Of a stretch of DNA of 49,672 nt, positions 1-49,672 are shown one piece after another. The stretch is from the IMG/VR virus record IMGVR_UViG_3300046507_000307, positions 1 through 49,672 of that record. The stretch is one strand, 5' to 3'. The notes beneath the pieces are model-generated. The model was not told where the DNA came from. It did not search any database and saw nothing but the letters and a program-made list of their open reading frames with translations. Position numbers and translations under genes: made by a program. The DNA comes from a virus. How positions within the stretch are numbered: position 1 is the first letter of the stretch; every line of letters begins with the position of its first letter.

Positions 1-127
1 GTGCGCTACGGGCTGTTCAATGAGTCCCCCCAGGTGAACAAGCTCGTGAAATCCTCGGACCTCATCGGCTGGCGGACGCTGCACGTGACGCCGGCCATGG
101 TGGGCACGTACGTGGCGCAATTCTTCG
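1..127. repeat. Terminal direct repeat, left copy
   Basis: This stretch is identical to 49546-49672. An exact 127-bp end overlap is what an assembler leaves when it closes a circular or circularly permuted molecule with a k-mer of 127. It lies inside the VRR-NUC gene and reads continuously across the junction, so it is probably an assembly artefact, not a biological terminal repeat. Confidence 0.95.
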
Positions 128-255
128 CCCGCGAGTGCAAAGAGCCCGCCTGGCAGTACAGCGGCACGGAGCGAGAAGTGGCCCAGCTGGCCTTTATAAA
201 CATGGTGCTGGCTGCTGGTGGCGACGCCGCATTTACGACGGGGGCGCACCTGTGA
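1..255 (+). CDS. VRR-NUC domain nuclease, C-terminal part (gene starts at 49315)
   Basis: This is the 3' portion of a 161-residue protein whose first 77 residues are encoded at 49315-49545; the frame is continuous across the circle junction. The whole protein shows the phage VRR-NUC pattern: an SEA..QSK.RLLAAQQG helix, then RNNVGALPDESGRPVRYGL, KSSDLIGW (the catalytic Asp region) and FARECK (the E.K pair). VRR-NUC enzymes are small PD-(D/E)XK nucleases thought to cut branched or flap DNA in phage replication or recombination. The gene follows an SF2 helicase by an ATGA overlap and precedes a DUF1643 gene by a GTGA overlap, consistent with one replication operon. Confidence 0.9.
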   Translation: MRYGLFNESPQVNKLVKSSDLIGWRTLHVTPAMVGTYVAQFFARECKEPAWQYSGTEREVAQLAFINMVLAAGGDAAFTTGAHL

Positions 256-731
256 GCAGCGCCATGCTCTCCGCCTGCAACCGCTACCGGTATCTGCTGA
301 CCCGTGGCGAAATGTTCGCGGGCCACGCCTGCGGGGTCGTAATGCTCAACCCCAGCACCGCCGACGCGGACAAAGACGACAGCACCGTGCGCAAGCTGCG
401 CGGCCATGCCGGCGATTGGGGATACCCGGGCTTTGTCGTGGCCAACTGCTACGCCTGGCGGTCGACCGACCCCAAAGCACTGCGCGAGGTGCCCGACCCG
501 GTGGGGCCTGATAATGACGCCTACCTCATGGCGGTGGCCACGCTGCCGCTGGTCGTGGTGGCCTGGGGCAAAAACACGCTACCAGAAAGGGCTCGCCATG
601 TCGAGGGCATTCTACGCAGCTCGGGCCGCCCATTGTGGTGCCTGGGTGTCAACCTTGACGGGTCTCCTAAGCACCCACTCTATGTACCTTTCGCCCAAAA
701 ACTGGTAGAGTTCCCGCCAGTTAACCAATAG
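252..731 (+). CDS. DUF1643 family protein
   Basis: A 159-residue protein with the DUF1643 hallmark VVMLNPSTADA near residue 34, followed by a DDSTVRKLRG helix, FVVANCYAWRSTDP, and a late VVVAWGKNT and LWCLGVNLDGSPKHPLYV segment. The family is common in phages and plasmids and has no established biochemical role that I know of. I chose GTG at 252 because it overlaps the upstream stop (GTGA) and follows a G-rich stretch; ATG at 264 is the alternative. A longer in-frame ORF extends back to 135, but that part overlaps the VRR-NUC gene and has no family similarity. Confidence 0.82.
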   Translation: MSSAMLSACNRYRYLLTRGEMFAGHACGVVMLNPSTADADKDDSTVRKLRGHAGDWGYPGFVVANCYAWRSTDPKALREVPDPVGPDNDAYLMAVATLPLVVVAWGKNTLPERARHVEGILRSSGRPLWCLGVNLDGSPKHPLYVPFAQKLVEFPPVNQ

Positions 732-740
732 GACAACACA

Positions 741-1052
741 GTGAATAACAACGCCAACAAGATGGCAGCGGCCGACCGACAGGCGCAGATTCTGGCCGCC
801 GCCCTCGTGGTGGCGCAACGCGTGGGCTTCAACAAATTCACGTTGCGCGAGGTGGCCCAGGAGGCCAAGGTAACGGAAAAACTGCCCTCCCATTACTTCG
901 GCACCATGACCAACCTACGCCGCAAAGTGATGCGCGAGGCCGTCAAACAAAAGATTCTCCCCCTCATCGCCCAGGGCATTGCCCTGAATGACCCGCACGC
1001 CCTCAAGGTCTCCCCCGAGCTGCGCGCCGCCGCCCTTAAATCCCTCGCCTAA
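741..1052 (+). CDS. TetR-like helix-turn-helix protein, DNA-binding domain only
   Basis: A 103-residue protein. Residues about 12-60 resemble a TetR-family N-terminal domain: RQAQILAAALVVAQRVGF, then an HTH (TLREVAQEAKV) and HYFGTMTNLRRKVMREAV. The usual C-terminal ligand-binding and dimerisation domain (100 or more residues) is absent; only about 40 residues follow. It starts at GTG 741 after an AGGA box. It sits directly before the primase-helicase gene, whose ATG follows its TAA with no gap. By inference it could be a phage transcription regulator or a replication accessory DNA-binding protein. The fold call is good; the function is unknown. Confidence 0.7.
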   Translation: MNNNANKMAAADRQAQILAAALVVAQRVGFNKFTLREVAQEAKVTEKLPSHYFGTMTNLRRKVMREAVKQKILPLIAQGIALNDPHALKVSPELRAAALKSLA

Positions 1053-3446
1053 ATGCTTTCATTACCTCCCGCGCTGGCGGGATTGGCGGGCAGCCGTCAA
1101 TTCATGCTATGGACGCTTATCCCCAGCAAAAACCCGCACAAGGCGGCTCTGGGCAAAATGGACAAAGTGCCCGTTTCGCCCCACACGTTTGGCGTGCACT
1201 CCGCGCACGATGCCTCGCATTGGGTGGACCCGGCGACCGCATGCGCCCTGGCCGCCCAGGCCGGCGCCGCGTACGGCGTGGCCCTGGTGCTCAAACCCCA
1301 GGACAGTCTGTTTTTTATCGACCTCGATAACCACCGCGACCCGAGCACCGGCGATTGGACCGACCACGCCAAGTACGTGCTCAGCCTGTTCCCCGGCGCC
1401 GCGGTGGAGGTGAGCCAGTCCGGCAACGGCCTGCACATTTTCGGTCGCACGCAGCCGCTCGAACACGGGTGCAAAAACGAGGCGCTGCGCATGGAGCTTT
1501 ACACGCAGTACCGCTTTGCAGCCCTCACCGGCAACGGCATGATAGGGAACGTGGATACTGACCACACTGCCACGCTGCAGCAGTTCGCCGGGTACTTTTT
1601 CCCCCAGGTGGAAGGGCAGGACGCCAACGGCGGCACGTTCACGCTCAGCACCCAGCCGGTGCCCGAGTGGCGCGGCCCTGCCGATGACGCCGATCTACTG
1701 CGCCGGGCTCTCATGTCCAAAAGCGCAGCCGCGGCGTTCGGCGCCACCGCCAGTTTTAAGGACCTCTGGGAGGCCAACGCCGACGTGCTGGCCGTGGCCT
1801 ACCCGCCGGACGGCAACGGGGCCCGCTGGAATGAGTCGACCGCCGACGCCGCCCTGGCCGCTCAGCTCTCATTCTGGACCGGCAAGCATGGCGAGCGCAT
1901 TCACCGCCTGATGCTGCAATCCGCCCTCAAGCGTGAGAAGTGGGACCGGCCCGACTACCTGCCGCGCACTATCTGCCGCATTCTGGGCCGCCAGGGCGCC
2001 GTCTGCATGGACGAGGCCCCAGCCCCTGGCCCGGTGCCCGTCGACCTCGTGGCGGCCCCGGGCACGCCCGGCATGACGCCAGTGCAAGGCGCCACCTTTC
2101 TGGACGGGCCGGGCACGGCGGGCCTGTTCAATGGCTGCGTGTTTGTAAAGAACCAAAACCGGGCCCTCGTGCCTGGCAGCGGGCTCGTCAAGTCGGACAC
2201 GTTCAAGGTGCTGTTTGGCGGCTACACGTTCGCCATGGACGACACCAACCAGCGCACCACCCGCAACGCGTGGGAGGCGTTCACGGAGAATCAGCTCCTG
2301 CGCCCACCGATGGCCGACCGCGTTTGCTTCCGCCCCGACCTGGCGCCCCTGGCCATCGTGGACGACGCCGGTAAACGCCGGGTCAACACGTACGAGCCGG
2401 CGGTGGTGCGCACTATGGCAGGCGACGCGGGGCCATTCTGGGCCCACCTGCAAAAGATATTCCCCGACGATAGGGACAGGCTGATTTTTTGGTCCTATAT
2501 GTGTGCCACCGTACAGCACAAAGGAAAAAAATTTGCATGGGCGCCGTTACTTCAAGGGATGGAAGGTAACGGCAAGACACTTTTTAGTGCATGCGTGGCC
2601 TACGCTGTGGGCTCGCATTACACGTTCTGGCCTGATGCGCAGGAGCTGAGCAATAAGTTTAACGCATGGTTGGCAGGCCGGATTTTTATTGCGGTGGAGG
2701 AGTTCAAACACCCCGACGCCGACCACCGCGAGCTCATCGCGGAGAAAATCAAAACGATGATTTCTGGCGGGTTCGGCGTGTCTATCGAGGGCAAGGGTGC
2801 AGACCAAGTGACGGAGGAAATCTGCTGCAATTTCATGCTCACCACGAACCACAAAGACGCAGCCCGCAAGACGGCCGACAACATGCGGCGCATGGCTTTC
2901 TTCTACAGCCCGCAGCAGCAGATTTCAGACCTGGCCCGCTGGGGTATGGATGGCGATTACTTCCCCCGCCTGTACAACTGGCTCAAGGCGGACGGCTTCG
3001 CCATCGTCACGAATGAAATGCTCAATTTTGCGATACCGGAGGAGTTCAACCCTGCGGGCAGCATGCACCGGGCGCCGGACACGTCATCCACGCTGGAGGC
3101 CATCAAGCAGAGCCAGGGCGGCGTCGAGCAGCAGGTGCTGGAGGCGGTGGCTCAGGGCGTGCCGGGCTTCATGGGCGGTTGGATATCGAGCATCAAGTTG
3201 GGCGAGCTGCTGGACAACCTGCGCCAGGGCCAGCGCATCAACCTGAACAGGCGCATGGACATGATGCGTCACCTGGGGTACGAGCTGCACCGGGGGCTGC
3301 CGGACGGGCGGGTCAACAATCCGGTAATGCCCGACGCCCGCAAGACGCAGTTGTTTATCAAGGTGGGCCACCCGGACGCAGCCCTCACCGTGGGCGCGGA
3401 GATTGCCAAGGCGTACAGCGCGGCGCAGATAGTTGCGGCACGTTGA
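1053..3446 (+). CDS. Primase-polymerase / SF3 helicase fusion (DUF5906-type)
   Basis: A 797-residue replication protein. The N-terminus looks like an archaeo-eukaryotic primase domain, with FFIDLDNH (metal-binding DxD near residue 90) and SQSGNGLHIFG (near 121-131, the SxH-type motif). The C-terminal half is a D5/SF3-type helicase with Walker A GMEGNGKT near 502-509, Walker B IFIAVEEF near 544-551, and a downstream LTTNHKDA sensor-like segment. Such fusions prime and unwind phage DNA. The ATG abuts the TAA of the TetR-like gene. Polymerase and SSB are encoded in the divergent minus-strand operon, so the replisome is split between two operons. Confidence 0.9.
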   Translation: MLSLPPALAGLAGSRQFMLWTLIPSKNPHKAALGKMDKVPVSPHTFGVHSAHDASHWVDPATACALAAQAGAAYGVALVLKPQDSLFFIDLDNHRDPSTGDWTDHAKYVLSLFPGAAVEVSQSGNGLHIFGRTQPLEHGCKNEALRMELYTQYRFAALTGNGMIGNVDTDHTATLQQFAGYFFPQVEGQDANGGTFTLSTQPVPEWRGPADDADLLRRALMSKSAAAAFGATASFKDLWEANADVLAVAYPPDGNGARWNESTADAALAAQLSFWTGKHGERIHRLMLQSALKREKWDRPDYLPRTICRILGRQGAVCMDEAPAPGPVPVDLVAAPGTPGMTPVQGATFLDGPGTAGLFNGCVFVKNQNRALVPGSGLVKSDTFKVLFGGYTFAMDDTNQRTTRNAWEAFTENQLLRPPMADRVCFRPDLAPLAIVDDAGKRRVNTYEPAVVRTMAGDAGPFWAHLQKIFPDDRDRLIFWSYMCATVQHKGKKFAWAPLLQGMEGNGKTLFSACVAYAVGSHYTFWPDAQELSNKFNAWLAGRIFIAVEEFKHPDADHRELIAEKIKTMISGGFGVSIEGKGADQVTEEICCNFMLTTNHKDAARKTADNMRRMAFFYSPQQQISDLARWGMDGDYFPRLYNWLKADGFAIVTNEMLNFAIPEEFNPAGSMHRAPDTSSTLEAIKQSQGGVEQQVLEAVAQGVPGFMGGWISSIKLGELLDNLRQGQRINLNRRMDMMRHLGYELHRGLPDGRVNNPVMPDARKTQLFIKVGHPDAALTVGAEIAKAYSAAQIVAAR

Positions 3447-3459
3447 ATAAGGTAGTACA
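3443..3459 (+). promoter_or_regulatory. Repeated intergenic element TTGAATAAGGTAGTACA, copy 1
   Basis: This 17-mer also occurs exactly at 7285-7301 on the minus strand, and its first 15 bases recur at 27510-27524. Each copy lies just upstream of a gene in the same orientation. Here it overlaps the stop of the primase gene, runs into an inverted repeat (GTAGT-AC-ACTAC, 3452-3463), and precedes the gene at 3490. A promoter or regulator site is inferred from placement. Confidence 0.5.
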
Positions 3460-3489
3460 CTACTCACCTCAACACCGGAGTAATACCCA

Positions 3490-3702
3490 ATGGACCAAGA
3501 GCAAATAAGCAAAGAATGCGAGTCGCGGTTTCAGGCCGGCGGGCCTCGCGTCTACGTGCACGACACCGTGAAAGACACAATATTCCCGTCGCACCTGCCC
3601 GCAAAAACGCAGGCCCGCTGGTCGATGGTGCATGAGGTGGTTTACGCCCGCCGCAAGTCGCGCAAGACGGCCCGTTACGAGTGGGTGCGGGTGAAAGCAT
3701 GA
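3490..3702 (+). CDS. Hypothetical protein, 70 aa
   Basis: A basic 70-residue protein that I do not recognise. It contains YVHDTVKDTIFPSHLPAKTQARW and ends in a Lys/Arg-rich stretch. Its start is supported by CCGGAG about 9 bases upstream, and its stop overlaps the next start (ATGA at 3699-3702). It is preceded by the 17-bp repeat at 3443 and by GTAATACCC, a near copy of the dispersed palindrome, placed immediately before the ATG. The gene may therefore have its own promoter in addition to readthrough from the primase gene. Confidence 0.65.
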   Translation: MDQEQISKECESRFQAGGPRVYVHDTVKDTIFPSHLPAKTQARWSMVHEVVYARRKSRKTARYEWVRVKA

Positions 3703-3959
3703 ACCAGTACAACACCCCGGGCCACGTGTGCCCAGAGACAGGCCGCCGGGCCATCACGCTGGAGGAGCTGGCGCAGCTCCCGCCGGACACCATCGCATAC
3801 CGTTACATCCCCACCATGGTGGAGTGGAATCTGGACCCGTGGCGGCTGCTGTTCGGCGTGGGCGAGCTGAACGTGGACGGCACGCGGCTGGTGCACTACG
3901 CCTCGGGCATTCAGCTGTACTCGCATCGACCGGGCGAGGAGTTTGTCTACGTCCAATGA
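3699..3959 (+). CDS. Hypothetical protein, 86 aa
   Basis: A small acidic protein of no recognised family, the last gene of the plus-strand early operon. ATG at 3699 overlaps the upstream TGA by four bases, which supports it over the slightly longer GTG-initiated reading at 3681. It has Trp-rich segments (VEWNLDPWRLLFGVGELNVDG) and ends in GEEFVYVQ. No membrane segment or Cys motif is visible. A strong bidirectional terminator begins two bases after the stop. Confidence 0.65.
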   Translation: MNQYNTPGHVCPETGRRAITLEELAQLPPDTIAYRYIPTMVEWNLDPWRLLFGVGELNVDGTRLVHYASGIQLYSHRPGEEFVYVQ

Positions 3960-3961
3960 CT

Positions 3962-3983
3962 AAAGGCCCCGAGGGGCCTTTTT
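3962..3983. terminator. Bidirectional intrinsic terminator
   Basis: The hairpin AAAGGCCCC-GA-GGGGCCTTT is followed by T residues on the plus strand and by a matching A-run on the other side, so it can work for both strands. It sits between the end of the plus-strand early operon (3959) and the end of the convergent minus-strand accessory operon (4010). Confidence 0.85.
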
Positions 3984-4009
3984 CACGTCCGCCAGGTAGG
4001 TGGGTGGGG

Positions 4010-4279
4010 TCAGGCGCGCTTGGCGTCAATTTCCGCCTTCGACACATAGGTGGTGCGCTGGGTGCCAGGAACTTTGATGGTAAGCTTTCCCCGGTTTGGC
4101 CCGGCCTCGGGCGCACGAAACTCCGCCCCCTCTACCTGCATGCCGTGCCAGTTTTCAGGCTGGCCGCCCAGCCATCCAGCCTTGTAGATTCTGAAGTTCT
4201 CCGGGACGCTGCCCAGCTTTTCCAGCGCGGCGCGCCCGAATGCTGTTTCGTCCATGATTCGATCTTGCATGTCATTCAT
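4010..4279 (-). CDS. Hypothetical protein, 89 aa
   Basis: Last gene of the minus-strand accessory operon. The ORF is open further upstream, but ATG at 4279 overlaps the stop of the upstream gene (ATGA), so I take the 89-residue form. It has an N-terminal DRIMDETAFGRAALEKLGSV helix, a Trp/Gly-rich centre (YKAGWLGGQPENWHGMQVEG) and a C-terminal KVPGTQRTTYVSKAEIDA that looks like a small beta-rich domain. I recognise no family. Confidence 0.6.
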   Translation of the reverse strand: MNDMQDRIMDETAFGRAALEKLGSVPENFRIYKAGWLGGQPENWHGMQVEGAEFRAPEAGPNRGKLTIKVPGTQRTTYVSKAEIDAKRA

Positions 4280-4522
4280 TTGGATATTCCCGGCAAGGGG
4301 GTGGGATTGGCTCGTTGATTCCAGGCGGCGACGGCCGAAGCATGATCCCGCCCAACGCGCTCGATCGCGCGGCTTGGCTGGCCTGGCACTGGTGGGCACC
4401 AGTGCATCACGCTGACTGACGTTGGCTCCGAATGCCGCATGCCGCCCCAAACGCGGCCGTTCTCGCGGATTTGCGTTTGTCCTTCGCCGCAGAATGGGAC
4501 AGGGATCAAGATGCTCGTTCAT
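4276..4522 (-). pseudogene. Lar-like (CPFCG) protein broken by a one-base frameshift
   Basis: Read from ATG at 4522, which lies 5 bases after the upstream stop, the frame begins MNEHLDPCP and then loses all similarity. Shifting by one base at the CCC run (about 4492-4494) restores CPFCGEGQTQIRENG, then PSRAIERVGRD and ASAVAAWNQRA, the typical ending of Lar/restriction-alleviation-like phage proteins. Without the shift the second frame opens only at a TTG (4509) just before the run. It ends in an ATGA overlap with the next gene. The cause could be a real mutation, a homopolymer sequencing error or programmed slippage. The second Cys pair of true Lar zinc ribbons is not obvious. Confidence 0.6.
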
Positions 4523-4527
4523 GGGAT

Positions 4528-5055
4528 TTAGCGGCGCTGTGCCCGCTGCTGCACGAGCCGGGCGCCCTCGTTGCCCGCGGCGGCCAGGCGGGGCAGCTCG
4601 CGGACGTATTGGGCCACCATGCGCTCCACGTAGGCCGCCAGGGGCTCGCATTGGCGCAGGGCGGGGTCTACGATGGTCTTACGCACCGTGCGGCAGGCGA
4701 TGCGCACCCGCTGGCCTGGCGTGAGGCCCGCCACCCATTGCTCGGGGAGATCATAGGCCAACACGCGGAGCCAGGGGCGCTCCCCCGCCGACAGCGCCAC
4801 GTAACCCATGGCCACGCGTTGCACAGTGCCGCTCACCACGATATCCGCGCCCGTGCCGTACTTGATGCCCGCCGCCACCTCGTTGCCCGCGTAGGCCGCC
4901 TGCAGCTCCCTGGCCGTGGTTACCAGCTGCTGCCAGCCCAGGGCCGAGCTACCGCCGTCGAGATAGGTCTCGAGATCGTCGCGCACCAGCTGGGAGGCGG
5001 TCTGGGCGTGGGCGCCCATGCATGCGAGCAGGGCCAGGGTGAGAAGTCGTTTCAT
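4528..5055 (-). CDS. Exported protein with tRNA_anti-like (OB-fold) domain
   Basis: A 175-residue protein with a clear signal peptide (MKRLLTLALLACMGAHA, cleavage expected after the last AHA). The mature part includes ELQAAYAGNEVAAGIKYGTG, DIVVSGTVQRV and GQRVRIACRT, the pattern I associate with the tRNA_anti-like OB-fold family found in exported bacterial and phage proteins. The predicted location is periplasm or outer surface. The start overlaps the upstream stop (TAATG). Its role is unknown; in this operon it fits an envelope-modifying function. Confidence 0.75.
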   Translation of the reverse strand: MKRLLTLALLACMGAHAQTASQLVRDDLETYLDGGSSALGWQQLVTTARELQAAYAGNEVAAGIKYGTGADIVVSGTVQRVAMGYVALSAGERPWLRVLAYDLPEQWVAGLTPGQRVRIACRTVRKTIVDPALRQCEPLAAYVERMVAQYVRELPRLAAAGNEGARLVQQRAQRR

Positions 5056-5363
5056 TACATCGCTCCTATGGCTGCACGCTCGTCGGCTGTCAGGCCGCTG
5101 GCGTAGGTGGTGGCTTTGACCTCACGCGGGGCCACCGTCAGCTCCAGCCGCCGCATGCTGCGCAGGTGCCCGTTGGCGATGGCCTCCTGCTGCTCGGCCT
5201 GCTGCATGTGGTACAGGTAGCCCCGCTCGGCGTCCGCGAGGTGGCGCTCGGCCATTGCGCGGGGCTCGGCCTGGGCCTTGAGCATGCGGGCCGCGGTGCG
5301 CACACACAGCGCCAGCAGCAGGAGGGTGGCGGCCACAAGGCCAGCGGTTGCGAGGGGGTTCAT
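5055..5363 (-). CDS. Small membrane protein, 102 aa
   Basis: It has one N-terminal membrane segment (about residues 5-26, LATAGLVAATLLLLALCVRT) followed by a charged, probably helical region rich in Ala, Glu, Gln and Arg (AERHLADAERGYLYHMQQAEQQEAI). The likely topology is a membrane anchor with a cytoplasmic coiled coil. Start and stop overlap both neighbours (ATGA and TAATG), placing it firmly in the accessory operon. No family recognised. Confidence 0.68.
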   Translation of the reverse strand: MNPLATAGLVAATLLLLALCVRTAARMLKAQAEPRAMAERHLADAERGYLYHMQQAEQQEAIANGHLRSMRRLELTVAPREVKATTYASGLTADERAAIGAM

Positions 5364-5962
5364 TTGGTTTGCTCCTTGGTGACAGGTTCAATCGACATGA
5401 TGCAAAACCCTTCCTTGCAGAAAGCAGGGTCGCGGATGATGTAGCGGATGCGTTGCGTAAGACTGCGGCCGGTTGGCTGATTGGTGAATTGGTCGTACTC
5501 ATTGAGCACCAGCAAGTCGCCAATACAGAAACCCCGGTCATCCTTGCGAATCTCAAATGTTTTTAACCCGTGGTACACGTCGGCAAAGTAGGCGGGCAGG
5601 ATTTTGAGTTGATGCGTAGCCCGCTGGGCGGCCTCTCCCGGCTGCACGATGGTCCAAAATGGTTGTGAGGGGGCTGCCAGTTGCTGACGGTAACGTGCGG
5701 CGTCCGCGGCCATGCGCTGCAGCTGCTCCAGCACCGTGACGCTGCCGCCGTCGGGTGGGTCCATGTAATACGTGCCGGGCAGCAGGGCCAGCAATTCGTC
5801 ATCGGTCGCCAGGGGGGCGGGCGGCTCGTCGCACCCCCAATAGCCCGTACCTCCGCAAGAGGTGCAATCGTCACGCTCGGGCGGTTGAAACTCATTACCG
5901 CCGTACGCCTCACCCTGCAGGCCCGAGCCCTCGCAGTCTTCGCAAACAATACGATTAGTCAT
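5360..5962 (-). CDS. Zinc-finger protein with C-terminal DUF3850 domain
   Basis: A 200-residue protein. ATG at 5962 gives an ATGA overlap with the upstream gene; the open frame extends further back without family similarity. The N-terminus has two CxxCxGxG motifs of the DnaJ zinc-finger kind (C7EDC10EGSG and C33TSC36GGTG). Residues from about 117 to the end match DUF3850, a small PUA/ASCH-like beta-barrel (HQLKILPAYF, KTFEIRKDDRGFCIGD, YIIRDPAF). DUF3850/ASCH domains are suspected to bind RNA or modified nucleotides. The combination suggests a nucleic-acid-binding protein. Confidence 0.8.
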   Translation of the reverse strand: MTNRIVCEDCEGSGLQGEAYGGNEFQPPERDDCTSCGGTGYWGCDEPPAPLATDDELLALLPGTYYMDPPDGGSVTVLEQLQRMAADAARYRQQLAAPSQPFWTIVQPGEAAQRATHQLKILPAYFADVYHGLKTFEIRKDDRGFCIGDLLVLNEYDQFTNQPTGRSLTQRIRYIIRDPAFCKEGFCIMSIEPVTKEQTK

Positions 5963-6690
5963 GCTGTTGTCCTTTTGGTCAAGTATAGCGCCCCGAGCCC
6001 GAGGAGTGCAAGGGCCCAGGTCGCGGGCTCGGGGATATCGTGGCGGCCGGCTCCAGCACTGCCAGGGCCTCCGCCGTTGGGGTAGCCGGGCCACGGGGCC
6101 CAGCCTGGCAGCGCGGGGGCGAACAGGCTTACGTTACCGCAGGCCAGGAACTCCCCCACGTGCCACTCGCGGCCATCGGCACCGCGCACCACGTACAACA
6201 CGGCGTACTCCTGCCGGTAGTCGTTGGCAAAGTCGGTGCGGCTGCCGCTGCAGACCCCGTACCGCTCGCCCTTGCTGAATGTCGTGCCCCACACTGGCAG
6301 GTACAGGCGGCCCGAGACCGTGGCCACCCCGTGGGTGTTGCCCATGGCCAGCGGCTGCGCGTCGGTGCCCTGGCGCATGCGGGCTACCGCCTCCACCGCG
6401 GCGTCCTGGGGCAGGCCCATGGAGCGCAGGGCGGCCAGGGTCCGCTCCACCCACTCGCCACCTCGAGGCTGGCCGGGCCGCAGCCAGGGGGATGCGCCGA
6501 ATGCGCCCACCTTGCAGCCGCGGTGCTGGTCCAGCTTGGTCACGCCTAGCACAGGGGCCACGAGCGTGCCCCAATGGTTCAGGCTGGTCTCGGGGGCGGG
6601 GGTGGCCACGGTGTGGGCCAGCGTAGCCAGGGCGGCGCCGATGAGGGCGTACGCGGCGTTGCGCCAGCGCCTGCGGGTGAGGCGGCTCAT
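5959..6690 (-). CDS. Exported protein with PEP-CTERM sorting signal
   Basis: A 243-residue protein with a basic N-terminus and hydrophobic stretch (RRRWRNAAYALIGAALATLAH) that looks like a signal peptide. The C-terminus (about 219-243) is a textbook PEP-CTERM tripartite signal: IPEPATW, a hydrophobic helix (ALALLGLGALYL) and basic residues (TKR). In bacteria this tail directs export, recognition by exosortase (EpsH) and release to the surface, usually with exopolysaccharide genes. The middle (GAFGASPWLRPGQPRGGEWVERT, MRQGTD, GRLYLPVWGTTFSKGERYGVC) is unrecognised. It overlaps both neighbours by ATGA, so it belongs to the phage operon. Confidence 0.8.
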   Translation of the reverse strand: MSRLTRRRWRNAAYALIGAALATLAHTVATPAPETSLNHWGTLVAPVLGVTKLDQHRGCKVGAFGASPWLRPGQPRGGEWVERTLAALRSMGLPQDAAVEAVARMRQGTDAQPLAMGNTHGVATVSGRLYLPVWGTTFSKGERYGVCSGSRTDFANDYRQEYAVLYVVRGADGREWHVGEFLACGNVSLFAPALPGWAPWPGYPNGGGPGSAGAGRHDIPEPATWALALLGLGALYLTKRTTA

Positions 6691-6776
6691 AGGTACACCG
6701 CCAGCAGCACGGTGGCCGCGAGGATAGCCAGCACCGCCGCTGTGCGGGTGCGCCGGGCGTGGTCGTATTCAGCCAT
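6687..6776 (-). CDS. Tiny single-pass membrane protein, 29 aa
   Basis: Read from ATG 6776, it has a charged start (MAEYDHARRTRT) and one membrane helix (AAVLAILAATVLLAVYL) reaching the C-terminus. The stop overlaps the start of the PEP-CTERM gene (ATGA at 6690), and GGGGAG lies upstream. A longer reading from 6905 in the same frame overlaps the next gene and looks non-coding. Its small size is in keeping with a phage inhibitor or envelope peptide, but function cannot be read. Confidence 0.6.
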   Translation of the reverse strand: MAEYDHARRTRTAAVLAILAATVLLAVYL

Positions 6777-7023
6777 GAGGAAACAGCTCCCCGAGGCGTA
6801 CCACGATGGTGGTGTGAATGGCTGCCTGCCGCCCGTAGTGCTCGCTGATGGTGGCGTCAATCTTGCCGTACCGCATGCGGGCGGCAATGCAGCGGTCTCG
6901 CTCAATCTGATGGTGCTCGCGCAGCTCAGAGACCAGGAGGCGCTGCTCTGGGCTCAGCGTGGCGCCGAATTGTTGGCGGCTGGCGTCGGCCAGCTCTGCG
7001 TGTTGCGAGGGGGTGAGGTTCAT
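6769..7023 (-). CDS. Hypothetical helical protein, 84 aa
   Basis: It is rich in charged residues and predicted mostly helical (SQHAELADASRQQFGATLSPEQRLLVSELREHHQIERDRC). It overlaps the start of the tiny membrane gene by 8 bases and starts 9 bases after the gene upstream. No Cys pairs, signal peptide or recognised family. Confidence 0.65.
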   Translation of the reverse strand: MNLTPSQHAELADASRQQFGATLSPEQRLLVSELREHHQIERDRCIAARMRYGKIDATISEHYGRQAAIHTTIVVRLGELFPHG

Positions 7024-7032
7024 GCTGCCGCC

Positions 7033-7251
7033 TTAGTTGATGTAAACGCAGGTGCCGAGGTCTGCATCGGATTCGATGGTGACTTTTTCGCCGTCGGTGG
7101 TAGCCGCGAGGCGCTGGGCGGCTGCTGCGTCGATACCGTCAAACCAGAAAGTAAAAGCACGCTCACCGCGGATCGTGATTTCAACAGGGCGGCCGGCGAC
7201 GGCGGACAATTTGGCTTCGAGGGCTTGTTTTGCTTGGTTGGCTGCGTTCAT
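7033..7251 (-). CDS. Hypothetical protein, 72 aa
   Basis: A small protein with an N-terminal helix (NQAKQALEAKLSAVAGRP), a beta-like middle (VEITIRGERAFTFWFDG) and a C-terminal strand (KVTIESDADLGTCVYIN). I do not recognise it. It starts after a GGGAAA box. The 69-bp gap upstream holds the 17-bp repeat (7285-7301) and one GGTAATACC palindrome, so this gene probably begins a separately controlled transcript. Confidence 0.65.
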   Translation of the reverse strand: MNAANQAKQALEAKLSAVAGRPVEITIRGERAFTFWFDGIDAAAAQRLAATTDGEKVTIESDADLGTCVYIN

Positions 7252-7284
7252 TTTGATTTCCCGGTTTGGTTGGTGTGAGTGAAT

Positions 7285-7301
7285 TGTACTACCTTATTCA
7301 A
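7285..7301 (-). promoter_or_regulatory. Repeated intergenic element, copy 2 (minus strand)
   Basis: The minus strand reads TTGAATAAGGTAGTACA, identical over 17 bases to 3443-3459. It lies 34 bases upstream of the ATG at 7251 and just downstream of GGGTATTACC on the same strand (7316-7307). Confidence 0.5.
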
Positions 7302-7307
7302 TCTCAA

Positions 7308-7316
7308 GGTAATACC
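7308..7316. repeat. Dispersed palindrome GGTAATACC, intergenic
   Basis: This copy lies between the minus-strand genes at 7321 and 7251, next to the 17-bp repeat. The minus strand reads the extended form GGGTATTACC. Confidence 0.75.
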
Positions 7317-7320
7317 CGAC

Positions 7321-7587
7321 TCAAATAGAGGGCCATTGGTGCAGCGGGCGGCCGGGGCCTTCCCAGGCACAGTGCGCCTCTATCTCCTGCAGCAGCTCCA
7401 GCGGCTCACCCTGGCGGGCCGCCTGGCGCACCTGGGCCATGGGATTGCGCTCGCACAGGGGGCTGCCCGGGCGGTGCCGGTAGTGATAGCCGCCGCAGCC
7501 GCAGTACGTATGCCCGCTGGTAGCCACGTGGGTGAGCAGGGAGGCCAGGGTGGCGCGGCGGGTGCGGCAGTCAGGGCAGCGGTTCAT
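7321..7587 (-). CDS. Small Cys-rich protein, 88 aa
   Basis: It has an N-terminal CPDC pair and a second Cys/His cluster (YCGCGGYHYRHRPGSPLCERNP), suggesting a zinc-binding fold. The C-terminus is rich in Gln, Glu and Trp (LELLQEIEAHCAWEGPGRP). Its start overlaps the upstream stop by ATGA. No family name can be given; small phage zinc-ribbon proteins often bind nucleic acid or host RNA polymerase. Confidence 0.65.
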   Translation of the reverse strand: MNRCPDCRTRRATLASLLTHVATSGHTYCGCGGYHYRHRPGSPLCERNPMAQVRQAARQGEPLELLQEIEAHCAWEGPGRPLHQWPSI

Positions 7588-8102
7588 AGGTAATCGGGTT
7601 TATTGCCACCCAGGTGGACGGCGGGCGCGGTGGGTTCGTTGGCCAGGGGCGCAGGCACCCAGCCGGGGCTGTGGGTCTCGGGTATCTGCTTGCAGAGCAT
7701 CTCGGTTTTGTAGCGGCCAAACCGGGCCTGCAGGTCCCACATTTTTTCATACGGGGTGCGCATGTCGGTGGCTGGCGGCGGGGCGACTTCAGGTTTAGGA
7801 TAGCCGCAAGGGGGGCGGCCCTCCTGGGCCAGCAGGTAGTCGATGAGCGCATACACTGTATTGTGATGTTGTACAGGCACGTGTATATCCGCCGGTAGCA
7901 GCTCGGCCCGTTTCTGGTCGAAATTTTGGTAATTTGCGCGGCGTTTGTCGGCGGCGTATTTTTTGCCGTAGAACTTGCCGCACTCAACGCAGCCGCCGGT
8001 ACTTACAAAACGCTGCGCCACGTGGCCACGTTGGCATGGCTTGCCGTTATAAAAATGCATAAGGCCCTGGGCGTGGGCGTCAGCTCTCGTAATGACTTGC
8101 AT
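7584..8102 (-). CDS. Zinc-binding protein of HNH-accessory type, 172 aa
   Basis: First gene of the minus-strand accessory operon. Residues about 20-45 read GKPCQRGHVAQRFVSTGGCVECGKFY, the C..GH..R....G.C..C pattern seen in phage HNH endonuclease-like and related zinc proteins, but no catalytic HNH block follows. The rest is low in recognisable motifs. GGAGAG precedes the ATG at a good distance. The intergenic region upstream (8103-8455) presumably carries its promoter. Confidence 0.65.
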   Translation of the reverse strand: MQVITRADAHAQGLMHFYNGKPCQRGHVAQRFVSTGGCVECGKFYGKKYAADKRRANYQNFDQKRAELLPADIHVPVQHHNTVYALIDYLLAQEGRPPCGYPKPEVAPPPATDMRTPYEKMWDLQARFGRYKTEMLCKQIPETHSPGWVPAPLANEPTAPAVHLGGNKPDYL

Positions 8103-8455
8103 ATCTGCTCTCCGTTGACGATAAGATATGTTAGCATAGGTTTTGCTGGGTGGTGGGCAAAAAGACGGCTAAAATTATAAGTTGTTGATTCGTATGGGTT
8201 TTGGGTGGTGGGCGGGTCTACCCGGTAGCCGCAGGTTACCCGTAGAGGGCTACCTTTACAGGGTCGGAACTACCACTATAGATATTTACGTTATCTATAC
8301 AATGTATACCTTATTACATAGATACTATAGTTTTCCTATGGTGGATTTTTAGGAATAAGAGTTAAGTAGGTAAATAGGGTAAAAGATGTGCAAAATCAAT
8401 GACTTAGCGATACCTCAAGCTATTGGGTACGCTTTTAACTTAGAGGTAGATCAAC
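8103..8455. other. AT-rich intergenic region with palindromes, between divergent operons
   Basis: This 353-base stretch has no credible gene and is far richer in A and T than the rest of the genome. It holds an 11-bp direct repeat GGGTGGTGGGC (8148-8158 and 8203-8213), an inverted repeat GGTAGCC/GGCTACC (8224-8230 and 8248-8254), an 8-bp inverted repeat TATAGATA/TATCTATA (8277-8284 and 8292-8299) and the palindrome TATAC-AAT-GTATA (8296-8308). It separates the minus-strand accessory operon from the packaging genes. It may be the late control region and/or a replication origin. Confidence 0.7.
8133..8160 (-). promoter_or_regulatory. Candidate sigma70-like promoter for the accessory operon
   Basis: On the minus strand TTGCCC (8160-8155), a 16-base spacer and TATGCT (8138-8133) lie upstream of the gene starting at 8102. 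Both hexamers match the consensus only four of six, so this is a weak call. Confidence 0.3.
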
Positions 8456-9259
8456 GTGGCCACTAAAACGGACAGTTTGACGCCGAAACAGGCGAAATTT
8501 GTGGAGCTGTATAGCAAGCTGGGGAACGCCACGGAGGCGTACCGGCAGTCGTACAACGTGGCCAACATGAACGAGCAGAGCATTGGGCGCAAGGCGCACG
8601 AGCTGACGCAAAACGGCAAAATAACGGCAATTTTGAACGGCGCCACAAATTTAGCGGTGCAAGCCGTGGCCTTCGACCGCCTGGACGTGATGCGCCACCT
8701 GGTCGAGCTGACCCAGGCCGACCCCAGCAAAATCAGCCACGTCCGCCGCCTCTGCTGCCGCCATTGCCATGGGGTCGAGCACGCGTACCAGTGGCGCGAC
8801 GAGGCCGAGTATCTGGAGACCCTGGCCAAGGCCATGGACGAGCACGCACGGGCGGTACAGCAGGCCGCCAGGCGCAACGAGGAGACCCCCGCCATGAGCC
8901 TGCCGTCCAACGAGGGCGGGTACGGGTGGCGCAAGCCAAACAAACCGCACCCAGGCTGCCCCAGGTGCCACGGTGAGGGGTACGAGGATGTCTACTTTGC
9001 CGACATGTCTGAGCTGACCGGGCCCGAGCGGCGGCTGATTGCCGGTGTCGAGCGTACAAAGGACGGCCTCAAAATCAAGATGCGCGATCAGGACGGGGCA
9101 CTCAACACCATCGCGCAGATTCTCAAGATGCTGACCAACCGCACAGAGCTGAGCGGTCCGGACGGCGGGCCGGTGCCCATGGCTGTGCTTAATGCGGTTA
9201 TGCCGGTGGACCCGGACCAAGCGAGCAGGCTGTATCAGAAAATTATGGAGGGGAAATGA
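8456..9259 (+). CDS. terS: Terminase small subunit
   Basis: A 267-residue protein starting at GTG after AGAGG. Its N-terminus is the Terminase_2-type HTH region (LTPKQAKFVELYSKLGNATEAYRQSY). Two Cys pairs follow, CRHCHG near residue 100 and CPRCHGEG near 167, a zinc-binding middle I have seen in small terminases of related phages. The C-terminus carries LNTIAQILKML and a peptide-like tail. TerS recognises phage DNA and recruits the large subunit, encoded about 1 kb downstream after four small genes. Confidence 0.88.
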   Translation: MATKTDSLTPKQAKFVELYSKLGNATEAYRQSYNVANMNEQSIGRKAHELTQNGKITAILNGATNLAVQAVAFDRLDVMRHLVELTQADPSKISHVRRLCCRHCHGVEHAYQWRDEAEYLETLAKAMDEHARAVQQAARRNEETPAMSLPSNEGGYGWRKPNKPHPGCPRCHGEGYEDVYFADMSELTGPERRLIAGVERTKDGLKIKMRDQDGALNTIAQILKMLTNRTELSGPDGGPVPMAVLNAVMPVDPDQASRLYQKIMEGK

Positions 9260-9302
9260 AAATAAGTTGCGCGCCGATTGAAAAGGGTATTACAATCTAC
9301 CC

Positions 9303-9572
9303 ATGGACACGACAAACTACCTTGATTTCCTTTTCACCAACGACCCGGCCGTTATCGCGGCTAACGTTGCCGAGCTGGCGCGCATTGCCCAGGTCGAGGC
9401 CGACGACAAGGCAGCAAACGCTGCCCGCTTGGCTGAAACGGCTCGCCTCAAGGTCGCCAACCGCTGCCCTAAGTGCATGGGCGCCGGCCGCCTGCCACAG
9501 TTTGCGCACCGCAAGGGTGGCGAGTGCTTCACCTGCGGCGGCTCCGGTGTCTTTGCCGCATACCGCGCATAA
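9303..9572 (+). CDS. Small zinc-finger protein, 89 aa
   Basis: An N-terminal Ala/Glu-rich helix (residues about 15-48) is followed by two CxxCxGxG motifs, CPKCMGAG and CFTCGGSG, the DnaJ-type zinc-finger half-repeat. Such motifs occur in small phage proteins that probably bind nucleic acid. GGGTATTACA, a near match to the dispersed palindrome, lies about 7 bases before the ATG and its AAAAGGG part can act as ribosome binding site. Confidence 0.7.
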   Translation: MDTTNYLDFLFTNDPAVIAANVAELARIAQVEADDKAANAARLAETARLKVANRCPKCMGAGRLPQFAHRKGGECFTCGGSGVFAAYRA

Positions 9573-9584
9573 CCAAGGATTACC

Positions 9585-9809
9585 ATGATCGCCAACGGAA
9601 CCCGCGTTAATTTCCTCTACCGCCAGCACCACCTGCTCGGCGGCGCCCAGGTCTCAGGCTCGGGCGTAGTGCAAGGCTGGACCATGGTCGGCACCGACCG
9701 CGCCTACGTCATCAAGCCGGACCAAGGTGGCACGGTGCACGTTCGCTGCTCTGGTGTCAGCGTGGCCGACGAGGATACGCCCGTGCCTGTTTCCACTAAC
9801 TGGAGGTAA
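9585..9809 (+). CDS. Hypothetical beta-rich protein, 74 aa
   Basis: It begins MIANGTRVNFLYR and alternates short strands (GVVQGWTMVGTDRAYVIKPDQGGTVHVRCSGVSV), suggesting a small SH3-like beta barrel. It has a clear AAGGA ribosome site. Its stop codon lies inside a GGTAATACC palindrome that precedes the next start. Family unknown. Confidence 0.65.
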   Translation: MIANGTRVNFLYRQHHLLGGAQVSGSGVVQGWTMVGTDRAYVIKPDQGGTVHVRCSGVSVADEDTPVPVSTNWR

Positions 9810-9813
9810 TACC
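9805..9813. repeat. Dispersed palindrome GGTAATACC, before a start codon
   Basis: It overlaps the stop of the gene ending at 9809 and sits two bases before the ATG at 9816, where GGAGG plus this sequence doubles as the ribosome site. Confidence 0.75.
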
Positions 9814-9815
9814 CC

Positions 9816-9917
9816 ATGACTCTGAGCCCCCTTGGTGTAATCCTTTTCGTGGCGGCATTCGTGGCCGCCTGGGCTGCATTCGATGAGCTGGTGCTCCAGC
9901 GGGACGAGTTGCCATGA
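9816..9917 (+). CDS. Tiny membrane protein, 33 aa
   Basis: The sequence MTLSPLGVILFVAAFVAAW starts a single hydrophobic segment, followed by an acidic tail (AFDELVLQRDELP). It has a strong GGAGG site and an ATGA overlap with the next gene. It is too short for most gene callers, but the ribosome site and coupling support it. Confidence 0.6.
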   Translation: MTLSPLGVILFVAAFVAAWAAFDELVLQRDELP

Positions 9918-10261
9918 GTGCGCGCAAGATCAGGCGCCGGGCGTACCGGCGGCAGTACTACACGATGACGCAGACCTCGTACAGCGACTTCGGTGTTCAC
10001 AGGTGGCGGGGCGGCCTCCTGCGCCAGTCGGTCGAGCAGGTGGAGCGGTGGCGCCAATCGCCCGAGGGCCAGCGCCTAGCTGCCCTGTGGGCCAGCGCGG
10101 ATATGCACATTCACGACGAGGCCGTTTTTGTAGGGACCGTCACGGGCCAGATTGGAGGCCAGGGCTACAGCCAGAACATGCAGAACGACGAGGACGTGGT
10201 GGCCGCGGAGCACCGCGTGCGGGGATTCATGCACAAATTGAAAATGCGCCCCTTCGACTAG
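9914..10261 (+). CDS. Hypothetical protein, 115 aa
   Basis: A basic N-terminus (SARKIRRRAYRRQYY) is followed by QVERWRQSPEGQRLAALWAS and an acidic helical C-terminal part. ATG overlaps the upstream TGA. It lies between the small and large terminase genes, where small DNA-binding or HNH-type genes often occur, but no HNH motif is present. Function unknown. Confidence 0.62.
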   Translation: MSARKIRRRAYRRQYYTMTQTSYSDFGVHRWRGGLLRQSVEQVERWRQSPEGQRLAALWASADMHIHDEAVFVGTVTGQIGGQGYSQNMQNDEDVVAAEHRVRGFMHKLKMRPFD

Positions 10262-10316
10262 TTGCGCGCTGGTTGGCGGCGGGCTGTAGGCTGTTGCCCT
10301 GGGCGATAATGGGCGC

Positions 10317-11912
10317 ATGCCTGCTATCCGCCCCCCATGGTTTGACTTCCGCAATCCGGATTACCCCCGGGTATTCGCTGAGCGTATCGAACGCCTAAAG
10401 CGCATCAGGGCCGACCCGTCCAGCGTGCCCTACATGCTCCAGTACTACCGCGACAACCCCGCGCAGCTCATCATGGATTGGGGTTGCACGGCGGACCCGC
10501 GCAACGTGGAGCGAGACCTCCCCGCTGTGGTGCCCTTCATGCTGTTTGATCGTCAGATCGAATGGACTGACTGGATCGTGGAAAACTGGCGTGCTGGTGA
10601 TCCTGGCATAACAGAGAAAAGCCGGGACATGGGGGTCTCGTGGCTGGCCATCGCCCTCTCTTGCACCTTGAGTATTACCCGGCACGACATGGTGATCGGG
10701 TTCGGGTCGCGCAAGGAGGAGTACGTGGACAAGATCGGCGCCCCGAAAACGCTATTCCACAAGGCCCGCATGTTTCTCAAGCTGCTGCCGCCCGAGTTCA
10801 GGGCCGGCTACCGCGGCGACAAGGACAGCCCCTACATGCGAATCATGTTTCCCAACACCGGCAGCGTCATTGCTGGCGAGGCGGGGGACAACATCGGCCG
10901 CGGGGACCGTACCGCGATTTACTTTGTCGATGAGTCCGCGCACCTCGAGCGGCCTCAGCTGGTGGATGCGTCGCTGTCGGCCACGACCAATTGCCGCCAG
11001 GACGTATCAAGCGTGGCGGGCATGGGCAATCCCTTTGCAGAGAAACGGCACAGCGGGAAAATCAAGGTGTTCACGTTTCACTGGCGCGACGACCCACGCA
11101 AAGATGAGGCGTGGTATGCCAAGCAGGTGCGCGAGCTGCCGGCGGTGGTGGTGGCGCAGGAAATCGACATTAACTACGCCGCGTCGCTCGAGGGCATCAT
11201 CATTCCGCACGAGTGGGTAAACGCATCCGTCGACGCACACGTCACCCTGGGCGTTGAGCCCTCGGGGATGCGCCGCGGTGCGCTGGACGTGGCCGACGAG
11301 GGTAAGGATAAAAACGCATGGCTCGGCCGCCACGGCATTCTCATAGAGGAGCTGGAGGAGTGGAGCGGCGTAGCGTCCGACCTTTACGCGACGGCCGAGC
11401 GGGCGGTGGGCCTCTGCGCGTTCAATCGGTATTGGGAGCTGCTTTACGACGCGGACGGCATCGGCTCATCGGTGCGCGGTGACGGTGAGCGCATCAATGA
11501 ATCGCGGGTGGCCGAGGGCTTGGCCCGTATCAAAATTGCCCCGTATCGAGGCAGCGGGGAGGTGTTTGAGCCCGATGAGGAGATGGTAAAGGACCGCACC
11601 AATAAAGACTTTTTCCAGAATTTCAAGGCGCAGGCGTGGTGGTCGCTGCGTATTCGCTTTGAAAAGACATTCCGAGCGGTAACCGAGGGGGCCAAGTACC
11701 CGCCCGACGAGCTAATCAGTATTTCCAGCAAACTGGCGCTGAAAAATCAGCTCATGCGCGAGCTGTCACAGGCGACCTACAAAAAGCAAACCAGTGGGAA
11801 AATACTGGTCGATAAGGCGCCGGATGGTACAAAATCGCCCAATTTGGCCGACTCCGCGGTAATCGCGTTTGCGCCTGGCGTCAATCTGAAAATATGGGAA
11901 ACCTTGATATGA
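10317..11912 (+). CDS. terL: Terminase large subunit
   Basis: A 531-residue packaging motor and nuclease. A divergent Walker A is visible near 100-108 (EKSRDMGVS), and Walker B with its catalytic acid near 200-207 ([11 protein letters not shown]). The RNase H-like nuclease domain shows [13 protein letters not shown] near 320 and [12 protein letters not shown] near 376, both acidic metal-binding segments. The length fits the Terminase_6-type family. It is followed by the portal gene through an ATGA overlap. It probably packages by headful cutting or from a defined site, which the sequence alone does not settle. Confidence 0.93.
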
Positions 11913-13408
11913 GCAAACGACGAGTAGCAGCCAATGACCAACTCACCGACCTGACGCCGCCGGTGGTTGGCGTGTCCGCGCCGATGGCGGCCATGGCCAA
12001 AGACGGCTTTTCCAATCTGGTGCTCAAGCTGGGGGACGGGTCGGTCGCCAATCAGGCGGCCACGTACACCTCCAACGGCATCAGCCGCAATTACCAGCTG
12101 CTGGTCGAAATGTACCGCTCCTCGTGGATCGTGGCCAACGCTGTGGACGCCGTGGCCGAGGACATGACCCGGGCCGGCATCGACCTGATGGGCATTGAGC
12201 CCGAGGAAGAGGCCCGCATGCAGCGCGCCCTTACGCGCATGGGCATTTGGCAGGCCAAAACCAGCGGGCTCAAGTGGGGCCGGCTGCTTGGCGGCTCGGC
12301 CGAGGTTCTGATGGTGCGGGGGCAGGCCCTGGCCTCTCCGCTGCTGAATGACCGGGTGAGCAAAGACCAATTTGAGGGCTTGATGGTATTCGACCGCCGC
12401 GAGCTGACGCCCGACCCCAACGCCCGTATCGTCGGCGGCATGGACGCGGGGCTACCCGAGTATTACGACGTTGCCGAGTTGGGCCTGCGCATCCACCACA
12501 GCCGCGTCGTGCGCAACATCGGCCGCGAGCTGCCGCGCAACGAGCTGCGGGCCAATAGCTGGTGGGGAATGAGCATTGTCGAGCCGCTGTACGACCGGCT
12601 GGTCAACTTCGATACGGCCACGGCGGGCTCGGCGGCCCTCATCAACAAGGCGCATTTGCGCATGGTGAGCATTGAGAAACTGCGGGAAATCCTGGCTGGG
12701 GGGGGTATCGCCGAGGAAAACCTCGTGAAAATGTTCGCCTTCATGGCCCAGCTCCAGAGCAATCAAGGCATTACCCTGCTGGACTCGAAGGACCAATACG
12801 AAGCCCACAGCTACACGTTTTCAGGGCTGGAGGGCTTGCTTACGCAGTTCGCCCAGCAGCTCAGCGGCGCAACGGGTATCCCTCTGGTGCGCCTGCTCGG
12901 CCAGGCCCCCGCGGGGCTCAACTCCACGGGCGAGGGCGACATGCGCCAGTACCACGAGAATATCGCCCAGCAGCAGGAGGCCCGCCTGCGCCTGGGGCTC
13001 CAGCGCATTCTCGACCTCCTATACCGCTCGCTGTTCGGCAAGCCGCCGCCGGATGATTTTGATTTTTCGTTCAACCCGCTCAAGCAGCTGGACGCCAAGG
13101 AGAAGGCCGAGACCGGGGCCAAGATGGTGGACGCAGTGGACAAGGCGTACGCGGGGGACCTTATCGACCGCGCTACGGCCCTCAAGGAGCTGCAGTACAT
13201 CGGCACTATCACGGGCCAGTTCGCCAGCGTGACGCCCGAAATGATCGCCAAGGTACAGGCCGAAATCGACGCGGCCAACGAGGCGCCCCCAGGCGAGGGC
13301 GGCGAGCTGGACCCGCTCACCGGGCTGCCGAAACCTCCGCCGCCGGCCCTGCCCGGCGAGGCGCTGGACCCAGAAAAGGAGCCAGCAAATGCCCCGCAAG
13401 CGCAGTAA
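11909..13408 (+). CDS. Portal protein (DUF1073 family)
   Basis: A 499-residue protein with the DUF1073 portal features: [33 protein letters not shown] near the start, then [24 protein letters not shown], and the signature [17 protein letters not shown] near residue 335. It forms the dodecameric ring at the head vertex through which DNA passes. I chose ATG 11909 (ATGA overlap, GGGAAA upstream) over ATG 11894. The C-terminus ends in a Pro/Glu-rich tail. Databases sometimes label this family Acb1-like; nothing here indicates an anti-CBASS enzyme. Confidence 0.92.
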
Positions 13409-14120
13409 GTACCAAGCCCCGCGCAGCACTGAGGAGACCTACGCCCGGGCGCTGCGCCGCGTGGCCCGCGTGGTCGGCAGCATCATAGAACCCCACATTG
13501 AGGGGGCCAACTTTATGAACCTGGGGCAGATGATGCAGGCCCTGCGCAACTACTCCGACGCCCTGGGGCCATGGGCAGCGGCCCGAGCCCAGGAAATGCT
13601 GCGCAGCGTGGCCGCCAGCACAAAGCGGGCGTTTGCTGCGGAGAATCGGCGGTTTACCACGGGTATTCAAGGGCTCATCGCCGAGGAGGCCGTGGGTTTG
13701 CAGCAGCAGGTATTACTGCGCGAACAGGTGGACCTGATTAAATCCCTCCCCACCAAAGCAGGCGAACAGGCCCAGACGCTGGCCACGCAGGCCATTATTG
13801 ACGGCACACGCAGCACCGAGATTGCCGACAAAATAAGGGCACTCGGAGGTATTACCGAGAAACGGGCAATTCTCATTGCGCGGACCGAGGTAGCCAAGGC
13901 AAATAGCACGCTCATGGAGGCCCAGGCCACGGCGGCCGGCTCTGAGGCGTATATCTGGCGCACGGCTGGCGACGAGGACGTGCGCGAGTCACATGCGGAA
14001 ATGGAGGGCCGGGTAGTCCAATGGAATGAGCCGCCCACATTGAGCGACGGCACCACCTGTCATGCCGGCCAAATTTTTAACTGCAGGTGCTTTGCTGAGC
14101 CGATATTTACAAAGCTATAA
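13389..14120 (+). CDS. Head morphogenesis protein (Mu F / SPP1 gp7-like)
   Basis: A 243-residue minor head protein. The C-terminal domain carries the family pattern: ARTEVAKANSTLMEAQA, TAGDEDVRESHAEMEGRVV and HAGQIFNCRCFAEP. In Mu- and SPP1-like phages this protein enters the capsid with the portal. It overlaps the portal gene by 20 bases. A GGTATTACC palindrome is read in frame as Gly-Ile-Thr at 13848. Confidence 0.9.
   Translation: MPRKRSKYQAPRSTEETYARALRRVARVVGSIIEPHIEGANFMNLGQMMQALRNYSDALGPWAAARAQEMLRSVAASTKRAFAAENRRFTTGIQGLIAEEAVGLQQQVLLREQVDLIKSLPTKAGEQAQTLATQAIIDGTRSTEIADKIRALGGITEKRAILIARTEVAKANSTLMEAQATAAGSEAYIWRTAGDEDVRESHAEMEGRVVQWNEPPTLSDGTTCHAGQIFNCRCFAEPIFTKL
13848..13856. repeat. 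Dispersed palindrome GGTATTACC, in coding sequence
   Basis: Read in frame as Gly-Ile-Thr inside the Mu F-like gene. Confidence 0.7.
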
Positions 14121-14131
14121 TTGTCGGTGTT

Positions 14132-14827
14132 ATGCACACTTACTACCTGTACAGAATTCATTTCCCCAACGGAAAAACATATACGGGTATTACCAACAAT
14201 GTGAAAAGGCGGCAGACAGACCACCAAAGGCAAGCGCAGAATCCCGTATTACCTGTGCATAACGCTATCGCAAAATACGGCTGGGCGTCTGTCAACTTCA
14301 AAGTTTTGCTGCGGGGTCCGAGGGATCTAATAGCACGGCTCGAAATTGCGTTTATCGCCGACCGGCCAGGGTACAACCTAAGCCCCGGTGGAGATATCAG
14401 CCCCATGACGCTACCCGCCGTACGTGCGAAAGTGGCGGCAAGCATGGCTCGCAGGTTTGAAGACACGGCGGTACGTGAAGCTAATAGAACGGCGCAACGG
14501 GCTGCACAAAATCGCCCAGAGGTAGCGAGCAAGAAAGCAGAGGCCATGCGCGGAAAGACGCATACCGTTGAGACAAAAGCAAGAATGAGCACAGCGGGCG
14601 CGGGTAAAAAACAAAGCGCCGATCATGTGGCCAAGCGGACGCAGCCCCAAATAGGAGCAAAACGTTCCGCCGAGTCACGGGTGCGAATGAGTGAGGGGCA
14701 GAAGAAAAGACAGCGCACGCCAGAAGAGCTAGAGCGGATGAAAACGCTATCCAAAAACCGCGTGGTGACACCCGAGAGCAAAGAGAAAATGAGGCTCGCC
14801 GCAATAGCCAGGTGGGCTCGCCGCTAA
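14132..14827 (+). CDS. Free-standing GIY-YIG homing endonuclease with NUMOD3 repeats
   Basis: A 231-residue protein. The N-terminal GIY-YIG domain has YLYRIHFPNGKTYTGITNN followed by a conserved RR...H and a Glu-containing ARLEIAFI. The C-terminal half is Lys/Arg-rich with several NUMOD3-like DNA-binding modules (HTVETKARMS, SAESRVRMSEGQKKR, TPESKEKMRLAAIARW). Such selfish genes insert between phage genes and spread by cutting alleles that lack them. It interrupts the head module after the Mu F-like gene, and its base composition is less GC-rich than its neighbours. One GGTATTACC copy lies within it. Confidence 0.88.
   Translation: MHTYYLYRIHFPNGKTYTGITNNVKRRQTDHQRQAQNPVLPVHNAIAKYGWASVNFKVLLRGPRDLIARLEIAFIADRPGYNLSPGGDISPMTLPAVRAKVAASMARRFEDTAVREANRTAQRAAQNRPEVASKKAEAMRGKTHTVETKARMSTAGAGKKQSADHVAKRTQPQIGAKRSAESRVRMSEGQKKRQRTPEELERMKTLSKNRVVTPESKEKMRLAAIARWARR
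14186..14194. repeat. Dispersed palindrome GGTATTACC, in coding sequence
   Basis: Read in frame as Gly-Ile-Thr within the GIY-YIG motif of the homing endonuclease, so it overlaps a catalytically important segment. Confidence 0.7.
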
Positions 14828-14871
14828 AATCCCTTTCCATGAATTGCGCAATAACCCCATAATCCGACGCC

Positions 14872-16188
14872 ATGACTATTCGATACGCCGACCGGGTTTT
14901 CCAAACCAGCGCCACCACCGGGACCGGCGCCTACCTGCTCGGCCCCGTCATGCCCGGCGGTTACCGGGGGTTCGATGACGTGCCCGGCATCGTGGACGGC
15001 GACGAGGTGTACGCCTCCATCGATCAGGAGTACAGCGACGAGTACGAGGTGGGCCTCTACACGTACCGCGACTCGGGGTTTCTGGAGCGCACCACCATCA
15101 TGGCCAGCAGCCGCGACGGTCTGCCCGTGCCCTGGCCCTCGGGCGCGACCCGCCGTATTTCGCTGACGCTGACGGCCTCCCAGATCGACCCGAGCACCCT
15201 GCAGTATGTCGGCGCCTCCGTCAGCAGCGACCGCGTGCTGGCCTTGCGCGGCGGTGTGTTCGTGCTGGTCGACCCGCCCACCGGTGGCGGCGGTGACGTG
15301 GCAGTACCAGGGGCGCCCATCATCGGGACAGCCCAGGCAGGCAACGCAACGGTGAGCATCTATTTCTCGGCCCCCGTCAGTAATGGCGGCTCGGCCATCC
15401 TCGATTACCGCGCCTACCTGAGCGACGGCACCGAGGTGGTGGGCAGCGTCAGCCCGATTGTGTTTACCGGCAAGATTAACGGCCAGCCGTACACCGGGTA
15501 CGTGCGGGCGCGCAACGCCCTGGGCATGGGGCCTGCGTCGGCCACGTCCAACACCGTCACGCCGCAATCCACGGCCACGGTGCCGACGGCACCCACCAAC
15601 GTGTCGGCCACGCCTGCGGATGGTTCGGTGTCGGTCGCGTTCAACGTCCCGGCCAGCGACGGCGGCTCAGCCATCCTCGATTACACCGTGACGCTCAGCA
15701 CGGGGCAGACGGCCACCGGCGGCGTGTCACCCATCAGCGTGGCCGCGCCCAACGGCACCCCCGTGACCGCTACCGTACGGGCGCGCAATGCGGTGGGTTT
15801 CAGCTCACCCTCGGCCGCGTCCAACAGCGTCACCCCGTCGGCCAGCCTGGCGGTGCCAGGGGCGCCCACCAACGTGACGGCCTCCGCTGGCCTGGGCGTG
15901 GTGTCGGTGGCGTTCACGGCCCCGACCGATACCGGCGGCTCGCCCATCATCGACTACACGGTAACGCTCACCACGGGGCAGCAGGCCACCGGGGCCTCGA
16001 GTCCCATCAGCGTGGCGGCCCCCGCGGGCACCCCCGTGCAGGCGTTCGTGCGTGCCCGTAACTCTATCGGCCAGGGCAACCCGTCCGCCGCGTCCAACAC
16101 CGTCACCCCCAGCAGCATCCCCGACAACAGCCTGCTGCTCGACGGGCAATCGCTCCTCGCCGACTCCAATTTTCTCATCCTCGCATAA
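14872..16188 (+). CDS. Virion surface protein with three fibronectin type III-like domains
   Basis: A 438-residue protein. Residues 1-110 match an N-terminal module seen in phage head/tail fibres (YADRVFQTSATTGTGAYLLGP, EYEVGLYTYRDSGFLERTTIMASS). After a short linker come three FN3-like domains at about 144-235, 237-326 and 328-416, each with a GGSAILDY or GGSPIIDY strand and ending VRARNxxGxxxxSAxSNxVTP. The C-terminus is a short SNFLILA tail. FN3 domains on phage particles are thought to bind cell-surface sugars. It is the first of three surface-type genes between the head morphogenesis and protease genes. Confidence 0.8.
   Translation: MTIRYADRVFQTSATTGTGAYLLGPVMPGGYRGFDDVPGIVDGDEVYASIDQEYSDEYEVGLYTYRDSGFLERTTIMASSRDGLPVPWPSGATRRISLTLTASQIDPSTLQYVGASVSSDRVLALRGGVFVLVDPPTGGGGDVAVPGAPIIGTAQAGNATVSIYFSAPVSNGGSAILDYRAYLSDGTEVVGSVSPIVFTGKINGQPYTGYVRARNALGMGPASATSNTVTPQSTATVPTAPTNVSATPADGSVSVAFNVPASDGGSAILDYTVTLSTGQTATGGVSPISVAAPNGTPVTATVRARNAVGFSSPSAASNSVTPSASLAVPGAPTNVTASAGLGVVSVAFTAPTDTGGSPIIDYTVTLTTGQQATGASSPISVAAPAGTPVQAFVRARNSIGQGNPSAASNTVTPSSIPDNSLLLDGQSLLADSNFLILA
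15388..16115 (+). repeat. Tandem FN3-coding repeats (three units, about 275-280 bp each)
   Basis: The DNA of the three FN3 domains is visibly similar, for example GGCGGCTC(G/A)(G/C)CCATC at about 15388, 15661 and 15943. This points to internal duplication and provides sequence for gain or loss of domains by recombination. Confidence 0.7.
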
Positions 16189-16203
16189 CCGGGAATTGCA
16201 ACC

Positions 16204-17682
16204 ATGACCATTCAAGTACAAACGCCTGGCGGCTCTCCCGCAGCAGCGACTACCCAGCAGCTGGCCAACCTGCGCCGCGACCTGGCCGCCCCGCCCAAAG
16301 CCATCAACGGCAATTACACAATTCTGGCCACGGACGACAGCCTGGACTTTACGAGCAATTCGCCCAGCACGGTGACGGTGCCGGCGGGCCTGCCTATCTC
16401 CATGTCGCTGGCCTACACCAACACCGGCAGCGGCTTGGTCACGTTCGACGTGTCGGCCGTCACCTGCCCCAACACCAGCGGCGCCAGCACGGCACCTTCG
16501 GGTACGAGCGGCGCCCTCGTGGGCACCAGCACCGTCAACGTGCTGCGCCTGCTCAATGGCGTGCCGGGCGCTGGCGCCGTGGGCAGCTACAAAGGCGCGG
16601 TGGCCAATCAGGCGGCCATGCTGGCGGTTACCGGTATCGTCGGCGATTGGGTGACGCGCACCGACCAAGGCGGCATCCGGTGGGACCTGACCGCGACGCC
16701 GGCCACCAACTTGGCCAGCTGGACGCCTGCGGCGCCCGTCAGCTCGGGCGGCACCAGCCTACCCGTGGCCACCGCTTTCAGCTCCACTATCAAGCTGGAC
16801 GCGTACCGCATGACGCCGCCCACACAGCTGGCAGCGGCCCTGGCGTTTACTCTGGACAGTACGGGCATCGTGGACGGCGGGCGCTGGGATACCGCCTACA
16901 TCGGCGACGGCTCCCACACTCCCACGGCGGCGCCCTTCAAACGCCGCGGCACGGTCGACCTGGGCACCACCCTGAACCAAAAATACCTCGTGCAATTCCA
17001 GCGGTATTCGGGCGAGGTGTATTACAACGTTCAACTGGCTGAAATCGTCAGCACCGCGCCCACCTACGCGGACGACCTGAGCACCGCGACCGCAGCGCAG
17101 ACCCTGCAGACGTTCAGCGGCTGGACGAAAAACGCTGCGGCTTCGGTTACCGGTGCGGGCAACGCCACTTTCACCAGCAGCAAGCGGCTCACCGGCAGCC
17201 AGTCGGGCACACAGCCGGCCTCTATCGTTTACCAACGTGGCACCGTGGCCACGCCGGGCACGGGCGGGGTGTACGCGGAAGGCAAGATGACGCCAATGGC
17301 CACGCTCACCGGGCTGACGGCTGGCGCCAAGTTGCGGGCCAATGACGCCGCCACGCAGAACCACATCGCCTTTGCCTACGGCCCGGGCGGCTTCTCGATT
17401 ACCAAGCGCATTGGCACCAGCACAAATACAGTGCTCGCAACTGACGCCGGGCTCAAGACAACAAACGTGGAATTCAAATGGCGCCTGGAGGTAGAGCCAA
17501 ACCTCCAGCGGCTGTATATTGACGACGTGCTGCTGCTCACTGGCACCGACCCGCTCACCGACGTGAACCTGGGCACCGAGGTGGGCCTGCGCTGGTCGAA
17601 TAGCGGCGTGCAGTGGACGGACACCACCGGGCCCCAGATTTCCAGCTATGTCAACTTTGGCACCTACCTGCCGCACGCGTAA
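16204..17682 (+). CDS. Putative virion surface/fibre protein, 492 aa
   Basis: It is rich in Thr, Ser, Ala, Gly and Val and predicted mainly beta, as in phage fibres. It begins MTIQVQTPGGSPAAATTQQLANLRRDL and has an early carbohydrate-module-like stretch (GNYTILATDDSLDFTS). The C-terminal 220 residues read like a concanavalin-type sandwich (VEFKWRLEVEPNLQRLYIDDVLLL, VGLRWSNSGVQWTDT). No catalytic motif is seen. It follows the FN3 protein and precedes the flavoprotein-like fibre, and the three probably assemble on the same particle part. Confidence 0.65.
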   Translation: MTIQVQTPGGSPAAATTQQLANLRRDLAAPPKAINGNYTILATDDSLDFTSNSPSTVTVPAGLPISMSLAYTNTGSGLVTFDVSAVTCPNTSGASTAPSGTSGALVGTSTVNVLRLLNGVPGAGAVGSYKGAVANQAAMLAVTGIVGDWVTRTDQGGIRWDLTATPATNLASWTPAAPVSSGGTSLPVATAFSSTIKLDAYRMTPPTQLAAALAFTLDSTGIVDGGRWDTAYIGDGSHTPTAAPFKRRGTVDLGTTLNQKYLVQFQRYSGEVYYNVQLAEIVSTAPTYADDLSTATAAQTLQTFSGWTKNAAASVTGAGNATFTSSKRLTGSQSGTQPASIVYQRGTVATPGTGGVYAEGKMTPMATLTGLTAGAKLRANDAATQNHIAFAYGPGGFSITKRIGTSTNTVLATDAGLKTTNVEFKWRLEVEPNLQRLYIDDVLLLTGTDPLTDVNLGTEVGLRWSNSGVQWTDTTGPQISSYVNFGTYLPHA

Positions 17683-17687
17683 CGGCC

Positions 17688-20165
17688 ATGAACCCAATCA
17701 CCCGTGCCGCACTCCAACGATACGGCGCGGTGGCCGTCCCCCCTAGCTCGGGGGGCCAGCTGCCTGCGTACGTTTTCGAAGCTGAAACAACCGCCTACAT
17801 AGCGGCGCAGACGGCGGCGGGGGCTACCCCCACCAGCCAGCGCCAGAAGTCCCAAAACCGTCTGATGCAGCGCCTCAAAACCGCCGGCATTCTGGCCAAG
17901 CTGCAGGGCCTCTACGTCCTGGCGGCCGACACGCAGGAGCAGGCCCTGGTGAACCTGGCGAACCCCGCGGCCCCCCTCGTGGTCAACGGCACCCCCTCAT
18001 TTACGCAATGGGCGGGTATTACCTTTCCGACAATTGCCGATTTCCTGGGCACGGGCGTGGCCCCGTCGACCTTGAATCAAGACAGCGTTATGGTGGCCTG
18101 CTGGACCAAGCCCACATACAGCTCGTCGGCCACGACCAATAACATGGGGTCGACCGACAGCGGCGGTACGGTGGGCGTGGCGCTTACGGCGTCTTCGGCC
18201 AAGGTGCCCTCGTTCGTGTCCATGAGCACGTCCACGGCCAGCACCACCACGTCGGACCAAGAGGGCATGCAGGCGTTCAACCGTACCGGCTCGGGCGCGA
18301 ATGACCTGTGGCACGACTCCGTTAAAACGGACGCACTGACCCAGGCGTCCACATCGGCCGCGGCAGTAACCGGGGAAATCACAATCGGCAAGGTGAACGG
18401 CCAGACCACCACCTGCAAACAGGCCATTCTGGCGGCAGCGTTCGGCGCCTCGCTGACCGACGCGCAAATGCAGACGCTTTACGCGGCTGTCATGGACTAC
18501 ACCGAAAAGGTCCAATTTGGCGACTTCGACGTTACCCCAGCGGGCGTTGGCCCCACGGTGCTGACGGTGGACCACATCATTTACGGCGTGACCGAGGCGT
18601 CCATGGGCGCGGCCATCCAAATGGGCCGCGACGGCGAATCGTTCGCGGTCATTGGCGGCTGGCGGGATGGCGAGATTTCCATTGGCGGCATGCCTACCAA
18701 CGGCCTGGGCTGGACCGATTGGGACGGCTCATACGCCAGCATGCCGGGCCTGGCGAAAACCTATTTCAGCAAGGCGCGGACCCTGGCCGGGCTGCCGCTC
18801 AACGGGTTCCCCACAGCTTCGCGGTTTCTCACCCGAGCCCTACGTGGCATGTGCGACCCTGCGCGAGCGGGCGGCGTGGCCGTGCCCATTTACTTCTCCA
18901 CCGGCATTGCCAGCATTACCAAGTCGGGCACCATCGGGCACACCGTGGTTACCAACGACGGGCGTACTATCGTTTGCAAGTACGGCGCCGACGGCAGTTA
19001 CGAGGCGGACGCCCAGGTGCTGCTCGCGGATACCTACGTGGGCCGCGAGGCCGCGGGCACGGGCGCGGAGTCGGTTAACGGAAATCAAGGCGTGCGCAAC
19101 TCCCTGCGCGTGAGCCCGTATGTCACGCAGGACGTGCCCGGCTCGGGGCTGTTGCCTTATGTGGAGGTGGACACGACGGCCCAGGGCGCGGCCGACAACC
19201 GGGTGCAATCGCCAAATTACCGGTGCACGCTGACCAATTCAGCAGCCCGGCGGTTTCGCCTGCCGACCACCCCGCCGTCGGATTACACCGCGCAAAAATA
19301 CGTACTGCTCGACCGGATGTACACATCCACACAGCCGGGCTGGACGCAACCCAATGGGCTGGCGGAAATCGTCAAACCGGATTCGCTCGGGGATACCGTT
19401 TTTGACTTCAATAGCCGCGGCTTTTTCTCTATCGACGGCATCGCCTACGGGCTGGGCACGCTGTACGGCGCCGCCCAGAATAACGCCGAGCGTGAGGTGA
19501 TCGTTAAGCGCATCGAAAATCATTACCTCGGGTTTTTCTACCACCTGCAATATGGCTCGACCACGCCTGCTATCGTGAACGGCCCGGCTCGTGCGTCAAT
19601 GCTGAATTACGGTTTTGACACGAGGCATTATCTCGACCCGCTGCCAAACGATCAGCTCCACCGCATGAGTGTCTTCTACCTGCGCGAAATGCGCCGGTGG
19701 GTGGGGGAGTTCAAGCTGGACGCAAACGATTATGTGGCGGTCGACGGCACTGTGCCGCGCAGCACAAAAACGGTAGTCGACACCGACTACCAAATGGACA
19801 AACACAGCTGCCGCTACACGCTCAACACCACCACGACGCCGCACAGCATTACGGCCGAGGGCGGATTGGGTATTACCACCGGCGGCACCGATGGTTTCGT
19901 GCCTATCCCCTATGAGGTCGCGCTGCCCAAACGGGCGCAATGCACAAACTGGTGCTCTATCTGGGGCGTGTCCATGACCTCGCTGGCGATTTCCGCTTTC
20001 CGCATGTCGCCCCACGCCATCAACCTGGGCCAGGCAATGGCCATCGCAATGCGGATTGCCCGCATCAAAAACATTGCGCTGCACGACGTGGATTACGAGG
20101 TGGACTTGCGGCCCGCTATTCTTGCCATTCCAGATCAAACGCCCCTGCTCAAACAGGTCAACTAA
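17688..20165 (+). CDS. Fibre-like protein fused to an FAD-dependent oxidoreductase domain
   Basis: An 825-residue protein; ATG 17688 is chosen because the upstream gene ends at 17682. Residues 1-290 resemble phage receptor-binding N-termini (NRLMQRLKTAGILAKLQGLYVLAADTQEQAL, then a lectin-like beta region). From about 294 the sequence looks like an FAD-dependent oxidoreductase (PF12831-type): Rossmann start VDHIIYGVTEASMGAAIQ, GGMPTNGLGWTDW near 332, LREMRRWVGEF near 660, and C-terminal PYEVALPKR, RMSPHAINLGQAMAIAMRIA and HDVDYEVDLR near 740-805. Its location in the head/fibre block suggests a virion protein. Enzyme activity and substrate are unknown. Confidence 0.72.
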   Translation: MNPITRAALQRYGAVAVPPSSGGQLPAYVFEAETTAYIAAQTAAGATPTSQRQKSQNRLMQRLKTAGILAKLQGLYVLAADTQEQALVNLANPAAPLVVNGTPSFTQWAGITFPTIADFLGTGVAPSTLNQDSVMVACWTKPTYSSSATTNNMGSTDSGGTVGVALTASSAKVPSFVSMSTSTASTTTSDQEGMQAFNRTGSGANDLWHDSVKTDALTQASTSAAAVTGEITIGKVNGQTTTCKQAILAAAFGASLTDAQMQTLYAAVMDYTEKVQFGDFDVTPAGVGPTVLTVDHIIYGVTEASMGAAIQMGRDGESFAVIGGWRDGEISIGGMPTNGLGWTDWDGSYASMPGLAKTYFSKARTLAGLPLNGFPTASRFLTRALRGMCDPARAGGVAVPIYFSTGIASITKSGTIGHTVVTNDGRTIVCKYGADGSYEADAQVLLADTYVGREAAGTGAESVNGNQGVRNSLRVSPYVTQDVPGSGLLPYVEVDTTAQGAADNRVQSPNYRCTLTNSAARRFRLPTTPPSDYTAQKYVLLDRMYTSTQPGWTQPNGLAEIVKPDSLGDTVFDFNSRGFFSIDGIAYGLGTLYGAAQNNAEREVIVKRIENHYLGFFYHLQYGSTTPAIVNGPARASMLNYGFDTRHYLDPLPNDQLHRMSVFYLREMRRWVGEFKLDANDYVAVDGTVPRSTKTVVDTDYQMDKHSCRYTLNTTTTPHSITAEGGLGITTGGTDGFVPIPYEVALPKRAQCTNWCSIWGVSMTSLAISAFRMSPHAINLGQAMAIAMRIARIKNIALHDVDYEVDLRPAILAIPDQTPLLKQVN
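18015..18023. repeat. Dispersed palindrome GGTATTACC, in coding sequence
   Basis: Read in frame as Gly-Ile-Thr in the N-terminal part of the FAD-fusion protein (WAGITFP). Confidence 0.7.
19869..19877. repeat. Dispersed palindrome GGTATTACC, in coding sequence
   Basis: Read in frame as Gly-Ile-Thr in the C-terminal part of the FAD-fusion protein (GLGITTGG). Confidence 0.7.
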
Positions 20166-20177
20166 AGGAGACAAACT

Positions 20178-20384
20178 ATGGCCACCAGCAAAATCCCGCT
20201 ACTCGGCGCCATCAAACAGGTGCAGCTGATTGCCACGGTGGACCCCGACACGGGCGAGCCGCGCACCAGCGACAACCCGGCCAATACCCTGGCCCGGGTT
20301 GTCGGCCTGGACGCCACAGATAAACTCTCTTTTGTAGCGACTGCGGGTTTAGGCGCTGTTGTGCATATCACACCGGGCGCATAA
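20178..20384 (+). CDS. Hypothetical small protein, 68 aa
   Basis: It starts after a strong AAAGGAG site. The short protein (KQVQLIATVDPDTGEPRTSDNPANTLARVVGLDA) looks like a small beta-rich phage structural or assembly factor, with no family I can name. It lies between the surface-protein block and the protease gene. Confidence 0.62.
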   Translation: MATSKIPLLGAIKQVQLIATVDPDTGEPRTSDNPANTLARVVGLDATDKLSFVATAGLGAVVHITPGA

Positions 20385-20392
20385 TCTCATGC

Positions 20393-20746
20393 ATGGATGC
20401 AAGTTACACAATGGACCCCACGGGCTATTCGTTGCGCATCTACGGCCGGCACAAAATCAAATATGAGGCCAGCTGCCAGGTGCTACCGACAACGCCCGGG
20501 AAAGCGTTTATCCACACCCTTAACGGGATGGATTTCTACCGGCTCCTGCGCGCCTTGAATTTCCAGCCATTCCGAGACAAGGGCATTACCACTCTGGAGG
20601 CTGCGGTTTCTCCTGGCCACGTCGAGCTACTGGCCAAATTGCTGGAGGGCGTGGCCGCTATTCAGGTGCTCGGGGAAGTCAGCCACAACGGGCGCAAGTT
20701 GCGAAAAATAGAAATTGTGGATTCCCTTACCGCAGATACGGCATAA
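20393..20746 (+). CDS. Hypothetical protein, 117 aa
   Basis: It begins MDASYTMDPTGYSLRIYGR and contains CQVLPTTPGKAFIHTLNGMDFYRLLRALNF and VELLAKLLEGVAAIQVLGEV. ATG at 20411 is an alternative start. No family, membrane segment or metal site recognised. It is placed with head genes and is possibly a minor structural or assembly protein. Confidence 0.6.
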   Translation: MDASYTMDPTGYSLRIYGRHKIKYEASCQVLPTTPGKAFIHTLNGMDFYRLLRALNFQPFRDKGITTLEAAVSPGHVELLAKLLEGVAAIQVLGEVSHNGRKLRKIEIVDSLTADTA

Positions 20747-20756
20747 TCCGCCCGTC

Positions 20757-21932
20757 ATGTCAAAACAGTTTTACTGCACTGCCAAATTGTCCAACCGGAT
20801 GCACAAGACCCCCGAGGGGTTTCTGGTGTGCCAGGACGTGGCCATTACCCGCACGGGTGAGCTGCAGTATCTGCACAATGAAGTACCGGGTATTACCAAA
20901 GGGGCCAGCCATGTAACCATCGTTGAGCGCTCGGCAGAAGACATTTTTAACGAGGAAACAATGGCGTCATTCGAGGGTAAGAGTATTACCCTGAACCATC
21001 CGCCTATGTTCCTCGACTCGACCAATTACCGCAAATTCGACGTTGGCCACGTGCAAAACGTGCGCAAGGGCACCGGCGAATTCGACGGCAAGCTGCTGGC
21101 CGACCTGTTGGTAAAAGACGAGTCCGCCATTAAAAAGATTGAAACCCGCGAGTTGCGGGAGGTCTCTTGCGGGTATAACACCGAATATATTGAAATCGGC
21201 CCAGGCCGTGGACGGCAGACGGAAATCCGCGGCAACCATTTAGCCCTCGTACCTCGCGGACGCGCTGGTCCCGAATGTGCAATTTTTGACAGCGCACCAA
21301 AGGAAATCGCAATGACTGCAAAAGAGAAATTCCTAGCCGCAATGGCCAAGGTGTTTGACTCCGCTCCCGACGAGGGCGAGGAGGAAACTGTGGACTCGCT
21401 CAAGGCCAAGCTGGCCGCCTTCAAAAAGAAGGACGACGACGCAGCCGCCGACAAGGCCAAGGCCGCCAAAGACCTGGCGACCGCGAACGACACAATCGCC
21501 ACGCTGACTGCTGCCAAGGCCACCGCCGACGCCGCGCTCAAGCAGGCAACCGATGCGCTGGCCGTGGCCACCGCTACCCCAGCCGTCCCCGCCAAGGTGA
21601 CGCACGACGCCGCCACGGTGAGCGCCGCCGAAATCCTGGCCCCTGGCATCGCCACCGACTCCGCCACGCTCAAGGCCGACGCCCTCAAGGTCGCGTACGC
21701 CACGGCTGACGGCAAAGCCATCATCGACGCAGTGACCGGCGGCGCTGCCCCCGCGTACGACAACGCCCCGATGGTCGACATGCTTTTCCGCGCAGCCGCC
21801 GCCAACCTCACCGCGGTGCGCAAAGTTGGTTTGACGCCGCCCGCCGTCAAGACGGGCGACACCCAGACTGTCGACTTCCACACGGCCTTTGCGGAGAAAG
21901 CCGCCAAGGTCCACGCTATCCCCCGTTTCTAA
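20757..21932 (+). CDS. Prohead protease (DUF2213) with C-terminal scaffold region
   Basis: A 391-residue protein. The N-terminal 180 residues match DUF2213 capsid proteases: NRMHKTPEGFLVCQDVAITRTGEL, GKSITLNHPPMFLD with the presumed catalytic His, REVSCGYNTEY with the presumed Ser, and NHLALVPRGRAGPECAI. The rest is Ala/Lys/Asp-rich coiled coil typical of an internal scaffold, and ends DFHTAFAEKAAKVHAIPRF. The protease cleaves scaffold and probably the capsid N-terminus during maturation. ATG 20757 is preferred to the longer frame from 20715, which overlaps the previous gene. Confidence 0.86.
   Translation: MSKQFYCTAKLSNRMHKTPEGFLVCQDVAITRTGELQYLHNEVPGITKGASHVTIVERSAEDIFNEETMASFEGKSITLNHPPMFLDSTNYRKFDVGHVQNVRKGTGEFDGKLLADLLVKDESAIKKIETRELREVSCGYNTEYIEIGPGRGRQTEIRGNHLALVPRGRAGPECAIFDSAPKEIAMTAKEKFLAAMAKVFDSAPDEGEEETVDSLKAKLAAFKKKDDDAAADKAKAAKDLATANDTIATLTAAKATADAALKQATDALAVATATPAVPAKVTHDAATVSAAEILAPGIATDSATLKADALKVAYATADGKAIIDAVTGGAAPAYDNAPMVDMLFRAAAANLTAVRKVGLTPPAVKTGDTQTVDFHTAFAEKAAKVHAIPRF
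20889..20897. repeat. Dispersed palindrome GGTATTACC, in coding sequence
   Basis: Read in frame as Gly-Ile-Thr in the protease N-terminus (EVPGITKGA). Confidence 0.7.
21312..21932 (+). CDS. Nested in-frame scaffold protein (internal start)
   Basis: Inside the protease gene and in the same frame, ATG 21312 is preceded by AAAGGAAATCGCA, one of the better ribosome sites in the genome, exactly where the protease domain ends. Translation from here would give a separate 206-residue scaffold (MTAKEKFLAAMAKVFDSAPD...) with the coiled-coil region. This is the arrangement of lambda C and Nu3. Inferred from the ribosome site and domain boundary. Confidence 0.55.
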   Translation: MTAKEKFLAAMAKVFDSAPDEGEEETVDSLKAKLAAFKKKDDDAAADKAKAAKDLATANDTIATLTAAKATADAALKQATDALAVATATPAVPAKVTHDAATVSAAEILAPGIATDSATLKADALKVAYATADGKAIIDAVTGGAAPAYDNAPMVDMLFRAAAANLTAVRKVGLTPPAVKTGDTQTVDFHTAFAEKAAKVHAIPRF

Positions 21933-21947
21933 ACCCGAGGCACCACC

Positions 21948-22454
21948 ATGACTCAAATCATCACCAATTCCATGCCCATGGGCGTGCCCGGCGACCTCTC
22001 GCGCTCGATTTTCAGCGCGGTGACGGAGGCGTACAACCAAGGCAGCACGCCGGTTACCGGCTTCGGTCTGCCCGTCAAGTTGCAGGGCGCTGACGGCGTT
22101 ACTGGCATCGTCGCAGCGGACACCTCCGCGGTCGTGCTCGGCTTCCTCGTCCGCGAGTTCCCCGTGCAGGCCGGCGTGGTCGCCGCCGAGGCGTTTGGCG
22201 TGGCTACCCCGCCGCTCACCGGCCCCGTGTCGGTGCTCAAGGAGGGCCACATCATCGTCAAGAACGGCGCAGGCACCCCGGCCAAAGAGGGCTTGGTGTA
22301 CATCCGCATCGCCACCCCCGCGGCCGGTAAACCAATCGGCGGCATCGAAGCCGTGGCCGACGGCGCCAACACCTTCCAGCTGCTGGGCGCTGCCTTCATG
22401 GGCGCGGCCGACGCAGAGGGCAATGCAGAGGTTCGCTTCCGCATCGGCAACTAA
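21948..22454 (+). CDS. Capsid decoration / structural cement protein
   Basis: A 168-residue protein, mainly beta. It has PGDLSRSIFSAVTEAYNQGSTPVTGFGLPVKL at the start and a C-terminal half with KEGHIIVKNGAGTPAKEGLVYIRI. I recognise the gp24-type structural cement family that stabilises HK97-fold capsids. Its position directly between protease/scaffold and major capsid genes agrees. Confidence 0.75.
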   Translation: MTQIITNSMPMGVPGDLSRSIFSAVTEAYNQGSTPVTGFGLPVKLQGADGVTGIVAADTSAVVLGFLVREFPVQAGVVAAEAFGVATPPLTGPVSVLKEGHIIVKNGAGTPAKEGLVYIRIATPAAGKPIGGIEAVADGANTFQLLGAAFMGAADAEGNAEVRFRIGN

Positions 22455-22484
22455 TCACCAGCAGCACCAAAAGGAAAACTGAAA

Positions 22485-23600
22485 ATGAAAAGCTCTCTCA
22501 CTCGTCTGATGCTGGTGGTGGCTGCCATCGCCTTCGCATCGCTCGGCGCCCACGCAATGGGCACCGACATTGCCGGCTTGGCCGCCATGGCCGGCCTGGA
22601 CCCACAAGCCGCCGGCCTGGGCCTCGCGGGCCTCGCCATGATGGGCCAACTCCAGACCGTGGACGCCCAGACCATCGACAGCACGGGGGTGTTTTTCACC
22701 AACCAGTTGCAGCGTATCGACCCGGTGCTCAATGAGCCCATGGCTGAGTTCACGTGGTCCCGAGATATCAGCCTGGCGCCGCTGGACATTGCCGACGAGA
22801 ACACCGGCTTCGATTCGGTCAAATTCGCGGCGGTCGGTGGCGTGCAGCCTGCGGGCAAGTCGTTCATTGGCACCAAGACGACGGAAATCGGCAACGTGTC
22901 GGCGGACTTCGAGCGCAAGCTGAACCCCACTTTCCTGTGGGCCGAGGCTATCCAAGTCAACATCGTGGAGCTGGCCAAGTCGGCCAAGCTGGGGCGCAAT
23001 CTGGACGGCACCCTGCTGGACTCGCTCAACATGAAAAAGAACCTCGATACCCAAAACATGGTGTATCTGGGTGACGCTACCTACGGCGTCCGCGGCTTGG
23101 TGAACCAGACAATCGTGACCGCTGTCACCGTGGCCAACGGCGCCAGCGCCTCGCCTCTCTGGACGAGCAAGACCGACGACGAGGTGCTGCAGGACGTCAA
23201 CACGCAACTGGTCGCAGCCTGGGCCGCCACCGGCTACACCATGATGCCTACCCGCGTGGGCCTGCCGCCTGCCAAGCTGGCGTACCTCGTGTCGCGCAAG
23301 ATCGCCAACGGCTCCATGTCGTTGGCCAAGTTCCTGAGCGAGAACAGCATCGCCGTGACCCAGAACGGCGCACCGCTGCAGCTGGTCCCGATGCGTGAGC
23401 TGATCGGCGCCGGCACGGGCGGCACGGACCGCATGGTGTTCTACACGAACGACCGCAAAAACCTGCGCTTCCCCATGTCGGCCACGGCCAGCACCGCGGT
23501 GCAGTACCGTGACCTCTTCCAGCGCACGGTGTACTATCTCCGCATGGGCGTGGTCGAGATCGTCCGCCCTGAAACGCTGCGCTACGCTGACGGCTTCTAA
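22485..23600 (+). CDS. Major capsid protein (DUF2184, HK97 fold)
   Basis: A 371-residue protein of the DUF2184 capsid type: FFTNQLQRIDPVLNEPMAEFTWSRDISL, DIADENTGFDSVKFAAVGGV, a long E-loop/P-domain region, and a C-terminal RDLFQRTVYYLRMGVVEIVRPETLRYADGF. An AAAGGAAAA ribosome site precedes the start and a terminator follows the gene, as usual for the most abundant virion protein. Oddly, its first 25 residues (MKSSLTRLMLVVAAIAFASLGAHAMG) read like a Sec signal peptide. They could be a propeptide removed by the phage protease. Confidence 0.9.
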   Translation: MKSSLTRLMLVVAAIAFASLGAHAMGTDIAGLAAMAGLDPQAAGLGLAGLAMMGQLQTVDAQTIDSTGVFFTNQLQRIDPVLNEPMAEFTWSRDISLAPLDIADENTGFDSVKFAAVGGVQPAGKSFIGTKTTEIGNVSADFERKLNPTFLWAEAIQVNIVELAKSAKLGRNLDGTLLDSLNMKKNLDTQNMVYLGDATYGVRGLVNQTIVTAVTVANGASASPLWTSKTDDEVLQDVNTQLVAAWAATGYTMMPTRVGLPPAKLAYLVSRKIANGSMSLAKFLSENSIAVTQNGAPLQLVPMRELIGAGTGGTDRMVFYTNDRKNLRFPMSATASTAVQYRDLFQRTVYYLRMGVVEIVRPETLRYADGF

Positions 23601-23624
23601 ACCGCACGGCTCCCCGGCATAATC

Positions 23625-23657
23625 AAAGCCCGCCCGCACACCGCTGGCGGGCTTTTT
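23625..23657 (+). terminator. Intrinsic terminator after the major capsid gene
   Basis: The stem AAAGCCCGCC (23625-23634) pairs with GGCGGGCTTT (23646-23655) across an 11-base loop and is followed by T residues. It probably reduces readthrough from the highly expressed capsid gene into the neck and tail genes. Confidence 0.85.
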
Positions 23658-23662
23658 AACAA

Positions 23663-23671
23663 GGTAATACC
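23663..23671. repeat. Dispersed palindrome GGTAATACC, touching a start codon
   Basis: It lies immediately before ATG 23672, with its GG forming part of the AAGG ribosome site. Confidence 0.75.
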
Positions 23672-24169
23672 ATGTCCAAATTCATCAAACTGCGGTTCAT
23701 TCAAGCCACCGAGCTGGCCGGCGTCGGCTACTCCCCTGTTGGCGGCCCCGACAAAAACGGCGTTTACCCGTCGGTGCCCGTGGCAGCTACCGAGAACGAC
23801 AGCACGTACGAGTCGCTGGTGCAGGCCGGGCTTATCGAGCAGCTGGGCGACGGCGACGAGGCCGGCGCGGCCAAGGTCGACAATGCGGAAATGGCCGCGT
23901 TCAAAGCGTCCGGCCTCACGGAGACCGACTGGTTAGCTATTCCCCCGGTGGACCGCGGCCAGCTCGTCGCCCACGAGCGCCAGGCGGAGGAAACCCGCAT
24001 GCAGGAGGATATCGCCAAGCGCAACGCCGAGGCATCCGCCAAGGGCAAGGAAACGCTGGCCGCCGACACCGCCGCCCAGAACGCCGCCACCGAGAAGGCC
24101 GCCAAGGTGAACGCAGAGGCCCAGAATGCGCCCAAAGCAGCGGCCAAGACCCCCGCCGGTAAGAAGTAA
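23672..24169 (+). CDS. Hypothetical head/neck-region protein, 165 aa
   Basis: The N-terminal part has short strands (KFIKLRFIQATELAGVGYSP, YPSVPVAA). The C-terminal half is a low-complexity Ala/Lys/Glu helix ending KAAAKTPAGKK. It follows the capsid terminator and starts right after a GGTAATACC palindrome. Position suggests a minor head protein; family not recognised. Confidence 0.65.
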   Translation: MSKFIKLRFIQATELAGVGYSPVGGPDKNGVYPSVPVAATENDSTYESLVQAGLIEQLGDGDEAGAAKVDNAEMAAFKASGLTETDWLAIPPVDRGQLVAHERQAEETRMQEDIAKRNAEASAKGKETLAADTAAQNAATEKAAKVNAEAQNAPKAAAKTPAGKK

Positions 24170-24175
24170 TACCGC

Positions 24176-24544
24176 ATGGACTCCGTAGCATTCCGCCAGC
24201 ACTTCCCCGAGTTCGCCGACACGACGAAATACACCGTCGCGCAGGTGGACTTTTACGGGGCAATCGCTGAGCAGGAAATCCACGCTACCCGCTTCGGCGG
24301 GGTGCGCTCGTACGCGGTGGAGCTGCTGGCTGCGCACCGCCTGGCCCTGGCCTCCCTGAACGCCATCGGCAGCGCAGGCGTGGGCGGGGGCCTGCTGACC
24401 TCCAAACGTGTGGGCGACGTGGGCTATGGGTACGACGTGTCGGGCGTCACCGGTGGCGCCGGCGCCGCCTACTCGGGCACGCGTTACGGGGTGCTGCTGT
24501 CGGAAATGCTGCGGACCTATGGCGCAGGCGTGGTGCAACTGTGA
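24176..24544 (+). CDS. Head-tail adaptor-type protein (DUF4054-like)
   Basis: A 122-residue protein. It begins MDSVAFRQHFPEFADTTKYTVAQVDFY, then AVELLAAHRLALASL and a C-terminal TRYGVLLSEMLRTYGAGVVQ, as in DUF4054 adaptor proteins of myoviruses. It would bind the portal as the first connector ring. The GTGA overlap with the next gene fits a translationally coupled neck operon. Confidence 0.78.
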   Translation: MDSVAFRQHFPEFADTTKYTVAQVDFYGAIAEQEIHATRFGGVRSYAVELLAAHRLALASLNAIGSAGVGGGLLTSKRVGDVGYGYDVSGVTGGAGAAYSGTRYGVLLSEMLRTYGAGVVQL

Positions 24545-25014
24545 GTTTCAAAATCACCAAGGACAACCTGGCGGCGTTTACCGCTGGCGTCAAAGCCATG
24601 GGCGCCCGTCGCGTCTATGTCGGTGTCCCTGGTGAGACCGCGCCCCGCAATGAGCCCATCAACAACGCGGCCCTCGCGTACATCCACGACAAGGGCACGG
24701 CCCTGGGCAACATCCCCGCTCGGCCCTTCATGGAGCCCGGCATCCACGACGCACAGGACGATATCGTCCAGGCCCTGGGGTCGGTTGCTGCGTCGGACGA
24801 TTGGAGCGTGGCCAACGTGGAGCGCAGCCTCAACCGGGCTGGTATCACCGCGGTGGTATCGATTAAAAAACGTATCGTCAGCCAGGAGGGCTTTACTCCG
24901 CTGGCGCCGGCCACCATCGCAGCCCGCCGCAAGAAAGGCCGCATGCGCACCAAGGCGCTGATTGACACCGGCGAAATGCTCAACTCCATCAAACACGTGG
25001 TGCGCGACCGATGA
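24541..25014 (+). CDS. Neck / virion morphogenesis protein (HK97 gp10-like)
   Basis: A 157-residue protein starting at GTG. It shows RRVYVGVPGETAPRN, NNAALAYIHDKG and the family signature GNIPARPFMEPGI, and ends with GRMRTKALIDTGEMLNSIKHVV. This pattern is typical of gp10-like head-tail joining and tail-completion proteins. Flanked by adaptor and stopper genes with overlapping codons. Confidence 0.78.
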   Translation: MSFKITKDNLAAFTAGVKAMGARRVYVGVPGETAPRNEPINNAALAYIHDKGTALGNIPARPFMEPGIHDAQDDIVQALGSVAASDDWSVANVERSLNRAGITAVVSIKKRIVSQEGFTPLAPATIAARRKKGRMRTKALIDTGEMLNSIKHVVRDR

Positions 25015-25376
25015 TAAACATTGCCGAAATGATGGCGGACCCGGATTTTCTGAGCGAGCTACCCGTGCAGGTAATACACCGCGGCTCGGCCGTCAATAAC
25101 CACGGTGAGGGGGTGCTGTTTGAGGCCGCGGCCAAGACCATCCCGGCCATCGTGCAGCCGGCCAGCGGTAACGTGCTCATGCGCCTGCCCGAGGCTGCCC
25201 GCCTCAAGCAGACAATCCGCGTCTGGTGCGCCGAGCCGCTGCAGGTGGAAAGCGTGAGCGGCTACGCGGATATCCTTCTGTACAAGGGCCGCCGTTGGAT
25301 TGTCACGGTGCTGGACGACTATTCGACGTGGGGCTACAGCCGCGCCCTCGCCCAACTCGAGGGAGTATCAAATTGA
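25011..25376 (+). CDS. Head-tail joining protein, 121 aa
   Basis: A small beta-rich protein (IPAIVQPASGNVLMRLPEAARLKQTIRVWC, ADILLYKGRRWIVTVLDDYSTWG). The closing YKGRRWIVTVLDDYSTWGYSRA resembles head-closure/stopper proteins that describe an OB- or SH3-like barrel. The order adaptor, gp10-like, this gene, gp12-like neck protein supports a stopper role. Assignment is mostly by position. Confidence 0.68.
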   Translation: MINIAEMMADPDFLSELPVQVIHRGSAVNNHGEGVLFEAAAKTIPAIVQPASGNVLMRLPEAARLKQTIRVWCAEPLQVESVSGYADILLYKGRRWIVTVLDDYSTWGYSRALAQLEGVSN

Positions 25377-26014
25377 GCACCTTTGGCGACTCCCCCCTGG
25401 CCGACGGCCCGCTGGCCGGTATCGACCCGCATGCACCTCTGCCGACGGGTAATACCAGTGCGACCGGCGGCTACCTCGTGCCGCCGCAGCTGCCCGACAA
25501 CCTGGCCCTACGGCGGTTTTTTCAGGCCCTTATCGCTGGCGTCACGCTGCTGCCGGGCCCGTCTGTGCGCCCGCTGTGGCAGAAAAACGCCCCGCCCCAG
25601 CCCGAGATAGACGTGGACTGGTGCGCATTCGGTATCGAGGACCGCCGCGTTTTGGGCAATATTTTTGTGCGCCAAAATGACAACGACGCGACCGTGAAAT
25701 ATGACCAACGCCTTACGCTGCGGTGCATGTTTTACGGCCCCAATTGCGAGGGCTATGCGGAGCGCCTGCAGGAGGGCCTGCCCATTGGCCAGAACCGCGA
25801 AGCGATGCAAATGGCCGGCATGGGCGTGGCCAGCATTGGCCGTATCGTCCACGTGCCTGAGTTATTCAACGATCAATGGTACGACCGGTGCGACGTTTCA
25901 TTTATGATCGACCGCGAAGTTTCAAAGCTCTATCAGATTTTGTCGTTCGGTTCGGCTATTGGCGTGATAATCACGGAAAATATGCGCGTGCCTTTTGCAG
26001 TCGCCCAGCCCTAA
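25373..26014 (+). CDS. Neck terminator protein, gp12-like (LIC_12616 family)
   Basis: A 213-residue protein starting at TTG 25373, chosen for its overlap with the upstream stop (TTGA) and the GGGAG site 8 bases before. The core reads LALRRFFQALIAGVTLLPGPSVRPLWQ, EIDVDWCAFGI, KYDQRLTLRCMFYGPNCEGYAERL and DRCDVSFMIDREV, the pattern of LIC_12616-like neck proteins. It would cap the tail where it meets the head. The tail sheath gene follows. Confidence 0.8.
   Translation: MSTFGDSPLADGPLAGIDPHAPLPTGNTSATGGYLVPPQLPDNLALRRFFQALIAGVTLLPGPSVRPLWQKNAPPQPEIDVDWCAFGIEDRRVLGNIFVRQNDNDATVKYDQRLTLRCMFYGPNCEGYAERLQEGLPIGQNREAMQMAGMGVASIGRIVHVPELFNDQWYDRCDVSFMIDREVSKLYQILSFGSAIGVIITENMRVPFAVAQP
25448..25456. 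repeat. Dispersed palindrome GGTAATACC, in coding sequence
   Basis: Read in frame as Gly-Asn-Thr near the start of the neck terminator gene. Confidence 0.7.
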
Positions 26015-26024
26015 AGGAAAATCA

Positions 26025-27500
26025 ATGGCTACCCAAACCCTCTCTATCGGCCGCCTCGTCCGCGTGGGCGTCAATATCTCCCCGGTGGCAGCTGCCCGTC
26101 GCGGGTTCGGCGCCCTTCTCGTCATGGGGACGGCCACGGTGCTGGACGCTGGCGAGCGGCTGCGGGCCTATACCTCGCTGGACGCGGTGGCCGCGGACTT
26201 CGGCACGTCGGCATCGGAGTATCTGGCCGCCTCGCTGTACTTCGGGCAGACGCCGCGCCCCAACCTCATGTACGTGGGCCGGTGGATCAATTCGGCGGTG
26301 TCGGGTTTCCTCAAAGGCGGCATCCTCACCGCCGCAGACCAAACGTTGAGCAATTTCACCGGCGTAACAACCGGCTCCATGGTGGTGAGCGTGGACGGTG
26401 CGGTCAAGACTTTGACGGCGCTCAACTTCTCGACCGCCACCAACCTGAACAACGTGGCGACCATCATTACCACGGCTCTGGCCGGCTCGGCTATCTGCAC
26501 CTGGGACGGTACGCGATTCAAGATCACCAGCACCAGCACGGGCGCCGCGTCGACCGTCAGCTACGTGACCAACCACACCGCGGGCGTCAACGTCGGCCCC
26601 CTCATCAAGGGCCTGGCAGCGACCGCCAATGCGCCGGTGGCAGGGCAGGCCGCCGAGACCGCCGTGGCCGCCGTGGCCGCCCTGGCCAACCTCTCGGGCG
26701 CGTGGTACGGCCTCGTGTCCGCCGCCGTGCTCACCGAGGCCGAGGTGCTGGCTGTCGCGGGCCTCATTCAGGGCCTGGACCTCTCCCGCATTTTCGGGGT
26801 GGGCCTCACCAACACCAACGTGCTGGACGCCGCGGTTACCAACGACCTGGGCAGCCAGCTCAAGGCCCTGGGCTACACGCGCACGTTCGCCTTCTACTCG
26901 CCCACGCTGCAGAGCCCTGCCGCCGCCATGGGCCGGGCCTTTTCCGTCAATTTCAGCGGGAACCGGACGACCATCACTCTGATGTACAAGCAGATGCCCG
27001 GCATCGTGCCCGAGGGTCTGACCGAGACCCAGGCGCAGACGCTGAAATTCAAGCGGGTGAACGTGTACGCGGCGTACAACAACGACACGGCGATTTACCA
27101 GTATGGCGTCATGTCGGGTCCTGCCTACTTTGACGAAATCCACGGTCTTGACTGGTTCAAAGACGCGCTGCAAAACGCCCTGTACAACCTGCTGTACGGC
27201 TCGGCCCGCAAGGTGCCGCAGACCGAGGCAGGCATGAACCAGCTCGTAACCGTGGCCGGCGGCGTCTGCAAAGAGGCCATCGACAACGGTCTGGTGGCCC
27301 CAGGCACGTGGAATGCTGACGGCTTCGGCCAGATCACCTACGGCGATTTCCTCAAGGCCGGGTACTACATTTACGCCCCGCCAATCTCGCAGCAGGCCCA
27401 GGCCATCCGCGAGCAGCGCATCGCCCCAACGATGCAAATTGCGCTCAAGCTGGCCGGCGCCATCCACGAGGTGGACGCTGTGGTGGACGTGAACCGCTAA
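26025..27500 (+). CDS. Tail sheath protein (DUF3383)
   Basis: A 491-residue contractile sheath protein. It has RLVRVGVNISPVAAARRGFGALLVMG at the start, YLAASLYFGQTPRPNLMYVGRW, and a C-terminal half with KQMPGIVPEGLTETQAQTLKFKRVNVYAAYNNDTAIYQYG and GLDWFKDALQNALYNLL, all typical of DUF3383. ATG 26025 follows AAAGGAAAA. Sheath plus tube genes establish contractile (myovirus) morphology. Confidence 0.93.
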   Translation: MATQTLSIGRLVRVGVNISPVAAARRGFGALLVMGTATVLDAGERLRAYTSLDAVAADFGTSASEYLAASLYFGQTPRPNLMYVGRWINSAVSGFLKGGILTAADQTLSNFTGVTTGSMVVSVDGAVKTLTALNFSTATNLNNVATIITTALAGSAICTWDGTRFKITSTSTGAASTVSYVTNHTAGVNVGPLIKGLAATANAPVAGQAAETAVAAVAALANLSGAWYGLVSAAVLTEAEVLAVAGLIQGLDLSRIFGVGLTNTNVLDAAVTNDLGSQLKALGYTRTFAFYSPTLQSPAAAMGRAFSVNFSGNRTTITLMYKQMPGIVPEGLTETQAQTLKFKRVNVYAAYNNDTAIYQYGVMSGPAYFDEIHGLDWFKDALQNALYNLLYGSARKVPQTEAGMNQLVTVAGGVCKEAIDNGLVAPGTWNADGFGQITYGDFLKAGYYIYAPPISQQAQAIREQRIAPTMQIALKLAGAIHEVDAVVDVNR

Positions 27501-27509
27501 ACCGACCCA

Positions 27510-27524
27510 TTGAATAAGGTAGTA
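27510..27524 (+). promoter_or_regulatory. Repeated intergenic element, copy 3 (15 of 17 bases)
   Basis: TTGAATAAGGTAGTA matches the first 15 bases of the copies at 3443 and 7301. It ends 5 bases before the tail-tube ATG (27530), where its AAGG also serves as ribosome site. Confidence 0.5.
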
Positions 27525-27529
27525 TTAAA

Positions 27530-27982
27530 ATGAGTGCATACAGCTTTCTCGACGTGGTGGCCACAATCGACGGCCCCGGCGGCTCCATCAACATGGGCGC
27601 CGACGCAGGCGTGGCCGAGGAGGGAATCAGTATCGAGCCCGCCGGCGACAAAAACACGATGGTGCTAGGCGCCGGTGGTGACGGCCAGCACAACCTGATG
27701 GCCAGCGACGCCGCCACCATCACGGTCAACCTGCTCAAGACCTCGCCCATCAATGCGCTGCTCATGCAGATGTACAACTTTCAGACCGGCAGCACGGGCG
27801 CGCACGGGCGGAACAACATCACGGTGCGCGACGTGGCCCGCGGCGACTACCACTCGGCCGAGCAATGCGCTTTCAAGAAAAAGCCGACCATCAGCTACGC
27901 CGGCACGGCCGAAATGATGGAATGGACTTTCGACTCAATCCGCTGCGTCAGCACGCTGGGTCAAGGCACGCCGGAGCTGTAA
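27530..27982 (+). CDS. Tail tube protein (DUF3277)
   Basis: A 150-residue protein with DUF3277 features: SFLDVVATIDGPGGSINMG, GISIEPAGDKNTMVLGAGGDGQHNL, TVNLLKTSPINALLMQMYNFQ and VARGDYHSAEQCAFKKKP. It polymerises inside the sheath. The next gene begins directly after its stop. Confidence 0.92.
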   Translation: MSAYSFLDVVATIDGPGGSINMGADAGVAEEGISIEPAGDKNTMVLGAGGDGQHNLMASDAATITVNLLKTSPINALLMQMYNFQTGSTGAHGRNNITVRDVARGDYHSAEQCAFKKKPTISYAGTAEMMEWTFDSIRCVSTLGQGTPEL

Positions 27983-28411
27983 ATGGAGTTCACCCTCAAC
28001 GGCGTGACGTATCACGCGGTCAAAATCCCGGCCATGCAGCAGCTGCACATTGTGCGGCGCATGCTTCCCCTGCTCTCGGGCATGCCCACGGCCCAGGCGC
28101 GCACCGTCGCACAGGATGCCCTGGCCGGGAAGGGCGACCTCCTGGGCGCGCTCATGGACGGCATGGCCAAGCTCTCCGACGCGGACAGCGAGTTCATCCT
28201 GCTGGGCCTGCTGTCGGCCATCCGCCGCAAGGAGCCGGGCGGGTTGGGTTGGGCCCCCATCGTGGCGAGCGGACGCCTGATGTACGACACCTTGACGCTG
28301 CCCGACATGATGCAACTGGCCGTCAAAACCTTCATGCACAACCTCTCGGATTTTTCGGCCGCGCTTCCCCAAACTTCCGCCAGCGCCAGCCCGACACCAA
28401 GCGTGCAGTAA
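27983..28411 (+). CDS. Tail assembly chaperone, upstream part
   Basis: A 142-residue protein (EFTLNGVTYHAVKIPAMQQLHIVRRMLPLL, DALAGKGDLLGALMDGMAKLSDADSEFILLGLLSAIRRK) placed between tube and tape measure genes, where the G-type chaperone lies. Its C-terminus is a Ser/Thr/Pro/Ala-rich tail. A T-like ORF overlaps its end in the -1 frame, so a frameshift fusion is possible, with ATTTTTC at 28350-28356 as the best slippage site I see, though it is not in ideal register. Confidence 0.8.
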   Translation: MEFTLNGVTYHAVKIPAMQQLHIVRRMLPLLSGMPTAQARTVAQDALAGKGDLLGALMDGMAKLSDADSEFILLGLLSAIRRKEPGGLGWAPIVASGRLMYDTLTLPDMMQLAVKTFMHNLSDFSAALPQTSASASPTPSVQ

Positions 28412-28416
28412 AGTGG

Positions 28417-28587
28417 GTGAGCCTGCCCGGCGGGGAGGGCTGGCTACTGCGCCCCGTGGCGGCCGGCATGTGCCGGTATGAAAGTCTGTTGGATGGCACC
28501 TTGAGCCTGGCAGACGTGGCCCTCATGAACGATTTTCTCGACTGCAAGGCCGAGAATGAAGCCCGCTACCAAGAGGCCATAAAGTGA
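28417..28587 (+). CDS. Tail assembly chaperone, downstream part (DUF6889-like)
   Basis: A 56-residue reading from GTG 28417 (WLLRPVAAGMCRYESLLDGT, LADVALMNDFLDCKAENEARY) that I recognise as a small conserved phage tail protein of the DUF6889 type. The frame is open upstream through the end of the previous gene in the -1 frame and has no ATG there. It may be translated alone from GTG or as a frameshift extension of the upstream chaperone. Its stop overlaps the tape measure start (GTGA). Confidence 0.68.
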   Translation: MSLPGGEGWLLRPVAAGMCRYESLLDGTLSLADVALMNDFLDCKAENEARYQEAIK

Positions 28588-30272
28588 ACACCGAAACAAT
28601 CAAGGAATTCCTCGTCGGCCTGGGCTTCAAAGTCGATGAGGCCGGGCTCGGGCGGTTCACCAGCTCTATCCAAACCGCTACCCTGGCCGCTGTCGGCCTG
28701 GGCGCAGCTGTGGCCGGCATGGCCGCCAAGATTTTCCACGACGTTAAAGAGACCGCCGAGACATACGACGCGCTGGACAAGCTGGCCACACGGCTGCGCA
28801 GCACCGTGGACGCGGTGGACGAGTTCAACGACATAGGCGGGCTGCTGGGCCTCACCAACGAGCAGACCGAGGGCAGCCTTAAGGCGCTGGACCGCGCCAT
28901 CGGCGACACCGCCCTGGGTCTCGGGCGGGCCAAAAAGGTTTTCGAGGAGATCGGCCTGGAGGTGCTGGACGCAGGCGGCAAGATGCGGCCCACCACCGAG
29001 GTCATGGAGGAGCTGTCGGGCCTGCTCAAGGGCATGGAGCGGGGCAAGGCCATTGCGGTCATGGAGCGCCTGAACCTAGACCCCGCGCTACTCAAGATTT
29101 TCAACGCCGACCTCGTGGGCCTGCGGGCCGAGCTGGAGGCCATCGACAAGGCGGCCGGCTTCGACCTGGGCGACGCGGTGGCGCAGTCGAAAGCCTTCAT
29201 GGTGAGCTGGCGGGCGCTGCAGGTGGAGTGGCGCAAAGGGCAGCTGGTCTTTGAAAAGATGCAGGAGGCTATCTCTGTACGCCTGATGCCGCGCATTGGC
29301 GAGGCCATCGACAAGTTGCGCCGGCAAATGGAGACCGCCCGCAAATACATTATGGACAACATGGGCGGCATACAGCGCGTGATAAGCGCCGGTATCGACA
29401 TTGTGCTGCAGGTGTTCAATACCTTTTGGCTCGCGTTCAGCCGCATCATGGAGATTGTGGGCAGCTTCATCAAAGTCATCATCGACGGGTTCAACGCGCT
29501 GACCCCCAACGTGTGGTTAGCGGCGGCTGCGGTGGCCGGCCTGATGGCGGCATGGGCCCTGCTCAACTCCGCATTCCTGGCCTCGCCTATCGGCCGGCTG
29601 GTGGCGCTGGGCGTCGCGCTGGCGCTGCTGGCGGAGGACTTCTACACCTGGCGCGAGGGGGGCGATTCGCTCATTGATTGGGCCAAGTGGGAAAACGAGA
29701 TACAGATTGCGATTGACATTTTCAACGCACTGCGCGAGACCCTGCAAAGCCTCTTTGTTTTCCTCTTTGAGTCCATGGATAGCCTGGGCTCCATCGTCAC
29801 GGAAATGCTGACGAGTCTCGAGAATGCGATTGGCTTTTTCGTCAACCTGCTGAATGGCGATTTTGTTGGCGCCTGGAATAACGTCGGCGAGGTCCTGAAC
29901 TCCATTATTGAAATTTTCAAAACAGTGTTCGGGTGGATTGGGAAATTGATTGATGGCGTGGCCAGCTTCGTGGGCGTGTCGGGCAGCCTGACCGGACGGG
30001 TGGCGGCAGCCACGTCTGGGCTCTCGGGTAACTACACGCAGGCCGTCAGTAACGTGGGCGCCATCGGCTTCAATGGCCAGGGCATGAGCCCCGCGGCGCC
30101 CACACCGGCGGCCCAGGCCCAGCTCGGCGGCGCTACGCAGAACGTCACCCAGAAAACCGATATCACCGTGCAGGGCGGGGGCAACCCCGAGGCGACCGGG
30201 CGCGCAGTGGCGGCCGAGCAATCCCGCGTGAATGCCGACATGACCCGCAACCTAGCCCCGAGGGCCCGCTAA
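28584..30272 (+). CDS. Tail tape measure protein
   Basis: A 562-residue protein starting at GTG, largely helical. It begins EFLVGLGFKVDEAGLGRFTSSI, has membrane-like hydrophobic stretches near residues 32-50 (AAVGLGAAVAGMAAKIF) and 310-355, and a Gly/Asn/Gln-rich C-terminus. Length and position after the chaperones fit the ruler protein of a short contractile tail. It sets tail length and is ejected ahead of the DNA. No peptidase or lysozyme motif is visible. Confidence 0.9.
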   Translation: MNTETIKEFLVGLGFKVDEAGLGRFTSSIQTATLAAVGLGAAVAGMAAKIFHDVKETAETYDALDKLATRLRSTVDAVDEFNDIGGLLGLTNEQTEGSLKALDRAIGDTALGLGRAKKVFEEIGLEVLDAGGKMRPTTEVMEELSGLLKGMERGKAIAVMERLNLDPALLKIFNADLVGLRAELEAIDKAAGFDLGDAVAQSKAFMVSWRALQVEWRKGQLVFEKMQEAISVRLMPRIGEAIDKLRRQMETARKYIMDNMGGIQRVISAGIDIVLQVFNTFWLAFSRIMEIVGSFIKVIIDGFNALTPNVWLAAAAVAGLMAAWALLNSAFLASPIGRLVALGVALALLAEDFYTWREGGDSLIDWAKWENEIQIAIDIFNALRETLQSLFVFLFESMDSLGSIVTEMLTSLENAIGFFVNLLNGDFVGAWNNVGEVLNSIIEIFKTVFGWIGKLIDGVASFVGVSGSLTGRVAAATSGLSGNYTQAVSNVGAIGFNGQGMSPAAPTPAAQAQLGGATQNVTQKTDITVQGGGNPEATGRAVAAEQSRVNADMTRNLAPRAR

Positions 30273-30821
30273 ATGTTCACCGAGACCCCCGAGCCCGTCA
30301 CTATCCGCCCGGTGCGCAGCATCGACGCGTTTACGGCGTACGTGGTGCTGGACGAGACCGGCACCGACGAGCTGGAGATTACCGAGCACCCGGTGCAGGA
30401 GGGCGCCGTGGTTGCCGACCACGCCTACCTCAAACCCACCACGCTGGGCATGCGCGTGGTGTTCGGCGACGACTTGCAGCCGCTGGAGGAGACCTACGCC
30501 CAGCTGCTGGACCTGCAGGCCCTGCGCGAGCCCATCGACGTGGTAACGGGCAAGCGCATCTATCGCTCAATGCTCATCCGCTCCCTGGCCTGCACGACGG
30601 ACCCGGCAACCGAGAACATCCTCGCGGTGAGCCTGGCGCTCAAGGAAATTATCATTGTGCAGGTGGAGGTGTCGAGCGTACCCCCACGGGCCAAGCAGGC
30701 GCAGCCCGCCAAAACCGGCGGCACCCAGAATGCGGGCGCAAAGTCGGCCCAGCCGGACACCTCGAAAAACACGGCCAAGCGCCAGGAGTCGATACTAAAA
30801 TCAGGCTCCAAAATCTTTTAA
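30273..30821 (+). CDS. Distal tail (Dit-like) baseplate protein
   Basis: A 182-residue protein with LEITEHPVQEGAVVADHAYLKPTTLGMRVVFGDD, LLDLQALREPIDVVTGKRIYRSMLIRSL and ALKEIIIVQVE, the pattern of Dit-like phage baseplate proteins. The C-terminal 45 residues are a Lys/Ala/Thr-rich tail. It starts one base after the tape measure stop and precedes the plug protein. Confidence 0.82.
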   Translation: MFTETPEPVTIRPVRSIDAFTAYVVLDETGTDELEITEHPVQEGAVVADHAYLKPTTLGMRVVFGDDLQPLEETYAQLLDLQALREPIDVVTGKRIYRSMLIRSLACTTDPATENILAVSLALKEIIIVQVEVSSVPPRAKQAQPAKTGGTQNAGAKSAQPDTSKNTAKRQESILKSGSKIF

Positions 30822-30822
30822 T

Positions 30823-31131
30823 ATGGCCCTGTTCAAAATCCCGTTTCAGCCAATCCCCCAGCGGTTTAGTATCGAGCTGGCCGGGGTTACCTATCTGCTG
30901 GTGAACCGCTGGAATACGGCGGACGGTGGCGGGTGGGCCGTGGATATTTACGACGCCGAGGAGCGGCCCATTTTGATGAATCTGCCCCTCGTCCCAGGCG
31001 CTGATTTATTCGATCAATTCCGCCACCTGGGTTTACCCGGCTCACTGATCGTTTATACCGACGGCGACGAAAACGCATTGCCCACGCTGGAGAACCTGGG
31101 CACTGAATCGAACGTGTGGCTCGTGACATGA
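30823..31131 (+). CDS. Baseplate plug protein (OB-fold, Pam3 gp18-like)
   Basis: A 102-residue protein: KIPFQPIPQRFSIELAGVTYLLVNRWN, GGWAVDIYDAEERPILMNLPLVPGADLFDQFRHLG, SLIVYTDGD. I recognise the small OB-fold plug family of simple contractile phages, which closes the tail tube at the baseplate. The stop overlaps the next start (ATGA). Confidence 0.83.
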   Translation: MALFKIPFQPIPQRFSIELAGVTYLLVNRWNTADGGGWAVDIYDAEERPILMNLPLVPGADLFDQFRHLGLPGSLIVYTDGDENALPTLENLGTESNVWLVT

Positions 31132-32045
31132 GGCAGTACCTGCGCAAGTGCGAGCTGATACTGGCCGACGCCGCGGGCAAAGGGCTGGACTTCTCGCAAC
31201 TCCGAATCAAATTCCATATCGCCAAAGACGACGCCCAGACGCCCAACAAGGCCCGTATTACCATATTCGGCGTCAATGACGAGACGGTGGCCCGCATTAA
31301 AAAAGAGTTCGTGGATATCAGCCTACAGGCCGGGTACGAGGAAAACTACGGGCTGATTTTCCGCGGCAATATCGTGGAGGTGCGCAGCGGGCGCGAGAAC
31401 GGGGTGGACACGTTCGTGGAGATTTCCGCAGGTGACGGCGACAGCGACTACGTTTACGGCACGGTCAACAAGACCCTGCTGGCCGGCGCCCGCCCGAATG
31501 ACATTGCATCCGCCGCCATGGTGGCGCAGCCGGGCTACGTGCCGGACCTGGGCGGCGCCAAGCTACCCCGCGGCAAGGTCATGTACGGCATGAAACGCGA
31601 CGTGCTGCGCGACGTAGCCCAGAGCACCGGCAGCACGTGGAGCACGCAGGACGGTAAAACCCAATTCCTGCCGCTCACCGAGGTACTACCCGGGCAGGCC
31701 GTCACCCTGAATAGCCGCACCGGGCTGGTGGGCACGCCCCGGCAGACAGTGGACGGTATCGAGGCCGAGGCCCTGCTCAATCCCCTTCTGAAAATCGGGG
31801 TGCGCGTCATCATCAACGAGGAGGACGTGGCGAGCATCAAGCTCAAGACGCTGGAGCGCATCGAGAAAAAAGAGGCCGAGGGCAAGACCGTGGACAAGCA
31901 GCCCGCCAAAATCGCGGCCGACGGGCAGTACCGCGTCATCAAGCTGGTGCACGAGGGCGACACGCGAGGCAAGGAGTGGTACAGCAAGCTCGTGACGCTG
32001 GACGTGGACGCCACCGCGCCCGCCAAAAACAAGGTGAAAAAATGA
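31128..32045 (+). CDS. Baseplate hub protein
   Basis: A 305-residue protein; ATG 31128 gives the ATGA overlap. It has YLRKCELILADAAGKGLDFSQLRIKFHIAKDD, RITIFGVNDETVARI, YEENYGLIFRGNIVEVRSGRE and a C-terminal strand-rich part with HEGDTRGKEWYSKLVTLDV, typical of hub proteins of the D-like type. It connects tube and spike in the baseplate centre. Confidence 0.82.
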   Translation: MRQYLRKCELILADAAGKGLDFSQLRIKFHIAKDDAQTPNKARITIFGVNDETVARIKKEFVDISLQAGYEENYGLIFRGNIVEVRSGRENGVDTFVEISAGDGDSDYVYGTVNKTLLAGARPNDIASAAMVAQPGYVPDLGGAKLPRGKVMYGMKRDVLRDVAQSTGSTWSTQDGKTQFLPLTEVLPGQAVTLNSRTGLVGTPRQTVDGIEAEALLNPLLKIGVRVIINEEDVASIKLKTLERIEKKEAEGKTVDKQPAKIAADGQYRVIKLVHEGDTRGKEWYSKLVTLDVDATAPAKNKVKK

Positions 32046-32644
32046 GCGACCGCCGTGAGCAATTGGACAACCCCGAGGAGGCCGCCCTTACGGCCATGCA
32101 GGGGCTGCAATCCAAAATCTGGACCGCCCTACCCGGCTACGTGGTGTCGGTCGACCTGGCCGCCCAGACGGTGACGGTGCAGCCCACGGTAAAGGGCGTC
32201 ACGACCGACCGCGATAACGCCGAGGCCCTGGTGAATCTGCCCGTGCTGCCCGACGTGCCTATCTGCTGGCCACGCGGGGGCGGGTTCGCCCTGACATTCC
32301 CCGTGGCGGCCGGCGACGAGGTGCTGGTGGTGTTCGCCAGCCGGGCGATAGATAGCTGGTGGCAGAGCGGCGGCATTGGCGCCCCCGTAGAGGCCCGCAT
32401 GCACGATCTGAGCGACGGTTTTGCAATCCTGGCCCCCACGAGCCAGCCCAAACGCCTGGCGGGCGTCAGCGCCTCCGCTGCGCAGCTGCGCAACACCGCC
32501 GGCACGGCCCGTATATCGCTCAACGCCGACGGGTCCGTGGATATCGTGTCCAGCGCCCTGCGCCACAATGGCGTCAACGTCGGCAGCACCCACGTGCACG
32601 GGGGCGTGCAGACTGGCGGCGGCACCACAGGGGTCCCAGCATGA
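32042..32644 (+). CDS. Baseplate spike protein (Gp138/gpV-like)
   Basis: A 200-residue protein with an OB-like N-terminal part (WTALPGYVVSVDLAAQTVTVQPTVKGV, LPVLPDVPICWPRGGGFALTFPVAAGDEVLVVFASR) and DGFAILAPTSQ. The C-terminus ends GVNVGSTHVHGGVQTGG; the HxH is the kind of residue pair that binds the metal ion at the tip of membrane-piercing spikes. It overlaps both neighbours by ATGA. Confidence 0.87.
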   Translation: MSDRREQLDNPEEAALTAMQGLQSKIWTALPGYVVSVDLAAQTVTVQPTVKGVTTDRDNAEALVNLPVLPDVPICWPRGGGFALTFPVAAGDEVLVVFASRAIDSWWQSGGIGAPVEARMHDLSDGFAILAPTSQPKRLAGVSASAAQLRNTAGTARISLNADGSVDIVSSALRHNGVNVGSTHVHGGVQTGGGTTGVPA

Positions 32645-32994
32645 AGTACCGCGCACTCGACGCCAACGGCGATTACTCGTTTGGAAATGGAAACGGTAAT
32701 TTTTACAAAGACGTGCCCGAGGCTGTGCGCCAAGCCGTGGTTACCCGGCTGCGCCTCTGGTCCGGCGAGTGGTTTCTGGACACCACCGAAGGCACCGCCT
32801 GGCAGGCTGGCGTGCTGGGCAAGACGGCCAAGGCGACAGCGGACGGGGTAATACGCGAGCGGGTGCTCAACACCATGGGCGTCAGCGGCATTACCGACTT
32901 TTCCTCCTCCGTAAATGCCGACTTGCGGACCTACACTGTAGCCGTGACAATCAGCACCATTTACGGGCCCGCCCAAATTAACGAAATCCTATGA
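32641..32994 (+). CDS. Baseplate wedge protein (gp25/W-like)
   Basis: A 117-residue protein read from ATG 32641. It contains YKDVPEAVRQAVVTRLRLWSGEWFLDTTEGT and VIRERVLNTMGVSGITDFSS, as in the W/gp25-like wedge family, which links the hub to the sheath initiator. It lies between spike and baseplate J genes, the usual order. Confidence 0.8.
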   Translation: MKYRALDANGDYSFGNGNGNFYKDVPEAVRQAVVTRLRLWSGEWFLDTTEGTAWQAGVLGKTAKATADGVIRERVLNTMGVSGITDFSSSVNADLRTYTVAVTISTIYGPAQINEIL

Positions 32995-34166
32995 TCGCCG
33001 ACCTTTATTACATCGACGCCACCGGGTTTCACTTCTCCGATTACCCCACCATTCTGGCCGCGTATCAGTCGGAGTACCGGCTCATTTACGGCACCGACGT
33101 GTATCTGGAGGCCGACAGTCAGGATGGCCAATGGATTGCGGTTAATGCGCTGGCGCTGTTCGACGCGCTCAGCCTGGCGGCGGCCACGTACAACAGCTTT
33201 TCTCCGCTCACGGCCCTGGGCGACGCCCTCTCTCGCAACGTCAAATTGAACGGCATTCGGCGCCGCTCGGCCACCTACTCCACCGCGGACCTCCGCATCG
33301 TGGGCCAAGTCGGGACCGAGATTATCAACGGCGTGGCCGAGGACACCCTGGGCCAAAAGTGGAATCTGCCGCCGTCGGTGGTAATACCCGTCGGCTCGGA
33401 AATTGTGGTTACCGCCACCGCCGCCGAGATTGGCGCCACCGCGGCCGCGGCCAGCACGATCAACAAAATCAACACCCCGACGCTGGGCTGGCAGACGGTC
33501 GACAACACGCTGGCGGCCACGCCTGGGGTGTCGGTCGAGACAGACGCCGAGCTGCGCCGCCGGCAGACCGTGAGCACGGCCCTGCCCTCGCTGTCGGTGC
33601 TGGACGGCATCAAAGGCGCCGTGGCCAACGTGTCAGGCGTCACGCGCTCGCGGGCGTATGAGAACGACGGCAGCACCACCGACGCGGACGGCTTGCCGGC
33701 GCACAGCATCAGCCTCGTGGTAGAGGGCGGCGCAACGCAGGACATTGGCGACGCCATCGCCCGCAAAAAGACGCCGGGCACCACGACCTATGGCGCCACC
33801 TCAGCGACCACGTACGACGCCCTGGGGGTGCCCAACGTCATCAACTTCTATCGGCCCACCGTGGTGCCCATCAAAGTGGCGGTGACGGTCAAGGCCCTGC
33901 AGGGCTACACCACGGGCTATGCGGCTCTCATCCGCCAAGCTGTGGCCGACGCTATCAACGCCCTGGACATTGGCGAGGACGTGCTGCTTACCAAACTCTA
34001 CGTGCCCGCCAACCTAGCCGGGACCATGCCGGGCGCCTCGTTCAATATCACCGTGCTGCAGGTGGGTAAGGTCTCGGGCTCGCTCGGGTCCGCCGACGTG
34101 GTGCTGGCCTTTAACGAGGTCGCCAGCTGCGTGCCTGGCGCCGTGACGGTCACCGTAACGCCATGA
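32991..34166 (+). CDS. Baseplate J-like protein
   Basis: A 391-residue protein. It shows YPTILAAYQSEYRLIYGTDVYLEADSQDGQWIAVNALALFDAL at the start, GVSVETDAELRRRQTVSTALPSLSVLDGIKGAVANVSGVTRSRAYEN in the middle and a C-terminal GYAALIRQAVADAINALDIGEDVLLTKLY, all typical of gpJ. It forms the baseplate wedges with the W-like protein. Confidence 0.92.
   Translation: MIADLYYIDATGFHFSDYPTILAAYQSEYRLIYGTDVYLEADSQDGQWIAVNALALFDALSLAAATYNSFSPLTALGDALSRNVKLNGIRRRSATYSTADLRIVGQVGTEIINGVAEDTLGQKWNLPPSVVIPVGSEIVVTATAAEIGATAAAASTINKINTPTLGWQTVDNTLAATPGVSVETDAELRRRQTVSTALPSLSVLDGIKGAVANVSGVTRSRAYENDGSTTDADGLPAHSISLVVEGGATQDIGDAIARKKTPGTTTYGATSATTYDALGVPNVINFYRPTVVPIKVAVTVKALQGYTTGYAALIRQAVADAINALDIGEDVLLTKLYVPANLAGTMPGASFNITVLQVGKVSGSLGSADVVLAFNEVASCVPGAVTVTVTP
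33380..33388. repeat. Dispersed palindrome GGTAATACC, in coding sequence
   Basis: The only coding copy not read as GGT-AWT-ACC; here it spans the codons GTG GTA ATA CCC (Val-Val-Ile-Pro) in the baseplate J gene. Confidence 0.7.
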
Positions 34167-34825
34167 CGCTGGACGATTACCTGCGGCTCATCACGACGCA
34201 GCACCGCGAGGCGCCGCGCTTCATCGCCACACTGTCGGCCGCCGTGGGCGGGGCGCTGCAGGCCGGCGCCTCGCTGGAGGCCCTGCTGGCCGCGTTCGAC
34301 ATCGACAGCGCCGTGGGCGTGCAGCTGGACATAATCGGCGTCTGGGTGGGGCGTGACCGCAACATTGCCACGCCGCTGGAGGATGTTTACTTTACCTGGG
34401 ACGACACCGACGCCACCGGGTGGGATAGCGGGGTGTGGCGGGGCGAGTTTGACCCAGATACGGGTCTCACCAGCCTGCCCGATGATAGCTACCGGGTATT
34501 ACTCAAAGCAAAGATTGCGGCCAACCATTGGGATGGCACAATACCGGGCGCTTACGACGTGTGGAGTTCGGCCTTTGGCGACGAGCTGGTTATTTTCATA
34601 ACCGATAATCAGGACATGACCATGACAGTAACCGTGGTTACTCAAGGTCTCTCTGCCGTCACCAAGGCGCTATTAACCGGCGGGTACATTCCGTTAAAGC
34701 CGGCGGGCGTGCGGGTGAATTATGAGATATCGGACGGCTTCGGCCCGGTGTTTGCGTGGGATACAGACCCAGAAACCAGCCTGTTGGCGGGCTGGGATAA
34801 TGGCAGCTGGTCGACAGCTCTTTAA
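34163..34825 (+). CDS. Baseplate/tail protein (DUF2612)
   Basis: A 220-residue protein: DDYLRLITTQHREAPRFIATL, AAFDIDSAVGVQLDIIGVWVGRDR, SYRVLLKAKIAANHWDGTIPGAYDVWSSAF and MTVTVVTQGLS, matching DUF2612. It acts like gp53/P2 gpI-type proteins that attach fibres to the baseplate. It starts with ATGA overlap and is followed by the tail fibre gene. Confidence 0.85.
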   Translation: MTLDDYLRLITTQHREAPRFIATLSAAVGGALQAGASLEALLAAFDIDSAVGVQLDIIGVWVGRDRNIATPLEDVYFTWDDTDATGWDSGVWRGEFDPDTGLTSLPDDSYRVLLKAKIAANHWDGTIPGAYDVWSSAFGDELVIFITDNQDMTMTVTVVTQGLSAVTKALLTGGYIPLKPAGVRVNYEISDGFGPVFAWDTDPETSLLAGWDNGSWSTAL

Positions 34826-34835
34826 AAGGTAAATC

Positions 34836-35771
34836 ATGGCAGCGAATAACATTCTCCCATTTGGCGCCACGGCGTCCAATGAGCTGACGCAAGCAGCTTA
34901 CGCCGCCGAGGCGCAACGGCTCACCGGCAATCAACCGGGTAAAGCGAGTTCTAAACTCGTCAACAAGGTGCTGCACCAAACCAATTTGATTGCTTCGGGC
35001 GTCGCGCAGTTCCTGGCCGACCGCCAGAGCACAGACGTGGTGGACACGCTCACGCCCGCAAATATCGCCACCATGCTGGCCGCGGTGCTCAATGGCCCCA
35101 ATCTGCTTACCACGCCGCCGCAATTCGATAATGACGCGAGTCCCGCCACAACGCAGTTTGTGCAACGTGCGTTAGGTAGCTACTCTGGCGTCTACACTTA
35201 TAGCGCGGTTCAAAACGTCACTATTGCGCAAGCTGGCGGCTACATCAAATTCAATTTGAGCATTGCTGGCAACGTCGCTTTGCCAAATGACGCCCCTGCC
35301 GGAACAAAGTTCACCATAACGAACGCCAATTCGAGTTTGGTGTCTATAAATGTGACGACAAGCCCCGGTGTCTTTGGCTCCATATCCAGCAATGCAAGCG
35401 GGACTTACGCAATGCAGCCCGGCACAGAATCGGAGTTTGTTTCGTTTGGCCCGGGGCAGGGGTATGACATTATCAACGGCGCGGGCCAAGCCGTGCTATC
35501 GGCCAATGGTTACCAAAAACTTGCGAGCGGGCTGATCGTTCAAATGTTCACTGGCAACGGCAGTAGCAACCCGGCAGCGCCATTTTTATCTCGCGTTTTT
35601 CCGATTGCCTTTCCAAACCAATGCGTCGCACTTGTCGGCAGTTGCGATAACGGCGCCCCTTACCTGTTTTCCTATAACATAAAGACCGTAAACGGGGCGA
35701 ACATCGGTACGTTTAATTTGTCGGGGGCAACCTCCAATGCAGCTTACACCGCAATCGCAATCGGGTACTAA
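34836..35771 (+). CDS. Tail fibre protein, gp53-like C-terminal domain
   Basis: A 311-residue protein. It starts MAANNILPFGATASNELTQAAYAAEAQRLTGNQPGKASSKLVNKVLHQ, a common baseplate-binding fibre N-terminus. A beta-rich shaft follows, then NGYQKLASGLIVQMFTG and FPIAFPNQCVALVGSCDNG, the receptor-binding gp53-like tip. It is noticeably less GC-rich than neighbouring genes, as is usual for exchangeable fibre genes. Confidence 0.85.
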   Translation: MAANNILPFGATASNELTQAAYAAEAQRLTGNQPGKASSKLVNKVLHQTNLIASGVAQFLADRQSTDVVDTLTPANIATMLAAVLNGPNLLTTPPQFDNDASPATTQFVQRALGSYSGVYTYSAVQNVTIAQAGGYIKFNLSIAGNVALPNDAPAGTKFTITNANSSLVSINVTTSPGVFGSISSNASGTYAMQPGTESEFVSFGPGQGYDIINGAGQAVLSANGYQKLASGLIVQMFTGNGSSNPAAPFLSRVFPIAFPNQCVALVGSCDNGAPYLFSYNIKTVNGANIGTFNLSGATSNAAYTAIAIGY

Positions 35772-35774
35772 ATC

Positions 35775-36194
35775 ATGTTTTACAGCGCATCTAATAACGG
35801 TTTTTACACGCCTGAAATCCACGGGTCAAATATGCCGGAGGACGCCGTTAGACTCAGCGCCGACGAGTACGCCGCGGCGATAGCGGCGCAGGTGAACGGT
35901 TACGCTTTGCGGGGCGATGAGTCCGGCAAGCCCGAGGCGTACACCCCCGCACCGACACAGCAGCCCGCCCCCCGCGTGGTCACGATGCGCCAGGCCCGCC
36001 TCGCCCTCCTGGCCGCCGGCAAGTACAGCGCGGTGAATGCCGCCATGGCCGACGCCAGCGAAGCCATCCGCATCGAATGGGAGTTCGCGGCTACGGTCGA
36101 CCGCGACAGCCAAACCACGCAGCTGCTGGCCGCGGCGCTCAACCTGAACGACACCAAACTGGACGAGCTGTTTACCGCAGCCGGCAAGCTATGA
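35775..36194 (+). CDS. Tail fibre assembly-type protein, 139 aa
   Basis: It begins MFYSASNNGFYTPEIHGSNMPEDAVRLSADEYAAAI, the usual start of phage tail fibre assembly proteins. A Pro-rich linker and a helical C-terminus (TMRQARLALLAAGKYSAVNAAM, LLAAALNLNDTKLDELF) follow. It probably chaperones trimerisation of the fibre upstream. It overlaps the holin start by ATGA. Confidence 0.78.
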   Translation: MFYSASNNGFYTPEIHGSNMPEDAVRLSADEYAAAIAAQVNGYALRGDESGKPEAYTPAPTQQPAPRVVTMRQARLALLAAGKYSAVNAAMADASEAIRIEWEFAATVDRDSQTTQLLAAALNLNDTKLDELFTAAGKL

Positions 36195-36484
36195 GCCTCA
36201 AGGAGCGGTATTACGCGTGGTACAACCAGCATATCGTCAAGGGCTTTTACAAGGCGTACTCCTGGCTCGCCTCGCTGCTCGGCGTGGTTATTGCATGGGG
36301 CCCTGATGCGGCCAATTTTGTGCTCGAACACATCGACCTGATAACGGGCGCTCTGCCTACATTATCCCCAGGCGCAAAGGCCATAATTCTGCTCTCTGCC
36401 AACCTGGCGGTATTGCTGTTGCGGCCGGTCAAACAAAAAAATCTGCCGCCACCTGTAGGAAATACCGAAACAACCGGAGCGTAA
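36191..36484 (+). CDS. Holin (DUF7940-like), 97 aa
   Basis: Two hydrophobic segments are seen, about residues 20-38 (AYSWLASLLGVVIAWGP) and 62-82 (GAKAIILLSANLAVLLLRP), joined by an acidic loop. The N-terminus is KERYYAWYNQHIV. Size, topology and position directly before endolysin and spanin genes fit a holin that triggers lysis. Confidence 0.75.
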   Translation: MSLKERYYAWYNQHIVKGFYKAYSWLASLLGVVIAWGPDAANFVLEHIDLITGALPTLSPGAKAIILLSANLAVLLLRPVKQKNLPPPVGNTETTGA

Positions 36485-36486
36485 CT

Positions 36487-36843
36487 ATGGCGCAACATTT
36501 ACACTCGCGTGCGGGCGACCTGCTGCCAAACGAATCCGTGAAGCCTCGCCCCGATGAGAAAAGGGCAACGATGAAAATAGATGGCACGATTACCTACGGC
36601 AATATCCTGGCGGCGGTGTCTGCAATTGCTGCCGCCGGCATCGCCTGGGGCGTGCTTACCAGCCAAGTGAGCCAGCAGCGGCAGGAGTTCACCAGCGCAA
36701 TATCGGATATCAAAGACAGTATCCGCGAGCAGCGTCTGGAGACAAAAGACCTCCAAAAATCCATGAATGCGATTACCACGGACACGGCTTTGATTCGTGG
36801 CCGACTGGCCAGCGGTGACAGCAACGTGACGCGCAGCAAATGA
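36487..36843 (+). CDS. Lysis-cassette membrane protein with coiled coil
   Basis: A 118-residue protein with one membrane segment at about 38-56 (ILAAVSAIAAAGIAWGVL) followed by a charged coiled coil (QQRQEFTSAISDIKDSIREQRLETKDLQKSMNAI). An internal ATG at 36571 with AAAAGGG upstream would give a shorter form starting MKIDGTITYGN, so a dual start as in lambda S is possible. It is likely a second holin or holin regulator. Confidence 0.7.
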   Translation: MAQHLHSRAGDLLPNESVKPRPDEKRATMKIDGTITYGNILAAVSAIAAAGIAWGVLTSQVSQQRQEFTSAISDIKDSIREQRLETKDLQKSMNAITTDTALIRGRLASGDSNVTRSK

Positions 36844-37340
36844 TTCAGCTCCCTCTGCCTATCGCACCCTGGCAGGCTGACGCCTACATCCTCACGCCGG
36901 CCCTGGTGCGCCTGCCCGCCAAAATGGACAACGCCCGGGCTCGCGTGCAGCTCCTGGCCACGGCTCTGCAGGAGTCCGAACTGGCCGCCCGCCGGCAGTT
37001 CAACAACGGACCCGCAAAGGGCCTCTGGCAATTCGAGCGGGGCGGCGGCTGCGCGGGGGTGGTGCGGCACGCCGCGAGCCGCCCGTACATGCTGGAGCTG
37101 TGCGCCGACAAGCAGATCGAGTGCACCGCGGTGGCCGTCTGGAATGAGTTGGAGCGGGACGACGTGTTTGCATGCGCCGTGGCCCGCCTGCTCTACTGGA
37201 CCGATGCCTACCCGCTGCCCCCCGTGGACGACGCGGCACACGCCTGGGACTTGTACGTGCGCACCTGGCGGCCGGGGCGCCCCCATCCTGAGAAGTGGCC
37301 CGCCAACCACGCCAAAGCCCGGGCGGTGCTGGGCGTATGA
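36840..37340 (+). CDS. Endolysin (lysozyme/transglycosylase-like)
   Basis: A 166-residue muralytic enzyme. LLATALQESELAARRQF places a probable catalytic Glu at residue 45, followed by NNGPAKGLWQFERGGGCAGVV, the substrate-groove pattern of phage lysozyme-like transglycosylases. There is no signal peptide, so export depends on the holin. It lies between the membrane protein and Rz genes with ATGA overlaps. Confidence 0.82.
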   Translation: MIQLPLPIAPWQADAYILTPALVRLPAKMDNARARVQLLATALQESELAARRQFNNGPAKGLWQFERGGGCAGVVRHAASRPYMLELCADKQIECTAVAVWNELERDDVFACAVARLLYWTDAYPLPPVDDAAHAWDLYVRTWRPGRPHPEKWPANHAKARAVLGV

Positions 37341-37705
37341 GCCCCATCCCCCTGAGCGTAACCGTAAGCGTGGCCATCGCCCTGTGCGCCAGCCTGCTGG
37401 GCAATGCGCTGCTCACCCGCAGCTACCTCGGGGCCAGGGACGACGCCACGGTGGCCGAGACAAGCCGCCAGCAGGCCGACAGCGCCGCGCAGCAATGCAA
37501 CGCAGGGGTAACCAGCTTGCAAGCTGACGCAGCCGCCCGGCTGGCCACGGCGGAGGCCGCCCGCAAGGTCGCCGAGGACGCCGCACGTACCGCCCAGGGC
37601 AAAGCTAACCGCCTGCTCGCCAAGGCCCCCAGCGTGCCCGGCAACGCCTGCGCCAGCGCACAGGCCCAGGTGGACGAGTGGCTGGCCTCAAGGCGGGCCA
37701 AATGA
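37337..37705 (+). CDS. i-spanin (Rz)
   Basis: A 122-residue protein with an N-terminal membrane segment (LSVTVSVAIALCASLLGNALL) and a periplasmic coiled coil rich in Ala, Gln and Glu, ending near two Cys and a basic tail. It is the inner-membrane spanin that joins Rz1 to fuse the membranes in the last lysis step. ATGA overlap with Rz1 at 37702. Confidence 0.85.
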   Translation: MSPIPLSVTVSVAIALCASLLGNALLTRSYLGARDDATVAETSRQQADSAAQQCNAGVTSLQADAAARLATAEAARKVAEDAARTAQGKANRLLAKAPSVPGNACASAQAQVDEWLASRRAK

Positions 37706-37989
37706 GGGCCGCGGCGGGGCTCCTGGCGCTCCTGCTGGCCGGGTGCAGCACCACGCCCACCACCGTGACGGTCAAGGTGCCTGTGCCCGTGCCGTGCATG
37801 GCCGCCATCCCCGAGCGCCCCGCCATGCCCACCGACGGGCTGGCCGCAGGCGTGGACGTGTTCACCTTTACGGTGCATGCCCAGGCGGAGATTGAGCTAC
37901 GCGAGGGGTACGAGGGCCGGCTCCTGGCCGCCCTGAGCGGATGTATCCAGCCTCCGACCGCTTCAGGTCCCGCACGGCCCGGGGGATAG
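37702..37989 (+). CDS. o-spanin lipoprotein (Rz1)
   Basis: A 95-residue lipoprotein with signal peptide and lipobox LLAGC (lipidated Cys at residue 15), followed by a Pro/Val-rich linker (VKVPVPVPC, IPERPAMP) and a C-terminal helix. Unlike classical nested Rz1 it only overlaps Rz by four bases. Its last 122 bases overlap a convergent minus-strand gene. Confidence 0.85.
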   Translation: MRAAAGLLALLLAGCSTTPTTVTVKVPVPVPCMAAIPERPAMPTDGLAAGVDVFTFTVHAQAEIELREGYEGRLLAALSGCIQPPTASGPARPGG

Positions 37990-38128
37990 CGTACTCATCG
38001 GCGATAACCTCGTGAGAGGTGTATTTCCATTTGCACCCCGTGCACTGCTTGGTGCGGTACGTTTTCTCGGGGGTCTTGAATGTCTCGAGCGTCCGCATGT
38101 CGTGGCCGCCACAGTTCGGGCAATCCAT
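37868..38128 (-). CDS. Zinc-ribbon protein (NrdR-like N-terminal type)
   Basis: An 86-residue protein. The first 45 residues read [41 protein letters not shown], a four-Cys zinc ribbon as at the start of NrdR. ATG 38128 overlaps the methyltransferase stop (TGATG); GTG 38131 is possible. The C-terminal half is basic and overlaps the Rz1 gene on the other strand, so its true end is less sure in function than in sequence. Probably a small DNA/RNA-binding regulator. Confidence 0.72.
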   Translation of the reverse strand: MDCPNCGGHDMRTLETFKTPEKTYRTKQCTGCKWKYTSHEVIADEYAIPRAVRDLKRSEAGYIRSGRPGAGPRTPRVAQSPPGHAP

Positions 38129-39117
38129 CACATCACCGCTTCAATGAAGGCTTGCGCCGCGGCTGCATTGATTGCATTGCCGTAACCGCGCAGGCGTCCC
38201 ACTCGGGCGGCAGCCCCATGAGCCAGCGGGAATGTGCCGGGTTCAACTGGCCGCCATTTTCCATCCCGGCATAGGAGCCAGTCAGCATGTGCCCACAGGC
38301 CGTTAGTCGGGCCGGCCCCGGTGTCTGCGTCAATGACCACACCGTGCGGGCTGCGCCCGCCGACAAGGCGCCCCCGGCTTGATTGGGCCCGCCGTTGCTC
38401 CCGTCCGTCGCCCTGGGTGTATTCCAGCCAGACAGCTGCCCCATTTGCGTCAAGCTGCTGCCCGACATGCCCGGGGTAATCCCCGTCCCGCCCCTCTCCC
38501 CGTCCGAGGCCGCTGGAGTCGTCCAGCCCGCTAACCTCGCCTGCTCGTTTAGCGGGCGCGAGTTGTGGCTCAAGTCGTTGCCCGGGAGGTTCGCCCCCTT
38601 GTGGTCCCTGGCCTGCGGGGTGGGCCAGCCAGTACGTCCGGTCTCGGATGTGCGGGGCGCCGACGCCCGCAGACGGAAACGCGACCGCCCCGAAGGCATA
38701 GGCCAAGGCTTCCATGTCAGTTTGTACAAGGTCGAGCCAAGGCACTGCACCGTGGCTTGCAACCTGCTCACCAAGGAGGATTCCAGGGCGCAGGACGCTG
38801 GTGAGGTAATGAAGGTTGGGCCATAAATGCCGCTCGTCATCAAACCCGCCGCCTTTGCCTGCCGCGCTGAAAGGTTGGCAGGGGCAACTAGCAGTCCAAA
38901 CTCGGCGGTTGTCAGCCCACCCAGCACGGCGGAGGGCATAGGACCAGACACCGATACCGGCGAAAAAGTGGCATTGGGTAAAGTCGCGCAAGTCATTGGG
39001 TAGTACATCCTCGATTGAGCGGGTGTCAACCACGCCGGGCGCAATGTGGCCCTGTTTGATGAGTTCGCGCAGCGTTGCGGCCGCGCCCAGGTCTATCTCG
39101 TTGTAATACGCTATCAT
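38128..39117 (-). CDS. DNA (cytosine-5) methyltransferase
   Basis: A 329-residue protein with C5-MTase motifs: FAGIGVWS (motif I, about 51-58), the catalytic [14 protein letters not shown] (motif IV, about 77-90), a GEQVAS segment in place of the usual ENV, and RDRTYWLAH (motif VIII, about 157). The C-terminus ([24 protein letters not shown]) matches motifs IX-X. It may protect phage DNA from host restriction. A second recognisable ORF runs through it in another frame of the same strand. Confidence 0.87.
38133..39008 (-). CDS. Alternative-frame ORF inside the methyltransferase gene
   Basis: A 291-residue ORF (from ATG 39008) in a second frame of the same strand. It is not random: it has [20 protein letters not shown], three GW.TP...D repeats ([27 protein letters not shown]) and [20 protein letters not shown] recognise these as a conserved phage protein type related to the target-recognition/C-terminal part of another C5-MTase family. 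It may be a true overlapping gene or a fossil frame preserved by overprinting. No ribosome site evidence. Confidence 0.5.
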
Positions 39118-39122
39118 ATGAA

Positions 39123-39133
39123 TAGTGTACTAC
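39123..39133 (-). promoter_or_regulatory. GTAGTACACTA element before the methyltransferase gene
   Basis: The minus strand carries GTAGTACACTA, identical to 3452-3462 of the first intergenic repeat, across the polymerase stop and just before the methyltransferase ATG (39117). Confidence 0.35.
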
Positions 39134-41523
39134 GCTTTCCGATACCGACGGCCACGCCATCCACCATTTGCTTTGATCGGCCACGGCTTGCCCTTGTACG
39201 TCGCCCAGGCCGGCATTGTCGACATGATGGCCTCCAGTCCCTCCACCGACCCAAAGCCCTGGGGCACCTCGGCCACGTCCTCGTCATAGACGTGCAGCAC
39301 CACGTGGTAGCCGGCCCGCTCCAGATTCAAAATCGCGTACCGCTGAATGTCCCGAGCCGTGGCCTGCACCACGTTTTCGCACAGCTTGCCGCCGTACGTG
39401 CTGATCGTGTGCCAGCCCACCGGGCCTTTGGAGGCGTCGGAGTTGTGGCCTTCAAACGTCAGCGAATACTGGCCGCCCCAGCCGCGGGGGTTGCCGCTCA
39501 GCCGCGGCCGGTGGTAGGCAATTGGCCGCCCGCTGGGCAGCAGGCAGTACAGCACGTCGCCGTGCATCAGGTATGCGACCCCGCTATGCGTACCATCCAT
39601 GCGCATAACTGGCTGCGGCGTGCCAGGCGACAGCACCGCGGCAATGGCCATGCCCTCCAGGCCGAAAAGGCAAGCCTCTTTGCGCCCCCAGGGCCCGACC
39701 TCCTGGCCGCCCCAAAAATGCACGATGGCCGGCGACGCGTCCCGCCAGGCCAGAATCGCCTCTTTGATTTCGTGGTCGGCCATGAACTCCTCGGCCCCAA
39801 ATCGTTTCCAGGCGTTTATCCACCCGCCGAAACCCGAGGCCAGCTCGGCCACCTTGCCAATCGTCTGCCGCATGGGGTGATGCTCGCCCTTGCGTGCGCG
39901 GCGGGTCCACCACTCGGGGCTCTCCACATCATCGAACCCCGCCGAGGCCATGATGGTCGCAAAGGGGATGCCGGTAATTTTGGACACGCTCAGCTCGTAC
40001 GCCTTCCCGTGCGTGGCGAACATATCCATGCGCCAGTCCTCGCCGGCCAGCGCCGCAGTAACCACGCCCTCAATCGAGCTGAAATCTGAACTCACGAGGT
40101 CGCACCCGTCGGCCGCTACAAACAGGCCGCGCAGGCAGCCCGCCACGGTGTGCATGGCGTCGCCAAAGTAAGCCTGCACCACCCGCACGTCGCGCAACCT
40201 GATGACGGCCAGGGCATCGTCCACGGCCTCCGACCACTCGCAGCTCTTTTGCGTCGGGCCGCGGGGCGTGGTGCACCAAGGGCACACGTACAGCACCGCC
40301 CCAAAGCAGCGGCCGCAGCTGGCGCACTTCATTACTTTGGGCCCGGTTTTGGGCAGGTTGGTGGGCTGTGCGCCCTCGCCCGTGGGCCGTCCGGTGCGCG
40401 CACCGTGGTAATTGAACAGATCATGCAGCCGGCCGTCAGGGGCGAGGCTGTTGGTCATGGCGAAAACCTTTTTCACCGATGACGAGCCCACGAGGAGCCG
40501 CAGCTCAATGGCGCGGATGGCGTCAGTTAGGGCCGGGTTGCCCATGCCCTTGGCTCGGGCACGTGTGGCTGCCAGCACGGCCTCGAATGCCTCCTCATCG
40601 CCCGTCCCTTTACCCTCACCCATGTGGACACCCTGGCCGGCCAGCCAGCCCTTGAGGCGCTCAATCTGGCTCGGCCGCTCCACTACTCCGCCGGTGAGGG
40701 CGCACAGCTCGCGGGTGTACTGGTCCAGGCACTGGTCCACGATGGCCACACAGTCCGACAGTGGCCCGGTGTCGACCGCGACGCCACGGCGATTGATAAG
40801 CTGGTCCACGAGCCAAAAGTCCAGCTCCTCGCCCGCCAAGTCGGGGATGAGACTGCTCGCCTCGGCCTCCGTAACAATGTCGGTCTCGTTGTATTGGTAC
40901 AGCGCCTCGGCGTCCAGCGGGAACTCCTCGGGCGTGTGCCATAGCCGCGGGTCGCCCTTGGTGGGGTTACGCGGCATGCTGAATTTTTTAAGCAAATCGG
41001 TGCCGCGCTTGTCTTTGCGCACGGTGAGTTGCAGCACGTTGCCCGCGTTGGCGAGGGCTCGCGGCAGGCAGTGCGCGGCAGCCTTGGCCATGGCGCACCG
41101 CACCTGCAGGTAGGACAGCGGCGGCCAGCCGTACAGGCGCACACAAACCGCATTCCATATCCACCATTCAAACCCGCTATTCCACGCCTCAATAAGTCCG
41201 CCATTGCTGACATGGGCGATCAAGTCAGCGGGCGGAGACATGCCGGGCAGCCAGCGGCGGCGCCCGCGCCCGTCCTTCAAGTCGTAAGCCATTGACAACA
41301 GGCGGGTGCTGTGGTGCATGGCGTACGTGGCCATCCCCACGCAGGACAGGCCGATACCGCTTGCACCGCCTGGCGAACCGTGCGGCCCGTGCCACTTGCA
41401 GCTCTCGGGGTCGAAAAAATAGCCCGCCTCCGAGCGGGTTTCAAAGTCCAGATCGGGCAGGACGGTGGCCGCGGTAAGGCCCGCCGACAGCTGCGTGCCG
41501 GCCAAAAGCTCAGAGGGGTGCAT
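39130..41523 (-). CDS. DNA polymerase, family A, with zinc-ribbon insert
   Basis: A 797-residue replicative polymerase. The N-terminus has a DnaQ-like 3'-5' exonuclease start (DLDFETRSEAG near 24-34). Palm motif A is SSDFSSIEG near 475, and motif C is HVYDEDVAEV near 742, where a conserved pair of acids catalyses nucleotide addition. The fingers region includes RQTIGKVAELASGFGG. An unusual four-Cys insert (KCASCGRCFGAVLYVCPWC, near 397-415) lies just before motif A. It follows the cupin-like gene with TAA directly touching ATG. Confidence 0.92.
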   Translation of the reverse strand: MHPSELLAGTQLSAGLTAATVLPDLDFETRSEAGYFFDPESCKWHGPHGSPGGASGIGLSCVGMATYAMHHSTRLLSMAYDLKDGRGRRRWLPGMSPPADLIAHVSNGGLIEAWNSGFEWWIWNAVCVRLYGWPPLSYLQVRCAMAKAAAHCLPRALANAGNVLQLTVRKDKRGTDLLKKFSMPRNPTKGDPRLWHTPEEFPLDAEALYQYNETDIVTEAEASSLIPDLAGEELDFWLVDQLINRRGVAVDTGPLSDCVAIVDQCLDQYTRELCALTGGVVERPSQIERLKGWLAGQGVHMGEGKGTGDEEAFEAVLAATRARAKGMGNPALTDAIRAIELRLLVGSSSVKKVFAMTNSLAPDGRLHDLFNYHGARTGRPTGEGAQPTNLPKTGPKVMKCASCGRCFGAVLYVCPWCTTPRGPTQKSCEWSEAVDDALAVIRLRDVRVVQAYFGDAMHTVAGCLRGLFVAADGCDLVSSDFSSIEGVVTAALAGEDWRMDMFATHGKAYELSVSKITGIPFATIMASAGFDDVESPEWWTRRARKGEHHPMRQTIGKVAELASGFGGWINAWKRFGAEEFMADHEIKEAILAWRDASPAIVHFWGGQEVGPWGRKEACLFGLEGMAIAAVLSPGTPQPVMRMDGTHSGVAYLMHGDVLYCLLPSGRPIAYHRPRLSGNPRGWGGQYSLTFEGHNSDASKGPVGWHTISTYGGKLCENVVQATARDIQRYAILNLERAGYHVVLHVYDEDVAEVPQGFGSVEGLEAIMSTMPAWATYKGKPWPIKANGGWRGRRYRKA

Positions 41524-42063
41524 TTATCGCTCGTTCAAATATTCGCGCCAAGGCACGAATTTACCGTCAACTAAAAAACCCCAGGGGCCTGCTTTTTTCC
41601 ACGTGAAAAACAAGGTCCAGACGCCGCCGGGGGACACCTCTGTAATGCGGTGGTATTGGCCGGGCAGCAGTGGGCCGGTGTACCCTTTGTACCTGTAGTG
41701 GGTCTCTCGGGCGTCCACCATATCTGCAAAAGGCCCGCTGTAGGGTCGCTCCTCCACGTACCAGCCGCGCAGCACGATGGTGCGGGCTTCCCAGGGATGG
41801 TTATGTGGGTCGCGGTCGGAGTCGCGCACCATGATGCGGTGCAGGCGAATGGACGGCAGCCGCGGCCAGCGGGGCGGTATGACCTCGCGGCGGGCGTCTT
41901 TGCCGTACGCATTGAACAGCCAGAAACGGTACATGTAAACATCCCGTCCGTCTGCGCTTTCGATGTGGTCATAAGGGTGGGTCGCGCTCACCTTTTGCAG
42001 CCACGCAAAGACGGCCGGGCGCGTCACCACCCAGGCCACCAAGCGCCAGAGCGCCTTACCCAT
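41524..42063 (-). CDS. Cupin-like phage protein, 179 aa
   Basis: It contains DPHNHPWEARTIVLRGWYVEER and GPLLPGQYHRITEVSPGGVWTLFFTWKKAGPWGFL, a double-stranded beta-helix (cupin) pattern with two or three His that could bind metal. I recall this family next to replication genes in several phages; its substrate is not known. It overlaps the upstream gene by 8 bases and touches the polymerase gene. Confidence 0.75.
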   Translation of the reverse strand: MGKALWRLVAWVVTRPAVFAWLQKVSATHPYDHIESADGRDVYMYRFWLFNAYGKDARREVIPPRWPRLPSIRLHRIMVRDSDRDPHNHPWEARTIVLRGWYVEERPYSGPFADMVDARETHYRYKGYTGPLLPGQYHRITEVSPGGVWTLFFTWKKAGPWGFLVDGKFVPWREYLNER

Positions 42064-42442
42064 TGGCCTGCCTCACTCCGCTATCGAACGGGGCCAGGGC
42101 GTCGCGGATGGCGTCAGCGTGGTGGGCTAGCTGCTCGGCCAGTATTTGCACCGTAGTGCTGGTCTCATCGCGCTCAATTGCTTTACTGAGCGCATCGCGC
42201 AGTTTGTTACCGGCGATATTGCGGCGGGCCTGCAGTGCGTCGAGCTCCTGGCGCATCGACTTGAGCATAGACTCATCGGCGGGCGTCCACGGTTTGACGG
42301 CTTCCGGGGCCGGGAAAGGCGCGAAACCGCGGGGTGCGGGGGCCGGCGGCAGCCCCGATGCTGGCGGCTGCGTAACTGGCTGTACTGCTGGGGCGTAGCC
42401 AGCGGCGCGGCACTGGCCGGCGGCCATATCCGAATTAGGCAT
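42056..42442 (-). CDS. Hypothetical protein with Pro-rich and coiled-coil parts, 128 aa
   Basis: The first 50 residues are Pro/Ala-rich (QPVTQPPASGLPPAPAPRG). The rest is a charged helix (DESMLKSMRQELDALQARRNIAGNKLRDALSKAI), followed by LAEQLAHHADAIRDAL. No family recognised. It starts with a TAATG overlap and sits in the replication operon. Confidence 0.62.
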   Translation of the reverse strand: MPNSDMAAGQCRAAGYAPAVQPVTQPPASGLPPAPAPRGFAPFPAPEAVKPWTPADESMLKSMRQELDALQARRNIAGNKLRDALSKAIERDETSTTVQILAEQLAHHADAIRDALAPFDSGVRQANG

Positions 42443-42693
42443 TATCGAGCCTCCCGCACTTCAATGGCGGCCACGGTGTTGCGCATGGCCAGGGGCTCCA
42501 CGCTGCGGCGTTCGATGGTGACGACAAAGCCATGGGCCTCGGCGTCCTGCACGAGCTGGCGGGCCTGGGCGAGCAGTTCCTGGCGGAAAGTCTCACGGGC
42601 CTGCGCGGCCACCGAGGGCAGCTCGGCGGAGGGCGTGCCCAGGGCGTAGACACGGGCTTGCGCCGTGGCTTCCAGTTTGAAATCATTTGGCAT
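42442..42693 (-). CDS. Hypothetical protein, 83 aa
   Basis: Read from ATG 42693, which follows GGAGAG; the open frame extends back but over a neighbouring gene. It is helical in the middle (ARETFRQELLAQARQLVQDAEAHG) and ends in a strand (FVVTIERRSVEPLAMRNTVAAIEVRE). Family unknown. Confidence 0.62.
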   Translation of the reverse strand: MPNDFKLEATAQARVYALGTPSAELPSVAAQARETFRQELLAQARQLVQDAEAHGFVVTIERRSVEPLAMRNTVAAIEVREAR

Positions 42694-43031
42694 TACTTCT
42701 CTCCTTTGTTGATTCGACGTTGCAGGACGCCGCGCAGCCACTCGCCGCCGCCTGCGTTTTTGAACTCGCTAATCTGGGCGGGCGTGCCCTTCCACGAGCT
42801 GACTTGCATGTGCGCTTGGCCGCTGGGTTTGGGTCCGCTGCCAGGCCGGGCGCCGCCGCGGGGCTTGCGGGCCATCAGCTCCTCGCGTAACGTAGGCTCG
42901 GGCACATCCGTGGCAATGTGGGGCATCAGCGGCAGCTGCTTGGCCGACTTGAGCGCCTCCAGCTCGGCTTTTTGCCGGGCGCGGCGGTCGCGGTCGCCCT
43001 GGTTCTTTTTCTCTCGCTGTTCAGGCGTCAT
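42693..43031 (-). CDS. Hypothetical basic protein, 112 aa
   Basis: ATG 43031 is chosen for its ATGA overlap; a longer reading from 43070 exists. It begins with a strongly charged helix (TPEQREKKNQGDRDRRARQKAELEALKSA) and has a Gly/Arg/Pro segment (KPRGGARPGSGPKPSG) like those seen in small phage DNA-binding proteins. It ends LRGVLQRRINKGEK. Possibly nucleic-acid binding; function not known. Confidence 0.62.
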   Translation of the reverse strand: MTPEQREKKNQGDRDRRARQKAELEALKSAKQLPLMPHIATDVPEPTLREELMARKPRGGARPGSGPKPSGQAHMQVSSWKGTPAQISEFKNAGGGEWLRGVLQRRINKGEK

Positions 43032-43297
43032 ATCAATTCCAATTGTTTGGTGAGTTGCGCGGCCCGCCATTTGAGGGCGTCGGCCACGAGGTTGTCAAAG
43101 TCGGCCATGTCGTGGCCATCGAGCGCATTCCAGGCCGCCACCACGCGCTCGGCACGGCGAGGCCACGCTCTGGAGCTGGCCGGATACCGACGGCCGGGGG
43201 TCTCTGCAAACAGGTCACCGGGAATGTTGGCCCCGTCGACCACGATGCAATCGGGCTCGCGCCCGTCGGCGCTTTCGACTTTCAGGCGCTCCCCCAT
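43028..43297 (-). CDS. Hypothetical protein, 89 aa
   Basis: It shows GREPDCIVVDGANIPGDLF and a later AERVVAAWNALDGHDMADFDNLVADALKWRAAQL. The AAWNAL ending of the middle part recalls Lar-like small phage proteins, but no Cys pairs are present. It starts two bases after the SSB-like gene ends. Confidence 0.6.
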   Translation of the reverse strand: MGERLKVESADGREPDCIVVDGANIPGDLFAETPGRRYPASSRAWPRRAERVVAAWNALDGHDMADFDNLVADALKWRAAQLTKQLELI

Positions 43298-43299
43298 GG

Positions 43300-44460
43300 T
43301 TACACCAACAGGCCAGCTTGGCGCATTTGCGTGTCATTCCAGCCGCTGGCCACGTAGCTGGCGTACGGCACACCGTTGGCCGCTGCCGTCATTTGTGGGC
43401 CAGCTGGGGGCGCTGGCGGTGCGACGGGCGCCGGTGGTGCGACAGGTGCCGGTGGTGCAGGCGGGGCCATGGGCGCAGCGCCCGGCATCGGAGGCATGGC
43501 CGCGCCCATGATGCCGGGGTTAGGCTGCACGTACACCGGTGCTCCTGCAGGCATGCCGGGCGGCGGGATTGGAGCCCCAGGCGCCGCAGGAGGTACAAAA
43601 CCAGTCGGCGGATAGACAGGAGCCGCGGCCACCGGAGGCTGTGGATACCCCGGCGCCGCTGGAGGCTGGGGGTAGGCTGGCGCCCCCTGTGGCGGCTGCG
43701 GTGCGGCCGGGTAGCCAGGGGCCTGGGGCGGCGTCGGATAGCCTGCGGAGGCCGCGCCGGGCATTGGCAGCGCCGTGGCGCCGGCCGGCATGGCGATGGC
43801 TCCAGCGGAGGCGCCAAACGTCTGCGTGGCATCCGGGGCGCTGCTGATTTCCTGGCCGCTGAAGCACAGATCGAACATGCCGAGATTCACGTACATGCCG
43901 GGTTTTTGCACGTTGCCGTTGGTCTCCATGGTGCCGGCGATTCGACCGTAATAGCCACGTTTCACCTCACGGGCTCGAGCCGAGGTAATCATCTGGTCTT
44001 CGCGGTACTGACCCTGAAAAAACACGCGGGGCGCAAACGAGCTCGACGCCTTGAGAATCCAGTGGCCTGCGTGGCCCTCGCGGATTGGTTTGACCTGGCC
44101 GGTGGTCTGGTCGACCGTGGGCACATCACCGTCGCGCACCTTGATGCTCAGGCCCTGCGGGTGGCTGGGCGTGGGGTAGCCGGGCGTCCAGAGGCCCCAC
44201 GGGTCGGCCGCCACGGGGCCCGCGAACCATTGCGGCCACGCTGCGCGAATCTCGGGCTCCATGACCTGACGAAACCACGTCATAAACGCGGGGTCGTTTT
44301 TGGGGAAAGCCAAGCCGCAAATGTATTGCTGCGTCGGCTGGCCCTTGTTGGCGCCACTCTTGACGAGCAGCGGCTGGCCCTGCATGTCGGTTTTGTTCGG
44401 GACAAAAAGGTCTCCGACAACAAAGCGCCCGACGGGGGTTGTAAATTCTTTCTTAGCCAT
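43300..44460 (-). CDS. ssDNA-binding protein-like, long Pro/Ala/Gly-rich tail
   Basis: A 386-residue protein. The first 205 residues form a DUF2815-like OB fold: GRFVVGDLFVPNKTDMQGQPLLVKSGANKGQP, YICGLAFPKNDPAF, RVFFQGQYREDQMITSAREV-type segments and GYYGRIAGTMETNGN. Residues about 225-365 are a low-complexity Pro, Ala, Gly and Tyr linker, and the end is GWNDTQMRQAGLLV. SSB-like proteins of this sort coat single-stranded DNA and call partners through the tail. A GGTAATACC palindrome precedes the ATG. Confidence 0.8.
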   Translation of the reverse strand: MAKKEFTTPVGRFVVGDLFVPNKTDMQGQPLLVKSGANKGQPTQQYICGLAFPKNDPAFMTWFRQVMEPEIRAAWPQWFAGPVAADPWGLWTPGYPTPSHPQGLSIKVRDGDVPTVDQTTGQVKPIREGHAGHWILKASSSFAPRVFFQGQYREDQMITSARAREVKRGYYGRIAGTMETNGNVQKPGMYVNLGMFDLCFSGQEISSAPDATQTFGASAGAIAMPAGATALPMPGAASAGYPTPPQAPGYPAAPQPPQGAPAYPQPPAAPGYPQPPVAAAPVYPPTGFVPPAAPGAPIPPPGMPAGAPVYVQPNPGIMGAAMPPMPGAAPMAPPAPPAPVAPPAPVAPPAPPAGPQMTAAANGVPYASYVASGWNDTQMRQAGLLV

Positions 44461-44462
44461 TT

Positions 44463-44471
44463 GGTAATACC
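44463..44471. repeat. Dispersed palindrome GGTAATACC, before a minus-strand start codon
   Basis: Two bases upstream of the SSB-like ATG (44460). On the minus strand the ribosome site AAAAGG runs directly into it. Confidence 0.75.
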
Positions 44472-44517
44472 TTTTGAGTGTTGGAAATCAAACTATAACA
44501 TGAATCGGGTAATACTG

Positions 44518-45681
44518 CTAGGTAAAAACCCTCCTGGCGGTTTTATCGTCCACCCGTTGCAACTTGGTGGCCCCGGGCACGCGGTCGGAGTACGCTTTAA
44601 CCACGGCTTCCAGCAGTCCGGCCTGTTTGGCCTGCGTGGGCGTCATGGCCTCCACCGGCTTGGCCACGTTCACGCCCATCATGGCGGCGGCTGCGATGAC
44701 CTCGGCGTCCGGCTTGGTCCATACCGTCTTACCCTGGCCTGGGGCGTAGCCCCAATACGGCACGCGGCCCCCTTCGCGCAGGCGGGCCTTTACCATTTCC
44801 TCCAGGCCGGATATGCGCGCCTCCAGCAGCTTGGCCGCGTCGGTGAATTGCGCCAGCTCCAGGCCCATGGCCTCCTCACTGAGCACGCGGGGCACGGCCT
44901 GCATGGCCATGTCCATGCCTGCGTACACCGCCTTTTGCAGGGCGGGGCACGCGTGGCGGGCGCGGCAGTCCTGGCACACATCGGGCCGGGGCCGCAGCGT
45001 GGGGTTAGGGCTCGTGGCCTCCTCCGCTGACATGGCGAACCGGTCAATCGGGCCGGCCAGCGCCTTGGCGTCGGTGGCCCAGGTGCGCACGGGGCCGTCG
45101 GGGTGATACGCCCGGGGCTGCACCACCGTGAGCACCACGTCTGCCTCGCGGACCCAGGCCGGGTACGTGTGGGCTGCCGCGGTAAATACGCCCTCGCTGT
45201 ACACCGTCAGCTGCGGATTCTCGAATGCCTCCACCTGGCGAAACCCGTATTTGTAGTCCCAAATATAGACCACGTACCGGGCCTCGCCGGGCTTAGGGTC
45301 GGCCCTGGCGATGATGACCCACACGTCCGGCGTCCCCCAGCATTGAGCGTGGATGCCGGGCATGTTGACCCGCTTTTCCACCTTGATGACGTGGCGCCAG
45401 TGGTCGCCGTAGTAGGGCCGTACCTTGGCCTCAATGTCGGCGGCCATCAGCTGCGCGCCCTCCAGCATTGCGCGGTCGACAAACACGCCGTTAGGGGCCG
45501 CCTGCCCCTCGGCCACGGGTATCTGCGCCAAGGTGCACTCGACTACCCAATGGGCTGCCTCGCCATCTAGGCGCGGCTTTTCGTCGGACAGGTCGGGAAA
45601 TTGCGACTCCATCCAGGCGGAGCCGCTGCAGTACCCCCAGCGGTAGGCGCTGGAGGGGGCGAGAAAGGCGTGTTGGCTCAT
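44518..45681 (-). CDS. Cas4-like PD-(D/E)XK nuclease (DUF2800)
   Basis: A 387-residue nuclease. An N-terminal SSAYRWGYCSGS and the helix DGEAAHWVVE are followed by GTPDVWVI near 118 and VYIWDYKYGFRQVEAFENPQL near 140, the catalytic D...DYKYG core. A Cys group (CQDCRARHACPAL, near 234-246) suggests an iron-sulfur cluster as in Cas4/AddB-type nucleases. DUF2800 proteins take part in phage recombination. It lies beside the SSB-like gene, a common pairing. Confidence 0.85.
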   Translation of the reverse strand: MSQHAFLAPSSAYRWGYCSGSAWMESQFPDLSDEKPRLDGEAAHWVVECTLAQIPVAEGQAAPNGVFVDRAMLEGAQLMAADIEAKVRPYYGDHWRHVIKVEKRVNMPGIHAQCWGTPDVWVIIARADPKPGEARYVVYIWDYKYGFRQVEAFENPQLTVYSEGVFTAAAHTYPAWVREADVVLTVVQPRAYHPDGPVRTWATDAKALAGPIDRFAMSAEEATSPNPTLRPRPDVCQDCRARHACPALQKAVYAGMDMAMQAVPRVLSEEAMGLELAQFTDAAKLLEARISGLEEMVKARLREGGRVPYWGYAPGQGKTVWTKPDAEVIAAAAMMGVNVAKPVEAMTPTQAKQAGLLEAVVKAYSDRVPGATKLQRVDDKTARRVFT

Positions 45682-45684
45682 GGC

Positions 45685-46503
45685 TTATCCGAGGGCTGGG
45701 TGGGTGGCTTTGAGAAACAGCCAGATAGCGGGCACGAGGTCGGGCCGCGTGAACAGCATCGGGATAGAAGGCAACCCCATTTGCGTGCACGCCTCCAGCA
45801 GCGCCGTGGGTGGGAGAGCGCCGGCCAGTTGCGCGGCGGTCACGCGGGGCAGCAGCTCGGCGCCGGTGGTCGGGTCGGGCAAATGCCCATTCGCGGCGGG
45901 GGGCTGTGGCGCAGGTGGGGGCGGGGCGACCGGTGCGGCGGGCACAATCGGGGCAGTTGCAGGAGCTGGCGCTGGAGCAGCGGGGGCGCCGCCGGGAATA
46001 GCCATTACTTGGCGCAATTCGGCTTGCACCGAGGCCACGAGTGCGCCGTCATTGAGGCCGCGCTTTGCTCGCCATGTGTTATCCGCGTTTTTCTTCGCTG
46101 GCGTGGAGTGGATGCGGGCATCCCACGGCAGGCCGGTGGCGTCCACATCAACGCCGGGCGCAGGGCTCGCTGCGGGCGCACTGGCCGCCGGCGCAGACAC
46201 CGGAGGCAGGGCGGCTGCTGCAGCTGGTGAGTATTCGGGCAGCGAGGGGGCTGCGCCAGCCTGGGGCGCCTCGGGGGCACTGGCCGATACTGCGGCACCC
46301 GCACCCAATGGGGCACCGCCCGGGCCCAAAGGGGCGAACACCTGCGCGGGGTCGGTGTTGTCAGGGATGTGTTTCAAGTCGCGGGCCATGTCTGCATTCA
46401 CCGTTGCAGCGCCGTCCGCGTGTTCGCCGCGGCTGTGGAATGTGAGCAAAACCAGTGCGTCGCGCACATCGTCTGCGTCGGAGAGATTGACCTTGAGATA
46501 CAT
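45685..46503 (-). CDS. Phage replication-operon protein with Ala/Pro-rich linkers, 272 aa
   Basis: First gene of the minus-strand DNA metabolism operon. A folded N-terminus (YLKVNLSDADDVRDALVLLTFHSRG) is followed by Ala/Pro-rich linkers. The centre holds DATGLPWDARIHS with WRAKRGL, a conserved motif I recall from phage proteins next to recombination and SSB genes. The C-terminal helix reads QLAGALPPTALLEACTQMG. Function unknown. Transcription probably starts at the promoter 46537-46566. Confidence 0.68.
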   Translation of the reverse strand: MYLKVNLSDADDVRDALVLLTFHSRGEHADGAATVNADMARDLKHIPDNTDPAQVFAPLGPGGAPLGAGAAVSASAPEAPQAGAAPSLPEYSPAAAAALPPVSAPAASAPAASPAPGVDVDATGLPWDARIHSTPAKKNADNTWRAKRGLNDGALVASVQAELRQVMAIPGGAPAAPAPAPATAPIVPAAPVAPPPPAPQPPAANGHLPDPTTGAELLPRVTAAQLAGALPPTALLEACTQMGLPSIPMLFTRPDLVPAIWLFLKATHPALG

Positions 46504-46522
46504 AAATTTGTCCGGTGGTTGG

Positions 46523-46551
46523 TTGATCGAGATTGCAGTTTAGCGTAGACT
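46523..46551 (+). promoter_or_regulatory. Early promoter, plus strand
   Basis: TTGATC (46523-46528), a 17-base spacer and TAGACT (46546-46551) match sigma70 hexamers four of six each with ideal spacing. It would drive the PP-loop/helicase/nuclease/primase operon. Confidence 0.5.
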
Positions 46552-46566
46552 TGTCGGCGTGGTCAA
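46537..46566 (-). promoter_or_regulatory. Early promoter, minus strand
   Basis: On the minus strand TTGACC (46566-46561), an 18-base spacer and TAAACT (46542-46537) face the plus-strand promoter and overlap it. It would drive the nuclease/SSB/polymerase/methyltransferase operon. The overlap means the two promoters may compete. Confidence 0.5.
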
Positions 46567-46584
46567 CAACTTTTGTAATACCCA

Positions 46585-46782
46585 ATGATTCAGAAACCGT
46601 ATTTTGCCGTCGCGCCTAATCGCGTGCTGGCCACGTTGCCAAATTCCGAGGGCTTCCGTTTTATCGGGGTGACTTGGCAAGGCGATCATGTGAGGTGCAC
46701 CGTGGTGCGCGACCCCGTTACGGGGCAGCATGGTGTCGACGCCAACAGGTGGCCGCAACTGGCCTACTGGCGGGCGCTATGA
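46585..46782 (+). CDS. Hypothetical protein, 65 aa
   Basis: A small beta-rich protein (KPYFAVAPNRVLATLPNSEGFRFIGVTWQGDHVRCTVVRD), with no family recognised. No clear ribosome site is visible; instead GTAATACCCA, a near copy of the dispersed palindrome, touches the ATG, as at 3481-3490. First gene of the plus-strand early operon, overlapping the next start by ATGA. Confidence 0.62.
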   Translation: MIQKPYFAVAPNRVLATLPNSEGFRFIGVTWQGDHVRCTVVRDPVTGQHGVDANRWPQLAYWRAL

Positions 46783-47552
46783 CCCAACATGTAGTAATGT
46801 TTTCTGGGGGCGCTGGGTCATGGGCGACCGCCAAACGTGTGGCGCAGCAGCACGGCACGGAAAACATGACGTTAGTTTTTGCCGACACGTTGGTGGAGGA
46901 TATCGACCTGTACCGCTTCCTGGCACAAGCAATCGAAAACATCGGCGCCAAGTTCGTGGCCCTGGCTGACGGCCGGACCCCGTGGCAGGTGTTTGAGGAC
47001 GAGCGTTATATCGGTAATACCCGCATCGACCCGTGCTCTAAGATTCTAAAGCGGGGCCTACTTGATAAGTGGCGCAATGAAAATTGCACTCCCGAGGACT
47101 CGATTATCTACGTGGGTTTGTCGTGGTACGAACCGGCCCGGGTAGAGCGCATCAAGGCCAGGACAGCGCCCTGGCGGTACGAGTGCCCCATGGCCGATGA
47201 ACCGCACCTAGACCCCGACGAGGTTTTAGCGTGGATGCGGGCCGAGGGTATCGAACCGCCTCGCCTCTATGGCGCGGGGTTCACCCACAACAACTGCGGC
47301 GGGTTTTGCATCAAAGCAGGCCACGCCCAATTCGCCCGGCTGCTGTCGTGGAATCGGCCTTACTACATTGACAACGAGGAGAAGGAGGCGCGGCTCCGTG
47401 CGTTGGGCATAAATGGCGCCGTCCTGCGCGACCGCCGCGGCGGCAAACTTACGCCCATGACTATGAAAACGTTTCGCATGCGTTTGGAAAAAGACGCGAC
47501 AGCTTTTGACCCCAATGACGTGGGCGGGTGCGGTTGCGCCCTTGAGCCATGA
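46779..47552 (+). CDS. PP-loop protein, PAPS reductase / adenine nucleotide alpha-hydrolase-like
   Basis: A 257-residue protein. It begins MTQHVVMFSGGAGSWATAKRV, the SGG.GS pyrophosphate-binding PP-loop, followed by MTLVFADTLVEDIDLYRF. Cys sits at IDPCSKILKRG, HNNCGGFCIKAGHAQFARLL and the C-terminal GGCGCAL, which could carry sulfur or an iron-sulfur cluster. Phages often carry such genes and some relatives act in tRNA or DNA sulfur/deazaguanine modification; the reaction here is unknown. The open frame extends 35 codons upstream, but ATG 46779 with ATGA overlap is preferred. Confidence 0.8.
   Translation: MTQHVVMFSGGAGSWATAKRVAQQHGTENMTLVFADTLVEDIDLYRFLAQAIENIGAKFVALADGRTPWQVFEDERYIGNTRIDPCSKILKRGLLDKWRNENCTPEDSIIYVGLSWYEPARVERIKARTAPWRYECPMADEPHLDPDEVLAWMRAEGIEPPRLYGAGFTHNNCGGFCIKAGHAQFARLLSWNRPYYIDNEEKEARLRALGINGAVLRDRRGGKLTPMTMKTFRMRLEKDATAFDPNDVGGCGCALEP
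47013..47021. repeat. Dispersed palindrome GGTAATACC, in coding sequence
   Basis: Read in frame as Gly-Asn-Thr (YIGNTRIDPC) in the PP-loop protein. Confidence 0.7.
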
Positions 47553-49318
47553 GTCGCCTGCGTGGCTTTCAGGCCGATGTGCAGGGCCATATTTTCGCAG
47601 CCTGGCAGGCTCATGCCGTCCATAACGCCCAACACCCCGACAAGCCGCGGCGCAACGTGCTGGCCGTAATGCCTACCGGTGCCGGCAAGACCGTGCTCAT
47701 GGGCGACACCATACGCAAGGCCAATCTCTCGGCCCTGGTCAAGGCGCACCGTCACGAGCTGGTGAGCCAGATATCCAGCGCCCTGGCCGTGGAGCGCATA
47801 CCGCACCGCATCATCGGGCCCGACTCGATACGCCGTGACTGCTGCGCCCTGCAGCTCGCGGAGTACGGCCAGCATTGGGTCGACCCCAACGCACGCACCG
47901 CGGTGGCCGGCGTCGACACGCTGGTGCGCCAGGACATGAGTAACGACTCGTGGGCCAGGGGCGTGGGGCTGTGGGCAGGCGACGAGGCCCACCACTACCA
48001 ACAAGAAAACAAGTGGGGCAAGTGCGCCGCCATGTTCAAACACGCATGGGGCCTGGGCGTGACGGCCACGCCTATCAGGGCCGACGGGCGCGGCTTGAGC
48101 GCAGACAGTGACGGGGTTTTTAATGACCTCGTGACCGGGCCGGACATGCGCTGGCTGATCGATAACGGCTACCTCACGGATTACCGCGTGTTCACCATCC
48201 CCACCGACGTGGATTACAGCTCCATCAGGGTGACGCCCTCGGGCGACCTGAGCCAGCCGCAGCTACGGGCCGCCGTCCACGCGTCGGGCAAGTTCGTGGG
48301 CGACGTGGTGCGCAATTACCAGCTCATCGCCCCGGGTAAGCTGGGCGTTATGTTCGCCGTCGACGTGGAAAGCGCCCAGGAGGTAGCCCGGGCTTTCCGA
48401 GCCGCCGGGGTAACCGCGGAGGTTGTCAGCGCCAAGACGCCAGCCCTGCGCCGCGCCCAGATTCTGCGCGACTTCCGAGCTCGCCGAGTAATGATGCTGG
48501 TAAACGTGGACCTATTCGGCGAGGGGTTCGATTTACCCGCCATTGAGGTGGTCATATTCGGCCGCAAGACGGAGAGTTACGCGCTGTTCGCCCAGCAGTT
48601 TGGCCGGGTGCTGCGCCTCATGCTGGACCCGTCGCTGCTGGCCGCCTGGGACAGCTACACCGTGGAGCAGCGCCTGGCCTTCATTGCCTCCAGTACCAAG
48701 GTGTGCGGCATCGTCATAGACCACGTGGGCAACGTGCTACGCCACGGGCTGCCGGACGCGCCCAGGGTGTGGGACATGGCCCGCCGCGAGCGCAGGAGCG
48801 CCAGCGTGTCCGACGCCATCCCGCTGCGCACGTGCGTAAACCCGGTCGAGGTGGCCCCCGGCATGCTGTGCATGGAGCCATACGAGCGGTTCAGGGTCTC
48901 CTGCCCGCATTGCGGCTACGTGCCCGAGGTGGCCGACCGCAGCGCCCCCGAGTTCGTGGATGGCGACCTTTCCGAGCTGAGCCCCGACATGCTGGACATG
49001 CTGCGCAAACGGGCTGCCCAGATCATGGCCGCCCCGCCTCTCATGGGCGGAGGGTTCGGGGTGCAGTACAACGCCGGCAAAAATCATCAGGAGCGAATGA
49101 TTGCGCACCTGGCGCTACGCGACGCCATTTACACCTATGGCGGGTGGATGCGCGACGTTGAAAGGCTCAGCGACCGCGAGGGGCAGCGGCGCTTTTTCCA
49201 CACTTTTGGCATTGACGTGGCCACGGCTCAAACCCTCAACCGGGAAGACGCCGAAAAACTGCGGGGCCGAGTGGAGGCCCTGCTATCTCAAAAGAACATC
49301 CAAAGGGTATTACCATGA
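47549..49318 (+). CDS. SF2 DEAD/DEAH-box helicase
   Basis: A 589-residue helicase. Motif I is MPTGAGKT (about 41-48), motif II GDEAHH (about 144-149), motif III-like GVTATPIRADGRG, and the second RecA domain has FGEGFDLPAIEVVIFGRKTESYALFAQQFGRVLR (motifs V and VI). A CPHCGY element near 450 is a single Cys pair. It resembles phage UvsW/RadD-type helicases that unwind branched DNA, and its coupling to the VRR-NUC gene (ATGA) suggests they act together on recombination or replication intermediates. Confidence 0.9.
   Translation: MSRLRGFQADVQGHIFAAWQAHAVHNAQHPDKPRRNVLAVMPTGAGKTVLMGDTIRKANLSALVKAHRHELVSQISSALAVERIPHRIIGPDSIRRDCCALQLAEYGQHWVDPNARTAVAGVDTLVRQDMSNDSWARGVGLWAGDEAHHYQQENKWGKCAAMFKHAWGLGVTATPIRADGRGLSADSDGVFNDLVTGPDMRWLIDNGYLTDYRVFTIPTDVDYSSIRVTPSGDLSQPQLRAAVHASGKFVGDVVRNYQLIAPGKLGVMFAVDVESAQEVARAFRAAGVTAEVVSAKTPALRRAQILRDFRARRVMMLVNVDLFGEGFDLPAIEVVIFGRKTESYALFAQQFGRVLRLMLDPSLLAAWDSYTVEQRLAFIASSTKVCGIVIDHVGNVLRHGLPDAPRVWDMARRERRSASVSDAIPLRTCVNPVEVAPGMLCMEPYERFRVSCPHCGYVPEVADRSAPEFVDGDLSELSPDMLDMLRKRAAQIMAAPPLMGGGFGVQYNAGKNHQERMIAHLALRDAIYTYGGWMRDVERLSDREGQRRFFHTFGIDVATAQTLNREDAEKLRGRVEALLSQKNIQRVLP
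49306..49314. repeat. Dispersed palindrome GGTATTACC, touching a start codon
   Basis: It overlaps the end of the helicase gene and sits directly before the VRR-NUC ATG (49315), with AAAGGG as ribosome site. Confidence 0.75.
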
Positions 49319-49672
49319 GCATTCTCCACCAGTGGGCCATCAAACACGGGGTATCGGCCGCAGCCCTGCAAGACCTCCAGCGCCAGCTCGGCACCCTGGC
49401 CGACCCCGAGCGGCTTATCGACCTCAAGACGGAAAGCAAGAGCGAAGCGTTTGCGCAGTCAAAGGTCCGGCTCCTGGCCGCGCAGCAGGGCGTACGGCTC
49501 ACCCGCAACAACGTGGGCGCGCTGCCCGACGAGTCGGGGCGGCCGGTGCGCTACGGGCTGTTCAATGAGTCCCCCCAGGTGAACAAGCTCGTGAAATCCT
49601 CGGACCTCATCGGCTGGCGGACGCTGCACGTGACGCCGGCCATGGTGGGCACGTACGTGGCGCAATTCTTCG
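49315..49672 (+). CDS. VRR-NUC domain nuclease, N-terminal part (continues at 1)
   Basis: ATG 49315 overlaps the helicase stop. The first 77 residues (ILHQWAIKHGVSAAALQDLQRQLG, then SEAFAQSKVRLLAAQQGVRL and NNVGALPDE) lead straight into the part encoded from base 1, giving a 161-residue VRR-NUC nuclease. The last 127 bases duplicate 1-127. Domain details are given under the feature at 1-255. Confidence 0.9.
   Translation, partial: MSILHQWAIKHGVSAAALQDLQRQLGTLADPERLIDLKTESKSEAFAQSKVRLLAAQQGVRLTRNNVGALPDESGRPVRYGLFNESPQVNKLVKSSDLIGWRTLHVTPAMVGTYVAQFF
49546..49672. repeat. Terminal direct repeat, right copy
   Basis: Identical to 1-127; shows that the molecule closes on itself. Confidence 0.95.

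Follow-up and report, generated by a model that had tools for sequence, protein, structure and literature searches.

The gene at positions 17688-20165 of the DNA analyzed here (the window, 49,672 nucleotides, one strand, positions 1 to 49,672 of IMG/VR record IMGVR_UViG_3300046507_000307) encodes a lectin-like jelly-roll module fused to an FAD-dependent oxidoreductase-type domain. We consider this protein to be, with reasonable probability, an accessory cargo of the virion surface, in which a short tag would dock the protein, the jelly roll would bind glycan and the flavoprotein would act on a host surface polymer. The strongest new evidence comes from natural cargo swapping, which was observed in two series of cultured relatives, the window phage itself having no close relative. 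The parts of the gene are as follows:

17688..20165, + strand: lectin-FAD oxidoreductase fusion gene, 825 aa (from the open reading frame and homologues)
17688..17759, + strand: N-terminal segment, residues 1-24, candidate virion-attachment tag (suggested by the lineage-specific tags of cultured relatives)
17766..18542, + strand: ConA/LamG-type jelly-roll module, residues 27-285 (PHROG, Foldseek, model)
18561..20123, + strand: PF12831 FAD_oxidored flavoprotein domain, residues 292-812 (Pfam profile, model)

The reading frame is intact, running from the ATG at 17688, 5 nt past the stop codon of the preceding gene, to 20165 with no internal stop, and its start is backed by the nearest homologue, in viral contig L029 (MRPAIKAALQ versus MNPITRAALQ). 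Chance or an assembly artifact as the source of the fusion was ruled out by the intact frame, 14 homologous fusions and purifying selection in relatives.

The only profile matches of the N-terminal half lie over residues 32-274 and are to two PHROG families whose function is unknown (E=1e-13 and 1e-12). In the full-length AlphaFold2 model (pTM 0.83; alignment input of 13 viral sequences), residues 1-24 have low pLDDT, and Foldseek matched the N-terminal half to jelly-roll lectin/LamG-type folds and the C-terminal half to FAD flavoproteins. The N-terminal matches include sialidase/trans-sialidase chains (E=3e-7), domain 4 of arabinanase AbnA (TM 0.60 of target) and viral LamG/ConA proteins, placing the predicted structure within the ConA-like lectin/LamG fold, and the module is a putative carbohydrate binder. 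Matches to clostridial toxin binding domains were disregarded, as they reflect the common jelly-roll fold and nothing more. A beta-helix or tailspike fold, as expected of a tailspike depolymerase, was found neither in the whole-protein model nor among its Foldseek matches.

For the C-terminal half, the PF12831 profile matched residues 296-804 (E=2.2e-27; 96.8 bits, the cut-off being 27; profile positions 2-410 of 416), a score far beyond chance level. A separate model of this domain, built from 56 viral and cellular sequences, reached a pLDDT of 91 and a pTM of 0.92, and a Rossmann beta-alpha-beta unit is seen in the whole-protein model (E296-299/H303-314/E319-322). Foldseek returned MnmG, flavocytochrome c3, urocanate reductase and HI0933 (E 1e-7 to 5e-6, core only); the TM-scores of the FAD domain are low (0.17-0.29 of query) because the alignment is confined to the Rossmann core, close relatives being absent from the PDB. 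Sequence searches of the PDB with the window protein or the first alignment gave no match, and the 56-sequence profile gave weak flavoprotein matches, the best being L-amino acid deaminase (E=7e-4). An earlier note, made from the letters of the window, had proposed a fiber- or lectin-like N-terminal half joined at residues 290/294 to a PF12831-type flavoprotein and had named structure prediction as a check; profile, structure models and the 14 homologous fusions bear out this architecture, the boundary is correct to within a few residues, and the predicted Rossmann/FAD fold is present.

Of the 50,697 phage records searched with tblastn, three contain a full-length homologue, each of them a cultured Rhizobium phage with R. 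etli/phaseoli hosts. These homologues (RHph_N3_19 EVB99_110, RHph_Y55 EVB71_023 and RHph_I72 EVC26_036) have the same two-domain architecture and 32-33% identity to the window protein. All three genes lie in the head/portal region, adjoining the portal gene in N3_19, between portal and head morphogenesis genes in I72, and between head morphogenesis and capsid genes in Y55. Their N-terminal tags differ from that of the window copy and, unlike it, they keep the equivalents of H765 and E774. Scans of IMG/VR with alignments added 11 distinct viral contigs that carry the fusion, the window protein as a single query having returned no relatives, so that the fusion occurs in 15 phage proteins, the closest to the window protein being that of L029 (45% identity). 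The neighbors are tail, tail-tip or lysis genes in L018, L023 and L029 and capsid genes in L028, and every fusion examined always lay among virion or lysis genes; since the position differs (portal/capsid versus tail tip or lysis), no single docking site is established. In both the window and L029 the lectin-FAD gene is paired with a fiber-like gene (37% identity), and no other homology between the two viruses was detected within the region compared, which suggests that the two genes travel together as a cassette. Two genes of L029 have a common N-terminal domain (5045-7126 and 10298-12052), one joined to the window's fiber-like part and the other to a lipase-type domain (phrog_6102), which are likely another tag-and-cargo set in one virus. 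The FAD domain occurs without the jelly-roll module in L030 and the truncated L031; the L030 protein (7893-10013) has a weak golvesin C-terminal domain match and falls outside the main phage clade.

The exchange of cargo is clearest between RHph_N3_19 and RHph_N3_13/I3_11, in which the flanking DNA is 93-98% identical on both sides and the slot gene is common over roughly the initial 26 codons, with tag similarity extending over 36 aa. Past the switch, N3_19 carries the lectin-FAD fusion, whereas in N3_13 and I3_11 a BNR_4 propeller comes first and a copy of the jelly-roll module forms the C-terminus. In Kleczkowskavirus, a slot bounded by a head morphogenesis gene and a head maturation protease, with flanks 80-97% identical, holds the lectin-FAD gene in Y55, a GDSL/SGNH-type esterase in RHEph04 and RHEph06, and a BNR domain plus the module in N17; several other members with the same match pattern probably have the esterase as well. 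The common tag of about 20 aa (MGSLASPLVTQKLGRKL / MGSLGSALTQKLVKKL / MASLASALTKKLARK) is weak by BLAST (E 0.02-0.2) and coincides with the end of flank identity, about 37 nt into the RHEph06 gene. The N-terminal tags are thus lineage specific and about 20-36 aa long in two Rhizobium phage groups. Elsewhere among phages the jelly-roll module itself also has a GDSL esterase or BNR domain as its partner: in Sinorhizobium phages phiM12/phiN3 (SmphiM12_398; Foldseek E=2e-20 to the phiN3 protein), as in contig L008, it is joined to a GDSL esterase rather than a flavoprotein. RHEph06 gp14, which shares genomic slot and tag with Y55, likewise has a GDSL/SGNH-type esterase and not a flavoprotein as cargo, and gave no sequence match to the jelly-roll module. 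These swaps behind tags, together with Burkholderia phages Magia and BgManors32, relatives of the window head cluster in which no large gene separates head protein and protease, lead us to conclude that the locus serves as an accessory slot in which surface cargo is exchanged, and the swapping pattern suggests that the tag docks on the particle.

The corresponding region of the window contains the following genes:

13389..14120, + strand: Mu-F-like head morphogenesis protein, left edge of the variable slot
14872..16188, + strand: fibronectin-III-repeat protein, 438 aa (minor tail protein PHROG), same inserted cassette
16204..17682, + strand: fiber-like protein, 492 aa, paired with the lectin-FAD gene in the window and L029
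20715..21932, + strand: DUF2213 head maturation protease, right edge of the variable slot

Profile matches agree with the location given in the earlier note, between head morphogenesis and protease genes. The phage is contractile-tailed (sheath gene, 25995-27500) and has its own tail fiber (34836-35771) and fiber assembly gene (35775-36194) after the baseplate genes, for which reason the lectin-FAD protein is probably accessory and associated with the head cluster rather than the primary receptor binder. A GIY-YIG/NUMOD3 homing endonuclease gene (14132-14827) lies between the head morphogenesis gene and the fn3/fiber/FAD cassette and may help the cassette to spread.

Scanned with a mixed alignment, the GTDB genomes gave 590 confirmed cellular homologues of the FAD domain, of which 80 were kept; the bacterial genome scan with the phage alignment gave no match, so that at this level of sensitivity bacterial genomes yielded no copy of the lectin-FAD fusion. 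The 15 fusion proteins group together in the FAD-domain tree as a single clade (support 0.967), and next to it stands a sister group of three Rhizobiaceae Tat-type FAD-dependent oxidoreductases (WP_209160096.1 from a plasmid of Rhizobium sp. AB2/73, L032 and L033; joint support 1.0) with the GGWR(D/E) insertion in common with the phage domains and 40.6% identity to N3_19. Unlike the phage copies, these enzymes have no lectin module, and all three begin with RR-x-F-(L/I) Tat-type signals. By simple heuristics rather than a signal-peptide predictor, a signal-like hydrophobic segment precedes the FAD domain in 62 of the 80 cellular homologues, and none is seen ahead of it in the phage copies. Two plasmid-borne cellular homologues adjoin TonB receptor or RagB/SusD genes. 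Given these segments and neighbors, the ancestors most likely act outside the cytoplasm; the flavoprotein half thus appears to descend from exported bacterial enzymes, an ancestry that fits a particle-borne role. The closest plasmid-borne cellular homologue (L013, 6911-8659) is flanked by a VirA-like sensor kinase on one side and virB1 on the other, its plasmid being a conjugative one of Rhizobium.

Whether the domain is still an enzyme depends on residues within three stretches in particular:

18570..18602, + strand: weakened nucleotide-binding loop DHIIYGVTEAS, residues 295-305 (family form YG(G/A)TS(A/G)(G/A))
18684..18719, + strand: retained family motif GGMPTNGLGWTD, residues 333-344
19971..20009, + strand: C-terminal motif SMTSLAISAFRMS, residues 762-774 (family form S(A/S)(S/T)HxAYGSxRME, with His765 and Glu774 replaced by Ser)

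Sixty positions were taken as near-invariant, being the same in 78 or more of the 80 cellular homologues, although the invariance of residues 433-441 and 507-512 is partly built in, since those motifs selected the cellular loci (H765, R772 and E774 are unaffected). The window copy keeps 45 of the 60 (75%), against 24-33% overall identity to cellular sequences in the domain alignment; the other complete phage fusions keep 49-56, the truncated L019 keeps 44, and the Rhizobiaceae Tat-type enzymes keep 60 (L013) or 59 (L033). Retained in the window are G333, G334, G339, D344, D435, Y438, E439, D441, G452, R453 and E454, as well as R666, R670, D704, H706, E724 and R772, while H765 and E774 (both Ser), E377, N576, H609 and some others are lost. 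H765 and E774 are each present in 80/80 cellular homologues, and among the other phage copies His is kept in 14/15 (L029 included) and Glu in 14/14 aligned. The cellular YGGTSAG-type subfamily is marked by this invariant pair (S(A/S)(S/T)HxAYGSxRMEP), of which the window copy has neither, and it is best regarded as a homologue of that subfamily and not as a proven active member.

The dinucleotide-binding residues, which the earlier note had singled out for checking, gave a divided answer. The window loop, YGVTEAS, is degenerate relative to the cellular form, in which YG(G/A)TS(A/G) is followed by G (48) or A (32); its third-position Ser occurs in no cellular homologue, this position being G or A only in cells versus G, A, S, N or T among phages, and the L029 loop, YSLAPGA, has lost the first glycine. 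The textbook GxGxxG...E test was set aside as not decisive, because members of the cellular subfamily do not themselves obey it: the Glu after strand 2, where the window has Gly, is present in only 32 of the 80. The window copy also lies on a long branch of the FAD-domain tree. Comparison of closely related phage homologues in pairs gave a dN/dS of 0.05-0.13 in each half (dS is saturated in one pair). These values come from other phage lineages, the window having no relative close enough, and indicate that decay of the FAD half is not under way there.

We propose that the lectin-FAD protein works as follows: (i) the short N-terminal tag would dock it to the head or close to the junction of head and tail; (ii) the ConA-like module would bind an envelope or exopolysaccharide glycan; (iii) the C-terminal domain, a captured extracytoplasmic flavoprotein, would in the family most likely bind flavin and oxidize a sugar or other small group of a host surface polymer, or could alternatively serve as a second binder; and (iv) adsorption or receptor exposure would be helped. 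Gene context, the common N-terminal tags and cargo swapping suggest that the protein is present in particles, where it is probably displayed to bind or chemically alter host surface sugars. The redox step in the window copy is the least certain part of this mechanism: redox activity is plausible for the family, for which the case for an active flavoenzyme is about evenly balanced, and doubtful for the window copy. The fuller reading, in which a family of tailed phages bears a working particle flavoenzyme that oxidizes host surface glycans ahead of infection and is exchanged for esterases and propellers at a dedicated display locus, is offered tentatively and is the less probable side of the question.

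The main competing explanation is that the fold, at least in the window phage, does no redox chemistry and persists on the particle as a rigid scaffold that may lack flavin or bind glycan, as the earlier note had entertained in suggesting a worn-down fold used for binding. The H765S and E774S changes speak against normal catalysis in the window copy, as does its YGVTEAS loop; this copy may bind without catalyzing since two otherwise invariant residues are lost, and the long branch, the lowest count of near-invariant positions among the complete fusions, the looser third loop position in phages, the L029 loop and counterpart cargoes that could themselves be binders (BNR propeller, lectin module) point the same way. 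For the phage family the suggestion fares poorly, as most copies retain the His and Glu, similar purifying selection acts on both halves in relatives, and even the window protein keeps three-quarters of the near-invariant positions at a far lower overall identity; it thus stays live for the window copy, and as a whole we regard it as unlikely.

An auxiliary metabolic enzyme of the infected cell, placed by chance in the virion cluster and with the lectin domain as a targeting or solubility part, would be in keeping with the annotation of PF12831 proteins mostly as enzymes, and a stand-alone oxidoreductase requires no adjoining pathway genes. This seems very improbable to us, given the virion-cluster or lysis-region position in every phage examined, a fused module otherwise found on phage structural-type proteins, and swaps in which GDSL or BNR cargoes follow the same tag; moreover, the closest cellular relatives carry Tat-type export signals, hence their substrate most likely lies outside the cytoplasm, and the phage copies have no signal-peptide-like segment ahead of the domain. 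We give just as little credence to a role as the main receptor-binding protein (tail fiber or tailspike), to which the lectin module, the modular N-terminal tag, host-range-like swapping and the position beside tail-tip genes in L018 and L023 might point: the window has a conventional tail fiber with its assembly gene after the baseplate genes, the lectin-FAD gene lies in the head cluster, and no beta-helix or tailspike fold was found. The accessory surface cargo is therefore the reading that we prefer.

Virion-associated polysaccharide depolymerases and deacetylases of phages are likewise modular, particle-borne and glycan-active, with exchangeable parts; the window protein, for which display is suggested by the genes, differs from these depolymerases in having no beta-helix. 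A review of virion enzymes covers hydrolases, deacetylases among them, and lyases, and uses none of the words oxidoreductase, oxidase and flavin (PMC5380687); our searches of the open-access literature brought up no account of such a virion flavoprotein, nor, in the papers searched, of a function for the N3_19, Y55 and I72 proteins, whose GenBank labels (hypothetical protein or FAD dependent oxidoreductase) come from the depositors only. The domain call is not new, as the GenBank authors of I72 and Y55 had already annotated an FAD-dependent oxidoreductase; the lectin-FAD fusion, the swapping of cargoes and the proposed display are. A particle-borne flavoprotein, if confirmed, would add redox chemistry to the hydrolases, lyases and deacetylases that breach the carbohydrate barrier, an enzyme class separate from the known hydrolases and lyases. 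The three cultured Rhizobium phages with the invariant residues, together with close relatives that carry an esterase or propeller in the same slot, form a natural comparison set, and the currently unannotated phage module (PHROG 18498/26223) gains a lead as part of a display platform.

Two further features of the window were observed. A perfect 127-bp direct repeat occupies its ends (1-127 and 49546-49672), and the record is for this reason probably a complete, circularly closing phage genome. Positions 1053-3446 encode an NrS-1-polymerase-like/DUF5906 protein, and a weak family A DNA polymerase match lies on the other strand at 39130-41523.

Follow-up and report, generated by a model that had tools for sequence, protein, structure and literature searches.

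The window analyzed here is the whole 49,672-nucleotide stretch of a virus genome (IMG/VR record IMGVR_UViG_3300046507_000307), and its methyltransferase locus carries two long reading frames, A and B, overlapping on one strand. Comparison with relatives indicates that A and B are almost certainly both real genes, and we consider it likely that they encode the two subunits of a split C5-methyltransferase, each read from the same DNA in its own frame. A sequence-only reading of this stretch had recognized both frames; that their products are probably complementary halves of one enzyme, as judged from sequence comparison, is a reading it did not contain. The features of the locus are as follows.

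38128..39117, minus strand: gene A, C5-cytosine methyltransferase large subunit of 329 aa, with Pfam, PHROGs, and PDB matches and an AF2 model
38941..38964, minus strand: motif I of A (FAGIGVWS)
38866..38883, minus strand: motif IV of A (PCQPFS), with the catalytic cysteine
38761..38772, minus strand: motif VI of A (GEQV)
38629..38661, minus strand: motif VIII of A (11 residues)
38170..38196, minus strand: motif X of A (RLRGYGNAI), aligning to the motif X of one-chain relatives at low probability
38133..39008, minus strand: gene B, in the +1 frame relative to A, 291 aa from an ATG at 39008, with PHROG matches, open and constrained in relatives
39009..39012, minus strand: GAGG at the start of B, abutting the ATG at 39008 and 12 nt before an ATG at 38996
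38661..38720, minus strand: conserved segment of B (20 residues), near-invariant in 72 relatives
38604..38630, minus strand: PTP repeat 1 of B (GWPTPQARD)
38502..38528, minus strand: PTP repeat 2 of B (GWTTPAASD)
38403..38429, minus strand: PTP repeat 3 of B (GWNTPRATD)
38196..38246, minus strand: motif IX-like segment of B (17 residues), matching the motif IX of one-chain relatives (P 5e-8)

The C5-methyltransferase motifs reported earlier for the main frame are present, including a 26-residue stretch and RLRGYGNAI, and the features described for the second frame (stretches of 42 and 17 residues) were found exactly as claimed. Frame B is open almost throughout, from just within gene A to 38133, and an alternative TTG start at 39044 would extend it to 303 aa; the third frame has 16 stops over the same region. 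The statement that both ends of the frames nearly coincide holds for the 3' ends, which lie 5 nt apart, but not for the 5' ends, which are separated by 109 nt. Downstream of A, a small cysteine-rich open reading frame (37868-38131, minus strand), which weakly matches a type II methyltransferase model, has a GTG start codon overlapping the TGA stop codon of A (GTGA), an arrangement that suggests translational coupling. Further along, on the plus strand (37295-37989), lies a probable spanin pair overlapping out of frame, the second member of which matches Rz-like spanins; it adjoins a gene without known function and is likely a lysis cassette.

The occurrence of B follows that of A closely. Each of 80 viral loci found by a search with A alone also matched B, with the +1 offset seen in the window, and each of 80 bacterial loci recovered with B matched A at that offset; in more than 200 loci, no B was seen in the absence of A. 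The 129 distinct A genes included a single case (L126, residue 55) of a +1 stop falling between A residues 40 and 299, with few further stops at residues 300 to 312 or later; stops before residue 40 occurred in most genes, and the +1 frame was closed after residue 320 in all. Stop codons in the second frame of close relatives, which would have counted against the earlier reading, are thus practically absent. Codon bias, base composition, or constraint on the RNA could also leave a frame open with A alone translated; high G+C content does lower the frequency of stops, and part of B is dictated by the conserved motifs of A. However, synonymous shuffling that preserves A and its codon usage predicted 3.6 +1 stops per gene (A residues 35 to 312), and for the A gene of the window the probability of no +1 stop was 0.0026. 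Furthermore, the homologous first 100 codons of actinophage relatives, a control region where no overlap is expected, contained +1 stops in 47 of 53 genes. Shuffling and the nonoverlapping control together rule out a codon-bias artifact as the source of open frame B.

Constraint beyond the main frame, the second property proposed for examination, was strong. Every four-fold degenerate site of A falls on the second position of a B codon. In 37 disjoint pairs of genes, identity at these sites was 0.38 upstream and 0.46 downstream of B, compared to 0.62, 0.55, and 0.89 in three portions of the overlap (Wilcoxon p 3.6e-10, segments outside B versus A residues 42 to 165). In the repeat region (A residues 166 to 260), B was more conserved than A (0.236 versus 0.193), even with an alignment built from A. 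At the PTP repeats, the third codon position of A was more conserved than the first, which is the pattern that constraint on frame B would produce. Translation of A alone accounts neither for this codon-position pattern nor for the far higher constraint of four-fold sites inside B than outside, and we regard it as extremely improbable. The earlier suggestion that both frames are translated or that one was overprinted on the other is therefore supported at the sequence level, since B is open and constrained in relatives.

A start for B can be recognized in most relatives. Of 125 genes, 104 have a frame-B ATG at A codon 37 or 41, and for 95 of these 104 a Shine-Dalgarno core occurs in the preceding 20 nt, mostly at a spacing of 8, compared to 17% for other ATGs. 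The window carries both ATGs (39008 and 38996) but just the GAGG as a Shine-Dalgarno site, which is weak. Given its position directly against the first ATG and 12 nt before the second, initiation of B is less certain in the window than in most relatives.

Protein A matched PF00145 above cut-off (E 2.4e-8), phrog_363 (E 1e-77), and, among PDB sequences, M.HhaI (E about 1e-14), which was also matched by a Foldseek search with the A model. With motifs I, IV (PCQ), VI, and VIII and a catalytic-domain fold, A qualifies as a C5-cytosine methyltransferase, its motif VI reading GEQV instead of the usual ENV. The PF00145 match, however, stops at profile position 164, and the motif IX pattern was sought in A and is absent. 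The AF2 model is confident at residues 1 to 180 and 318 to 329, that is, the catalytic domain and the motif X helix, while pLDDT is below 50 for nearly all of residues 184 to 313, so that no recognition domain is predicted in A. By Pfam extent, AF2 model, and pattern search, A alone does not combine motif IX and a recognition domain on one chain.

Protein B matched phrog_1008 (E 4.6e-41) and phrog_31772 (E 8.4e-39), both named "DNA methyltransferase," in good agreement with its earlier description as a family that is conserved in phages and has a relation to cytosine methyltransferases. Neither Pfam nor NCBIfam gave any match. AF2 predicted B alone poorly (mean pLDDT 59.8), the best-predicted part being the conserved segment at 38661..38720; this result, as far as a model of a single chain can tell, fits a protein that requires a partner. 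Searches of PDB and BFVD with the B model returned no informative fold, the good BFVD matches being sequence relatives, and neither B nor the C-terminal part of the one-chain relatives gave anything meaningful in sequence searches of PDB.

A relation between A and B is suggested by enzymes that carry all these elements on one chain. In P0003 (L152), a mycobacterial prophage enzyme, a single polypeptide holds the same PTP repeats together with a motif IX-like segment and motif X. Aligned by hhalign to the C-terminal part of such relatives, B matched columns 123 to 282, corresponding to the PTP repeats and motif IX (probability 95, E 4.3e-8), while A matched columns 285 to 312 alone, corresponding to motif X (probability 1.2, E 0.043). 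The short motif X match of A, weak as it is, appears exactly complementary to the match of B, and in the window the motif IX-like segment of B sits immediately ahead of motif X of A. Compared directly with canonical motif IX, this segment is in register, with weak P values of 0.028 for B and 0.0018 for the one-chain relatives. Three C-terminal pieces of one-chain enzymes matched PF00145; in the two resolved individually, the match covered leftover motif VIII alone and motif IX was unmatched.

Both proteins could also be made with B, as an overprinted protein, acting independently of A, perhaps in anti-restriction or regulation, rather than as a subunit of the A enzyme. Such a protein would be consistent with the lack of any Pfam match for B, with the absence of a known fold in its own model, and with the fact that the N-terminal half of B (residues 1 to 120), which overlaps the catalytic motifs of A, has no separate counterpart segment in the one-chain enzymes. 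Nevertheless, the C-terminal half of B aligns to the PTP and motif IX part of these enzymes, which is exactly what A is without, and the constant presence of A wherever B occurs speaks against independence as well; we judge this alternative unlikely.

The two-subunit reading has a biochemical precedent, by analogy, in bacterial enzymes. The small subunit of M.EcoHK31I (176 aa) is encoded within the gene for the large one, in a different frame, and M.EaeI is another bacterial two-subunit C5-methyltransferase. In M.EcoHK31I, the large subunit carries motifs I to VIII and X and the small subunit motif IX (PMC3404938). The same division is found here, with motif IX of B supported mainly via the one-chain relatives and with both the direct canonical motif IX match and the motif X profile match weak; the smaller protein is likewise encoded in another frame within the larger gene. 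Compared by description, the two systems differ in that ours is a phage gene with no restriction enzyme recognized among scanned neighbors, and in that B covers most of the A gene (291 aa) and carries PTP repeats. In addition, the recognition domain of M.EcoHK31I is assigned to its large subunit, whereas the corresponding region of A looks unstructured. M.AquI also has its catalytic and motif IX parts on separate chains (PMC3404938), as in the window, but its small subunit holds motif X together with motif IX, a plan shared by the actinophage two-frame relatives L195, L207, and L211 and not by the window. The one-chain actinophage and mycobacterial prophage enzymes of the P0003 type have the same PTPxAxD repeats and motif IX-like segment as B but, unlike the window, hold all motifs in one frame.

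One-chain and two-frame forms occur side by side among the relatives of P0003. Several of these have motifs I to VIII in one frame and the repeats, motif IX, and motif X in the +1 frame, and have close one-chain relatives; in a tree of the shared N-terminal part, the one-chain/two-frame label changes at least five times. Over more than 600 nt of their 3' half, L195 and L198 differ by a single G in a G run, at about nt 560 to 570 of the gene (locus positions about 3060 to 3070), and this difference converts one form into the other. A sequencing or assembly error is possible behind single form changes. These observations raise the tentative, still doubtful, idea of a large class of phage C5-methyltransferases that repeatedly interconverts between one-chain and overlapping two-frame forms via single-base indels. 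Two further relatives deviate in other ways. In Krischvirus LF73P4 (L157), A and B both shift frame mid-gene, as though one indel had struck both, which may reflect an assembly error or a broken gene. In Pseudomonas phage LPPA33 (L161), the A-like gene is much shorter (200 aa), starts at motif I, and overlaps the end of the upstream gene.

The actinophage relatives also bear on whether A and B could be fused by programmed ribosomal frameshifting rather than made as two chains. There, one frame change after motif VIII would join motifs I to VIII to the recognition region, motif IX, and motif X, and a single base makes that join at the DNA level in the L195/L198 pair. In the family of the window, however, frame A holds motif X and frame B motif IX, which means that a fusion would take two shifts; B also has a conserved internal ATG of its own, in most relatives accompanied by a Shine-Dalgarno site. 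Frameshifting thus seems a distinctly remote explanation.

We favor the two-subunit enzyme, for which the following scheme can be proposed. A would bind AdoMet and carry the catalytic cysteine (motifs I to VIII) as well as motif X. B, read in the +1 frame from an internal ATG of its own, would supply what A is without, namely, a variable recognition region (the PTP repeats) and motif IX. Both would then assemble into one active enzyme that methylates the DNA of the phage itself, most likely as protection from host restriction. The translation of B, its assembly with A, its recognition of DNA, and the anti-restriction role are steps that we infer. The scanned neighbors, most of them by PHROGs alone, match a polymerase, an annealing protein, an exonuclease, a spanin, or families without clear function, and no restriction enzyme was recognized among them, which makes an orphan methyltransferase protecting phage DNA likely.

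Traces of this arrangement can be found in existing annotations. In K1ind2, the depositors annotate ORF29 and ORF28, with the same overlap, as "C-specific methylase" and "Mte8-like"; gp50 and gp51 of Paenibacillus phage Rani overlap in the same way, gp51 being deposited as "g50 Internal gene"; and in PhiXhv-18 both overlapping genes are deposited as "DNA methyltransferase." Nothing essential distinguishes these pairs from the window, the difference being one of annotation only. Since both families are already in PHROGs and some depositors mark both frames, the existence of two genes was not unknown. In the literature searched, we found neither a function for B nor any mention of a phage cytosine methyltransferase with such an overlap.

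In bacteria and their phages, it is rare for two genes to overlap at length on the same strand and for both to have recognizable products. The arrangement described here is very widespread in phages, with hundreds of phage records and many prophages, and represents a natural test case; with one-chain relatives so close, the direction and the cost of overlaps of this kind can be tested. Gene callers retain one frame and so may miss half of an anti-restriction enzyme that is common in phages. If the interconversion is true, the overlap would represent a traceable route by which one enzyme was split into two nested genes, and an indel in a G run would perhaps act as a switch of enzyme form.
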